Source: Chloranthus sessilifolius (taxonomy: Eukaryota; Streptophyta; Magnoliopsida; Chloranthales; Chloranthaceae). Taken from it: a stretch of 64,000 nucleotides of DNA. Positions 1 to 64,000 of this stretch are shown here, piece by piece. A program made the translations under genes and the position numbers. Numbering within the stretch: the stretch's first letter is position 1; every line of letters begins with the position of its first letter. The notes under the pieces were generated by a model. The model was not told where the DNA came from and did no database searches. It saw only the letters and a list, made by a program, of their open reading frames with translations. The stretch spans positions 88,595,251 to 88,659,250 of the forward strand of contig CM037587.1 in NCBI GenBank assembly GCA_021018995.1, in the 5' to 3' direction.

Positions 1-1610
1 CAGATCAGATTTGAGTTGTTCTATGTCGATGTTATAGGCATACTACTCTTAAAACAGGTGGGTGAGGTCTCTCCAAGTTTTTATCATGGATGGTTCAACA
101 TAAGTAAACCATCTTAGTGTTGGGTCTGTGAGACTTTTTAAAACACCTTAATGAGGAGGCGCTCATTCCCACCATACTGGCATATGTCCCCACAATATGA
201 TTTCAGGTGGGCATAGGGTTGCCAATGCCATTATATTTATCAAATGAAGGTATCTTGAACTTAGGTGACAAAGGAACCTCAATAAACAAGCACAAATCTG
301 AAAAATCTGTAGCGTGGATCTCAGCTCATCCCATCTTCATTAACAGCTTCTAGATTTTATCCATCTGCTCCCTTAACAATTTGGACTCCCTGGATGGTAG
401 CATCAGGGTTGCCCCCCAACTAAGCTATCCCCATTCATTCCCGGGTGCCTGTTGGTTGGCGAAAGTGGACTGTGGGGGGTTGAAACTGGCAAATGTCCCC
501 ATGTATGCCCCACTGCTTCGGACATCAACTTCTTTGTATTGATGACCTGCATCAATGAATGGTGGAGGATGGGTGAGATTATCGAGTGGGTTTTGAATGG
601 GTTGAGTGGGTATCTGGTGAGGCCATTGTTGTTGATGGGACTTTGATGATTTGGCTGAGGGGTGAGAGAATGTGTGAATTGGGGATGGTTGAAGGCTTGT
701 GATGGATTCCCATGTTGGGTGGGGTATGGTGGGTATGGGTGGTTAGGGCTCATGCCTGGTTATGGAATTTGGTGGAATGGGTTTGCCACTTAAGGGAAAA
801 TGGGGTGTGCTTGTTGGGTGTGATTGTATGTGGGAAATTGGGGGAATGATGGAGGTTTTGAAAATGCGACCCTTGAGTTTGGATCTAAATGGGCTTGTGA
901 TTGGACATAGGGCCTTTGAGGCCCACTTGGGTGGCTCCATGATTGGTGGTGGGACCCTTGGGTAGTGTGAATTATGGGTGGTTGATTAGGGATGGGGTTT
1001 TGGATGAATGAGGTGTGAAGATTTTGGAGCGCTTGTTGGGTTCATTGATGTTTGGGTGGATTAGGGCAGCTTTGGGAAGCCTTCCACGCCATGAATGTGT
1101 TCATCATTTCTTCCATGATGGCCATAGGATCAGTCATGGGGATGGATGTGGATGGCCCACCTGATGGGGGAGAATTATGGGGTGGTGGCAATGATTGGTT
1201 TGATGATGTGGGGAAATTAGGGATGCTTTGGTTTGATGTGGGGAAATTGGAGATGCTTTGGTTTGATGCGGGAAAATTGGGGATGCTTTGAGTTGATGTA
1301 GGAAAATTTGGGATGCTTTGAGTTGCGGGAAGAAAATGGGGTGTATGTTGGGTTGATATGGGGGAAAATGGGGTGTATCTTGAGTTGTCATGGAGGGGAA
1401 AACGGGTGCACCAAAGGGTCCAGTAATGTTAAATGGGGATTGGGAGGGGTTGGAGATGGGGACCTCCTCGGTGTAGGAATGTGGTGGGGATGAATCCGGA
1501 TCAAAGATGGTCGGATCGACTGCCCAAGACATGGTCTGATAGCGGGTGGGGTATGGATTCCTTGGGTAAGGACCAAAGGTTTTCTTCCTTCGTCCTCTTC
1601 CCCCATGGGA
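1..1610 (-). pseudogene. Tat-1 gag, broken, runs off the left edge
   Basis: This is the gag region of a minus-strand Tat-lineage Ty3/Gypsy element. The N-terminal part (about 1134-1610) has the same landmarks as the Tat-C gag at 31259: a short basic start, then MSWA, then a GPFGAP motif, followed by a long Pro/Ser/His-rich linker. The capsid-like core lies at about 1-330, where a decayed stretch reading HLKSYCGDICQYGG and LLIKVF matches HLKSYYRDMCHYGG and LLIKVF in Tat-C. The frame changes several times and stops are frequent, so it is a pseudogene. Gag would form the particle that packages element RNA. Protease and polymerase would lie beyond position 1. Plus-strand open frames here are shadows of the biased composition. 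Confidence 0.8.
1205..1325 (-). repeat. 30-bp tandem repeat inside Tat-1 gag
   Basis: About four copies of a 30-base unit encode, on the minus strand, a ten-residue repeat close to QTKASPISPH. The unit is in frame, so it lengthens the proline-rich gag linker without shifting it. Tat-C expanded a different unit in the equivalent linker (32160-32410). Confidence 0.8.
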
Positions 1611-1995
1611 TCATGGCAGGTGTGGCGATGTCATGGTTATGGCACCACTTACTTTCTTTTTGGTTTTTTTTTTTTACTTTTGATGATTTCTAGTGATTTT
1701 TTATTTTGTAATGATAATTTTATTTAAATCTTTTGCAAAAAAATTTAATTTTCTTTCTCCTTTGTTCTTTTCTTTCTTCCGTTACAGTACTTTCGGGGCC
1801 TTGGAACTCCCTTCTCAGATGGTGTTAACACACCCACGGCTTCCTACGGCGGGACCCAGATGCCCTCTTAAGAATCAAAGAAAAAATCTCTTGATCTTTA
1901 AGGGCAAGGATCTCCACACGATATCCCAATCTCTTGAAGGAGCCAATAAGAGGGTGACCTCTCTTGACCGGCGAGAGCATTTAGATATTTTAGGA
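1611..1995 (-). other. Tat-1 5' leader, gag-proximal part
   Basis: Untranslated leader of Tat-1 next to the gag start. Read on the minus strand, the stretch around 1800-1990 matches the Tat-C leader at 30940-31170: the inverted Lys/Ser-rich stretch, a GGGTCCCGCCGTGGGAA-like block and the region before gag. The leader continues at 19639 after the inserted LTR-J. The last five bases (1991-1995, TAGGA) are the left copy of the LTR-J target duplication. Confidence 0.7.
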
Positions 1996-2929
1996 TGTAA
2001 AACCCCAATATCTCAAAACCATGTATCATTTTAGTGTTCGGTATCGGGTGTGCCGCATGCCACGTAGGGTTCGATTAGTCGGTCTAAAAGAGAGTCAATT
2101 GAACATTAGGTGGATGAGTACACATGACTCAATTAGAGACTTTTACTAGATTCGTACACTCGCCTTGTTATGCCGGCTATACACTAGAACTAGTTAGGTA
2201 TGGAAGCCATCAAGTAGTGGACCTGATTGGAGTTGGATCTTATAGGAACCTGATTTAAAAACTTGGGAACAAACACCTATTCTGGAATACCAGCACAACA
2301 CGAAATTCCAACCTTGGAGCCATACACAACTCTTGTGTGTACGGGCTATGCACAGAAACAAACCTTTAGCATTAAATCACTTCTCACGCTTCGTACCATG
2401 CATGAGCATGTTGGAAGGAAGGAGGTAGAGAGCCGGTTAACCTTCTTGACCCTCTCTGGAAATCAGTCACTAGGAATTGTTCCATCTATAAGTGAGCTTT
2501 TATATTTTGACCACTACAATACCAGGAGATCGGTGATCAAAGCATCGTATGGAGATGAAGCTTTAGAGCCTATCCTCCTTTGCACCGATAGTAGCGTCTG
2601 CAAGATAGAAGGTATGTATCAAAACCGATTGTGAGGGCATAGAGTATTGGAATTAGAAGTTTAACAATTGATATTTAGATCGCATGCAAAACGTTAGGCG
2701 ATCGGATGCGTGAGGAACGCGAGAATCGAAGATTACGATGATCCATCGCCAAAATGGGGTTACATGCTTGTAATCTAATGGCAAGATTTTGGTTTTTTTA
2801 GTATTGAATGGGCATAGACTTGATTTTCGATGTGATGCTAAGAAATTTGGGAAGATTTCGATGTGATTAAGAAATTAGGGAGTTTCAATCTGAGGAAGAA
2901 AGGGGAGACCAAGCCCTGAAGTTATTGAA

Positions 2930-3250
2930 CTCACCCGGCAAATTGGAACTCGCCAGGGCGAGTCAGCTTTAGAGGCGTGAAGAATGGGTGTCTGGAGAAC
3001 TCGTTCGGGTTAATGTCGCCTGGGCGAGATCTAGTGCCAGGTGATTTCTGAAGGTTCAACTTAGGCGATATTTTCAACTTGCTAGGGCGAGTAGGCTTGA
3101 GCGAGTGAATTTTAAGTGGCTTAGTGAACTCGACCGGGTGAGTTCGTAGGCCAAATTGTTCTGACGAATGTCGCCCGAGCGATTTTAGGTGCCACATGAA
3201 ACCTGAAGAGGCCAGCCCGAGTGACATTCTAACCTCTCCAGGGCGAGTTT
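2930..3250 (+). repeat. Word array in LTR-J: CTCGCC-N-GGGCGAG-type palindromes
   Basis: About nine imperfect copies of a GC-rich palindrome or its halves (CTCGCC, GGGCGAG, CTCGACCGGGTGAG, CGCCCGAGCG) are spread at 25-50 base intervals in otherwise AT-rich DNA. The spacers resemble those in the Tekay-E array; for example a TAGGCCAAATTGTTCTG spacer corresponds to TAGGTCAATTTGGCTCTG there, but the palindromes differ. Confidence 0.8.
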
Positions 3251-3679
3251 GCTTGTAACTCTACCCTTCAAGCTTTGACCTGGGGGGAGGTATGGGGACT
3301 TTGTGTGCATGGAGGCTTTGCCAATGACAACTAACAATAAGGTCACTTTTATTCACTAAAAAGTATCACTTTTCACCTCTTAACCTAGCCTTTGATAGAC
3401 CTTGAAGCAGTCTAATAATCATTTGTTAAGTGTGTTTTGTAGTTAGTAATAATCTATGCAACTTAACACAAATCCATCCTTATTGGCCCAAAGAAGAGGA
3501 AGAAGACATGCAAAGATGACAGCTGAACCAAAGCCTAATGAAACACCCTGGTAGTGCTCACCATGGTGACCAAGTGCTGATCATCATTGACCAAATGCCT
3601 AGTAGATGAATGAAGTTGGCTGAGAGTGGAGAAACTGTAAAAGCAGCAAGTGCAATGCAGTAGAGCATAGAAAGATAGA

Positions 3680-4170
3680 TCTCGCAGAGTTGAGAAGCTC
3701 CCTCGCGAAGCCGAGGATGCAGTGGAAGATGCCCTCGCATAGATAGAACGTGCAATTAAGAGGAGAGCTGTGAAGACATCGCGAAGATCTCACGGATTAA
3801 AATCCTCAAAATTTGTGGTCGCGAAGTTCTCACGGAGATCAGGCCTTAAAGCAGCCGCGCGAAGAACATAGCGAGTCCTTGTGTGAATTGGACTAAAATT
3901 AACCTCACGAAGTTCGTGTGTGGCCCTGGAAGAGAGAGACGCCCAGAATTCTCAAAAATTACTATGCGAGCATAGGAGCATAACTGCGTGAGTACCTAGC
4001 GAGAGAGAGAGATCCTGAAGCTCTATTGCGCGAGAAGTATAGGCACTCCAGATCATCTCCGCGACAAAATTATAGCGTAAAGGAACTGCGCGATTAACTA
4101 AAGATTCACTGCGCCAGTGAGCACTTCCCACCAACCAAAAGCTACTTCGCGAAGGCCCTGCAACTGTGTG
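3680..4170 (+). repeat. Word array in Athila-A 5' LTR: TCGCGA/GCGCGAG-type
   Basis: About fifteen copies of a short CG-rich word (CTCGCGAAG, CATCGCGAAG, GTCGCGAAG, GCGCGAAG, TGCGCGAG, TTCGCGAAGG) lie at 20-50 base spacing. The core TCGCGA is self-complementary. The array ends about 200 bases before the LTR TATA box. The same word recurs at 8285-8630 upstream of the extra ORF. Confidence 0.85.
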
Positions 4171-4386
4171 AATAAGTAAATGCATATGTCAGACCCGTAA
4201 AGCATGAGCTCCCCACTTCTTAGGTTTAACTTAAGGACCTTCTGAGAATTTCTCAAGGCTATGGCACACATCTCGAGGCATGGATTTTGAGGCGCACAAC
4301 TCAAGACATTCAAGGAATGTAATAGTGTCATGTTTACTAGAAAAATTAGGGTTAATCCCTTCAGAGCCATGGCCGTATGGGCAGAG

Positions 4387-4394
4387 TATATAAG
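4387..4394 (+). promoter_or_regulatory. TATA box of Athila-A 5' LTR
   Basis: TATATAAG in a GC-neutral context, conserved at 16585-16592 in the 3' LTR. It probably sets the U3/R boundary about 30 bases downstream; the start site itself is not visible. Confidence 0.65.
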
Positions 4395-5996
4395 CTACAC
4401 TTAGAGTCTAGTTTTATCATCAACCCTTCTCTACCAGCTACGAGCTCCAGCAGGCTAGGGTTAGGGTTTGATCACCTTTTTTCCCTTTTTCTTCTCTCTT
4501 AGCCCAGCACTTGCTGGCTAATCCCCCTGTAAATAGCTAGGTTTAGTTTTATTTCAGTTTGTAATAAGTTTTGTATACATTGAGATTGTGGATGAGCAGT
4601 TGTGTACAGGCTGCAGTCTGGAGGCAGTTCATTGTAAGTTTTGTGTTTATCAATAGATTATTGTTTTAATGCCTAATCGAATCTAAAGATCTTATAGTTT
4701 CTTTAGACGTCTATAGGATCCATGTATTTAAGACTAGCCCATTAAGTTTCTAGTAGATCTATTATTTACCATCTGATTTCCCTTGGTTTGATAGCCCCAT
4801 GGAAAGTAATGTTGGATCTGTAGTGAGATCTAGGGAGCTCGAAGGCCTGTGGACCATGGTGGTTGCAGCACTTTTCATGTTCTTTCTCAGGCCTCTATGG
4901 TATGGACAAACCAATGGAATACCCTATAACCATTCAAGTGGACAGAGTATAGCCCTAAAGTTGTGTCCATTCACATGTTTGAGAAGGATTCTTCTCCCCT
5001 ACACATGAGCTTCTAGAGCCTTGTGAGGAGGTTTGTACAGGAATTGGTTCCCCTTTGTTTTACCTAGCCGACATCAAATGTTAGATCTGATCTCTCTGTA
5101 GTAATTACAGCTTATGGTTGAGTCATTTCAAGCCGTTTGTAGCAATGCCCAGCTAAATCTAAAGCCCTATTCAACCTGTTACATGGTCCTTTCTATGGGC
5201 ACTAGTGAGCCGTTGGCCTTAGCAAAGCACTTAAGATCTTATGGGTTGGAATACCTATGGATGTCAACCAGATCTATGTGCAGATCTGGGGAGCTTGTAG
5301 CACTGGCATTACATAGTGCTGCAATAGTATTCATGGCTTGATCTGGTCCAGTGGCTAGGGAAATGATCAGTCCACTCCTCTGGACTAGATGGACAACTTC
5401 TAGTTTAACTAATGGGATTTGACAGACTCTATAGGATAGGCTGTAACCATTTGAGTGGACAGCCTATAGCGTTAAGAGCACCCCAAATGGTATGGGTTAA
5501 ACTAGATACTTCTACCTTGTTGAGGCTTTTAATAGCATCTCGGCAAGAAGCACTGCTGAGACAGACTAAATCTGAGTTACATTACTATTTTGACTCTGAA
5601 CTTAACCTTCTTACTTGTCACTAATTTTTATATTCTACTTTGGTACACACCATCACCATCTTCTTCTTAACCCTTTCTTTAGGATAGGGCTACATTTTAT
5701 TTCTCTATTTTTAGGATTAATTTAGTATAGTCGTAACACCCAACTCCCTTTCTTTAGGATTGTCAGATCTATAGTTAGATCTGGAGGCCTACTATTATAG
5801 CCCATTTTTGGGTTCTTGATCAACTTCTATGTGGGACAAACTCTTACTTATCAAAACATGCTACAATAGGCCCTGTATCTTGCAGGCCTAGGAGTACTCT
5901 AGTTGTGCTGAATCCATTCTTTTATTTCATTTTATTTTTAATTGGTTTCCACCACACAATAAACCAAGGCACAGCTAGCATCAACCAACAAGTTTT

Positions 5997-6014
5997 TGGC
6001 GCCGCTGCCGGGGA
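5997..6014 (+). other. Primer-binding site (tRNA-Asp type)
   Basis: TGGCGCCGCTGCCGGGGA begins six bases after the LTR. It is complementary to the 3' 18 nucleotides of plant tRNA-Asp(GUC) with one mismatch, the primer type usual for Athila elements. It fixes the 5' LTR boundary. Confidence 0.9.
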
Positions 6015-6275
6015 TGTTGATATGTTTAGTAGACCTGAGTTGTACTATATTTTAGATTTCCAAATTCTTTATAGCTGTACCTAAACTAGAATAAAAGTAC
6101 TTGTGATTCTTTATGGAAATTTGCATAAATGGACAGTAGAAGAGGGGAAAAGCTAGAGCTGCATTTGGAGTGAAGTTAGCTCTATTTGCACTTACCTTCC
6201 CCTAAAATCTCAATCCATTTATGTTTACTTTCCTGTATTTGTTTAGTGTAAATCTGTGTAGTTGTAAATTTTTGT

Positions 6276-7843
6276 TTGAACTATTCTTTGTGTGTGCTTG
6301 TGAGCATTTTCTGTACTTACTGTGGGTGTGAGTATATGCATGGTAGAAGGTATTTAAACCCTAAGCTAGAACTTCCAAATCGAGAGGTTGAAAGGATCCT
6401 CAGACCTAGACGCACCCCACAGGGCCCTACTATTGAAACTGAACCAACTATCATGGCTGAGAGGCAAAGAATATTAAAGGAATACAATGCACCTGGGGAG
6501 TACACCTCCCCCTTCTGCATTCAATTCCCCTATGTTGAAGGGAATTATGAGATTAAATCCTCCACCATCAATATGCTGCCTTCGTTTTATGGGCTTAGTA
6601 AAGAAGATCCCTACAAGCATATAGACCAATTTTTAGTACTTTGCACTACCTTCAATATTGCTGGCTTGGGGCCAAAGGCCACCAAATTGAGGCGTTTTCC
6701 TTTCTCACTAAAGGACAAAGCCAGCACATGGCTATCAAAGCTTCCAGCAAACAGCATACACTCATGGAGTGACCTTCAAACCAAGTTACTGGCTAAATTC
6801 TTTCCCATGAACAAAACCAATCAGATGAGGACAAATATTTTGTCATTCACTTAGTCCTCAACTGAGGATTTTTATGAAGCTTGGGAAAGATTTAAGGAGA
6901 TGTTAAAATAATGCCCCCACCACTAAATCCCAATGTGGCTGCTTGTCCAAGTATTTTATCAAGGAATTAATTTCAAGAGCAGGGATATGATAGATGCTTC
7001 CTGTGATGGTAGTTACCTCCACAAGACAGCTAAGGAAGCATGGGAGTTGTTTGACATAATAGGGGGAAATTCCATGCAGTAGGAGTCTCTATCACACAAT
7101 GATAGCCAGACTCCAGCTAAGATAGTAAAAGAGGCCACCCCTAGAGGTGGAATATATGAAGTGAAAGTGCAAGATGATCTGGAGAGAAAGGTGGACAACC
7201 TGAGCTTGAAATTTGACAAACTCATGAATATGATGCAACCTCGGGTAGTTGCACAGGTGGAGGAGGCATGTCTGATATGCCAGTCTCCCACACATTCTAT
7301 TCGTGATTGTCCATCTGCCACCCAGTTCCCAGATTTTGTTATGGAGGAAGCCAATGCTGCTGAAACTTTTGGGCAGCAGCCTATTGGGTATTCTTGGAGG
7401 AACCACCCAAATCTGAGGTGGAGAAAAGATTCTTATCCTCAACCCCAGCAGCAGCAAATGATAGCTCCTTATAGACCCTAGCACCAGTTTAATCAAGGTT
7501 ATCTACCAAGAACAAAAATTTTGTTACCTGCCCCACAGTCTAACTAGCTGGCCCTGCCCCCACAACAATCTCTAACTAGCTGGCCCTACCCCCACAATAG
7601 TCCAGATCCTCTTCATTTGAAGAGCAGATGCTGTCTTCAATGAAAAATTTAGGGAGCTTGGTGCAAACTGTCAATTCTCATGGACAGAGTATCAAGAAGA
7701 TTGAGGACTAGCTGGGATAGATTTGTATTGCTGTGAGTAAGAGGGAAGAAGAAAAATTGCCTAGTCAGCCTCTGACAAATCTGAAAGGTCAGTATATGAT
7801 TGGTGATGCAACCTCTACTCAGGAGGAAGTTAGTGCTCAGTGA
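6276..7843 (+). pseudogene. Athila-A gag
   Basis: Gag of an Athila-like element, which would assemble into the particle and bind RNA. Visible in order: a basic N-terminal stretch, a core with YKHIDQFL and FPFSLKDKASTWL (the retrotransposon gag signature), a zinc knuckle CLICQSPTHSIRDC (C-X2-C-X4-H-X4-C, around 7270-7310), a Gln/Pro-rich stretch, and the typical tail containing REEEKLPSQPLTN near 7745-7780. The normal start is uncertain; the longest open frame begins at 6276 but the conserved part starts nearer 6340. In-frame stops at about 6852 and 6909 and several later ones break it. It ends at TGA 7841-7843, with no protease after it. Confidence 0.85.
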
Positions 7844-8284
7844 TCCGGACATTGGTAATAAGTGTACCATATGTATGAAAATTCTATTTTAATTTATATT
7901 CTGTAGAATTCTGTCATTGGTTTTTTTAGTGTTATGATGATTTGCTTGTCTTGCTTTATCTGTTTATTTTTAAATTTTGTGTTGAATTTTGTGTTGGATA
8001 CATGTGCATTTTTGTCATTTGAATTTATTGTTTATGATTGTGGATGATTGGTTGAGGTGCTCTCATCAAAATTGCATTGAACTTGATCTGAAAAATTATC
8101 TTTAGAATCCTGTAATGTTGATGATTTGTTGATTTAAATGGGCATATGTGTCTCATGATTAAAGTGAATTACCTGTCTGAGGTTTGGTGCCCATGCATAA
8201 TAGTTGGGTGCACAACAGCATGAATGCACTAACCAATGTGTTGCACTGAGCTAACTAAGTAAAGGTTGAGAAGTTATGCTGTCC
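7844..8284 (+). other. Non-coding spacer after Athila-A gag
   Basis: AT-rich sequence between gag and the internal word array, where a complete Athila would begin its protease. I see no coding signature, RNA gene or repeat in it. Confidence 0.5.
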
Positions 8285-8630
8285 CGCAGAGTTAGAAGTC
8301 TTTAATTTGCTACATGAGCCATCACTTGGCTTCCTCACACACTAAAAGCCTGAGCAATGGCTATCAAAATGCCTCACGAAGCTGCCTTTCTACTCTGTGA
8401 GCTCAAGCTGTAAGAGAAGCATGGCTCAGTGTCATTCTATGCAAGCACCACGCGAGATAATTTTGTTAGGCAACACATGGCCTCGCACACTAAAGGTAAA
8501 AGATTCAGCTCCGTGAGTTTTCAATGCGAGGCAGTTTGTTCTTCTGCGCGACAGAACGTCTCGCAGTCTTAAATGACAACTGCACGAGAATTTTACTCTG
8601 CGAGCTCCTATTGCCAACTCCGTGAACCGT
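8285..8630 (+). repeat. Internal word array upstream of the Athila-A extra ORF
   Basis: About twelve copies of the word seen in the LTR of the same element (CTCACGAAG, CACGCGAG, CTCGCAC, TGCGCGACAG, TCTCGCAG, GCACGAGAA, CTCCGTGAG). The rest of this block is not an LTR copy. It sits immediately upstream of a TATA-like box (8642) and about 390 bases before the extra ORF start, so it looks like the upstream part of an internal promoter. Confidence 0.75.
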
Positions 8631-8641
8631 GGGATTTACTC

Positions 8642-8648
8642 TATAAAC
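8642..8648 (+). promoter_or_regulatory. Candidate internal TATA box before the extra ORF
   Basis: TATAAAC directly follows the internal word array and is followed by a pyrimidine-rich stretch, an arrangement like that in the LTR. It is placed to drive the extra ORF at 9019. No transcript evidence is available from sequence. Confidence 0.5.
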
Positions 8649-9018
8649 TCAGTGAAGCCCCTCATTTTCTTCATTTCCTCTGTCTGCCATAGTTTCTCAA
8701 CACAAGAATCGACATCCCTTTCCCCTCCTTTCTTCTCTACTTTGTAATCCACACTACCTCAGGCATTTTCCTCCCACCATTTTGTTCTCTAGCTACTCTT
8801 GGTTACTTTGAACAAGGTTTGGGGGATTTGAACTACTGTGCATAATTTTAAGTGGAACCCTAGCTCTCAACTGGTACAATCTCCATTTCTCTCTCTACCC
8901 TGTGCTTGATTTAGTTAAAAGAAGATAAGAAGGGAAGAATTTGAAGCTTTTGTGTTTACTCTGAGTGAGTGGTATTTTCTCAAAGTTGTAAACCCAAATT
9001 TTGCTAATCTGAGCACCT

Positions 9019-11753
9019 ATGGCCACGAGTTTAAAATTTGTAGATACCCTTACTGCGATGCTGAACCCATCCGTCAGTGGCAGCCCTGTGGCCACTAGAA
9101 AGTCGGCTAGGATTGCAGAGGCCTCCACATTGGGGACCTCTGAGGCTCCCTCACCTGCTGTTGAGCCCTCCATTCTAAAAGAAAAGAAGAAATTTACTCT
9201 AAAGAAGAGGGCCAGAGAGCAACAACCTTTTAACAGCCCTAATAAATCAAAGAAGAAATAGAAAAAGGGCAAAACTGTGGCCCTTGAGATCCCTGAGGTT
9301 GAGGAAGAAGAGACTACTAAACACCTCGTGGTCCCTTCTGAATTTGTGAAAGCAATTCAGCTGGAGGCCGAAACCATTTTCGATAAAGCCTATTTTGAGG
9401 AGCTACCTGAGACTTTTGCCTCCATTGAATATCTGGCGAAGGCATCACTACTGGCCCTGTTGAGACCCTCAATGCAACTGGTTTTCCCAAGGTTGATAAG
9501 ATTATTTTATCAGAATATGAAGTTAAAAATTGGTGATGATGGTAACCCAGCACTGCTGGTTTTAATTGATGATTTTGAGATGCTATTCAACAATGCAGAC
9601 ATTGCAAGGATACTAGGGATACTAGCTAGGTATAACCCTGAGTGGGGCTTGGGTCCTCCTTTGACAGCCACCATTACTGAGATAGCCAAAGAGTTAATTG
9701 GAGGGATCACTGCCTCAGGTGACTCAATCAGAAAGAGGGATCTGCACCTCAACCTCAGGCTAATGGATGTTGTGTTGTAGAAAAATATATATGGCTCTAG
9801 GTATGAGCAGGAGAGGAGGAACCCTATAGTTGATGCCCTGTTATCATTTCACAGAAACCACTACTTGGATGCTGTCAAGTTAGTTTTTGAAGGGATTAGA
9901 GATTTATGTGAGAAGGTAAAGATAATGAAGAAACCTCATGCCCTTCCCTACTGCAGATTGATTACTGCATTACTGAAGTGGGGGGAGTACCCATTTAAAA
10001 GGGAGGAGGAGACTATGGCACTGAACCCCAAACAGAGTGGAAAGAAGCAATGGGGAATCAGTGGCACCATGATGGAAAAGAAGAAGAAGAGGAGGGAGGA
10101 GTTACTAAGAGATGCAACCCCCACCATTCAAGAAGTAGTTGCTACTGCTGATATTACTATAACCTTTCCCTCACTTGTGCCAGCCAGCACCACACTCACC
10201 CCCTCATCCATTACCTTTACCTCCATGCCAGCTCCACCTTCCACCCAGACATCACAGCCCATCACAAGTCCACTACCCCTACCTGACCCTATACCACCAA
10301 CCACCATAGCCACAGCCACCCTACCTAGGTCTATCCCCCTACCTATTTTTCTAACCCACCCTAGTCCACCTGTCAAGATCTCATACCAAAAGAAAAGGAA
10401 AACTTCCAAATCCCCTACTGCACCCCAACCCACCTATATAACCCAAATAATTCCAATCCCTGAAACCACAACCATTTCAGACCTCATACCCACACCTTAT
10501 GAACCTGAAGCCCATACCTTCGAAGTCCCACATTATTCCATTGAGACTTCCCCACCTTTTATACCCATTACTAGTGAGCCTGTAGACCAATCCATTCCCT
10601 TCTCCCATGATCATGAGCCATTTACAGGAGAGGAATTTTCCACTATGATTTCTACTATCCTAGGAGACATCAACCTTGAGTATACACCTCTCCCAGACTC
10701 ACCTCACCCTCCACACTTTACCCCTCCACATCGGACACCACCACAGGCCACTACCTTCACTCATAGACCCGCATCTCCCTTCCAACTAGTTTCACCTATC
10801 CAACCCACACCCAATACCATACCTGACCTCTTACCGCAAATCCTACACCTCCTACTCTCCCTACAGTCCCAAATGCTGACTAACACCCAAAACCAGGCCT
10901 CCATTGAGGCATACATGCAATCCCTAACCTCCACTCTCCAAAACCAGGCCTTTCTAGAAACCTGCCTTCAAGCCATTCAATCCACTTTGGCTACCTTACC
11001 CCAATCCTTACCCTTAGTAGCCGCAATTCCCCCTCCTACTTACACTGAAGCCTCCACATTAACTGACCCAAATATTCCCCCTGTTGTAGCCACCTCCGAT
11101 GCTGCAACAGATTTGGATGACCTAATACCCACATCTTCTAAGTCAATCCAAACAGAACCTGATCAGGAACCCCAACCTCAGCTTCAATCTGCAATTCCCC
11201 AACCCACTCCTTTTTCATTCCTGGCTGGCCCTTCTTCAAGTGAATATCAGCCCTTGATTCCTGCCTTTTCTTTTTCCATCCCCCCTATTCCACCCTCCTT
11301 CAGGCAATGAAATCCAATCCTTACATTAAAAAGGATGTCATTCGAGGGATGACTGCTATCAGAACATCAATCAGGATACCATATGAAGAAAAGATCCATC
11401 TCCTAAAATTAGATTTCGAGATGCAGCTCAGGGACATCGCAAAAGGGTCAAAACAAATGTTGCATTTATATAAAGCCCAAGAAAGGATAGCTGCCCAAAA
11501 GAAGCTGAATGTAGAATAGGAGAAAATGGCTGCTACAACAGAAAAACTGAGAGCTGATAGATTAGAGAAGAGGTTGACTGCTTCAAAGGAGAACAGGGAG
11601 CTCCTTATCTCCCGAGCTGAATTGGCAGAACAAAAAGTTGCAATTCTGGAAAGACAATTAGCTCAAGCGACTGAGAGAATACCTCCACCTGCTGTTGGGG
11701 AGTCTGAAAAAGGGAAAGGAGTCAAAATTAAAGATGAACCAGCAGATATTTAG
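9019..11753 (+). pseudogene. Athila-A extra ORF (aORF): 'putative plant transposon protein'-like, Pro-rich linker, coiled coil
   Basis: A non-gag, non-pol frame. One frame runs 9019-11310, broken only by TAG at 9259 and 9778. A second frame (11307-11753, one TAG at 11517) begins at an ATGA overlap and probably continues the same protein after a frameshift. Order: basic N-terminus with RKSARIAEA and Lys-rich tracts (nuclear-localisation-like), a conserved domain with FPRLIRLFYQNM and YEQERRNPIVDALL, a roughly 380-residue Pro/Thr/Ser linker, and a heptad-rich C-terminus (about 11400-11700). Motifs in the conserved domain recur in the Tekay-E extra ORF (YPRLVRLYYQNM; HEQERRGPLLQAL). I place it from memory with the plant-transposon protein family; its function is unknown. 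A chromatin or DNA-binding role is inference. Confidence 0.78.
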
Positions 11754-12019
11754 CCATAGACTCAGATGGTTAATAAGTTTTGCACATGTATTTAGTAGGA
11801 AATAGTCTACTTCCACCTACTTTGTACATACTTTAGCTGTATAATAACATTGCTCGTTGTTTTGTTTTGTTTTGTTTCCAATCTATCTTGCTTTACATCT
11901 ATGTGTTTATTTTTATCTTATTTGTTATGTGTTTTTCCTTCTCGATGTTTATGCTCTGTTAATGTCTATGTCTTGAGCCTGCTGCATATCCACCTTTGAA
12001 TCAGTGAGGACACTGCTCC

Positions 12020-12068
12020 TCATAGGTTTGGGGGTGTGGCAGGCTCTACCACACCCCCAAACCTATGA
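12020..12068. repeat. Perfect 20-bp hairpin built on a polypurine-tract-like sequence
   Basis: Arms 12020-12039 and 12049-12068 are exact reverse complements, with a 9-base loop. The left arm contains AGGTTTGGGGGTG, identical to the polypurine tract at the 3' LTR (15500-15512). It lies about 270 bases after the extra ORF. The right arm looks like an inverted duplicate of the left. Confidence 0.9.
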
Positions 12069-12507
12069 AGCAGTTAACTTTAGTGCAGTAGTGTTGGTTT
12101 AATTGGGATGAATAAAATCAATTCCCACCTAACTTTGTAGAATGAGAAAATTTGTGGAAAATTAAAAGATTTTGCAGACATGTTGAAACTAAAAATTGCA
12201 AACCATGAAGCTAACATCAGAAAAAAAATTCAGTTAGTACTTAGTGAACCTAAGAGGAGAGAAAAGGTAAAAATACACCCCATGGGTTAATTTGAGAACT
12301 ATACCTGGTGAGATTTGGGCCCATCATTTTCTTTTGAAGAGTGTTTTTGGCATTATTTTTGCTCTGAGGACTGATTGAGTCAAGACCTTTTCATCCAAAT
12401 TAAAACTAATTAACAGCACTCATGACACTAAGGAAATGATCCAAGGACTTCATTTGGACAGTATGAGCCTGAAAATCCAACCTTTTAAAACTGCCCTTTT
12501 GCATACA
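12069..12507 (+). other. Non-coding Athila-A sequence before LTR-B
   Basis: AT-rich, without an open frame or repeat I can support. It ends at the LTR-B target site CCCGT (12508-12512). Confidence 0.4.
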
Positions 12508-12774
12508 CCCGTTGTTGAGAACTAGAAAATACCATGTTCCACCCTTTAACCTGGGCCTTGATAGACCCTTGAGAGAACTAAATAAGTGTTTTAAGTGCTT
12601 GTGTTACAGCTAACAATAAAGACAGGCTTAACCATGAAAGCAGCCTAAAAGTGTCAAAAAGATGATAATCCATGTTGATCCAAAGGAAGAAAGAGAAGGG
12701 ACAACCTCATGAGCTGTCAAAATACCAAAACTGAAGAAGACAAAGGCCTGGTTGTAACCTGGAAAGTGTAGAGC

Positions 12775-13020
12775 TATTCGAATAGAAGAATGCATTACAG
12801 AGTGCTTTTCGAAAAGAATCTGAACATTTTGAAAAGAACCTGAACTTTGCGAAAAGAACTAAAAGCTCCAGGTTTAGTTTTCGAAGAGCACCTTAACTCT
12901 TCGACAGGATTTCTGACCTATTCGAAAAGAAGAGAACTCCTTGTGAACAGAACCTGAACTTTACGAAAAGAGCTTCAGAAGTCACAGTACCTTGCGAAAA
13001 GTTTCCCAAACTATGCGAAA
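12775..13020 (+). repeat. Word array in LTR-B: TTCGAA/GCGAAAAGAAC-type
   Basis: About ten copies of a word such as ATTCGAAT, TTTTCGAAAAG, TTGCGAAAAG and TTCGAAGAG, built on the palindrome TTCGAA. The array occupies the position held by the TCGCGA array in the related Athila-A LTR and precedes a TATA box at 13379. Confidence 0.8.
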
Positions 13021-13378
13021 TGATATTCTGGAGATTCCTAGCATCTGCAAGGGTAATTCAATAATCTTTTGCACGCGCCCCAATGCATTTAAAAACGCAG
13101 GGGCATTTCAGAAGATTCTGAGCACGAACCAAAGGCATATTCCACCCCATGTGAGCACCCGAAGATGAAATCAATTGGCGGGAACTTCTAGAAGTTCTAA
13201 CAGATTTTCGAATTACATAACAGAATTGATGCCTCTGTCATCTGATTGGCTGAAACAAATCAAGCAATTCTGATTGGCCAAAATATATCTTGATCCTCGT
13301 GCTCGACTACCATTGGTTGATACAGATCTAAGCACTGCTGATTGGTCGATACACATCTGAGCTAGACCTGGGGGAAAC

Positions 13379-13386
13379 TATAAATA
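13379..13386 (+). promoter_or_regulatory. TATA box of LTR-B
   Basis: TATAAATA about 360 bases after the word array, in the position equivalent to the Athila-A TATA box. Confidence 0.6.
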
Positions 13387-14370
13387 AATGAACCATTTGC
13401 CCAATTTGGGCATCCAGATTTTGAGTTTCATTTATGTTGCTCCATTTCCAATTCAGATAGCTTGTCTGAAACTCTTGTAATAGCCTAACTTTTACTTGCA
13501 ATTGAGAGCTGTGAGATACTTTTGTAATTCAAAAGAGAATTGTATTCAAGACTACAAATCCGAGAGCTGTTTAAGCTATGCTCTGTAATTGTAATGGTGA
13601 ATTTGAAAAGGTTGTTGTGAACCGTACGTTCTCAATTGGATTCGTGTTGAGGGTTCCCTGTGATCTCCTTATTGCACTAGACTCCTTTAGATTTACTGTT
13701 TTTCAAGCAATTTCCCTTGATTCATTATCCCTGTGGGAATTAGTGTTTGTAACCTAATCTTTCACAGCATTTGTAGTGGTATTTCTTGTTCTGAATTGAG
13801 GGTTTAGATTAAAGACTATTGGATGGTCTGTGGCCATTGAAGTGGACATACCATAGCCATAAGTTTAACTCTAATCCTTGAGTTGGATTACTTCCTCTTG
13901 CATCTGTGCTTGTAGATCATCTCTCATTTGATCTACATTTATTCTCATTTTGTTTCAAGAACCAAATCAAAGTTAGATATTATTTCTCCATTCTTATTAA
14001 TTTACATCAAAATCTCCCCAACTCAGATCTGGATCACTTAGTTTAATCTTTACTTTTATCATTTAGTTAATGTGACAAATTCAACCTCCCATCTTATGTG
14101 CTTTGTAGATAAGATCAAAGGCCAGATCTGATAGCTCAGATCTAGAGGTTTATCTTATATTTTAAATAAATTCTCTGTGGACGATCTTTTACTCACTTAC
14201 ATTTAAAACTTGCTACAATTGACCCTGATCTTGCAGGCTAATTTACTTCTCTCTGTGTTGATATTTCTTTATTCTTTTTAGTTTTTCAAATTCAGTATAA
14301 TTCATCATTTGCAAATCGGTTTTCAAAATATAAATAAATCATGCACACGTAGAAATTCAACAACACCCGT

Positions 14371-15499
14371 TGAGCCTTAAAAATCCTACTTTTCTTTGAC
14401 AAACACTGGAGTACTTGCACCTTAACCTCTTGACCTGATTCAACTATACCCTCACTCTGAGAATTCAGAAGGTAAAGGAGAAGGAGTTGAAGATAGTGAG
14501 AGTGGTCCAACATTTGGTGGAAGGAGAAGAAAAGCAGCATATGAGCAACAGTGTATCAGTGGTTTTTGTGTGGCAGTTCATCATAAAATATATATATATA
14601 TAATAAATAAATAAAAGAGAAAAAGAAAGAGAAGTCTAGAGAAGGACATCATCTGAAAATTGAAAAGAAGAGGAGAAGCTGGCGACTTTGATTCTGAAAT
14701 ATATCAAGTAAGATGAAGTTGTGCTGAAATGAAGGTAGTGAAGTCATTAATCACTCCTTCCCTTACTGATTTCTCAATTTTGAATCCTTTTTACCCCTTC
14801 ATTCTTTATATCCCTCACCCATAAGCCACATTACAACCCATTCAAAAAGACCTTGTAGATCCAAAGTGAAATGAGCTGTCATGTGGAGATGAGGAGTTGT
14901 CTAATCTATGGTGAAAAGTCATGAGGATGTCAGAAATCAGAAGCTTTGCCTATGGTCATGCTTGCAGGCCCATTTGGGGTCTGTAACTGCTCTTGAGCTA
15001 ATGAGAATGTAAATACCCTTTTGATTTTCATGATTAAGAGTGCCCTGGTGAGAATTGGGTCTGAATTTTAACTTCTTTGGAGTTGTATCCAACCTGATTT
15101 TTGAATTTAAGGCAAGCTCTGTACTGATTATATGCACATTGTATCCCTGATGTGAACTAATTGGTGGTGATGCACATGCATGTTGATTTTTGAGTTTTAA
15201 ATGGCTGCATTACTGCTGTAATTTACTCTGATTTTAAAAGGATAGGTGTGGACTGAGACTTTATTCATTGAAATTTGCTTTGTTATTGACTGCACTACTT
15301 TTAACTATTTTAATGGTGAAGTTTGTGGGTAGCTTCACTGAAAAACCCTCAGTAGACTTCACTCCTCCGCTAGGGATCACCTAGGGGTTTAGAAGGCTTC
15401 GTACATATGTTAAATATATTTGTGCTCCCTACGAAAGTGGCATTAAAATTTTTAGAACAGTTGTTTAAGTTTTCCTTTGCTCAGGGACTAGCAAAGATT
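14371..15499 (+). other. Non-coding 3' part of Athila-A
   Basis: AT-rich sequence with an AT microsatellite and a run of ATAA repeats (about 14588-14615). No coding or repeat signature beyond that. Short open frames here do not resemble any element protein. Confidence 0.4.
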
Positions 15500-15512
15500 A
15501 GGTTTGGGGGTG
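15500..15512 (+). other. Polypurine tract of Athila-A
   Basis: AGGTTTGGGGGTG directly precedes the 3' LTR start TGTTATTCAC at 15513. This is the expected priming site for plus-strand synthesis. Exact copies occur at 12024-12036 and 27788-27800. Confidence 0.8.
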
Positions 15513-18192
15513 TGTTATTCACAAAAAAGTACCACTTTTCACCTCTTAACCTAGCCTTTGATAGACCTTGAAGCAGTCTAATAATCATTTGTTAAGTGTG
15601 TTTTATAGTTAGCAATAATCTGTGCAGCTTAACACAAAATCCATCCATATTGGCCCAAAGAAGAGGAAGAAGATATGTAAAGATGATAGCTGAACGAAAG
15701 CCTAATGGAACACCTTGTTAGTGCTCACCATAGTGACCAAGTGCTGATCATCATTGACCAAATGCCTAACAGATGAATGAAGTTGGCTGAGAGTGGAGAA
15801 ACTGCAAAAGCAGTAAGTGCAATGTAGCAGAGCATAAAAAGATAGATCTCGCAGAGTTGAGAAGCTCCCTCACGAAGCTGAGGATGCAATGAAAGATGCC
15901 CTCGCACAAATAGGACGCGTAGTTAAGAGGAGAGCTATGACGACATCGAAAAGATCTCATAGATTAAAATCCTCAGAATTTGTGGTCGCGAAGCTCTCGC
16001 GGAGATCAAGCCTTAAAGTAGCCGCGCGAAGAACATAGCAAGTCCTTGTGTGAACTGGACTAAAATTCACCTCGTGGAGTTCGTGCGTGGCCGTGGAAAA
16101 GAGAGACGCCCAGAATTCTCCTCGCGCATATCTCATGCACTCTGAAGCCTTACCAATTACTACGCGAGTGCAGCACCATAACTGCGTGAGTACCTAGTGA
16201 GAGAGAGAGCTCCTGAAGCTCTACTATGCGAGAAGAATAGGCACTCCAGATCATCTCTGTAACAAAATTATAGCGCAAAGGAACTGTGAGATTAACTGAA
16301 AATTCACTACGCGAGTGAGCACTTCCCACCAACCAAAAGCTACTCCGTGAAGGCCCTGCAACTACGCAAATAAGTAAATGCATATGCCAGCCCTGCGAAG
16401 CACGGACTCCCCACTTCTCAGGTTTAACTCAAGGACCTTTTAGGAATTTCTCAAGGCTAGGACACACATTTCGAGGCATAGATTTTGAGGCGCATGACTC
16501 AAGACATTCAAGGGACGTAACAGTGCCACGTTTGCTGGAAAAATTAGGGTTAATCCCTTCAGAGCCAAGGCCATATGGGCAGAGTATATAAGCTACACTT
16601 AGAGTCTAGTTTTATCATCAACCCTTCTTTTCATCCTCTGTCGGCTGCGAGCTCCAGCAGGCTAGGGTTAGGGTTTGATCACCTCTTTTTCATTTTTTCT
16701 TCTCTCTTAGCCCAGCACTTGCTGGCTAATCCCCCTGTAAGCAGCAAGGTTTAGTTTTATTTCTATTTGTAATAGGTTTTATATACATTGGGATTGTGGA
16801 TGAGCAGTTGTGTACAGGCTGCAGCCTAGAGGCAGTTCATTATATGTTTTGTGTTTATCAATGGATTGTTGTTTTAATGCCTAATCGAATCTAAAGATCT
16901 TATGATTTCTTTAGACATCTATGAGATCCATATATTTGGGACTAGCCCATTCAGTTTTTAGTAGAACTTTTATTTACCATCAGATTTCCCTTAGTTTAAT
17001 AGCCCCATGAAAAGCAATGTTGGATCTATAGTGAAATCTAGGGAGCTCGGAGGCCTGTGGACCATAGTGGTTGCAGCAGTTTTCATGTTCTTTCTCAGGC
17101 CTCTGTTGTATGGATAGACCAATGGGATACCCTGTGACCATTCGAGTGGACAGAGTATAGCCCTAAGGCTATATCCATTCACATGTCTGAGAATGATTCT
17201 TCTCCCCTGCACATGAGCTTCTAGAGCCTTGTGAGGAGGTATGTACAAGAACAGGCTCCCCTCTATTTTACCTAGCCAACATCAGATGTTAGATCTGATC
17301 TCTCTGTAGTAATTACAACTTATGGCTGAGTCATTACAGACCATTTGTAGTAATACCCAGTTGAATCTAAAACCCTATTCAACCCGTTGCATGGTCCTTT
17401 TTATAGGCACTAGTGAGCCGTTGGCCTTAGCAAAGTACTTACGATCTTATGGGTTGGAATACCTATAGATGTCAGCCAGATCTATGCGTAGATCTGGGGA
17501 GCTTGTAGCACTGGCATTACATAGTACTGTAATAGCATTCATGGCTTGATCTAGTCCAGTGGCTGGGAAAATGATCAGTCCACTCCTCTGGACTAGATGG
17601 GCAACTTCTGGTTTAACTAATGGGATTTGACACTCTATAGGATAGGCTGTGACCATTTGTGTAGACAGCCTCTAGCCTTAAGAGCACCCCAAATGGCATG
17701 GGTTAAACTAGATATTTCTACCTTGTTGAGGCTTTTAATAGCGTCTCAGCAAGGAGCACTACAGAGAGAGACTAAATCTGAGTTACATTACTGTTTTAAC
17801 TCTGAACTTAACCTGCGTACTTCTCACCAATTTTTATATTCTACTTTGGTACACACCATCACCATCTAATTCTTAACCCTTTCTTTAGGATAAGGCTACA
17901 TTTTATTTCTCTATTTTTAGGATTAATTTAGTGTAGTCGTGACACCCAACTCCCATTCTTTAGGACTGTCAGATCTGTAGCCAGATCTGGAGGCCTACTA
18001 TTATAGCCCATTTTTGGGTTCTTGATCAACTTCTCTGTGGGACAAACTCTTATCAAAACTTTCTACAATAGGCCCTGTATCTTGCAGGTCTAGGAGTACT
18101 CTAGTTGTGCTGAATCCATTCTTTTATTTCATTTTGTTTTTAATTGGTTTCCACCACAGAATAAACCAAGTCACAGCTGGCATCAACCAACA
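15513..18192 (+). repeat. Athila-A 3' LTR
   Basis: A 2680-bp repeat, TGTTATTCAC to CAACCAACA, matching the 5' LTR throughout with scattered substitutions. It contains the same word array (15846-16370) and TATA box (16585-16592). Confidence 0.9.
15846..16370 (+). repeat. Word array in Athila-A 3' LTR
   Basis: Same TCGCGA/GCGCGAG word cluster as 3680-4170, copy for copy. Several copies differ between the LTRs by C-to-T or G-to-A at CG sites (for example CTCGCGAAGC against CTCACGAAGC), as expected from decay of methylated CG. Confidence 0.8.
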
Positions 18193-19101
18193 TTCACCGT
18201 GAATTAGGTTGAACGCGAGAGTTCTTGCACTTACTTAAGCATGTTACCGACATTGAGGTTGAGAAAATGCACTATCACTCATACTTTGAATTTGAATTGT
18301 GAATGTCCATGGTAGAATCAACTGCATATGCTTTAATCATGATTTAACATGTGACTTTTGAGCTTTTGAACTTACCTCTGATTTTTAAACTTCGAGCATG
18401 CATATGAATGTAACTACGAACTCTGAAATTGCTTCGTGACTGTGAATCTTGCACTAAATCTGAAGATGAAATGTGAATTTGAATCTAAATATGATTCCTT
18501 TGCACTTTGAACGTGAATATTGAATACGAGATTAGATTTCCGAATTTGAAACCCTTCAGGGAAGTTGTATAAATTATACATGCATAATACCTACTATGTA
18601 TTAGTGCACATTGGTTTAAGGTTCACATGAACGAATCCCCCACTGACACGGCGGGTTATCCACGACCGACAATGCGGGATATCCGTGCATTTTTTTATGA
18701 ACCAAGATGGTTCTACTTGCTTTCTGTCCGACACGGACATGTCAAAAGGTGTTCATTGAATGATGGTGGTTAGGTGAGGATTCCCACTAACAAATACTTC
18801 GGCTCCTATGGCTATATCTGCTTAGGAGATTATTTAAGTTACATTTAATATCATATCTTAAAAAGAGGAGTTTCACTTCAATTTTCCGATTTTTAAACTG
18901 CATGGTATTGGACCTGATTAAAAGTTCATTTTGAATATTGAATTCTCATACTACAGCTTAATGTGAAATTTCAACTTGAAACATATTTTATACACAATGC
19001 TTCTAAATCTGGCAATTGGATCTATGTTTTCTTAGAATCAAATGTACATTAGCAATGCTATTTTCTCTATTGAGCTTGGACTGTAGCTCATTCCTTTTGA
19101 C

Positions 19102-19223
19102 TATACGTCACAGGTACCGGAGTTGACTTGAGTGTAGACCCTAAGATTGACCCTGAATTGGTAGCAAACCATGATTATAACCCAGAGGAGGACGAGGAGC
19201 TGCCTCCTGATAAATTCTATTAG
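19102..19223 (+). other. Acidic exon-like frame in LTR-J
   Basis: A sequence TTTTGACTATACGTCACAG resembling a splice acceptor is followed by an open frame ending at TAG 19221-19223. It encodes an acidic peptide with VDLSVDP, then DYNPEEDEELP. The Tekay-E LTR has the corresponding block (59780-59877, minus) with GADLVLDP then DYILGDEEDLP in the same frame and ending in a stop. There is no ATG and a TGA lies just before the acceptor-like site, so it could only be translated after splicing. Function unknown. Confidence 0.55.
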
Positions 19224-19638
19224 TGGAGATTTTCTTTTGGAGATTGTGCGGATAGTTCTTTTATTTTGAAAGACTTGGTATAGTTCTTTTTGGGGAAGGA
19301 AACTCTTGTATATATTTACACTTGTTTTGTATAACTATAACTACTATTTTTGTGACGGTCGGTCGTCACCAGTGGTTGTATAGCTTTTGTCTAGGTTTAT
19401 ATGATAGAACGTTCTTTTGGCTTGATGGCCATGTGGATTATTCAATGTTGTGCTGCACTTATTGAGAATTATCGGATACTGACAGCCTGATCTTCTCACT
19501 CACCGAAGTTAGAAAAGATTGAGCTGTCTCAATGCTTGTAAAGCACCAAGGTATCAAATTGACATGGTAAATTAGATTGTGCCCTACGATCTGACGGCAC
19601 AAATTTCTAGGTAAGGAAATCTGGGCTGTCACATAGGA

Positions 19639-20645
19639 TGTAGGAAGTATTTGGAATCTCACAACCAACTTACAGGGGGATTCGGGAAACTGTGAAAAAG
19701 GCCCCAAATTCGGAACACACAACAAATAAGCTATGCATGCATACTTTGCTCGCATGTACAAAATTTTGAAATTTTTTTGCTATTTGTGCATACTAGGCAC
19801 GCATGGTATATTTTGTACAAAATTTCAAGTTGTTGTCCCGAGTTGGTCTATAACTTGGGTTTTTGAGGTGATGCCTCTCAAGACTTTTCTCTTTGCTTCA
19901 TCAAGTCCCTCCTTTCCGTTCTTAAGGTATACAAGACCGATTTGATATCACTAGCGCTCTCCCCAAGGTTTTAAGCTTTGTAACAAGTTCGATCACCCAC
20001 CCGATATGCCTCCGGCACATGCACCTTTTTAGATACTGAATGTGGTGGTCCTTTTTTAGATCAACACTAGGGCTATCGCTCTATTTGGGACCGGGCTGGG
20101 TGTATCGTTGCCTAATTTTTCCTCCCTTTGAACAAAAGCTACTTGCGATAAAATTTAGTTATGTCTCTTCTTGGTTATTTTTAAATTTACTTAAGGGAAG
20201 TTTGCTTAAGTCCAAAATGGGGCTTTCGCCACCATTCTCAATTCGGGTTGTGAGAGTCCCGTGCTGCCACTACGGGTCGGCGTCCAATGGTAGAATATGA
20301 CAAGTAGTAAGAAAATTGATGGTGTCAGTCAAGCGACTAGGTAGAAAACATGAAGTGTTGAATTGTAAAATGCCGAATCGTAGGGGTAAGTGAAACAAAA
20401 GGTGCCAACCAAGTGGCTAGGCGAAAATAGTCAAAATGTAAATGACGGGAATTTTAAGTCTAATTATCAAGTAGACCTGCGAAACGGCTTACGAGGATAA
20501 AAGCTTGGCCAGTCAAATGACTAGGTGAAAGATATAGAAAAAAATAAGTAAAAAAGCAGTAAAAGTATATACAATGGAAAAAATGAGTAAAAAGCAATAA
20601 AACACAAGCAATGGGGCCAACTTCAAGCAGATGCTCTAAAAATTA
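19639..20645 (-). other. Tat-1 5' leader, LTR-proximal part
   Basis: Continuation of the Tat-1 leader across LTR-J. Read on the minus strand it matches the Tat-C leader, including the block around 30440-30545 (a GAGAGCGCTAGT segment with flanking CACCCACC/GGGTGGGTG) and the block around 30195-30240 (CAGTGGATGCCGG). It carries two copies of the Tat-1 word at 19725-19812. Tandem AAAATAGTC/GCTAGGCGAAA-like repeats occupy about 20320-20530 (GACTAGGTAGAAAA, GGCTAGGCGAAAA, TGACTAGGTGAAA). Confidence 0.75.
19725..19812 (-). repeat. Leader word array of Tat-1: GCATGCATA-type
   Basis: Two palindromic units (TATGCATGCATACTTTGC with CGCATG, and GTGCATACTAGGCACGCATG) separated by an AT-rich spacer. The word is the one clustered in LTR-D (47585-47770), so Tat-1 and LTR-D probably belong to one subfamily. 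Confidence 0.65.
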
Positions 20646-20663
20646 TCCCTAGTCAAGTCGCCA
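20646..20663 (-). other. Primer-binding site of Tat-1
   Basis: Minus-strand TGGCGACTTGACTAGGG, four bases after the LTR end, equivalent to the Tat-C site at 29882. I do not assign the tRNA with certainty; from memory Ogre/Tat elements use a tRNA-Arg primer. Confidence 0.65.
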
Positions 20664-20667
20664 TCTA

Positions 20668-20789
20668 TGCAACCGTGGATCTCATGGACCTGTCGTGACG
20701 ATGCGCTCAAAAATATGGAGTCACCACCCGGAGCTTTTGGTGTTTGATCGGACCCAAAAGTTGTACAAATTATTCCCAAATCTCATCTT
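20668..20789 (-). repeat. Stub of the Tat-1 5' LTR (U5 end)
   Basis: The last 122 bases of a Tat LTR read on the minus strand, matching 29755-29877 of Tat-C (AAAAGCTCCGGTGG, CGTCACGAC, CACGGTTGCA). It is cut at 20790 by the start of Athila-G. Confidence 0.75.
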
Positions 20790-20954
20790 TGTTAGACCTC
20801 AATTAACCACTAATATATGCTTTTAGTTCGTGTTGTGTTGCAACAGGTGCGGAAGTTGGTTAAACGTAAAAGCGTTAAATGAGCAAAGTTAGGAAGAAAC
20901 CCAAGCAAAAGGCAAGAATCCAAGGAGATGTAGCCAAAGGAGGGCTTTACAAGG

Positions 20955-21300
20955 TCAAATGGACTGGTCAAAATTGCAAATTCGACCAGTCGGTATAGCA
21001 CAACAGAGGAGATTTTCAACTGATAGAGAAGTAACCCTATTTGGACCAGTCGAAGCATCACTTTTGACCAGTCAAGACACTGATGGCTTCAAAAACATGA
21101 AGAGAGACCAATCAGGACTCAGCTGACAGGTCGAAAATAACATAAATAAAAAGAAGAATCCTCAAGAGTTATTTCGACTGGTCATAGTTATTTTGACCGG
21201 TCTGGAAATTAAAGCTAAGCTAAAGCTCACGAGTCATCTCCTACCTGAGAAGGGAACTGAAATCGAATGGTCGGTTCTTCAATCCCAACCGGTCCAAATA
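20955..21300 (+). repeat. Word array in Athila-G LTR: TTTCGACCGGTC-type
   Basis: About ten copies of GACCGGTC or a half-variant (TGGACTGGTC, TTCGACCAGTCG, TTTGACCAGTC, TTTCGACTGGTC, TTTGACCGGTC, CAACCGGTCC). GACCGGTC is a perfect palindrome. The array lies about 190 bases before the TATA box and recurs at 26555-26830. Confidence 0.85.
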
Positions 21301-21492
21301 GTGTTTCTAAGCGAAAAATAAGGTCTACAGCTATGGATATCTACGGATGCCAAGATCTTCTCCGGGAATCTCTTCAACAAAGTTGGATAACTCTAAAATC
21401 ATGCGGATTTCCTTTTAGAATCACACCCTTGGAGGATTTTTAGGATCTAGAGAATCCTTGTCGTGTATATATCCTTCTAGGGCCTTATAATC

Positions 21493-21500
21493 TATAAATA
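21493..21500 (+). promoter_or_regulatory. TATA box of Athila-G LTR
   Basis: TATAAATA followed by AGGACCCTAGGG, downstream of the word array. Confidence 0.65.
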
Positions 21501-22302
21501 AGGACCCTAGGGTTTAGTTTTAGAGGACTCACATGCCGAAACTTTTCTAGAGGGCTCTAACGTTAGTTTCCATAGTATTAGGTTAGATGTAGTTCTGGAA
21601 TGGAGGGAGACTGGATGTAATCATCGATCAAAGCCTACATCAGCAATGATGAAGGCCTCTGATTCGATGCATGCTTAAAGCTTCGAGTCGGAGCTCTTGT
21701 AAATTCTGGATAAGTATCTTAATAAATTTTTATTTTCTTTTTCTCTTTGTGGATTCCATTGTGGTACGATTGCACATTCGAGGTTCCGACTAGATCGAGA
21801 ATGCGATGGTAGCAATGCAATCTTATGTAGTTTAATCTCAGTGGCCTTATAGGGATTGGGGTTAGATTAGATATGATATTTACCGACGGACTAGGCCTTG
21901 TAGGGTAGTTTTTGTTGGTTCGTGCAATGGTTCTTTGGTTAGTAGGTTTGTCTAACTCATGATTAGATCTACCTATTTCATATACAAAGTGACTGACCTT
22001 GTAGCCAGGAGCGGGGGTACTAGGGATTCATGATAGAAAGGAAGTAGGATTTATTAGTTATGAATCTGGAATCCAAGAGAGCCCTCAATCTGCTTTCTCC
22101 TCTCCTATTTCCAAAACTATGTAGATTTCTTTTATTTTTGTTTTATATTAATTTAGGAAATCTAGTGCTACAAATTATTGTGTAAATATAGAATTAAATA
22201 GGAGATAAACGACAAATCCCTGTGGTTCGACACCTTTATACTTGCCCTAGTACATTCGAACTTGTGCACTTGCAAGGTCATATTTTAAGACGATCAAGTC
22301 TT

Positions 22303-22320
22303 TGGCGCCGTTGCCGGGGA
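22303..22320 (+). other. Primer-binding site (tRNA-Asp, perfect)
   Basis: TGGCGCCGTTGCCGGGGA, a full 18-base complement to the 3' end of plant tRNA-Asp(GUC), six bases after the LTR. Confidence 0.92.
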
Positions 22321-22731
22321 TTTCGGCTCTATTTCTTATATGATCTTTGTTTTACTATATTTTTGTATCATTATACTAACTACAGTCTGTTTATTTTTAT
22401 ATTTAGGTGTAAAAAATCGAAGGCGCTAACGCACCAAAAGTTTCTTACGGGATGCTACGAGAGGCTCAGGTACGTGCTTTCGGCTTTCAGTAACTAGGTT
22501 AGTTATTTATTTTTGTTTTTAGTTTTTATTTTGGTCAAGGTGTGGTTGCGGTTCTCCTCTTTCTTTTCGCAGCCAAACCTTGCTTTGAGAGAACGAGCCA
22601 GCATATTCACGCAAGCTGTTGTTCTTCTCAAAACGTCGGAGTTGTTGAACGTTCTAGGCCCCCACTCTGTCTTTCAATCAGATCTATCATGGTGGGAGGA
22701 GACCAGATGACTAGATCGTTGAGGGGGTATT
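22321..22731 (+). other. Athila-G leader
   Basis: Untranslated leader between the primer site and solo LTR-H. It has short open frames but no protein motif I recognise. The last five bases (GTATT, 22727-22731) are the LTR-H target site. Confidence 0.5.
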
Positions 22732-22858
22732 TGTAGACACCCCCATTTTTCCCTCTCAGAGTATATAAGTTTGTTCGGTCAACCTTTGACCTTGACTTTA
22801 ACTCTTTTAAAAGGACTTACCTTCTCTGAGGGTAAGTCCTTTTCGAAACCCTAACATG

Positions 22859-23175
22859 GGAATCATATGCTGACATAATAGTATATGACTGAACACAGGC
22901 TGAAGCAATAGCTCTGTGGCTCGGGCCCCATAACCCTAATGTGGGACCATGTACTGAAACAATAGTGTATGGCTAGACATAGGCTGAAATAATAGCTCTG
23001 TGGCTCAGATCCCATAAAGGAAGGGACCATATGCTTAAACAATAGTGTATGGTTGGACACAGGCTGAAACAATAGCTCTGTGGCTCAGACCTCATAACCC
23101 CAGGGCCGGGAACTATATACTGATACAATAGTATATAGTCGGAATGCAAACTGAAACAATAGTCTTGTGCCTCGG
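22859..23175 (+). repeat. Four tandem 80-84-bp units in LTR-H
   Basis: Units beginning near 22861, 22945, 23025 and 23109 share ACCATATGCTGAAACAATAG, then GGACACAGGCTGAAACAATAG, then CTCTGTGGCTCAGACCC. Each unit contains two GCTGAAACAATAG-like halves, so the repeat grew from a shorter unit. Confidence 0.85.
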
Positions 23176-23636
23176 ACCCGACCCAAAACTTGGGACAATC
23201 CTGAATTACGTGCACAAAGCCACGCATGCAATTCGATTGAATGCCGCACCACTAGCGCTCATCAGTCCTCGTCAAACCAAACTTCCCTTCCCTTTGACCG
23301 CCCTGAGACCCGATCGCGTGACTAACCAAAGCGTGTAGTCGTTTATGCTCCCAAATACTGGTGCGTAATTGGTCTGTTCAGACATGGTCTCTAACTCCCT
23401 AGACTGCCAAAACTCCACAATTAAACGCAGTTATCATGGCCTTTAATTCGATTGTGCGCATCAAACTGGGCGCACAATTAGTCTAATCAGACTAGGATCG
23501 ACACCCCGAGCTAGTCAGTCACCACCACTACTAAGACAAGCCGACCACGGTGAGTTAAGACCTCGAATAGGGTGCGTAATTGAAGTTGACCGACTAGTTA
23601 AGCGCACCCCACAGGGCGCATAGTTAGTAAAATACC

Positions 23637-23644
23637 TATAAATA
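23637..23644 (+). promoter_or_regulatory. TATA box of LTR-H
   Basis: TATAAATA followed by GACCTCC, just after the last GGGCGCATAGTTAG word. Confidence 0.6.
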
Positions 23645-25139
23645 GACCTCCTTAGCCCGACCCAGAAGAACAACAACAACGACTTCGAGATTCGAGTTTC
23701 GAGCTCCTCACCCTCAAGCTTAGGATTTCAAGATTCCTCTCTGCAGCCCCGCCCTTAGGTATAATTTTCCTTCTAGTTTTTAATTTTCCTTCTAGTTTTC
23801 AATTTTGGCTCTAGTTTTTAGTTCGTAATCCGTAGACCTTAGGTTTTAACTCTTGGTTTTAATTTTCAGCCTTAGACTGTAACACCTTTTAAATTTGATT
23901 GTTTAATTCACTATTTTAAAAACCTTATTTCCACCCTGAAATCTCGATTTTCAGTCCTGTTATTAACTTTTGGTTCTAGTTCTCAGTTTCTAGAACCAGT
24001 CCTTAATCATACGGTCTAATTTTTTTTCTGATTTCAGTCTAGATTCCAGTCTTAAAATTTTAGATTCCAGTCTTAATTTACCAACTCCTTATAGTTTCAT
24101 ATTTTAAAAATCCTGATTTATAGTACAGCTTTCAATTCCTAGCCTCAAAATTTAACCCATAATTATAATCCAATTATTACTGACTCTTTCATCCAATGAC
24201 ATCGTCTTACAACTCAAATTCAGTTTACTTTAATCCCAGCCACCCGATTTGCCCAAGTGAGCTTACCGAGGGTAACCGGGAATGGGGTCAATCCTCCTTA
24301 GCATAGCGAGCCAAAACCCCTTTTTTTAGATTTTCAATCAAATTAGTAGATTTTTTAAAGTAGAGTTTTAATAAGATTAGTATATTTACTTTAATTAGAG
24401 TTTCAATAGAATTAGTATGTTCCTAATTAATTTTCATAGAATTGACACGTTAGCATTCCTAGTAGTATTAGGGGACTTAGTTAACTAAATTTCTAATACG
24501 AGTAGGACATTTAAATTAATTAGACTCCTAGTAGGATTAGGAGACCCAACTAATTAGACCTCTAATAGGATTAAAAGACTCAATTAATTAGACACCTAAT
24601 AGAATTAGGAGACTTAATTAATTAGACTTCTAATAGAGATAGAACACTTAATTAATTAGACTTCCAATAGAATTAGGAGAATTAGTCAAACTGCAAGCCA
24701 AAGACTAAAAAAATAATTAAAGTCAAGATAACACCAGGGATCCTAGGCACAACCAAACTCTTAGTAGAACTAGGAGACCTATACTCATCAGAACCAAAGC
24801 AACAAAAGAGAATCGATCATCTAAACACCCGAGTGGCCCAATGCTGCTAACGTTGGCCGGTCGACGATTCAATAAAGAAGGAACGCACACCTCCTCATAA
24901 GTGTGATCAGTGACATGTTGCAACACCGATAAATATATGCAGCTGACGATCGCAACGAACCAAGTATTTTTTTCATGAATTTACCCCTTTAATTTTAGCA
25001 CTCATTTTTTTCCAATTAATCACTCCACCAGCCATGGCCAGAGTCCACTTGGGACCGAATTGGGCCACTGATTCCGAGGACCGAAAGGAACCCAAAAAAG
25101 TGCGTACCAACAGTATTATACACCAGCTAGTTTAGCCCC

Positions 25140-26416
25140 TCCCTCGTGTATTCGTATACTTGCAGCCACCGGGGATGAGTTCTTCGAGATCAAGCCCAAC
25201 GTAATCCAATTGTTACCTATTTTTCATGGGCATTGTAACAAAGATCCCCATTTGATTTAATGAGCTTTCTGGAAATTTGTGCCTTATTTACGATTAAAAA
25301 CTTAATAGAAGAGGTCACTCAATTGAGACTTTTTCCATTTTCACTAAGGGACAGGGCAAAGTAGTGGCTACACTCTTTGCCCATAGACTCGATTACTAGT
25401 TGGGAGGAGTTATGATATGTATTTTTCCATGAATATTTTTCAACCTGTAAAACAAGTCAATTTCGGAAGATAATCACTGCGTATTATCAAATTTTGAAAG
25501 AGTCCTTTTATGAATGTTGGGGATGCTTCAACGAGATTCTGCTGAGTTGCCCTAATCATGGGGTGCCGTGTTGGGAATTGGTGCTCTGTTTCTATGAAGG
25601 TTTGAATGACCAAACCTAGCAATGGATTGATGATACCTATGGGGTATGCTTTTATCATTTACTACAACAAATGCATGGGAATTTTTAGGGACCCTTAGTG
25701 TGGAATCGGTGCCACAACCCGCACCGAGATGGACTGATCCAGAGAATTCAAGAAGTATACCTCCTAGGTGAGGAGGGTTGTATAACTTGAAATCCAAGAT
25801 AAACTTTCTTCCGAAGTTGAAACTTTGGAAGAAGAAAATTTGGTCCATGTTGGGTGTAAAATCGCACCCAACATCACAAGGGGGTTAGGTTTGTGGTCTT
25901 AACCCGAACGCTACTCATGAGGTTCCTGTGCATCTTGCTGCCCCTATGACCCCTACAATAACCTAGCATCACCCGACTGTAGCAAGTTCCTTCCGGCGTC
26001 TGGATAATAACTCTAGTTGTGTAAACATTTACAATCCAGGCTATAGGAACCATCCAAATCTGTCCCAACAGCATAACCCGATGTGGAGAAATAATCAGCC
26101 TTTTAGGCTGATGAATACTCCATAATTTTTTTCGCCATTCATGGGGCAGCCACATTATCTGCCTCAGGGGTCTAACTCGTTGGAGTAAGCCATATTGCAC
26201 ACAGTTCAGACCTGCCATGAACAAGGTCGACGCCATGAGCCTTTACTCCTCGCTCTCTCGACTTCCCAGACTACACTAGTAACTCAAATCGAGGAACTAG
26301 TTGCGACTTTAAATAAAGGAGCAGAGGCCCGGTTGCTTGCACACCTGGTTATTGATCGGAAAGGTAAAGCAATGGATGGGGAGACATCGTCTTCCTCTGA
26401 TTCGCCAGTACTCTAA
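25140..26416 (+). pseudogene. Athila-G gag, heavily decayed
   Basis: Athila-type gag recognisable across frames: an IKPNVIQLLPIF start of the core (about 25190), LRLFPFSLRDRA-like (about 25320-25350), a HSLPIDSITSWEEL-like stretch (25370-25405) and the Asn/Gln-rich middle near 26030-26190. The last open piece (26195-26416) has the coiled tail and ends DSPVL before TAA or equivalent. Stops occur every few dozen codons and the frame changes. No zinc knuckle is clear. It is followed not by protease but by the internal word array. Confidence 0.7.
25847..25874. repeat. 10-bp perfect hairpin inside Athila-G gag
   Basis: ATGTTGGGTG (25847-25856) and CACCCAACAT (25865-25874) are reverse complements with an 8-base loop. 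It interrupts gag and may be a small palindromic duplication. Low functional weight. Confidence 0.7.
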
Positions 26417-26554
26417 TGAGCGCTTTGACCTTGTCGAGGTACTGACGCATCCGTAGCTCCTCTTGGGAGGCAACCCAAGCAATTTTAAACTTATTAATTC
26501 TAAGTTTTTAAGGTGTGTTAGTGAAATCTGGCTGAGAATAGAAGTCTCAAGCAG

Positions 26555-26830
26555 ATTTTAACTGGTTGAAATAGATTTCAACTGGTCAAGTTATTCATAA
26601 AGGAAGAAGCACAGCAGAAGCCAAAGCTTTTACTGTGTTCTGGCTGGTCGAAATAGAATTCGACTGATCTAAATGGGAATTTACACTTCACATCAGAAGC
26701 AGACTTGGAACAAACCTTTTGCTCTAATTTTTTGACCGGTCGAAAAGGTTTCGACCAGTCGAGTTTATATGTATAAGGGCTATTTAATGCTCTCCTGATC
26801 GATTGAAATCTATTTTCGACCGATCTTGCC
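26555..26830 (+). repeat. Internal word array of Athila-G
   Basis: Four back-to-back inverted pairs of the LTR word: AACTGGTTGAAA/TTTCAACTGG (26555), GGTCGAAA/TTCGACTGATC (26641), GACCGGTCGAAA/TTTCGACCAGTC (26729) and GATCGATTGAAA/TTTTCGACCGATC (26795). Each pair is separated by 3-8 bases. It precedes a TATA-like box (26959) and the ATG at 27037, repeating the Athila-A arrangement. Confidence 0.85.
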
Positions 26831-26958
26831 CTAGTCCTCTCCCATAGTCTTCTTCCTTAAGCCCTATGCCATTTAAACTTGTGTCGCGCGCCTGTTCCAC
26901 TTCTCAACCATCCATCCTCACATTTAAACCGACCCTTTGCCTTCTCCACCACCTTCCA

Positions 26959-26966
26959 TTATAAAA
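26959..26966 (+). promoter_or_regulatory. Candidate internal TATA box of Athila-G
   Basis: TTATAAAA about 130 bases after the word array and 71 bases before ATG 27037. Confidence 0.5.
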
Positions 26967-27036
26967 CCATCACTCACTTCATCGGTTCCATCCATCTTTT
27001 CATCTTTTTCCTTTTATTTTAAACCCTTTCTCCGCC

Positions 27037-27273
27037 ATGGCCGATGAAACCAACTGGTCAGCAATCCGGAGGGCCATCACTGGTCATTTGTAAAGGGAAG
27101 CAGACACAATTCCAGAAGTCAAGAAGGACATCTGGGAGACTCTTCTCCTATTTGTTCTGGACGCTGAATTTCCAAATCTAGCATCTCCTTCTTCGCCAAC
27201 TTCTCCTCTTACCCCTCTCAAACGCTACTGCATCCGCCCACCGTCTCCGCCCCCACCGCCACCCCCTGTATAA
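27037..27273 (+). pseudogene. Athila-G extra-ORF relic
   Basis: The ATG (context CCGCCATGG, a good plant start) opens a 78-codon frame broken by TAA at 27091 and ending TAA 27271-27273. The first residues are MADETNWSAIRRAI; the last third is proline-rich (PPSPPPPPPPV). It occupies the same place as the Athila-A extra ORF: after gag, after the word array and TATA, before the polypurine-tract copy. No homology to that protein is visible in the surviving part, so the assignment rests on position. Confidence 0.45.
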
Positions 27274-27787
27274 CTCCTTTGCCAAGTCTAATTACCTGTC
27301 CTCTACTATGGGATACAAGTTGAGGGTATCTCGGACCCCGTAGAGGAATACCTTTTTTTGAGGGAGTGGACCTTTTTGAAGACTACGGGATCGTCACGCC
27401 TTACCTCATGGGTCGCTGCCGTAGTTTAAACTTGTCTAGCTTTTTCTTAGGTTTTTAATTTCTATATAAATGGAGTTTGTAAATTATACAGTGTTAATAT
27501 ATAGTTTCTTTTATTTTTTGGTTGTTATTCCTGTGGTTGTTGAGTATTCTATGGATGTGTGAATAGTACTGTTGAACAGTTTTGGGGGAGGTTCATCATA
27601 CCTCTATGCACCTAGCTAATATTGTTGTACACTTTTTGGCTTTGCCCTGATCTATCATGGTAATTTTAATGCTGCATTTTGGCCCAGGTTTAACCAGGCC
27701 ACTGTGCTTATTGATTGTTCACTTCACAGTTGCCTTGTTGCTTGTATAATAATTAGAGTTTTGTGCAATGAAGACATCGCACCACTT
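27274..27787 (+). other. Non-coding sequence after the Athila-G extra-ORF relic
   Basis: Contains remains of an open frame near 27300-27420 with many stops. No family motif that I can support. Confidence 0.4.
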
Positions 27788-27800
27788 AGGTTTGGGGGTG
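27788..27800 (+). other. Polypurine-tract copy in Athila-G
   Basis: AGGTTTGGGGGTG, identical over 13 bases to the Athila-A tract. It is not followed by this element's LTR start (TGTTAGACC); the next bases are TTGTGCCC. It may be an internal second tract like 12024-12036. Confidence 0.6.
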
Positions 27801-28307
27801 TTGTGCCCAACTGCGTGATTCATGATATTGAATGTCCTCCATCATATATTGGACCACTATTTTTTTAAATACCCTCAAAACCTTATTTTCAAACCATCAA
27901 AAATTATTTTGAGGTCGTTTTCAAAATGTAATCATAGATGCATGTAAATTTTAACTTTTCAATACCCATGCCATGATAAAACTACGGATGTTTAGGATAA
28001 TTAGTTCAAATGCGACCATTTGAGGATTAGTCTAAATTTCATACCTAGAAAAAATTTTACACCATTTTTCCATGCTTAGATCTGGAAGTCAATGGATCAG
28101 TTTAAATCTAGAATTTTAGGATCTAAAGAATTGACTAAAACCGGCAAGCTTTAGAACCTTTTCCGTCATTCTTGATGAGTGCTAAATAATTCAGAGTATC
28201 CTTGAAATTCGTGCTAAATTGTTAAATCTCATATGTGTTACTTTGTTTTGTTGATTATACATTGTGTATGCTATTTTACTAGAATTCATCATATTTGAAT
28301 CTGAAAC
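27801..28307 (+). other. Athila-G 3' non-coding remnant
   Basis: AT-rich, no coding or repeat signature. It ends abruptly at the Tat-C LTR. Confidence 0.4.
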
Positions 28308-29877
28308 TATAGACACCCAAATTTGGCCCAAGGCCCGATCAACTTACACTTCGAGAAAGGCGCACCCTCCGAGCTTCTGAGAGTACTTTTCGAACCCTTA
28401 GAAGTTGACCCAAACCCTTAGAAATCTATCCCTAATCTTTAAGAATCAACCTAACTTGTAGACCCCTCCCAAGCCAGCTTTAAACCCTCCCAGGCTGTGG
28501 TTGAAGGGAGGAATGCCATAGTTTGTACATACCCTTTCTGGAATAGTGGCATGTACCATTGAAAAGGGGATGTTCTCAGCTTTCCAACAAGAAAAGAATC
28601 GCCTCAATCCGAGCTATAGATCAAAAGTTAGGGTGGTTTTAATATCGGGCAGAAATGCAGGATTTTTGCCTAGCGTATGTAATACGTACACTAGGCCATT
28701 TTATGGCTGTTTTTGGCCTAGCGTATGTATTACATATCCTAGGCTAATTTTTGTTGTTTTTTACCTAGCGTATGTAGTATATACGCTAGGCAAAAATTTG
28801 ACCTTTCTGTGGACCGTATGGCGGGAACTGAACCTCTAGGTTTCTCTGGAACACTGTTCCTATAACTAGCGTATATAATACATACGCTAAGCTTAGGAAC
28901 AGTGATTTTTAGGATTTTTGCTAGATTTCAAAATTGGGGTTTGACTTGTTGACCACCCCATCCATTGGGGTTGGTTTTGATGGGGACTGTTGCAACCCCA
29001 TTTGCCCTATTTGCAATCCTTTAGCCTTTAAAGCCCCCCCTATCATCTACCATTGAAACCCATTTCCCACCTCTCTAAGCTTCTAAAACCCTTGAAAACC
29101 TTAGATTCCTATTACTTAATTGCTAACCCAATTAGCCCTTTAACCCATCCTTAACCTCCCTTTTTGCTATACATAGAGAGGCAACCATCCTTTCACAAGG
29201 GCTTGAAAAATTTTCAAAGAGAGAGAAAGCTCTAGAGACTTCTTCCTCCCTTGTTTAGCATTAAACCTCCTAAATTCCAAAACTTTAGTTCATCCTTTAC
29301 CCACCATTTTCCATCATAAATCCCTTAGCCTTAGCAATATCAAAGCCTTAGCCCATCTCTCCTTCCCTCTAGCTCCCTAAGCCTTAGAGAGCTTGAGATC
29401 CATCCTTCAACCTTTTGCTATCGGAAGGTCATCGAAAGCGCGTCCACGTGAAGGACCACAGTTGTCCTACAAGGGCCCGAGAGCTCCAGCTCTCCCCTCT
29501 ATTCCACTACTTTCTTTGGTTTTTCTCTATCCTTGAATTTGCGTTGTTACGCCACCGAAATTTTGGTGATTGTGAGAGGCTTAAATAGGATCGGAGTGCC
29601 TTCGGGCAAGAGGAAGTGTTGTTTTATTTTTATTTTTATTTTTTCTTTTGGCCATAAGTAGAGACTGCTCATGAGTAGGTTGATCGGGTGCCTAACACCT
29701 TTCTAACCGATAAACGAATCCCCTACCCAAGAGGCTTTGGTGTAGACCAGATCAGAGTCATATTTTTAGCACTTCGGTGCTTTGGGTATCCCAAGAAACC
29801 AAAAGCTCCGGTGGCGACTCTAAATTTGTAGAAAAGAGCATATCGTCACGACGGTCTCGCGAGAGCCCACGGTTGCA
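28308..29877 (+). repeat. Tat-C 5' LTR
   Basis: TATAGACACCC (canonical TGTAGACACCC with a mutated second base) to CACGGTTGCA, about 1570 bp. The 3' end matches the Tat-1 stub (20668-20789) and the remnant at 48898-49295; the 5' end matches LTR-D. Candidate TATA: TATACATAG near 29169. The U5 part contains CGTCACGACGG and the CCAAAAGCTCCGGTGGCGACTC block. Confidence 0.82.
28668..28895 (+). repeat. Word array in Tat-C LTR: CCTAGCGTATG-N-CATACGCTAGG
   Basis: Four near-perfect palindromes of about 28 bases with half-site CCTAGCGTATG and centre TAATA, TATTA or TAGTA. The same word is repeated in the leader (30688-30856) and near the antisense extra ORF (43256-43420). Confidence 0.9.
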
Positions 29878-29881
29878 CAGA

Positions 29882-29899
29882 TGGCGACTCTGCTTAGGA
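29882..29899 (+). other. Primer-binding site of Tat-C
   Basis: TGGCGACTCTGCTTAGGA, four bases after the LTR. It is the Tat-type site (TGGCGACTC-), shared with Tat-1. tRNA identity not assigned with confidence. Confidence 0.7.
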
Positions 29900-31258
29900 G
29901 TAGCTAGTAGAGCTTCCCCTTGAAATTTAGCCCCTTTCGTTGCTTTTTATTTCCATTTTCACTAACATTTATTTGTTTTCCTTCATACTCACCCCTACGA
30001 TTCCATCTATTTTTACTTACCCCTTCCGTCATTTACATGCCTTAGTCGATTGGCGGGCCTACTTGTTCATTGTCCTTACTTTCATTTATTTTTGGTCATT
30101 TACATGCCTTAGCCGATTGGTGGGCTTACTTGCGCCTTTACATGCCTTAGCCGTTTGGCAGGCCTACTTGAGCTTTTAAAATTTTTGCAATCATATTCTA
30201 CCAGTGGATGCCGGCCCGTAGATGCGGCACGGGATCATCACAACCTATTTTTGAACCTAAGCAAACTCCCTTTTAAAATTTGAAAATTAAAATTGAATCT
30301 TAAAAGTGAATCCAGAGACTTAATTCAGTTTGCGTTGGGTAGATTTTCAAGGGGGGAACTTAGGCAGCGATATAAACATCCCGGTGCTTAGTATGGCGGC
30401 AGCCCCTAGTGGTGATGATACGGAAAAGTGCCACCCCATCTAGTATCTCAGAAGGCGCTTGCGCCAGAGGTATAAAGGGTGGGTGACCGATCCAAGTACA
30501 AAGCTTAAAACCCTTGGGGAGAGCGCTAGTCATCCCGAATCAACCTTATATCCCTAGGTTCGGAGATGAGGGACCCACTGCAACAAAGAAAATCAATCCC
30601 CGGGAGCATTGCTTCCAAAAACCCAAAAAAATAGACCAATTTCGAGCCTATTGCTGCTATCAAAATAAATATATAAACACTATTTTAGCCTAGCGTATGT
30701 ATTACATACACTAAGCCAAAAATCTCTAGAAACTGCCAAGCGTACCTAATAGATATGCTAAGCCAAAAATTCCAGAAAATTCCTAGCGTATGTATTACAT
30801 ATGCTAAGCAAAATTTCCAAAATTTTTGCCTAGCATATGTAATACATATGCTAGACCTTTCTAGCTTCAGGCAGCTCAAATATGAGGCCTCTTTTCACTG
30901 ATCCCGAGTTCCCCGCTTAGCATTTTAGTACCTCCTATAGATCCCACACATTCTGACACCCAATACGCCCTCGCCAGTCAAAAGAGGCCACCCTCTTATT
31001 GACTTTTTCTGAGGGATTGGGTTGTCGCGTGGATTCCCGTGCCTTCACATAGATCAAAGGATTCCCCTTTGATTCTTTCGAAGCGTGCCCGGGTCCCGCC
31101 GTGGGAAATATTTGGGGCATGAACACCGCCCGAAATGGGAATTCCAAGGCCTTGGAATCCATCATAAAAAGGTTCATTTTTTTTTTGAAAAATAAAAAAA
31201 ATCATCAAGAAAAAATCAAAAATCCAAAACAATATATATAGCTTGTGGTGTCGGCACA
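29900..31258 (+). other. Tat-C 5' leader
   Basis: A 1.36-kb untranslated leader. It contains three tandem CATGCCTTAG(T/C)CG-TTGG-GGGC units (30037-30170), the GGATGCCGGCCCGTAGATGCGGC block, the GAGAGCGCTAG block and a palindromic word array at 30688-30856. It lacks any long open frame. Long structured leaders are typical of Tat elements; this one could serve packaging or dimerisation, which is inference. Confidence 0.7.
30688..30856 (+). repeat. Leader word array of Tat-C
   Basis: Four palindromes with the LTR word (CCTAGCGTATG, CATACACTAAGC, CCTAGCATATGTAATAC), 40-45 bases apart. Because it lies downstream of the primer site, it is in the genomic RNA at the 5' end, unlike the LTR copies placed in U3. 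Confidence 0.88.
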
Positions 31259-34000
31259 ATGGCATCGCCTTACCCTCCGCCATCCCATAGGGGAAGGAGA
31301 AGACGGGTTTTTGGTCCCCACCCGAGGAAATCGTACCCAACCCACCAACAAACCATGTCGTGGGCGATCAATTCTACTTATGTCAATCCTAATTCATCAC
31401 CGTCATGCTCCCTGATACCTTCTCATTCGGAAGAAATTTTCACCTCCATTTCGCCCACCCAACCACCATTTACCCTCACCAGACCCTTTGGTGCACCCAT
31501 ATTTCCTTCCGCACCCATCCAAAATTTGCCCGTTTCCCCATCTCCTTCTACTCTAAATCCGTCCACATCCACCCCACATATACCCCGGGTCACACCCCAT
31601 CCCCCCTCAAATCCAAATAACCCTAACATTCCCCCATCCACATCCGCCACCACTCCAAATTTACCCCATTGTTCCCCCATGTCAAACCCACTTACATCTC
31701 ACTTCCCTACATCCACCCTAGGCACACACATGCCCAATCCATCCACCATGCCCAATTTTCCCCAAACCATACCCAATTTCCCATCTTCCCAACACATACC
31801 CAATTTTCATACATTTTCCCATACCATGTCCAATCCATCACATATCCCCCCATCTACCCAGGTCATGCCTGATTTTTCCCGGGTCATGCCCAATTTTTCC
31901 CATACACCCACCCAATCCATACCCCACATTTCCCCTCTATCAGATGTACCCTTTACATCCACCCCACCACCCAATCCAATGGCCATGATGGATGAGATGG
32001 TTAAGGTCTATACAATATGGAAGGCCTCACAAAGCAGCCTCCCTTATCCATCCCCCACAAACCCATCTCATACACTCCCAAATCTCCATGCCCCTTTTCT
32101 CCAAAGCTCCCATCAACCCCCCATTATCCATACCACCCAAGACCCCAATCAACTATGAGCGGGCCTCAGGTCCCAATGGCCCAAACCCACCAAGGCCCAA
32201 TGGCCCAAACCCATCAAGTGCCAATAGCCCAAGCCCAGTAAGGCCCAATGACCCAAACCAATCAAGGCCTAATGGCCCAAACCCACCAAGGCCCCATGGC
32301 CCAAACCCACCAAGGCCTAATAGACCAAGCCAACCAAAGCCCAATGGGCCAAACCCAAACCTACCAGGGCCCAATACCCCAAGCCTACCAAGGCCCCATA
32401 AACCATACCCAAATCCATCAAGGCCCACACTCGAGAGTCCCACTCTCCCATCCTCCCTCATTCCCCCAGTATCCCACATACCCCCAACGGGCCCCCATTC
32501 CACTCCAAATAATGCACCCATATCATCAGGGCTCTCAACCCAGCATGGGCCTCACACCAAGTATCCATCCCATGCCATCAACCACCCTCAGTCCACCCAT
32601 CAACATGCCTCTCAAACTCATCCCCAAGGATTCCCCCATACGCAGTAGTCCCACCAAGTACCCATCTCACCGACACAGAACCAACAGGATAATCTCACCC
32701 TTCCTCCACCATACATAGACCCATAGTATGAGGAAGATGAGATCAGGAATAGTGGGGCGTATGTAGGGGCATTCACCAGCTTCACCCCCCCCCCACCACC
32801 CCTGATCACTAACCCATCGACAGCCCAAAGTGAATGGAGGCCACCTGTTGAGAGGATGACCCCACCGTCCAAAGAGTCAGTGCTGTTGAAAGAGCAAATG
32901 GACAAAATCAAAAAACAACTGATGAAGATGGGTGGAGCTGAAATCCATGCTACAGACTTTTCTGACCTATTCCTATTTTCAGAGGTCCCCTTACCCCCCA
33001 AATTCAAAGTGTCAATTTTCGATAAATACAACAGCACGGGTAATTTCATTGTACATCTCAAGTCCTACTACAGGGACATGTGCCACTACGGAGGGGATGA
33101 GCATTTGCTCATAAAGGTTTTCTAAAAGAGCCTCGCTGGCCCGACTTCAGGATGGTTCACTTCTTTAGAACCTTCTATGATCAAAATATAGAAAGATCTG
33201 ACCCATCTATTTCAAGAGCAATATATCTACAACATACATATTAAACCCCGCAAGTCAGACCTAGCTTGCCTGAAATAAAAACCTGATGAGACGTTTAGCG
33301 ACTACCTTGGGCAACTGAGAGCATTGGCGGCTCAGATCAGGAACAAAATATCCGACGATGAGCAGATCAAGATGATCTCAAAAAGCACCCCGCCAATCAT
33401 CTCAAATTTCCTAGTGTACTAACAACAGTCCATTTTGCTGATTTGGTAAGGAATGCCAACCGTTGTGAGGATTTGATCAGAGAAGGACATTTGAGCAAGA
33501 ATATGTCCAGTGGGGCCAGTGGGGTTCGAAGGTTCACCGAATAGAGTAATGATAGAAGAATAGGGGCGGATGTACAGATGGTCGTAAATACATGACCCAA
33601 TGCCAGCATACCCCCTTTCAATTTAAGGCAGTACAGCCAGCTCCAGCCAAAAGCGAGTCGATGCAAAGAACCGAAAATAGGCAAGCGGCACAAATGACCC
33701 TAGAACAGAGAAGGGCACATTTGATTGAGTCTTCGCACCACTGGGGAAATCCTTGAATATCTTATTACTTTTTCTGATCGAAAAAGGTTTGGTTACTGCA
33801 CTCCAGCCACGACCTCCACCGAATCCAATCCCAAGGAATTACGGCCCCAATACCCATTGTAATTTCCATCAAGGACTAGGTCACCCAACTGATCACTGCT
33901 TTCCTTTGAAACATGTGATACAAGACTTAATAGAGGCTGGCAAGATCATTCCTCCAGCGCTTCCCCAGGCCAACCAGCACGCCAATATACACTAGGTGTC
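31259..34000 (+). pseudogene. Tat-C gag
   Basis: Tat-type gag in at least three frames. Start: ATG 31259 with a basic stretch (HRGRRRRVFG), then MSWA and RPFGAP, then a long Pro/Ser/Thr/His linker expanded by short repeats (32160-32410). Capsid-like core at about 32856-33420: PPKFKVSIFDKYNSTGN, HLKSYYRDMCHYGG, SLAGPTSGWFTSL and FSDYLGQLRALAAQI. The C-terminal knuckle-like motif CNFHQGLGHPTDHC and LKHVIQDLIEAG lies at about 33857-33940, the usual Tat end of gag. Broken by TGA at 32156, TAA at 33122 and others. A poly-C run near 32787 is a likely frameshift site. Confidence 0.85.
32160..32410 (+). repeat. 24-bp tandem repeat in Tat-C gag linker
   Basis: Eight or more variants of a unit close to AAGGCCCAATGGCCCAAACCCACC, encoding NGPNPPRP in one frame. 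TGGCC/GGCCCA symmetry makes the units partly self-complementary. Plus- and minus-strand open frames here are shadows. Confidence 0.82.
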
Positions 34001-34904
34001 GCTACCACCAAATCCACCAGGTAGAGCTGGCCCAAGGCCAACCATCAGCATGATAGAGGGGGATGATGAGGAGTTTGACCCATCAAAGTACATCTGCACC
34101 CGAGAAGATTTTGTAACACCATGGCATAAGACCAGGAGGATAAAAGCATTGGGGTGGTTGAACCCTTGAATTTATCCAACTACTTTCCCAATCCCACACC
34201 ACCATCAGAACCCTTAGATTTGAGGGTGTATTTTCCATCACTAGCTCCCTTCAGCTATGTCCAAGGTAGTTTATATCAACCATACACAGCAGCTGCCCCC
34301 ACCAATTACCCGATGGCTAATTTTACCCCATATTCCCCTCCAGCACCGATTAACTATCAATGGCCTACACCTATCACTCCACCCCAATACAGCCATTCAT
34401 AATCCCCACTAACCCCATTTGGCCCACTTTTGCTACCTCCCCAACCTATCCAATAGAGGTCAATCAAGTGATGAACACTTATCCCAGTCCACCGGTCCGA
34501 GCATCTTTGAGGCCTCTATCTACTCCCTTCCAAATCTCAGGACTAACCTACGACCCCCATCAGGTCCCACTTAGTTATAATCAGATGGATGTCAATACCA
34601 ATAGCAGCAGAGAAGGGCAGTGGATTTCGTTACCCGATCAGGAAGAATTTCCAAACAGTCAGAAGTACCAGTACCAGCTCAGTCAGAAGAGAAGAAAGAA
34701 CCTATGGTGGTGAACTCCTTCAAAAAAATGGGCCGAGAGCACATACTAGAGACTCAGCTGAAGAGAATGCCAGCACACATCACAGTCTGGGACATGTTGA
34801 TGACATCCCCTCTTCATTTCCAAACTCTGATGGGAGCATTAAAATATGCACACGTGCCTACCCAAGTAACCCTAGACGAAGTGGGATAAATCATTGGGCA
34901 GGTA

Positions 34905-35330
34905 GTGGTTCCTAATGTTATTTCCTTTTCTGATGCCTATTTATCGGATGAAGGAAATAATCATGCCAGACCCCTCAACATCATTGTAGAAGCCAGGAAC
35001 CTGGTAATTCCATTGGTAATAATAGACAATGGATCAACTCTAAATGTGTGCCCTCTGCGAACCGCTACTAAGATAGGGGTAGAGCCCTGTACTTTCAAGC
35101 CAACAAGAACGAGTGCCAGAGGATTTGATAACACGAGAAGAGAGATAATTGGAGAAGTCAACCTTGAGCTCATCATCGGGCCAATGACCTTTCCTATACC
35201 CTTTCAAGTTATGGATATCAAATATACATTTAATCTACTATTGGGGCGACCTTGGTTACATGAGGTCGGAGCAATACCTTCCACCCTGCACCAAAACTTA
35301 GATTTGTGTCAGAGCAGAAAATTGTCACCA
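34905..35330 (+). pseudogene. Tat-C protease
   Basis: Retroviral-type aspartic protease that would cleave the gag-pol polyprotein. The active-site triad appears as IIDNGSTLNV (D-N-G-S in place of the usual D-S/T-G-S, as is normal in Tat), followed by the flap region and the lineage hallmark FNLLLGRPWLHEVGAIPSTLHQ. This part is one open frame; decay is mild here. Confidence 0.88.
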
Positions 35331-35399
35331 TTCATGGTGAAGGACAAGAGGAAAGAGCAAAGGCCACCCACAACATTGAGAACCCCAAAGTTTTGGATG

Positions 35400-35760
35400 T
35401 GTCACACATGTTCGAAGACACTCACCTCCATAGCTTTCAATATGATGTATCAACGGTAATCCATGAACCCCTCAAAAGGATCATGTTTAAGACCAGTGGT
35501 GGATGGGTCACAGCCGTAGCTATGCTCCAGAAATGGGGCTATCAGAAAGGTAAGGGATTGGGACCACAATTGCAAGGACGGAAGGACCCGGTTAAAGCCA
35601 ATGGCGGGTAGTGGATCAGATTCGGCCTAGGCTACAGGCTTACTAAAGAGGAGGTCTAGGAGGCCAAGGAAAAGGCCCGAACCATTATGCTGCAAAAGCT
35701 CGAGGAATTGACCTGGAATAGGAATCACGTCTGTGGCCTCACATCCGAAGTACATTCATG
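35400..35760 (+). pseudogene. Tat-C G-patch domain between protease and RT
   Basis: MLQKWGYQKGKGLGPQLQG with following RFGLGY, a clear G-patch signature (GY-x2-GxGLG-x4-G), normally an RNA-binding module or helicase cofactor. It lies in the frame offset from the protease at 35306-35611, then stops (TAG 35609-35611) and continues with RFGLGYRLT. In betaretroviruses a G-patch sits at the protease C-terminus; the position here is comparable. Its presence in Tat pol is, to my memory, known but not well studied. Confidence 0.85.
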
Positions 35761-36285
35761 AGCACTGGGCTCCTAAAAATTGATCAAGATGGGGCAACAG
35801 AGCTAACTTCACACAAGCCGATAGCGCCGATCCACCCAACCAATCCCCAAATCATCCCTCCTAATTTTGAAGTAGACCTGGCCTCCTTGTCCCTTTTCGA
35901 GGAGTTTCCCATACCTATACAGTCCTCCCCTATGGTAAACCACCATCGAACTATGCTGGCGTTTGAGGACAATGTCCTGTACAAGCCCAGAATAAACATG
36001 ACGAAGGCTGACTCCAAAAAGCCGTATCAATTAGCCTCCTCCATCCGAGCAGGTAAAGGGGCGACATCGTAGTTAAGGAATTGGACATCAATGCTCCTAA
36101 CTCTGGAAGCATCGTGTGGTCGTAAGTACTGCACTGGCTTCCCAAAAAAAAAACAACCTATAAAAAGTTAGGTGAGCCCTTGGCAGGCAATACCATGTGT
36201 ACATAGGGACTCGCCTTGCTAAGGGCCCATTTTCGAAGAGAAGGAAAAATCCAAAAAAATAGAAAAAATACAAAATCCAAAAATA

Positions 36286-38337
36286 TTGCCTTTCAAAATT
36301 CTTGAGAAAATCAAAGAAAAAGGTGCCTTAATAGAAAAGCTTGTCCCACATGAAAGTGACCCCTTTCCTGTAGAAATACAAGAAGAGGTAGGAGTCACAA
36401 GTCTAGATGAGGAAATCCCAACCAAGGAGCTCCCCAATGAGCTCCTTAAACGGTTCACCGATTTTGGGCATGGCCCTACGCCGATTGTGGAAGAAACATA
36501 GGACATCAATCTAGGGACCGAGGAGATTCCTAGAATTACCAAGATCAGAACGTCGCTATCTCCCGAGGAAAGAAAAAGCCTAATTGATTTCCTTCGATCA
36601 TACCAAGACGTCTTCACATGGTCATATGAGGATATGACTAGTTTGGACACCGATTTGGTCGAGCATGAGCTGCCCCTATATTCGGATGTCAGGCCGGTCA
36701 AGTACACGTTAAGACATCTCCGGCTTGAGTGGATGCTGAAAGTGAAAGATAAAGTTATCAAACAGTACGATGTGGGATTTCTCATGGTCTCAAGGTACCC
36801 ACAATGGCTAGCCAATATTGTTCCTATACCGAAGAAAGATGGAACGGTTCGCATGTGCATTGACTTCAGAAACCTGAATAACGCGAGCCCGAAGGATGAC
36901 TTCCCATTACCACACATCGACACCTTGGTCGATGACACTGTGGGACATGGGATGCTCTCATTTATGGATGGATTCTTTAGATACAATCAAATCAAGATGG
37001 TCGAAGCTGACCGAGAGAAGACAGCATTCATTATCCCGTGGAGAACTTTCTACTATTGAGTCATGCCATCCGGGTTGAAGAATGCCAGCTCAACATACCA
37101 AAGGGCGATAACAGCACTCTTCCATGATATGCTACACCTAGAGATTGAGGTGTACGTTGAAGACATGATTGCCAAGTCACCAGAGAGAAGTGACCATCTA
37201 ATAAATCTCCAAAAGCTATTTGAGAGGATGAGAAAATACAGGTTGCATATGAACCCTCAGAAATATGCATTTGGTGCCATGTCAGGAAAATTGTTGGGCT
37301 TCATTACCAGTAGAAGGGGAATCGAGGTTGACCCAATCAAGGTGAAAGCTATCATCAAAATGCCACTGCCATCTACCAAAAAAGAAGTCAAAGGTTTCTT
37401 GGGCAAAATACAGTACATCAGTCGATTCATTGCACAGCTAACTCCTATCTGCACACCAATCTTCAAGCTACTAAGGAAAGATTCACCAGTCAAATGGAAT
37501 GATGACTGTCAGGCAGCATTTGATAAAATTAAAAGTTATCTCCTCAACCCACCGATGTTGGTACCACTCGAATCAGGGAGACCACTCTTAATGTACCTCT
37601 CCACAACAGAAGTTTCGATGGGATGCGTCCTAAGGCAGCATGATGAGACGGGAAGGAGAGAGTAAGCCATCTAATACCTGAGTAAGAAATTCACTAATTA
37701 CGAGACACGTTATTCTCATATGGAGAAAGCATGCCTAGCTCTCATATGGGCTACACAGAGGATTCGTCACTACTTCCTCTCTCAGGCAGTACTCCTTCTG
37801 GCGTGAATGGATCCATTGACATACCTATTCAAAAAGCCAGCTCTCACTGAGCGAACCGCACGTTGGTGACTGCTTTTATCAGAATTTAACATCACATATG
37901 TCACTCAGAATTCAATCAAGGGACAAGCACTCGCTCATCATCTTGTCAAGAATCCCTTACCCGATTATGAGCCTCTAAGAACTGAATTCCTTGATGAAGA
38001 CATCTTATTAATGACAGAGGAGGATACAAAGGAGACAGAGGAGTCCTGGGTAATGTATTTCGATGGCATAGCAAATGCCAAAGGTCAAGGAGTTGGTGTT
38101 ATTCTGATTTCGCCAAAAGGATCTCATGTACCAGTCTCCATTAAACTGGGCTTCCCATGCACAAACAACATGGCAGAATACGAAGCCTGTGCAGCCGGCT
38201 TACAAACAGCACTAGACCTGAATGTAACGCATCTCAGGGTATTTGGCGACTCACAATTGATTATATGCCAGGCCAACGGAGTTTGGAAGACGAAGGTTGA
38301 AAAACTGATCCCATACCATGAGCCCTCGAGGATATGA
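36286..38337 (+). pseudogene. Tat-C reverse transcriptase, RNase H and second RNase H
   Basis: One reading frame from 36286 to 38337 broken by stops at about 36499, 37057, 37663, 37672, 37804 and 37867, several explicable as CAA-to-TAA or TGG-to-TGA. RT motifs in order: LANIVPIPKKDGTVRMCIDF, DDFPLPHIDTLVD, FMDGFFRYNQIKM, VMPSGLKNA and YVEDMIAKS. The catalytic YVDD box reads YVED, so one metal-binding aspartate is a glutamate. The connection and first RNase H follow (GFLGKIQYISRFI; EKACLALIWA). The second RNase H at 38047-38330 has YFDGIAN, NNMAEYEACAAGL and RVFGDSQLI, the archaeal-type domain diagnostic of Tat elements, with its acidic residues present. Confidence 0.9.
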
Positions 38338-38339
38338 TA

Positions 38340-38639
38340 GCATGCTTCAAAGATGTTACCTTCTCCTATGTCCCACGTGCGAGAAACCGCTTTGCCGATG
38401 TGCTAGCAACATTGGCATCAACGGTCAAAATTTCGTATGGTGTTGATATGAAGCCGATCATGATTGAGCAAAGAAATGAACCTGCTTTCTGCATCTAGAT
38501 TGAGGGACCCCCAAAGTTAGATAATGAGCCTCCATGGTTCTCAGATATCAAGAATTTCCTTGAAACTCGAACTTTCCCCGAGGAGACAGGCGAACCATCC
38601 AATGTTTAACAGCCAATTACATCATCTGCGACGAGTGCC
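38340..38639 (+). pseudogene. Tat-C RNase H-integrase connection
   Basis: Remains of the end of the second RNase H (ARNRFADVLATLAS at about 38380-38420) and the linker to integrase, in a frame shifted from 36286-38337. It contains several stops. Confidence 0.7.
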
Positions 38640-39785
38640 TCTACAAGTGATCGGATAATAACATCTTGCTCAGGTGCCTAACTGAAGGTGAGGCGACCAA
38701 CATCATGAGAGAAATCCATGAAGGAGTATGCGGAGCCCATGTTAATGGACACATGCTCACCAAAAAGATCCTATGGAAAGGGTATTTCTTGACTACAATG
38801 GAAACGGACTATTACAAACACGTGCAGAAGTGCTACAAATGCTAAGAATACTCTAGTCTGATATATGCTCCTGCCATAGATCTACACAGCATGACCACTC
38901 CTTAGCCATTTTCCACATGGGACCTCGACGTCATCGGAAAGATCAATCCGAAAGCATCGAATGAGCATCAATTCATCCTCGTCGCTATTGAATACTTCAC
39001 CAAGTGGGTAGAAGCAGCATCTTACACAAATATCATAACCAGTCATGTCGAGAAGTTCCTCAAGAATAACATTGTTTGTCGATTCGGTGTACTCAAGGAC
39101 ATCATCATGGACAATGGCACTAACTTTACAAACAAGTGCATTAGGGCCTTCTGTAAGCAATATAAAATTAAATATCATCACTCATCAATATATCGGCTGC
39201 AAACCAATGGTGCCGTAGAAGCTGCTAACAAGACAGTTGTCTGCATCCTTGAGAAGATGGTCATCACCTATCGAGATTGGCGCAAAATGTTATTATTCGT
39301 ACTATGGGCTTATCGAACGTCGATCCATACCGGTAGAGGGGCAACACCATTCTCCCTTGTGTATGGAACTGAGATCATGCTACCAGTTGAGGTTGAAGTG
39401 CCTTCACTCCGTATTCTCACCGAATCTGGTCTACCAAAAGTTGAAAAAGAGAGGTCCCATTTTGAGCAGCTGAACCTGCTCAATGAGAAATGGCTCCTAG
39501 CCTTGTATCATACCCAGGCCTATTAGAGAAGGATCGTACGTGCTTACAACAAACGTGTTCGCATTCAAGATTTGAATGTGGGTGATACTGTACTCAAGAA
39601 AATCTTTCCTTCTCTCCATGCCAATCCAAGGGGGAAATCAAACCCAACTGGGAAGGGCCCTTCGTCATCCGAGAAGTACTCCCAAGATACGCAAGCCGCC
39701 TCACCACCATGGATAGAGATCACTTTCCTGAGCCCATCAATGCTGGATACGTACACCGATTCTACTCCTAGTCTCTGTGGCAAGG
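38640..39785 (+). pseudogene. Tat-C integrase
   Basis: DDE integrase, which would insert the cDNA. The zinc finger is visible as HEGVCGAHVNGH and HVQKCYKC (HHCC, about 38715-38845, a stop just after the second cysteine pair). The catalytic core has WDLDVIGKI (first Asp), IIMDNGTNF (second Asp) and NGAVEAANK (Glu), then WRKMLLFVLWAYRTSIHTG and the GATPFSLVYGTEIMLPVEVE block. The end at about 39565-39785 (LNVGDTVLKK) is broken by a frameshift. TAG at 39523 and TAA at 38844 interrupt it. The DDE residues are all present. Confidence 0.88.
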
Positions 39786-40404
39786 TAAATACTAATAAAA
39801 ATAGATACGTGACTGCTTAATGACCCCATAAAAGAGGCCATCATTTTAAAGCCAAGTGGCCAAAAAGTGTCCCTAAACATTCATACCCTTTGATACACCT
39901 ATTGAGTCATGATCCTTTCTTTTATACAAACCCCTCCCTTGAAAAGAAAAAGAAAAAGTGTATATACCAAACAAACAAAAATAAAGAGTTACCATCAAAT
40001 CCAAAAAAATTGGAAAAGCAAATACCCCAAAAAGAAATTGTCTGAAAAGAAAAAGAATAAAAAAATATGAAAAAGAAAAAGTGGGGCATCTACAGTCAAA
40101 ACCCCCCAAGGAAGAAGAGTATTATGGCAACCAGAACCCAACCAAGGAAACCTTTTAACCCTAGAAAACCTTCAAAATTCCTAACCTATCCCTTTCAAAC
40201 CCATAGCCAAGATACATCCCTAAAGAAAGCCATCTTTAAGGTCTATGAGTAGTCACAATATCCGTTGAGTCAGCACAAGCTAAGTTCTGAGACAACAAAA
40301 GAGCTCCATCCAGCCGGCTATGACGGAGTCGACGTCCATGTTGCGGTCTTTTTGAGAAAGTGAATAAAAGAAAAAAAAAAATACTAGCTCAAAGTAAAAA
40401 GGAC
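39786..40404 (+). other. Tat-C post-integrase region, purine-rich
   Basis: Untranslated region with long A/G-rich stretches (AAAAAGAAAAAG repeats, 39945-40080). It matches the minus-strand Tat-F tail at about 63400-64000. No coding signature. Confidence 0.6.
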
Positions 40405-40590
40405 ATGGTAAAAACTCGAAAGGGTGCCATGGGTAAAAACAGCGAACTTGTTCAGACCAGGTGAAAACCTGAAAAGGTGCGTGGGGTAAAAATGCAAACC
40501 CATGGACATAGTGAAAACCTGAAAGGGTGCTACGGGTAAAAAAGAGCGTAACAACGGGCATGGCGAAAACCTGTCTTAGGCGCTGGGAAT
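40405..40590 (+). repeat. Tandem repeat of about 60 bp in Tat-C 3' region
   Basis: Four units sharing GAAAACCTGAAAGGGTGC, then GGGTAAAAA. Orthologous, differently decayed units are present on the minus strand in Tat-F at about 63165-63320. Confidence 0.8.
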
Positions 40591-40916
40591 AAAAAAGAAA
40601 AAAAATATGCGTTCAAAAGAAAGGAAAGAAATTGGATGCTCTATTGGCTCTAGTTCCATTGCTCTGGTCTTCGTATGGGCCGTTCATGTTAGCTCAAATC
40701 GGATCTTGGTCAAGTGTGTTTTTGGACCGCACCGTCAAATGTATGACCCGCAGTAAGGATAAAAGGTTAATTTGGTCCAAAGGGATGGACATTCCGATCT
40801 TGGTAAAAAAGCTGAATCACACTTAGGTCCTACTACATGAATGGGTTCGGCTATGCTCAGAATGGGACTCATCATTGAGGCATCAAACAAATGAAAAAAG
40901 GAGAGGACCCCACTGT

Positions 40917-41285
40917 GCAAAAGATAATAAATTTTTCTTTCCCATTTTTAGGCCAGCACTGTGCACACCCCACTCCAGGATGATTGGTTTGATGACCGAA
41001 AAGACCACATTTGCAAAAGATAATAAGTTTCCCTTTCCCATTTTTTAGGCCAGTACTGTGCACACCCCACTCCGGGATGATTAGTTTGATGACCGGAAAG
41101 ACCACATTTGCAAAAGATAATAAATTTTCCTTTCCCATTTTTAAGCTAGCACTGTGCACACCCCACTCCTGGATGATTGGTTTGATGACCGGAAAGACCA
41201 CATTTGCAAAAGATAATAAATTTCCCTTTCCCATTTTCGGGTCGGCACTATGTGAACCACACCCCAAAAGGATGATCGACATAAT
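40917..41285 (+). repeat. 95-bp tandem repeat in Tat-C 3' region
   Basis: About 3.8 copies with starts near 40917, 41012, 41108 and 41203, each running GCAAAAGATAATAA, then TTTCCCATTTT, GCCAGCACTGTGCACACCCC and GATGATTGGTTTGATGACCG. Copies differ at only a few positions; the last is more diverged and truncated. Satellite-like arrays in the 3' untranslated region are a known trait of Tat/Ogre elements. Confidence 0.88.
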
Positions 41286-41559
41286 ACCCAGTTTCCCCCT
41301 TTACAAAAACAGAGAAAGATAGAATCTATGTAAAATAATAGATTTTCCTTTTCCATTTACATGTCTATACTATACTTGCACCACATCTTAAAAAATAACC
41401 TGTGTAATGCCTTGCGTACCTTTTTTTTTACAAAAGTGAAAAGCAATAAAAAAAGAAGAAAAAAAAACATGAAGAAAGTATATATACCCAAAAAAATCTA
41501 ATAGGGGTTCTTATGCCCCTTCCTATGGTAGTTTGATCTATGTAAAAGGTATGTGCAGG

Positions 41560-43100
41560 TCTAGGTCAATGACGTAACTCGCGCTTCACAGCACGAATCT
41601 CAGCATGTAAGGCATCCTCCCGAGCATCCTGATCTGCCATCCAACAGCCATGCAGGCTCTTATACCACTTTCGAGAAGCATTAGTAGCACCAAGAGCATC
41701 ACTCAGGGCTCCTTCTAGACGAAGGACCTCACACTCTGCAAAACTAGCTCTTGCTTCTACAACATCGGCTCTGAAAGTGTGTTTCACTAAACATTCGTGC
41801 AGGACCAGCTTCTCATCTATCAACAGCTCAATCCGAGCCAGAAGCATTGACTCCTTTCGTGGCCAAGGCCTCTCCGAACCACTGCACTCCACGTAATCCA
41901 CGCAATGGACAAAGGGCCTCTTCGATAGCAGCCAGGCCTCATACCCCGAAGAAGTCCGAAAAGAATCCCCTTACTCCAAACCACACATGCATCGACTAAC
42001 GTGTCTCCCAAAGAGCGGTTATCCTATCCAAGTCTCTCGAGGACCCCCAAGAAAAGATCAGTCCACACAAGGGAGGTCTCTCCGAGCAGGGCACCTGCTA
42101 GGTATAACCAAACTGGCGCATTACCCGAGAGGGAAAATAATAAGTACTGCCGGTCAATCTAAGAAGGGTGATTCCCTCGTGATCTCCGACTCGAACCACT
42201 GGGAAGGTCCTATCCAACCATGAAAGCCTCCACATCAGCTCAGCCTCGGCCAACCAAAGTTTCAGCTTGCATATATTCCCTCATGGTAACTTATGGCATT
42301 GGCCCAAAAAGCAGCGAGCCACCTCTCCACGAACCATATAAAAGCGAGGCATGGGCCTCAAAATGGTGAGATGCTCCCCAAGCCAAACTTGGAGCAGAGC
42401 AAGGCATCCTTGGAGGCACTCAACCTTTCCTAAGGCAAAAGCATCGAGACAATGGTAAAGCTCTGTCAAAGCCAGATGCATCATGGAACAGCCTCCTTCA
42501 AGCTCTGTCAACATGTCGCAAAGTGCTAGGGATAAACTCTCTCCCCCAGTATAGAAAAGGACCTCTCAGAGAAGGGAGGGAATGAAAGCTTTCACGTTAT
42601 GGATATTTCTAACTTACAATTTTTGCAAGCTTTCATCGCCAAAAATTTCTCTTAGCAATTTTATCGAACAACTGGTGGGCCCACTGACAAGGCTTTTCTC
42701 ATAATCGACTTTTTTCAAGCCCAAAGTCGTATGGACGGCTTTAGCATAACCTAGTTTCGGCAATACCCTAGCGAGGCCTCTGTGTAATTTCAAGCCCGAT
42801 AGGTTGAAGAGCTCCTCAAGAGTGGGAGATAACTCACGGTTCCCAAAATAGAAGACATGGGTATCCACTTCCCAAAGTGAAGCCACCACATGAAGGAGAT
42901 CCCAAAGCAAGGGAATGCCAAGAAAGGACGGGAGACGGGCCAGCTCGAGTTGATCCAAGCTTGTCTTCATTTAAACTTTTGAGTCATTTCTTTAAAAAAT
43001 TGGGCCCCCCGCCCAAAGAGGGAAGTATAAAGGTCTCAGACCTTTGTGGGACCTCCCCAAGGAAGGAGGGGTCGAAAAGCGTGTCCATGGTCATTCAAAC
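41560..43100 (-). pseudogene. Tat-C antisense extra ORF, plant-mobile-domain-like N-terminus and coiled-coil C-terminus
   Basis: A minus-strand reading frame inside a plus-strand element, downstream of integrase. Pieces: 42970-42614 (MKTSLDQLELARLPSF, then VDTHVFYFGNRELSPTLEEL, resembling the plant mobile domain opening in which a residue pair before 'TPTLxDV' is conserved), then the same frame after a stop to about 42120 (ending FPSRVMRQFGY, a conserved tail motif of such proteins), and, after a frameshift, 41901-41566, rich in Glu/Ala/Arg heptads. Antisense extra ORFs of this sort are known in Tat-type elements (for example maize Grande). The function is not established. It has its own upstream word array at 43256-43420 and TATA-like CTTATATTT near 43164-43170 (minus). 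Confidence 0.7.
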
Positions 43101-43255
43101 ATGTTCAAAATAATCACAAATCAATGTAGGACAATGGACCCACCCTTGGGAAGAAAGAAAAAAATATAAGGAAACAAAACTTAAAAACCTAGCTCAAGAT
43201 AATGAGAAATAGGTGCATTCTCGGGCTTTAATGACCCACTGCCAACCCAGGTATA

Positions 43256-43420
43256 CCTAGCATATGTATTACATACGCTAGGCCAAATTTTCCCAGAATG
43301 GCCTAGCGTATGTACTACATACGCTAGGCCAAAAATCCCCAATATTTTCCTAGCATATGTATTACATACACTAGGCCAGAAAATGCCCAGAAATGCCTAG
43401 CGTATTTAATACATACGCTA
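43256..43420. repeat. Word array upstream of the Tat-C antisense extra ORF
   Basis: Four palindromes with the same word as the Tat-C LTR and leader (CCTAGCATATG/CATACGCTAGG, CCTAGCGTATG/CATACGCTAGGC, CCTAGCATATG/CATACACTAGGC, CCTAGCGTATTTAATACATACGCTAG), about 45 bases apart. Relative to the minus-strand ORF it lies about 290 bases upstream of the candidate ATG (42970). Confidence 0.9.
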
Positions 43421-43430
43421 GACCAAAAAA

Positions 43431-44165
43431 TGATGCAAAGAGGATTTGTCCTCCTTCCCCTTTTTTCACTTATTTCACCTACACTTTTGTTGCACCCCAA
43501 GCCACGAGCTGAGGCACCAGGAATTTATCACCTAAACCTGTGTGCAAGAATCATTAATGCTAGTAAACAAACAAAAAAGCATATGGACCCCAGTCATTAC
43601 AGCCAAAACATCAAGGGGCTTTTCGCATTTTTGGCAAGCTTATGGCTACCCTGCAGAAAAGTACAAGACACAAGGCAGTTCCATAAGCCATCCAATGGCT
43701 CTTTCTTTACTCAAACAAGAGGGCCACATCCAAAATAAGAAACAACCAGCAAATATTTTTTCATTCAAAAGAGTACCCAAAGTTTGCCAAGCAGGCGCAC
43801 CATCATTACAAATTAATTCCAGAAAGCGTCTAAAGTTAAAATGGTCATAAACAAACGAAAAAAAGCCACAGAGGCAGTCTCCAATTATGCTCCAGGTCCT
43901 TTAGAGCCCCTCTTCCATGAACGCTTGGTCCATTGGAATGTCCGGGTATCACCCGCGCAAGACCATGCCTGAGACAACCGGCTAGGCAGTGAACGTGACT
44001 CCTTCTCCCGAGCACGCTGGAAGCACCATGCCAAAAGAATTAGTTAGGGGAAAACATAAACCAAATGTGGAGGGACAACACAACATCAGTACTCACCACT
44101 TCGGCTTCTCAAAGGTCAACAATGTTACGGTAGTAGTCCGCCTGCTGGACCGCGGACTCGGGAAC
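43431..44165. other. Unassigned stretch between Tat-C and the mobile-domain pseudogene
   Basis: No word copy, LTR motif or protein signature. It may be the 3' flank of the minus-strand pseudogene, or the unrecognised end of Tat-C. Short open frames lack any conserved motif. Confidence 0.35.
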
Positions 44166-46300
44166 CTACAAGTGGAAGAATAGAAAGGTCAGTGGTGCGA
44201 AAAGACCAAGAGGGCGTATAACCAACTGAAAAGAACTCACCCCAGGGATCAGCTCGGGAGGATGTACTCTAACTGCCTCAACAGAAAGACGTGTGTGCTC
44301 AGCCGCGTCAGCACAAAGGGAGAGAAAAAATGCATCATCCATGTGCTGGAAGGCACCCTGAGTCCCTGTGGCAGACACCCCAACACCAGAAGCATCCGAA
44401 GGTCCTGCACCTATCTCCTCTGAAGGTCTCACCTCTGCACCCACACTAGATCTCGCCGTTTCATCAAACTGAAAAAGGAAGGGAGAGCAAGGGAACCAAT
44501 TAGCAAAGCACTACCTTAATAAATGAAAGTTGAATCAATGGGCAACCTCCAAATGCTAAGAAATTAGCACCATGAATGAAATGTGGAAGGAGAGTTCGAT
44601 ATGGGAGGGACTCATACCACGGGTAATACCCCCCATACTGAAACAAGTCGTCAGCCGAAATCTCGTGATGGAGCAGTCTCCTGGTAAGCTCCTCTACTGA
44701 ACCCTCTGGAGCCATGACATCCTCAGGGAGATCCAACGGCACCGTAAAAAGGTCCCGATACTAATGGACAACCCTCTCCTAGATAGTAAGCTCGAACCTA
44801 GGCACCATAGAAAAGGATGACCTGACGATCGACGAACAGTAGAGACTGCCCAACAGCAGCACGGTCGTGAAATGGGGAGCCAACATATGGATCAAAAGCA
44901 ATCTGTGTAAAAAAAGGGGCAAGGACCGTCAATGAATCAATACAATCATAGCCGAAAAAATCCAACTAACAAAAGGAGAATCAAACCTGGTAAGGGATCA
45001 TCAGGTTAAACTGCACTCTCAGACCCAATTCCAGGTGTTTCATCCCTGCCTCTCTACGACAATTTGGGAGTCAGCAACTCATAAGAGGATAAGTTTACTC
45101 ATCCAAAAAGAACCAGGGGTGACAAGTAGGAAGTGCAGATACCCCCAGATCTGAGAAGATAGATAAACAAAGAGCATATCAAATCAAAGAGTAGAAAATA
45201 AAAGTTAGAAATGACAAAGGGATGGGCAGAATAGGTTACCTCGATCACATGCCAAAAGTCGAGGATGGAAGCGACCTCCCCAATGGAAGTTCTAGCCAGG
45301 CTATCCATCAGTACCGTATATCCGGCGCCTCCCCAATCAGAGCGATGCACGTCCCACCAATTCTCCATTAGACAATGGAGAGACAATGCAACATAACCCC
45401 CACTGGCATTGCCAAGAATAGTCTTGCCCAAAAGATAAAGTAGGGAGATACGAGCCAGCACCAGGGCACGCTTGGTCTCTATAGCAACGTCCACATCTAG
45501 TTGGAATGGATCGACCAGCTCATCGGCCTCAAAAAGGCTCTCCAACCAAGATAATTTGACCTCGGAGCCTGTCATGTTGCCAGAGGAGGGATAGACCCCA
45601 ATCAATCGGGTCACTTCCTCACAACTAGGAATGCGGGGGCAGACTACCGGGTACCCCCTCTATCGCAATCCCCGTAATCATGGCCCAATCTACAGGGGTG
45701 ATGATCATCTCGACAACGGGCATATGAAAGGTCATAGTCTCTGGGCAAAACCTCTCTATCAGGGCCCTCACGTAGGCCATATCACCCTGCATGGCGGGGC
45801 AAGATAGAAAGTCTCGAAAGCCCGCTTGGGCCAGGAGAAACCTCACGGTGAAGGGAAGTTAGGCATAGAAATTCTGAAGGTGACACCACCCCCACGAAAC
45901 ATGAGATGGGGCAAGGGTTGCATCAAAAGAGTAGAAGGCATCAGATCCTTGAATATAAAAAAAAAAAAGAGAGAGGAAAGAGAAAGAGAAAAGAGAGAAG
46001 AGAGAAGCATGAACAAAGGAAAGAAACCAAAGAACTCTTTCCTTTACCTGCCTGGTGATCCCGAAGTTGGAGATGTGGGTGTACTGCTGATGGAGCAGCC
46101 CACTGCGAGCCACCTCACCCTGCATCTCGTACCAAATACGAGATGGCCGCTGCACCTCGACAAGGCGCTCACCCCGAATGCCAATGATCACCTCCGGGCT
46201 ACCCTCACTATCATGGCCCTCCTCACTCGATCCACTATGCGTCGTCCTAAAAAAAAAAGGAGAGAAGAGAAACATCAATCAAATATTAGGAGAAGGTAAG
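44166..46300 (-). pseudogene. Plant mobile domain (PMD) pseudogene, apparently with introns
   Basis: PMD motifs on the minus strand in order: VRFLLAQAGFRDFL (about 45846), ALIERFCPETMTFHMP and MTGIAIEGVPG-like (TTHTFHLP/MTPTLQDV region), ARISLLYLLGKTILGNASGG with WGGAGYTVLMDSLAR (45480-45280), then a GT...AG intron candidate at 45151-45239 joining an IWGYLHFL segment (the conserved W-x-Y-E/x-H-F strand of PMD). A second GT-AG candidate follows (about 45056-45108). C-terminal pieces at 44742-44500 (LPEDVMAPEGSVEELTRRL) and 44444-44166. A single-base shift near 45650 and stops make it non-functional. PMD proteins (MAIN/MAIL in hosts; also carried by transposons) affect gene silencing and RNA processing. 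LTR-D lies directly upstream in the same orientation. Whether it is host-derived or element-borne is open. Confidence 0.75.
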
Positions 46301-46736
46301 AAAAAGAAAGTCAAGCACTCAACTATAAGCCTAAAGCCAAATAGAGGTAAGTATGCTCCCAACAAAAGAGGGCGAGTCTCGTCATCCAAAAATAAAAACA
46401 AAAATGCAAAAAGATCTATCTACATGCATTTTACAAAAAAATAATGTCTTCTTCCATAAAGCATCACAAAAGAAAACTATAAATAAATATACATGTGTAC
46501 AAACAAAAAATGCTTTTTACCAAAGGGGCACCTACAGCCCTGGGATTCACATGGAAAACCCACATGTGCACATTCATGTCGGGTTCGAGATAAAAAAAAA
46601 TGATCATAAAAAAATAATGATGATAAAAAATAAATAAATAAATAATAGGGCATAATTAGACCAAGGTTCCATAAAAATCCATGCCAATATGCATAAAAAA
46701 ATCAACTAAATGAATCATGAATAATTGCATTTACAA
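46301..46736. other. AT-rich low-complexity stretch
   Basis: Contains AAATAAATAAATAAATAATAG and other A-rich runs (46590-46650). No coding or LTR signature. It separates the PMD pseudogene from LTR-D, and the missing U5 end of LTR-D should lie here. Confidence 0.4.
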
Positions 46737-48025
46737 GGAAGGACTTCGGTTATCAATCGAGAAGGTGTTGGGTACCCGATCGATCCGCTCGTAAGTGGTC
46801 TCTATTATGGCCAAGTGTATACAAAAAAAAGATAGAAAATGGGTAGTATTTCCCCTTGCCCGAAGGCACCTGGATCCTATTGAGCTCTCTGCAATCACTG
46901 AAATTTCAGTAGTGTAACTGCTCAAATCGTAGGATTGAAGAAAAGCAAAAAAGATGGTAGAGGAGTAGAGGAGTAGAGGAGTAGAGGGGAGAGCCGGAGC
47001 TCTTGGGCCCTTCTAGCATCGTTGTTGGATCTTCGCTTGAGACAAACCCCGGTGAGCTTCCAGGGTTTAGAGAAAGGTTCTAACTTGCTATGGCTAGAGA
47101 GGTATGAACTAGGGAGTGATGGTATGAGAGATGAGTGAAGGGTACTAAGGCTAAGTCTTAGATAAATGGATGATGGAAGTGTAATGGTGAGGGAAGAACT
47201 AAAGTTCTAAGGCTTGGATGGTTTAAAACTTGGAAATGGGAGAGTATTTTTGTAGAATTTTTTCTATAGGATTTTCAAAAGGTGTCCTTAAACAAGGGGG
47301 GGTGGGTCTCTATTTATAGAGTTTGAGGTGATTAGTGAGCCATTAACTCACTAATGGGTTTAGCAATTAGGTAATAGGAAATCTAAGGTTTTTGGGGTTT
47401 TTGAGGGGTCAAAGAAGTGTGAAATGGGTTTAATGGTAGATGATGGGATGATGACTTGAATGGAAAAAGGGTAATACCTAAAGTCTAAAAGGGCATAAGG
47501 GTTCTAAAGAAATATACCCCAAAGTCTAGGATGGCCCACAAGTCAAACCCCAAAATAGAAATCAGCCATTTTTTAGAAAAAATAGGTTTTTAAGGCATGC
47601 GTGCATAGTAAGCACGCATGCTTTAAGAACCAAGTCAAGAATGGAGAAGTTCAGGCTCCTGCTGGGGCCCATTATGAAGCAAAGAAAAATTAGCTTTCTG
47701 TGCATACCATGCATGCATAGCCAATTTCTGTCGGAAAATTGCCTATGCATGCATACTATGCACGCACAACCAAATTTTGGCAGAAAATACGAGGGCTGAT
47801 TTGTGGCCCCAGATTAGGTCCAGTATGGGTCCAATGGGTTTTGTTTGGGTTCTATGGGTCTGGTTGGGGTTTCTAAGGGCCCGGGAAGGTTTGTAAGAAT
47901 CTGGGTTGGCTTCTAAAGGTTCGGGTTAAACTCTAAGGATTTAGGAAGTTCTTTCGGAAGCTCGGAAGTACGTTGTTCTCAAAGTATGGGTCAGTCGAGC
48001 CTTGGGACAATTTTGGGTGCCTACA
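46737..48025 (-). repeat. LTR-D: minus-strand Tat LTR, U5 end missing
   Basis: Read on the minus strand it starts TGTAGGCACCCAAAATTGTCCC at 48025 and follows the Tat-C LTR (same opening, same spacers around the word array, then GTGCCTTCGGGCAAG and GGGTACCCAACACCTT) to 46737. The last roughly 150 bases present in Tat-C (from AAGAGGC to GGTTGCA) are absent. No primer site was found. It may be the 5' LTR for the PMD pseudogene or a truncated solo LTR. Confidence 0.8.
47585..47770 (-). repeat. Word array in LTR-D: GCATGCATA/TATGCACGCATGC-type
   Basis: Three palindromes of about 22-26 bases (GCATGCGTGCATAGTAAGCACGCATGC and variants). Surrounding spacers align with those in the Tat-C LTR (for example a GGAGCCTGAACTTCTCC stretch against GGAACTGAACCTCTAGG), but the word is different. 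Confidence 0.85.
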
Positions 48026-48897
48026 CTAGTAAATGGTCTAAAATTATCTAAGATATAACCATATACATCTCAGTATATTCCAGCCTCAAGCCTGCCAAAA
48101 TTTAATCTAATTCCATAAACTATAAGACAAAAATTCAATGCTAATCACATATAAGCTAGTCTAGCATTTAAGTGATCTAAGACCATTCATTTTGATCATG
48201 GTTAAACCAGTAGATGATGAGATGAAGTTCTAATATTTCATATAAATATTTACCAGGTCATAATTTCTACGAAATTTCTATGCAAGTAAGATCATTCAAC
48301 ACTATACTATACATAGAATCAAGATGTATCTATAGGCACTATTTGTCCTAATATTCCATGATCACCATAGTAGTTTCTAGAGATCAAAAATCAAAGATTA
48401 TCATCTACAGAACTTATATTTTTCAGCCATAAATTCTATTTAATCTATTTTATATGGCTGGTAACACAAAGTCAAAAACTTAAGATTTCTACACATTAGT
48501 GCATAGAGGTCATTTTTGACCAAATCTTGACCATTGGATGGCCTTGCATGATCATATGGATCACATGCCTAGCATCCAAGGGTCATGAACATGATATAAT
48601 TCTAGAATATTTACAATATTTAGATTAGAATGACATTTTAACCCACAAAAATTCAAGAATTTACAACTATGTGTTGGTATTAGCATCTTTGACCAATATA
48701 GACAATTGGATGGCCTTGCATGATCATGTAGATCACATGCATGGCATCCAAAGGAACTGGTCTAACATATATTCTAGAAAATCCAAAGTTTTCATAATAA
48801 ATCCATTTATTTTTTAAAAATTTAAAAGAAAACTCAAAGAAATTTGAATTTTTCTATACTTTGACCTATTTGACCAATCTAAACCATTGGATGGTTG
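48026..48897. repeat. Unassigned stretch with three 170-180-bp direct repeats
   Basis: Diverged units repeat a TTTGACC...GACCATTGGATGGCCTTGCATGATCA core at about 48515, 48690 and 48866, followed in two copies by TAGATCACATGC and GGCATCCAA. Periods are about 172 and 181 bases, a nucleosome-like satellite length. I see no coding sequence, LTR or family match. The third unit ends exactly at the LTR remnant (48898). Confidence 0.65.
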
Positions 48898-49295
48898 TGC
48901 AACTGTGGGCTCTTGCGAGTCCATCACGATGATGTGCTCTCTTAAAAAAGTTGGAGTTGCAACCCGAAGCTTTTGGTGTCCTTGGATACCCAAAATCAAT
49001 ATTATAAGCACCGAAGTGCAAAATATGACTCTGATTCACCGATCAACACCAAAGCCTCTTGAGTAAGGACTTCGGTTATCAATTGGGAAAGTGTTAGGCA
49101 CCCGATTGAGCCACTCACAAGCGGTCTCTACTATGGCTAAGTCTATGCTTAGATGTGTATAATATATATATATATAAGGAGAAAAATTAGCGACACTTCC
49201 CCTTGCCCAAAGGAACTCGGATCCTATTTGAACCCCCCGCAATCACTAGAATTTTGGCGGAGTAACGGCTCAAATTCCAAGACCCTACTGCTGCT
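48898..49295 (-). repeat. Remnant of a minus-strand Tat LTR (3' half), probably of Tat-F
   Basis: Minus strand reads the last roughly 400 bases of a Tat LTR, ending CACAGTTGCA (+ strand TGCAACTGTGGG at 48898), and matches the Tat-C LTR end and overlaps LTR-D. Its 5' half is missing and it is joined directly to the truncated Tekay-E LTR at 49296. Tat-F lies on the other side of Tekay-E in the same orientation, so this could be the 3' LTR of Tat-F. Confidence 0.7.
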
Positions 49296-51965
49296 CCGGA
49301 TCTAGTACAGGTTCAGCTCCTGCAATCATGACATATAGTCAAGGAATGAGCTTCATCTAAGCTCAGTAGGGGCATAACAATGCAAAATGATATAAAATTA
49401 TTCTACTCATGACATAGATGCATATACAAATCATTTTATCAGTTTCACAAAATATCCAAAGCATGCGAGCATAAACAAGTACTTGAAAACATTCATTCAT
49501 AAACATTTCATGTCAGGATGCAAGGAGTGTATGAATTCAAATCCAAAAATCAAGCAAGGAGCTAGAATTGGCTTTCATATCAAGCTTGGGATGGTGAGTT
49601 TGTATAAAACAAGCATATAGGATAATATAATCGAGCATGGCACAAAACAAGCACATAGGATCATAAAATCGAGCATAGCATATCTCATCGAGTAATCGAG
49701 TCACATAATATTAGTGTGAGTAATCCCTTAGCGGGAATAAAGCAATCCATAGCGAACACTAGGTTAGAACCCCGGGGACTCCACCCCTCCCTTGGAGATT
49801 CCACTCCACTCACAACTAATCACGAGAACGAGAATAGATTTGTGGCAATTGCATCCCATAGTGGGAACTGAGTAGTCTGTAGCAGACACAAGGTTAATAC
49901 CCCGAAGACTCCACCCCTCTCATGGAGGGCCCACTCTTCAGTTGAACACAATCTCACACATAGCATATACACGCGAACATTAACTAATGAGAGTTGGTTC
50001 TTATACATAACATGTTCACTTGAATACGAATGGACACGAATCATAACACAAAATAGACCTAGATTTCTCAATGGATCAGTGCAAGCAAGATGTCAAGTAA
50101 GTCATGTAATTTCATGTGCGGAGACAATTATAAATCATATGCATGGCTTTCATTTATCAGGTATGTGACGAAGATAGAAATCAGATACGAGCAATTCATT
50201 TATGTTATCCCATGGTTCAAGTCAAGCATATAACTTTGCATTCAAAATTTTCCTTCCTCAAGTCAAGTCGAGCACACATGTTGATTCTACAAGTTCAATT
50301 CGAGATGTTTTCCACTGCTTTTCTCCTAATTCACAAGGCCACACATATGTCTTAGTTATCAGTACTTAATACAATCACGCGCTCATGGTTCACAAGCACA
50401 CAAGTCAAATCAACCCTAAAACAAGGTTTCCTGCTCGAGCATGGCACATTCTTGCTCGAGCAATTCCCAGTGGCACCAACAATCACGCTCGGGCAGTTTG
50501 ACCCGAGCCGAATTGGCCTCGAAGTCCCACTCGAGTGTCTCCATTCTTGCTCGAGCGGTTTCCATATCACAAACCTTAAATCACACTCGAGCAGTTTTGT
50601 TCTAAGCGATTTTAGCTTACAAATCCCGCTCGAGCGGAGGCTTCGGGTATTTTCCCGCTTGAGCGACTCCAATCATGCTCGAGCGGTTTTTCAGTACAAA
50701 CCCTCATATCACTCTCGAGCAATTTCAACCAGAGCCAAATTGGCCTAGAATTCTCGCTCGAGCGTAGGCTTCAGGTGATTTTATGCTCGAGCGACTCTAA
50801 ACCACGCTCGAGCGAACATCACAGAACAGTCCTCCTTTACAGTTTGGTACCTCTGCTCGAGCTGGCCTTTATGGCTTCTCAAGTTGTCTCAACAACACCT
50901 AAATCACACCCTATACGAGTCATCACTCATTTACGAGATTCCCCTTCGAACACAACCAATTACACACAACTTCATACGCATTTACTAGTTTTAAAAACAC
51001 ACCATTCATTTCCCCAAATTTCAAAACACATGCAAGGGCTCCAACGGTCAAATCCCAGATGCATCCTTTCTCGCGATTGGCACACGTTCAATCCGTGAAA
51101 TCTTTGCATGCGGCTTCAATTATCAATACTCAACAATAAGACTCAGATTCTAAAACACAACACATGTGTCATGAGGGTTACCTTTATTAGTTTCCCTTGC
51201 ATGCGAAGTTCTACAGCACGTCGGCGTCGAATTAACAGTCAAAGCATCGATTCTATGACCCGTGCAGTGCTCTTCGCCTTAATCGAGTGGACCACCGAGT
51301 GTGGGGCTCTCAAAGGTTGAATCGAGCAACTCCTATTTGAATGAAAGGGTTTTTGAGAGAGCTCAAAGGGTTGGGTTTACAAGGAAGCAAACAAGGAGAA
51401 GGGCAACGGCTTCTCTTCCTCTCTCTAGTTTCTCCTCGAGCTGCAGCAACCGGCTCTCCTCAATGCAATGATTTACATGTTTACGTGAGGAGGTGGCTAA
51501 ATAGAAGGTGGTTTGGGTTGGGTGTATAGCTCATGTACACAAGGGTTATGTATACCTCCATCACTTGGCTCTAATTTCATGGGCCATAGTGTCCCTATTT
51601 CACATGGGGCTTGGCTCACGTAACTTCTAACGGGTCTTAATGGCATGTGGGTTCAACTGGGTCTTAAGTGACCAATCTACTCTAGCATTTGCCTTCCAAG
51701 TGGTCCGAAGGAACCTTAATTCCTAATTAGACCCAAGATAGGTTGGCTTCCACAGGGTCTGTGGGCTTAGGTTCAAATAAATCTCAATCCAATTGGTCCC
51801 CATATGGGTCTCAAGTGTACTAGTTTCCTATGGGTCTCCAATGACCAACTTTCAAATGGATCAAGTGGGCAAGTGTCTAAGTGGATTTCTTCTGTTCGAG
51901 ATCTAGTGGTCTGTGACACACCATTTGTTCTGAATTACACGATCGTGACTTTATAGGGTGTCACA
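49296..51965 (-). repeat. Tekay-E 3' LTR, truncated
   Basis: Matches 59835-62246. It starts (minus) TGTGACACCC at 51965 next to the polypurine tract and stops at 49296, about 450 bases short of the LTR end, where it joins the Tat LTR remnant. It holds about 270 bases (50030-50320) that the 5' LTR lacks. Confidence 0.88.
50433..50870 (-). repeat. Word array in Tekay-E 3' LTR: CGCTCGAGCG-type
   Basis: About 13 copies of CGCTCGAGCG or a one-to-two-base variant (CTCGAGCA, CTCGGGCA, CTTGAGCG) 25-45 bases apart. The core CTCGAG is a palindrome. Copies at matching places in the 5' LTR (60705-61146) differ mainly at CG sites. Confidence 0.9.
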
Positions 51966-51980
51966 TCCTCCCCTCCTTAC
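51966..51980 (-). other. Polypurine tract of Tekay-E
   Basis: Minus strand GTAAGGAGGGGAGGA immediately before the LTR start TGTGACACC, as expected for plus-strand priming. Confidence 0.85.
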
Positions 51981-52349
51981 GAAAACTTTTGTCCTTGAAA
52001 ATTGACGTTTGTAATATGGGTTTTGGAAGACTCTAAAATTTTAGTGTTTTATTCTACCATACTTTTAAGATAAGAGTGTATCTAAAAGAGAACTATTTTA
52101 CTGTGATAACGATTGGTTTACTGATGATGAAGACATTTCATTGAGAAATAAAAGCTAACACTGTGTTCTACCATCTGAAAGACATACTAATATATCGCTC
52201 ATTCCTTTGGCAGTCATTGATAAGTATTTATGACAACCCTACAATTTCAATATGCCAAACAAGAACTTTGCAGTTTTCTATATAGTAACTTTATGGCATC
52301 ATTCTATAATCATTAAAATTGACAGAATGGCATAGAATACAAAATGATC
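51981..52349 (-). other. Non-coding stretch between extra ORF and polypurine tract
   Basis: AT-rich, nothing recognisable beyond a few short frames. Confidence 0.4.
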
Positions 52350-53685
52350 TAAGGTTTCGTAGGCTCACCTGGCAGGTTCGTGACCTGTTCCTCGCTACGC
52401 CTCACTCCAGAGGTGGATGGGCCAGCACCCGACGCGGAGGCTTCCCTGAGTAAACCTTGAAATATATTTTGAAGTATATGCTCTGGCATGCACCAAGAAA
52501 GGTGTAGAGGTCATTGGGTAGGCCTTCTCTAGTAAGCGCATGAGTATTTCCTCATGGTAGTCAAGTCATTCAAGGAGTATATTGTTGTCCTCGCGCAAGG
52601 TGGACAGTTGGGTGTAGGTTTGCTTATGGAGGTGATGAAAAATGTCCATCTGTCGGTTGAACTCAGAGAGTGTAAGGACATCACCTTGAGGTCCCAGGGG
52701 TGGCTAGATCAGGGTTTGCTGAGTGCCCTCGGCTACGGGTCGGTTTGGGCGGGTTCTTGTTGGGCACTCTCTTGTAGCCGTCGAAGGCGTCTATTTTTAG
52801 CGCTGAGCCATAATGTTTTCAACATTCGGCTCTAGTCACGCATTGTCCATTGATGGACATTATCAATACGCCTCTCCTCATAGGCCAAAACTTGGTAGGG
52901 TTCATCATTCTCGATGTCCTCATGGTTCTCTAACATATGGGAAATGAGACGGGCATAGGGCATGTAATTTATTTGTTTGGGAGTTGTGCTTAGTAGGTGA
53001 TCGTGGGCATATACTATGCCAACAAAAATCAGCTTAGGTGCATTAAACCAACGTTCACAGTGTGCCAAAAATAGTGCTTGTAACAAAGGTCCTCTCCGTT
53101 CTTGTTCGTGCTAAAGAGGGTAAAGGTTCTTCCTAAATACATCGTCTAACGGCCACATCTCGGGCGGCAATTGGGATCTACGAATAGTGCCATTAACCAC
53201 AAGACCGTCATCAGCTATTTTCACGGCAATGCGGTGAATTGAGATGTCTTTGGGGTGTGGCTGGTATAGGCCCAAGCTATCACGGAAGTTCAGAGTACAA
53301 CCTATGGTATCAGCGACATCATGTACGTCTATGTGAAAGGTTCGATCATCAATCTTGGTGGTGAGTAACCTATGTGGTCGCCAACTCCGATTTCCATGTT
53401 TTGGTAATACAATCGGACAAGTCGCGGGTAATAGTGCATGTGAAAAGGTTGAAGCAAAACCTCTAGTTTTGCTCGGTGTATATAGTTGATCGCCCACATG
53501 GTCGTATATTCGTCAGTGAGGAGGTCTTAACTGAAAGAACACTCAGGCTCAAGGATTTTGTTGCTCCACCATGCGGCGGGCTGCTCTAGGGTCGGTTCCA
53601 GAACACTCTTCAACTATTTTGAGGATTGCGGTTTTGGGACCGAAGATTTGGAGGGTTTAGAGACGGTTTGCTTCTTGGAAGCCAT
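52350..53685 (-). pseudogene. Tekay-E extra ORF (aORF), homologous to that of Athila-A
   Basis: A minus-strand frame between integrase/chromodomain and the polypurine tract. Start: ATG at 53685 (MASKKQTVSKPSKSS, a Lys-rich N-terminus). It continues through frameshifts with YPRLVRLYYQNMEIGVGD (about 53430-53380), TFHIDVHDVADTIGC, then HEQERRGPLLQALFLAH and YMPYARLISHMLE (53100-52930), a region with LREDNNILLE heptads and a polar tail (about 52450-52350). The Athila-A extra ORF has FPRLIRLFYQNM, YEQERRNPIVDALL and PYCRLITALLK in the same order, so the two proteins are homologous though carried by different lineages. Stops include a TAG within the EQERR approach (about 53113). Function unknown; from memory this resembles the plant-transposon protein family. 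Confidence 0.78.
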
Positions 53686-53926
53686 GGTGTAAAGAAAATA
53701 GAACAATTTCAAAAAAATCTCAAAGAAATAGGGGGTTTCTAGGGTTTTACCGGTAAAAAGAAAGGTGTGAAGAAGATCTAGGTCCCAAATCCGGATGAAT
53801 CTCATAGAAGAGAGATGAAATGGTGTTGCCTCGAGAAGATTAGAGCTTCTTCTTGCAAAGGAAGGAAGAAAACGAGCGTGAGAGGGTTTTTGTAACATCA
53901 CGGGAATGAATAAAGGGTTTCCGCCC

Positions 53927-53934
53927 TATTTATA
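53927..53934 (-). promoter_or_regulatory. Candidate internal TATA box before the Tekay-E extra ORF
   Basis: Minus-strand TATAAATA (followed by GGGCGGAAACCC) 242 bases upstream of ATG 53685 and just after the internal word copies. Very close to consensus. Confidence 0.6.
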
Positions 53935-53942
53935 GACCCGAT

Positions 53943-54000
53943 GGCCGCTCAAGCGTGACTTAAGTGGACGCTCAAGCAGTAGTTTTGCGCTCGAGTGGGC
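53943..54000 (-). repeat. Internal word array of Tekay-E
   Basis: Plus strand CCGCTCAAGCGTG, GTGGACGCTCAAGC and TGCGCTCGAGTGG within 58 bases: three copies of the LTR word (CGCTCGAGCG) directly upstream of the internal TATA box. This is the Tekay counterpart of 8285-8630 and 26555-26830. Confidence 0.8.
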
Positions 54001-54389
54001 CAGTCTGAGTTGTGGCTGGTTTGAGTTGGGGATTGAATCTTAGTTCGGTCTTTTGAAAGCTCTCCCCTTGCACTTAACTTGATCATCGGCTTCTACTCCA
54101 TTGTGTAGATTTGCAATGTCAAACATTTTTAAATGATGGCCCAAGTGTAACATGGTGCTTCTAAATGCTATGAATTCGATTCTACAATTAGTATGAATGA
54201 GTTTATGACCAAGAACAAAGTTACTTGTGCTCAGATTACCTATACTTGTATCCATGGAACCAAACTTCATCATTTTGATATATCAAGATGTACATCTATT
54301 ACACATACAGGTTCCCCTATAGTCAAAACTTGATTCAAGGGATTACATTATTTTTTAAATTTAACAATTTTAAACAAACAGATTTGGGT
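54001..54389 (-). other. Spacer between chromodomain and the internal promoter
   Basis: No motif recognised. Reads on neither strand resemble an element domain. Confidence 0.4.
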
Positions 54390-55720
54390 ATTGATCTCGA
54401 ATCTCCGCTTCTCGTTCTCATGTCGATTCCGTGGTGGAATGGTTGTGCCACTGAACTAGAACAAGCGGAATACTCTTGGTCCTCAAAATTTTCTCCTTGC
54501 GATCCAACACTCTCACAGTTCCTCTATCAGTGTCAAGTCTTCCTGCACTTCAATAGGCTGGTAGTCCAGTACTTGCAACATGTCCCTCACATATTTTCTT
54601 AGCATCGACACATGGAAGATGCTATGGACGCATGATAACTGTGGTGGTAGAGTGACTCGATAGGCTACTTCTCCAACATGGCCTAAAATTTCAAAAGGAC
54701 TAATGTACCATGGGTTGAGCTTTCCCCATTTGCCAAATCGCATCACGCCCTTGGTCGGCGAGATCTTTATAAATACGTGATCCCCCACCTGAAATTCAAA
54801 TGACTATTAGTGTCATACCAATTTGGTTGATATACGAAACAGTCTTGAGCACAACAACTATCTGAAATTCTATGTGTGTTCTCCTAAGGTCCGCATAACT
54901 CTTCTGACGGCTTTGGGCAACATTGAAACATTCACGAATAAGTCGAACCATTGCATTGGAACTCTCGATGAGTTCTGAGCCCAGTAAGACACGCTCTCCA
55001 ACCTCTTCCCAATTGAGTGGAGATTTACATCAGCGGCCGTAGAGTGCTTCAAAAGGAGCCATCCCCATGCTGACTTGATAACAGCTATTGTACGTGAATT
55101 CAATCAAGGGCATGTGTTTTTCCCATGATCCTTGAAAGTCTAACATACAAGTCCTTGAGCATATCTTCTATCACCTGATTCACCCTCTCGGTTTGTCCAT
55201 CAGACTGCGGGTGAAAAGCTAACCTGAATTCTAATTTTGAACCCATTCCCTCTTGAAAGTGCTGCCAAAACTGGGATGTGTAGAGTGGGTCCCGGTCTGA
55301 AACGATGCTTGAAGGTATGCAGCATTACAATCTCCTTCAAATAAAATTCAGTAAGTTTGTTTATAGTGTAACATGTACTGTATGGAAGGAAGTGTGATGA
55401 CTTGGTTAGTCTGTCAATAACCACCCAAATAGCGTTATGCCCCTTCTGAGTTCTTGGCAACCCAAGTATGAAGTCCAATGAAATATTCTCCCATTTCCAT
55501 TTGGGAACTAGCAGGGGGCTGTAATAAACCAGCAGGGTGTTTATGGTCAACCTTGACCTGCTTACAAACCAAGCATCTCGCTACATGTTCAACTACGTCT
55601 CTCTTCATTCCCTTCCACCAAAAACTCTTCTTCTAGTCATGGTACATTTTGGTGCTGCTCGAATGTATAGCATATACTGATCAATGGGCTTCTTCTAAAA
55701 TCTCCTGTCATAGTTCACTA
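54390..55720 (-). pseudogene. Tekay-E integrase with group II chromodomain
   Basis: Integrase zinc finger remains (VVEHVARCLVCKQVK about 55580), first catalytic block WENISLDFILGLPRT (Asp), then after a frameshift VSDRDPLYTSQFW (Asp) and SDGQTERVNQVIEDML (Glu), so all three catalytic acidic residues can be read. GPF-type segment: GDHVFIKISPTKGVMRFGKWG and HSIFHVSMLRKYV (54790-54620). Chromodomain: VRVLDRKEKILRTKSIPLV then VQWHNH (about 54520-54430), the group II type that may guide insertion toward heterochromatin. At least three frameshifts break it. Confidence 0.88.
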
Positions 55721-55949
55721 TCAGTCAGTATGTAAAATTGGCCTTTAAACAATACAGAACCATCGTCCTCAACAAAAAATTTCAATTGATTTCCAGTGTA
55801 TACCCTGCTTGATAGTCATAATCTCTGGATTTTTCAATTGGCTTTCTCTGATCCTTTCGAAGATAATTAATTTGATCTTGATATTGGCTAATAGTGCTCC
55901 CAATTCTCTCACTTCGAAAGCAGTGTGACCTGAGGTTATGAACTCAAGC

Positions 55950-57215
55950 AGCTTCCATCTGTGTAATCTAGCCAAAAGGTGTGACAGCTATGTAGATGAT
56001 TTTCGGCTAAGCGCATCAGCTACGTCATTTTCCTTTCCCGGATGGTATTGGATGATGTAGTCATAATCCTTGAGAAATTCCATCCATCTCCTCTACCTCA
56101 GATTGAGTTCCTTCTGGATAAACAAGTACTTGAGGCTCTTGTGGTCCATGAAAATTTCAAAGGTCTCACCGTAGAGGTAATGCCTCCAAATCTTCAAAGC
56201 AAAAATGACCACTGCAAGCTCTAGGTCATGCGTAGGGTAGTTCTTCTCATAGTCTTTCACCTGCCTTGACCCATAAGCGACTACTTTATTGTGCTGATTT
56301 AGTACGCAGCCTAACCCACTGTGGGAAGCATCACTGAATACTGAAAATCCCCCACTGCCTGATGGTAGGGTAAGTAAGGGTGAAGAGGTCAATCTCCTTT
56401 TTAATTCTTGGAAACTTCGCTTGCACGCTTCGGTCCACTCAAATTTAGAAGTCTTGCGGGTGAGACACGTGAGTGGTTTAGCTAGCTTTGCAAACCCCTC
56501 AACAAATCTTCTGTAGTATCTGGCTAACCCGAGAAAACTACGAACTTCAGTTACGGTTTTGGGCTGGTTCCATTTCACTACTGCTTCTATCTTATAGGGT
56601 CAACTTCTATACCGGTCTCTGAAATAATGTGCCCAAGGAAACTCACCTGCTCTAGTCAGAATTCACATTTACTGAGTTGTGCATACAATTGAGACTCTCG
56701 CAGGGTTTGGAGTGCTAAGTGTAAGTGTTGGTCATGCTCTTCTCATGACCTTGAGTAAATGAGAATATAGTCAATAAAAACAATGGCCCACTTATCCAAA
56801 TAAGGCTTGAACACTCGGTTCATGAGGTCCATGAAATATGCGGGCGCGTTGGTTAATCCGAAAGGCATGATAAGAAACTCATAATGGTCGTATCGAGTTC
56901 TAAAAGTTGTTTTCGAAATGTCCTCAACTTTCACTTTCATCTGGTGGTAACCCGACCTCATATCAATTTTGGAGAAGAACTTTGCTCCTTACAACTAATT
57001 GAACAGATCATCGATTCTGGGAAGCCGGTATCGGTTCATGATTGTCAGCTTGTTCAATTGTCTGTAGTCGACGCAAAGACACATAGATTCATCTTTCTTC
57101 CTGACAAATAACACAGGCGCTCCCCATGGAGACACACTTGGCCGAATAAACCCCTTGTCAAGGAGTTCTTGCAACTGCTCCTTCAGTTCCTTTAATTTGG
57201 CAGGTGTCATTTAGT
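55950..57215 (-). pseudogene. Tekay-E reverse transcriptase and RNase H
   Basis: [67 protein letters not shown] and FIDYILIYS. The catalytic F-I-D-D box reads FIDY: the second Asp is Tyr, which should abolish activity. RNase H and its connection: [58 protein letters not shown] and DHKSLKYLF. Stops at about 56742, 56992 and 56586 among others. Aligned with gag and protease it forms one long decayed polyprotein. Confidence 0.9.
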
Positions 57216-57790
57216 ATGGCTCCTTTAATACTGGTTCGGTGTTAGGAGCTAAGTCTATTGCGAATTCAACGTCCCTATTAGGCGGTAGACCCGGTAATTC
57301 CTCAAGGAATACATCAAGAGAGTCAGATACAACGGAAATGTCGGAAAGCTTAACTTCTCCTTCTTTTTATCCTTGTATGAATGCAAGGTATCCTTGGCAT
57401 CCCTTACTGATCAGTTGCTTGGCCTGAATTGCAGATATGAAGGGTACGACGGCTGGTCGAATGCTAATAAATTTGAATGGCTTACCCTTCTTAGGGTAGA
57501 GAGTGACTATCTTCTCTAGGAAATCTACCTTAGCTCTTAGTATGGATAGCCAATCCATTCCAAGAATTGCATCGATTCCTTGCATTTCGAGTAAGATTAG
57601 ATCAGTCGTAGTCACGCCCTGTGCCATAGCAACTATCACTAATCAGCATACGATATCCGTATCCACTGAATTTCCTGTTAGTGTAGAGATGGCTAGGACA
57701 AAGTCTAGTGGCTTAGGTGTGATGCCTATTTTTGTAGCAAATTTTTGCATGACCCAGGGTCTATTAACATGAGTGCCTTGTAGGTACAAA
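57216..57790 (-). pseudogene. Tekay-E protease
   Basis: Retroviral-type aspartic protease: recognisable from MIVAMAQG (57639) through DAILGMDWLSILRA (the ILGMDWL C-terminal hallmark), followed by the linker to RT (FLEELPGLPPNREVEFAIDL). The N-terminal active-site triplet (D-S/T-G) is in a decayed stretch near 57760 that reads poorly (VLxxxSTLTG). Confidence 0.75.
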
Positions 57791-57899
57791 TATCACTTTC
57801 TTTAGTCATGCGGACGACACCTAGGTTCAATACGTATTATAAAGTCAGTCGCATTTACGATGCGTCATAGAATAAGATATAGTGAGTTGAAAGATCATT

Positions 57900-59148
57900 C
57901 GGTTTATGCACCTTCTTCATCTAAAATGTGAAAATTGAGTTTGACTAATATATAAAAAAAAAAATTATACCTTGAATCACATTGTTGCCACCTTGTGCAT
58001 CTTGAGCTGACACTATATAAGCCCAGCCCTGCACTGTGGGCCTTCAGGAATCCTAAGTCTTCGTCCTTGCAATTGTTTCTCCTCTCATTTCTGGGCATTC
58101 CTTAGTTTTGTGAGCTTTTCCACACTTCATACAAGATTATTTTAGTGTGGAGGAAGTCGTATAAGAAGTAGGGCGGGTCGTAGTTGCTGGTTGTACTCTT
58201 GGTGCACTCGAAGTCATCGGACTCGATGCACTAATAGGTTTCAGAGGTCGAGGCAGTTGAGCTTTCGGATCTAATAACCTTGATGCTGCTGTGGTAATAG
58301 GCTGTGATGATGGCGGCATCAAATATCTAGGAATTTTGCTGGCCTACTCTGACACAAATGCCGAAGATTGAGCTCTCCTATTTTTGGCTTGCTCATCTCT
58401 TCTTCTGTAGGTATCTTCAACCTCTCTTTCAGCAATGATTGCCAACCTTACTATTTGTTCATAAGTTGTTGGCTCAAATAGTACTATCCTCCCTCTGATA
58501 GCTGGTTTCAACCAATACTCAAATTTATGAGTTTTCATCAACTCATTGGCTACTAATGTGGGCACGAAACAGGACAAGCGGGTGAACTCTGTCTCGTACT
58601 CTCACACGGTCATGGTTCCTTATACTAAATTCGCAAATTGTATCTCTAATTGTCATTTTTCTGGCGCTGGGAAATATTTCTCATAGAATGTGGTGACAAA
58701 TTCTGCCCATGTCCAAGGCATCCCTGGCACTCGGGTCCATTCAACCAATTTCCACCAAGGGTCTGCTTCACCTTCGAGTTAGAATGAGGCCCAATTGACC
58801 TTCTCTTCTTCTGTGCCTAAGTCTCAGTAAGATCTTTTCAATTTGATTAAGCCACTACTTGACTTCCATCGGATCCGTTTGCCCATAGAAACTAGGAGGT
58901 CTCATCCTCCTGAATTCTTGAAATCTCGATGGGTGACATCTCTCCGTCAGTAGAGCCACCGTGTTCACTACAGTTTCCAATATCTGTTGGTTGTTGTCAT
59001 TTCTCGGAGCACTTTCATTGCCGTTCCCCATCCCAGATGCATTGTTGTTGTTATTGATAGGGATTGCATTTTATCCCGAGACGAATCCGTCTCTACTTGG
59101 GGTGTCTCTTATATTGACGGTCCTTGGTCTTCCCTGTCGAGGCGACAT
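57900..59148 (-). pseudogene. Tekay-E gag
   Basis: Starts at ATG 59148 (MSPRQGRPRTVN), 210 bases after the primer site. Features: NNNN tract, ERCHPSRFQEFRRMRPPSFYG (about 58960-58890), the capsid-core segment ELMKTHKFEYWLKPAIRGRI (58540-58490), and a zinc-knuckle remnant CMKCGKAHKTKEC (about 58130-58090), one residue short of the standard C-X2-C-X4-H-X4-C. Stops and shifts throughout. Confidence 0.8.
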
Positions 59149-59359
59149 GTTGACCTGTCACAGCCAATCAACTCTAAGTAAGATTGATTTGAAGACTAAA
59201 GCCTCATCTCTGATCCTCACACTATTCCCTCTACTTAAGCTATAGCTCTGCATACAAAGCCTTAGTCTTATGGGTATTCATACTAGATCTTCTATATTCC
59301 GAGTGACACACTGTGTCACATCAGATCAGCTCCACCATGGTATGTGAATCTAATACTTA

Positions 59360-59374
59360 GGCTCTGATACCACC
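59360..59374 (-). other. Primer-binding site (initiator tRNA-Met type)
   Basis: Minus strand GGTGGTATCAGAGCC directly after the LTR end. TGGTATCAGAGC is the standard complement to plant initiator tRNA-Met. Confidence 0.92.
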
Positions 59375-59779
59375 TATGACGACCTCGGATTTCCTTACCC
59401 AAAACCCGAGGCGTCAGATCATGTGACACGGCCCAGACATAACAGCTCAATTCTCCATAGTTAAAAGATTTGAAGAACCGAGCCATTAACACAATGGTAA
59501 GCCCACATATCATCCAAAAATTAAGGTACGCAATAGATATAGCAGAGCGGAAAGCAAGGAAGCTAATACTAACTACTCACACAGCATCAAGCTTAACCAT
59601 TCACACAATATATATAGAATAAATAGTCATTCCCATGATCCATCATCACAAAAATGCCAAAAGAAAACATCCACTGGTGAAGGTCGTCCTTCACCTAAAT
59701 AGTGGATCCACACATATACCCACGTATTCTTTTATCCCATCTTACCTTACGAAATATCTTACGCTCACACTCCCCTCAA

Positions 59780-59877
59780 CTAAAGATAATGCACCTCGGG
59801 CAAATCCTCCTCGTCTCCGAGAATATAGTCAGGATCCCCCTCTTGCTCCGGATCTAGCACAAGGTCAGCTCCTACAG
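59780..59877 (-). other. Acidic exon-like frame in Tekay-E 5' LTR
   Basis: Minus strand: TTGACTATATGTCACAG (acceptor-like) then a frame with GADLVLDPEQEG, DYILGDEEDLP and a TAG stop (59782-59780). The same layout occurs in LTR-J (19102-19223). In the 3' LTR the equivalent is cut at 49296. Confidence 0.55.
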
Positions 59878-60704
59878 CTGTGACATATAGTCAATGAATG
59901 AGCTTCATCTAAACTTAGTAGCGACATAACAATGCAAAATGATATAAAATCACTCTACCCATGGCATAGATGCATATGCAAATCATTTTATTAGTTTCAC
60001 AAAATAACCAAAGCATGCGAGCATAAGCAAGTACTTGAAAACATGCATTCATAAATATGTCATGTCATGATGCAAGGAGCGTACGAATTCAAATCCAAAA
60101 ATTGAGCAAGGAGCTAGAACTGACTTTCATATCAAGCTTAGGATAGCGAGTTTGTACAAAATGAGCATATAGGATCATATAATAGAGCATGGAACAAAAC
60201 GAGCACATAGGATCATAAAATCGAGCATGGCATATCTCATCGAGTAATCGAGTCACATAATATTAGTGTGAGTAATCCTGTAGCGAGAATAGAGTAGTCT
60301 ATAGCGAACAGTAGGTTAGAACCCTGGGGACTCCACCCCTCCCTTGGAGATTCCACTCCACTCACAACTAATCACGAGAATGAGAATAAATTTGTGGCAA
60401 TTGCATCCCGTAGCAGGAGCTGAGCAGTCCGTAGTAGACACAAGGTTAATACCCTAGGGACTCCACCCCTCTCATGGAGGATCCACTCCTTAGTTGCACA
60501 CAATCTCAAACATAACATATACACGTGAACATTAACTGACGAGAGTTGATTCTTATACATAACACATTCACTTCAATTCAAGACTTTTTCCCAAGATTTT
60601 GCCTAATTCACAAGGCCACACACGTCTTAGTTATCGATACTTAATACGTTCACGTGCTCATGGTTCACAAGCACACAAGTCAAATCAAGCCTAAAATAGG
60701 GTTT

Positions 60705-61146
60705 CCCACTCGAGCGATTCCCAGTGGCACCAACAATCACGCTCGAGCAGTTTTGACCCGAGCCGAATTGGCCTAGAAGTCCCGCTCGAGCGTAGGCTTC
60801 AGGTCTTTTCCCGCTCGAGCATCTCCATTCCCGCTCGAGCAGTTTCCTTAGCACAAACCTTAAATCATGCTTAAGCGGTTTTGTCCCAAGCGATTTAGGT
60901 TACAAATCCCGCTCGAGCGGAGGCTTCAGGTATTTTCCCACTCGAGCGACTCCAATCATGCTCGAGTGGTTTTCCAGTACAAACCCTCATATCACGCTCG
61001 AGCGGTTTCAACCAGAGCCAAATTGACCTAGAATTCCCACTCGAGCGTAGGCTTCAGGTGATTTTACGCTCAAGCGACTCTAAATCACGCTCGAGCATAC
61101 ATCACAGAACAGTCTCCTTTACAGTTTGGTACCTCTGCTCGAGCTG
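60705..61146 (-). repeat. Word array in Tekay-E 5' LTR: CGCTCGAGCG-type
   Basis: About 14 copies in the same order as the 3' LTR array (50433-50870). Confidence 0.9.
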
Positions 61147-62251
61147 ATCTTTATGGCTTCTCAAGTTGGCTCAACAACACCTAAATCATGACCTATACGA
61201 GTCATCACTCATTTACGAGATTCCCCTTCGAACACATCAAATTACACACAACTTCATATGCATTTACTAGTTTTAAAAACACACATTCATTTCCCAAAAT
61301 TTCGAAGCACATGCAAGGGCTTCAATGGTCGAATCCTAGATGAATCCATTCTCGCGATTGGCACGCCTTCAATCTGTTAAATCTTTGCATGCGGCTTCAA
61401 CTATCAATACTCGGCAATAAGACTCGAATTCTAAAACACAACACATGTGTTACGAGGGTTACCACTATTAGTTTCCCTCGCATGTGAAGTTCTATGACTT
61501 ATCGGCATCGAATTAACTGTCAAAGCGCTTACTCTATGATCCGTACGATGCTCTTCAACTTAATCGAGTGGACCACCGAGTGTGGGGCTCTCAAAGGTTG
61601 AATCGAGCAACTCCTATTTGAACGGAAGGGTTTTTGAGAGAGCTCAAAGGGTTGGGTTTACAAGGAAGCAAACAGGGAGAAGGGCAACGACTTCTCTTCC
61701 TCTCTCTCGTTTCTCCTCGACCTGCAATAGCCAGCTCTCCTCAATGCAATGATTTGCATGTTTACGTGAGGAGGTGGCTAAATAGAAGGTGGTTTAGGTT
61801 GGGTGCATAGTTCATGTACATAAGGGTTATGTATACCTCCATCACTTGGCTCTAATTTCATGGGCCATAGTGTCCCTGTTTCACATGGGTCTTGGCTCAC
61901 GTAACTTCTAACGGGTCTTAGTGACATGTGTGTTCAACTGGGACTTAAGTGACCAATCTCCACTAGCATTTTCCTTCCAAGTGATCCGAAGGAACATTAA
62001 TTCCTAATTAGACCCAAGATGGGTTGGCTTCCATAGGGTCAGTGGGCTTAGGTTCAAATATATCTCAATCCAATTGGTCCCCATATGGGTCTCAAGTGTA
62101 CTATTATCCTATGGGTCTCCAATGACCAACTTTCAAATGGGTCAAGTGGGCAAGTGTCTAAGTGAATTTCTTCTGTTCGAGGTCCAGTGGTCTGTGACAC
62201 ATCACGTGTTCCGAATTACACAATCATGACTTTACAAGGTGTCCCATTATA

Positions 62252-64000
62252 GGAACAAACGACCATCCTACAGATACCCAGACGCATGACGTACACTTTA
62301 TAAGGATACCATTCAGGTTTTTAAGCCTGCGACTGAGAAAAAACATGGGAAAAGATCTCTTCTGCATTCATGTTTTAACATAGTTGTTCGATATGTAATC
62401 TTATTTAGTGGTGGAATCAAACCAATAGAAACATTGATTGTATGACCGAGATTGATACTGTCGCTCCTACTTTGAAGTAGGATCTAAGGAGAACCTTAGA
62501 TTTAGGACATTAATTTAGCACCGCTATGTTACTAAAAAATATTGACATTTTATTACATTGAAGGATGCATGTACGTAAACAGTGACAAAAAGTAGAATGA
62601 AAAGAAGCAAACATCAATCCTTTTTTTGTTCATACAAATAAAAAATGTGCATCCTAATTAACAAAAAAAGCTAACTTTTTACCTACACATTTTTTTTTTT
62701 TTGTTTTCTTCAAGACTTATGTGCTTGGATATTCTTTTTTCTCTCTCTCCTTTGAGATGAAAGTATGACACTGTGAATATGTACATGGACATAAAAAAGA
62801 GTATATTTTATGATTTTTTTAGATTTTTTTTCTTTATTTCTCTCTTTTCTTCTCTTTTTTGTTTGATGCCTTAACAATGAGAAGTAATGGGTCCCATTTT
62901 GAGCATAGCCAAACTCGTTCATGCGGTCGGATCTGAGTGAAATTTAGAATTTTTACCAAAGTCGGAGCATTCATCCCTTTGGTATAAACCTTTTATCCTT
63001 ATCTCAGGTCATGCATTTGACGGTGTGGTCTAAAGATCCACCTGATCAGGACCCAATTTGAGCAAACATGAGGACCTAGTTGACGACCAGATAATTTGCA
63101 TGTTACCAAAGGAGTAATTAATTTTCTTTTTCTCTCCCCCCTTCTTCTTTTTCTTTCAGGAACTTTTTTACTCACAGCGTCCAAGATGGGCTTTCGTCAT
63201 GCCCGTTGTCGCCCTCTTTTTTACCCATAGCGCCCTTTCAAGTTTTCACCTAGTCTGTAGAAGCACGCTCTTTTTACTTGTGGCACCCTTACAGGTTTTT
63301 ACCACGTCCATTTTGCTTTGAACTCGTATATTTTTACTTTCTTTCTTTTTTTTCTTTTATTTTAAGATCATTTCAAAGGCCACGACATGGTCATTGATTC
63401 CATCATAGCCAGATGGATGGAGTTCTTCTGATGTATCTCAACTCGGCTTGTAGTGACTCAACGTATACTATGACTACTTGTAGACCTTAAAGAGGGCTTT
63501 CTTCAGGGAGGTATCGTGGCCATGGGTTTGAAGGGATAGGTTAGGAATTTTAAAGTTATTCTTGGGTTTAAAGGTTTTTCTTGATTGGGTTCCAGCTACC
63601 GTAGTATGCTTCTTCCTTAGGAGATTTCTATTGTACATGCCCCATAATTTTTCTATCTTTTTTCTTTTTTATTTTATTTTTTATTCTTTATGCTTTGTTC
63701 AGACATCCTCTTTTTGAGATTTTTCTTTTTTGATTTTGTTGGATTTTGAGGGTAACTCTTTTTCTTCTTTTTTTTTTGTTTGGTATATACACTTTTTCTT
63801 TTTCTTTTTCTGGGGAGGGGTTTATAAAAGAAAGGCTAATGGCTCAATGAGTGTAGCAAAGGGTATGAATATTCAGGGACACTTTTTGGCTACTTGGCTT
63901 TAAAATGATGGCCCCTTTTAAGGGGTCTTTAAGCAGTCACGCATCCATCTTATCAATACTTACCTTGTCGCGGGAGACTAGGAGTAGAATCGTCGCACAC
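62252..64000 (-). mobile_element. Tat-F: 3' untranslated tail of a minus-strand Tat element, runs off the right edge
   Basis: The minus strand matches Tat-C after integrase: 63170-63330 matches the 60-bp repeats at 40405-40590; 62880-62960 matches 40780-40870 (CATGAATGGGTTCGGCTATGCTCAGAATGGGAC); and 63340-64000 matches the purine-rich region and the end of integrase (39760-40400, CTACTCCTAGTCTCCG...GTAAGTATTGATAAG). It lacks the 95-bp repeat array. Pol would continue beyond 64000. Tekay-E lies between this tail and the LTR remnant at 48898. 62252-62870 has no match inside the window. Confidence 0.8.

Follow-up and report, generated by a model that had tools for sequence, protein, structure and literature searches.

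A family-specific word common to the LTR and the extra-ORF promoter segment in nested LTR retrotransposons of Chloranthus sessilifolius

Introduction

The closest described precedent for the arrangement reported here comes from the copia Sireviruses, for which Bousios et al. (2010; PMC2829016) described element-specific palindromes and CpG islands, with clusters in the long terminal repeat (LTR) ahead of the TATA box and also 5' of the ENV-like gene. They argued for an internal promoter; the palindromes have a CGG-CCG core except in Tnd-1, and that account identifies no common binder. The core pattern is therefore already published for this group of elements, a precedent that the original prediction does not mention.

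Two systems provide functional parallels. VANDAL DNA transposons of Arabidopsis encode VANC proteins with DUF1985/DUF287 domains, whose binding and demethylating activity have been established by experiment, and which recognise the motif YAGTATTAY, a non-palindromic word arrayed in one orientation (PMC5735166, PMC10398659). In bovine foamy virus, the element-encoded transactivator Tas binds both the LTR and the internal promoter (PMC4929722). Among plant retrotransposons, gene23 of maize Grande is an antisense additional open reading frame (aORF) with its own promoter, and a nuclear or DNA-binding character has been proposed in this group of systems, to which other antisense aORFs and Retand TRP28 also belong (PMC7264820, PMC11963269). 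A study of sunflower reported an Athila aORF with the PF20167 domain and a nuclear signal, and a Tekay aORF that was different and 5'. The function of such extra ORFs is described as an open question by Neumann (2019), one that dates back to the description of envelope-like ORFs in 1998.

We analysed a stretch of 64,000 nucleotides (C4:88595251-88659250), hereafter the window, from the 2.17-Gb genome of Chloranthus sessilifolius. Our analyses support a family-specific word that occurs in the LTR and again in the promoter segment of the aORF, both in the window and in sampled relatives. We describe the distribution, spacing and turnover of these words and the proteins encoded behind them, and weigh the explanations that may account for the arrangement.

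Results

Elements of the window

The window consists of nested LTR retrotransposons throughout, and four of them, Athila-A, Athila-G, Tat-C and Tekay-E, are described in Table 1; their Athila, Tekay and Tat labels were assigned by eye. Nine frames of three Athila-A segments, lying between gag and aORF or beyond the aORF, gave no Pfam match at E 0.01 and so no pol domain; the copy, reduced to gag and aORF, looks non-autonomous. An aORF search with Athila-A returned 73,259 first-look candidates (unconfirmed), so that the aORF and its promoter may have been retained in a family that possibly lacks pol (6252-11750). Well ahead of the Athila-A 3' LTR, at 12027-12070, the polypurine-tract sequence AGGTTTGGGGGTGTGG is followed directly by its inverted copy. 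A solo LTR-like insert within Athila-A (12512-14360) has its own word, TTTTCGAAAA, at gaps of 20, 31-32 and 41 bp (up to 2 mismatches). Two Tat-like pieces were seen by eye and through partial alignments: a minus-strand LTR (46762-48028) with GCATGCGTGCATA..TATGCACGCATGC palindromes, and a leader (19640-20740) with a similar word at 19745-19810.

Table 1. Features of the four elements, in window positions.
Feature	Position	Strand	Remarks
Athila-A 5' LTR	3349..5990	+	89% identical to 15515-18192
Athila-A 5' LTR words TCGCGA, CTCGC, TGCGCGAG	about 3682-4152	+	TATA at about 4387
Athila-A gag	6252..7840	+	PF03732 1.3e-19
Athila-A pre-aORF word cluster	8285..8640	+	12 LTR-trained motif matches, 0/1000 shuffles; then TATA 8642-8647
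Athila-A aORF	9019..11307	+	two in-frame TAG; PF20167-like, E 4.8e-5, under curated cut-off
Athila-A 3' LTR	15515..18192	+	words as in 5' LTR
Athila-G 5' LTR	20790..22300	+	ends approximate; no second LTR aligned in window
Athila-G LTR GACCGGTC words	20962-21294	+	five pairs, 19-22 bp apart
Athila-G pre-aORF words	26540..26958	+	14 motif matches, 0/1000 shuffles; then TATA about 26960, ORF remnant 27037
Tat-C 5' LTR	28311..29880	+	ends approximate; no second LTR aligned in window
Tat-C LTR CCTAGCGTATG..CATACGCTAGG array	28660-28895	+	
Tat-C leader array copy	30682..30862	+	
Tat-C array upstream of minus-strand aORF	43256..43429	.	8 motif matches, 0/1000 shuffles; homologous to LTR and leader arrays
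Tat-C antisense aORF pieces	42101..42970	-	PF10536 1e-6 (42284-42565), PF24924 4.1e-4 (42101-42280); both under cut-offs
Tekay-E 5' LTR (aligned part)	59844..62247	-	88-89% identical to 49292-51966; CGCTCGAGCG words 60707-61145
Tekay-E pre-aORF words (53946, 53969, 53988)	53926..54030	-	7 motif matches, 0/1000 shuffles
Tekay-E pre-aORF TATA	about 53934-53927	-	just downstream of words
Tekay-E aORF	52681..53687	-	frameshift and stops; homologous to Athila-A aORF
Tekay-E 3' LTR	49292..51966	-	words as in 5' LTR

Words of the LTR recur ahead of the extra ORF

Motifs were trained on the LTR alone, the internal region being unseen, and were then counted in every pre-aORF segment; a k-mer word was used for Tat-C, where expectation maximisation (EM) on U3 gave a low-complexity motif. 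For the counts of words reported below, mismatch limits were chosen manually for each word. In each of the four elements the number of matches in its own pre-aORF segment was reached by none of 1000 dinucleotide shuffles, there being 12 matches in Athila-A (shuffle mean 2.67), 14 in Athila-G (0.92), 8 in Tat-C (0.10) and 7 in Tekay-E (0.33). For the 12 combinations of a motif with a foreign segment, the count was reached by at least 61 of 1000 shuffles. Same-size windows elsewhere, with LTRs and known arrays excluded, never equalled the own count (0/369, 0/308, 0/644 and 0/1320).

A plain k-mer test also returned the pre-aORF segment as the best non-LTR window for Athila-G, Tat-C and Tekay-E; for Athila-A it did not, other LTR words (AGATCT) drowning out the signal. 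When an 8-bp EM motif derived from the Athila-A U3 was used, the pre-aORF segment was the best window outside its own LTRs (13 matches, the next having 9), while with 10- or 12-bp motifs it was outranked by the nested Athila-like LTR at 12.7-12.8 kb.

Insertion of ordinary LTR fragments, which the original prediction had named as a possible refutation, is ruled out as the source of the internal words in Athila-A, Athila-G and Tekay-E, since LTR and pre-aORF segments gave no BLAST alignment at E 1e-5. The LTR, leader and pre-aORF arrays of Tat-C align with one another as copies of one 47-48-bp tandem repeat; the palindromes predicted in its LTR, in its leader and upstream of its aORF are all there, though as one homologous array and not as independent words. 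All four arrangements lie at the coordinates that had been given for them, and the claim that the word differs between families and matches between LTR and internal copies within each was borne out by the LTR-trained test in 4/4 elements. The internal cluster of Athila-A is real, but its words are degenerate, exact TCGCGA being absent and three sites lying within one mismatch of it. Athila-G has the predicted words and TATA box, and its supposed extra ORF at 27037 is a remnant that stops after 18 codons. The layouts of Tekay-E and Athila-A stand, with aORFs that are not intact: both contain stops and that of Tekay-E is also frameshifted.

Relatives in the genome

For Athila-A, a genome search gave 71 matches from 59 scored candidates, from which 18 upstream segments were sampled. 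The LTR-trained motif was enriched in 17 of these (15 at 0/200 shuffles and two at 1/200), and foreign motifs were not comparably so, that of Athila-G never falling below 78/200 shuffles and that of Tekay-E reaching 10/200 at its lowest (L084). The sole exception was L069 (42/200), which we do not accept as a counter-example, its upstream segment appearing by eye to be interrupted by unrelated sequence. In another relative, L042, CGCGAG occurs 26 times, with 15 copies pre-aORF, 10 in the LTR region and one elsewhere (0.1 expected).

For Tekay-E, 19 relatives were cut out from 152 matches, and in 16 of them two or more words of the CGCTCGAGCG type are retained. In the other three the promoter segment is missing or, by eye, interrupted; it is missing in L061 and L066. 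A candidate for a different word, L060, was set aside: its homology begins only near the aORF, and the sequence upstream looks by eye like an inserted LTR of another family.

A genome search with PF20167 produced 13,856 candidates, of which 150 were scored, all above the cut-off, and the best 30 loci were cut out. These define a copia family, P, in which at least two GGACGTCC-type words precede the aORF in 29 of those best 30 loci; in the remaining one (L009), rejected as a counter-example, reverse-transcriptase sequence lies directly before the aORF and the promoter segment is missing. The copia backbone was identified in one copy (gag PF14223 5.7e-19, RVT_2 4.7e-68), and the family splits into two groups with about 76% DNA similarity. 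That same copy, followed in full through pieces L045, L017 and L046, has LTRs that are 98% identical and carries the word (up to 1 mismatch) four times per LTR and nine times before the aORF, with two strays in 17 kb. Among diverged copia groups (7 pairs), word columns are 66-89% identical against 45-61% for their flanks, a comparison that is partly circular, the words defining the columns. The family P word, ACGGACGTCCGT, has the CGG-CCG core, and the family is a member of the published Sirevirus repeated-motif kind. These sampled relatives of Athila-A, Tekay-E and the Sirevirus-like family P, some of which have open aORFs, agree with the prediction of a word shared within each family.

In another family, Q, represented by L044/L047, words of the TCGATTAATCGA type, with up to 2 mismatches allowed, number 12 before a PF20167 aORF (6.8e-15), six in a second internal cluster and three in the LTR, where the palindrome centre differs. 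Pfam gave no decisive lineage; the family looks Athila-like, because the stretch ahead of its LTR matches that ahead of the Athila-A 3' LTR (77% over 198 nt). In L044 (minus orientation) the second cluster, at 2667-2803, comes after the aORF and is followed by a 156-aa open frame, and may be a second internal promoter. Separately, L043 contains 14 TGATCGATCA words at 7600-7990 (element orientation), perhaps the LTR array of another family.

Spacing, distance to TATA and turnover of the words

Adjacent words often lie about two helical turns apart. A band of 19-23 bp, chosen post hoc from Athila-G and then tested in Tekay-E, P and Q, contains 102 of the 104 adjacent gaps of up to 35 bp in family P and 35/37 in the Tekay-E relatives, together with all gaps in the Athila-G LTR (5/5), the Athila-G pre-aORF segment (2/2), the Q pre-aORF segment (7/7) and the nested family in L043 (11/11). 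The two Tekay-E LTRs of the window (3/7 and 4/7) and the solo LTR at 12.8 kb (4/11) are less clean, and the Athila-A relative L042 has no gaps in the band (0/2 and 0/5). Pooled phasing at 10.5 bp (R 0.67; 60 gaps of 8-45 bp, Athila-A excluded) was reached in 0/5000 random sets under a null of independent gaps, an assumption that tandem duplication would break. Athila-A words showed no clear helical phasing (R 0.29-0.34). In an autocorrelation scan the band was raised in Athila-G, Tekay-E and the solo LTR (H), while A, C, D and F showed no such rise. The whole genome contains 2,491 pairs of exact GGACGTCC words spaced by 18-23 bp, against 1 for a backward-pattern control that lacks CpG and is unmatched.

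Of 17 Tekay loci, counting the copy in the window, 13 have the TATA box 12 nt past the last word; among 29 copia P loci this distance is 13-15 nt in 11, a minority. As background, a TATA occurs at some point within 90 nt of randomly chosen positions at a frequency of 0.10-0.13.

The word seems to change within one Tekay-like aORF lineage, to judge from the pre-aORF segments. Six upstream pieces of diverged Tekay-like aORFs (44-48% identity) were compared: L093 retains CGCTCGAGCG, L088 and L091 have TCGCTryAGCGA-type words, L090 and L092 carry small numbers of degenerate words that are built differently, and in L089 no word was found upstream of the aORF. Immediately ahead of Athila-A, at 2920-3260, clustered palindromes of the CTCGCCNGGGCGAG type resemble the words before the L092 aORF.

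The extra-ORF proteins

In a single BLASTP comparison, two pieces of the Tekay-E aORF matched that of Athila-A (3e-13 and 7e-11). The domain that unites these proteins is PF20167 ('Transposase_32, putative plant transposon protein'), which aORFs of Athila, Tekay and copia match; of the aligned aORF pieces 9/9 do so. It is weak in the Athila-A (4.8e-5) and Tekay-E (1.4e-3) copies of the window, whose decayed aORFs score 19-24 bits against a curated cut-off of 45 bits; relatives pass that cut-off (L013 66.8, L017 65.9, L041 60.9, L043 56.4, L044 55.8 and L042 54.5). The Tat-C pieces are of a different protein type, with weak matches to the plant mobile domain and DUF7745. Between the Tat-C aORF and the next LTR, plant mobile domain frames occur on the minus strand at 45102-45858 (PF10536 3.3e-9 at 45628-45858, above the cut-off).

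Pfam scans detected no DNA-binding domain in the aORFs and no DUF1985/DUF287, and a search for solved-structure relatives found none (best PDB match E 0.3). No strong basic run is present in the N-terminus of the two family P aORFs examined, and no homologues of the Athila-A aORF were found in the protein collection or viral contigs searched. In family P, 23 of 30 loci have a frame of 300 aa or longer; of their 253 pairs 248 were counted, and dN was lower than dS in every one of them. The sample is biased, since these loci are the best-scoring ones. This shows that the family P aORF is under purifying selection.

Discussion

The same private word placed before two promoters, often helix-phased and near a TATA box, is what would be expected of a self-encoded regulator of its own gene and LTR. 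We give roughly even chances to the proposal that each family has a two-promoter circuit in which the word is read, most likely, by the aORF product itself. The LTR promoter would drive the gag-pol RNA and a second, internal promoter the aORF, both bearing the same private word, which in most cases is a palindrome, 6-14 bp long, that contains CpG. The aORF product, a PF20167 protein in copia, Athila and Tekay, would bind as an oligomer across words on one helix face, and binding would activate, or lift the silencing of, the gene for this product together with the LTRs of the family, the result being a self-reinforcing, family-private switch. By analogy with foamy-virus Tas or VANC, the aORF protein is most likely a family-specific transactivator or anti-silencer.

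Several observations weigh against a self-reader. Sireviruses without ENV (OPIE-2, PREM-2, Osr8 and Tnd-1) retain LTR palindromes (PMC2829016), so words can persist without an aORF of their own, and Tat-C shows the same layout with another, plant mobile domain-like, type of aORF. Furthermore, Athila-A shows no clear phasing, the TATA distance is fixed in only a minority of copia loci and the protein searches returned no DNA-binding domain. Both the ENV-less Sireviruses and Tat-C would be readily understood if the words were read by host transcription factors, each family having captured a different host site and multiplied it in both promoters while the aORF does something else. The words do sit upstream of TATA boxes, as ordinary enhancers would, and comparison with plant sites in the Sirevirus study mainly recovered those of stress-related factors (PMC2829016). 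We nevertheless consider host readers unlikely, if worth serious attention. A single host reader is hard to reconcile with homologous aORFs that are associated with different words; with words differing among families that have one aORF domain, many factors would be needed, yet two-turn spacing recurs in several families. Moreover, multiplication of the word in the one full element is almost confined to the LTR and the stretch ahead of the aORF.

It is improbable that the palindromes function as RNA or single-stranded hairpins, in packaging, dimerisation or as a source of small RNAs, instead of as protein sites on DNA. The Tat-C leader also contains 27-nt palindromes, and LTR palindromes of maize Sireviruses are hotspots of small-RNA mapping (PMC5311732); against this, Athila-A, Athila-G, Tekay-E and copia P have short words, located in U3 and ahead of the aORF, and the helical spacing in Tekay-E and P, often with a fixed TATA distance, fits DNA binding. 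Neutral tandem-repeat debris, spread by slippage or by gene conversion between LTR and internal region without any reader, would suit the plainly homologous tandem copies of Tat-C and the family-specific tandem arrays of Retand elements, whose function is given as unknown (PMC11963269), but is a poor prospect when LTR and internal words of Athila-A, Athila-G and Tekay-E do not align, CpG-rich words of diverged copia groups resemble each other more than the flanking sequence does (the partly circular comparison above) and the words are placed before TATA.

If the aORF does read the private word, a large share of the genome would be under element-encoded, sequence-specific control; searches of this genome gave 13,856, 36,656 and 73,259 first-look candidates, which are unconfirmed and overlapping. 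A broader reading of the self-regulating circuit, which we advance tentatively and rate at somewhat below even, is that PF20167 'envelope-like' genes are not envelopes and instead constitute a portable DNA-binding, self-activating module found in copia Sireviruses, Athila and Tekay. Each family would have a fast-evolving private word in its LTR and before its own gene, and so an insulated switch with which to escape silencing without waking its neighbours. The word, its spacing and the TATA distance are exact probes, and together with open aORFs they permit a direct test of binding.

Among known systems, Tat-C resembles elements with antisense aORFs of the Grande gene23 type, and the accounts of Grande and Retand in PMC7264820 and PMC11963269 describe no word common to LTR and aORF promoter. 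Foamy virus Tas has the same layout of LTR and internal promoter, in animal retroviruses; its binding has been shown, whereas that of the aORF proteins is inferred. VANC offers a likeness in that a transposon-encoded protein acts with a short motif that is specific to the family, is multiplied in the non-coding parts of the element itself and has been diversified by repeat formation. It differs in belonging to DNA transposons, in having DUF1985/DUF287 and not PF20167, and in that its binding is experimental; the VANC parallel drawn in the original prediction is accordingly sound as a functional one and fails as homology, the aORFs matching PF20167 and not DUF1985.

The nearest relation is with the Sirevirus repeated motifs, with which our elements have in common a palindromic word clustered in the LTR and 5' of the extra gene (degenerate in the Athila-A window copy). 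The Ty1/copia backbone of that group is present in the family P copy for which it was identified and not in Athila-A, which has a PF03732 gag, and the CGG-CCG core is absent from TCGCGA, GACCGGTC (CCGG), CGCTCGAGCG and TAGCGTATG. As far as we have searched the open-access literature, most subscription papers lying outside it, the new elements are the presence of the arrangement in Athila, Tekay and Tat as well, the unrelated words of these families, the whole-turn spacing, and PF20167 as a link between the aORFs of copia and those of gypsy elements, being common to Athila, Tekay and copia.
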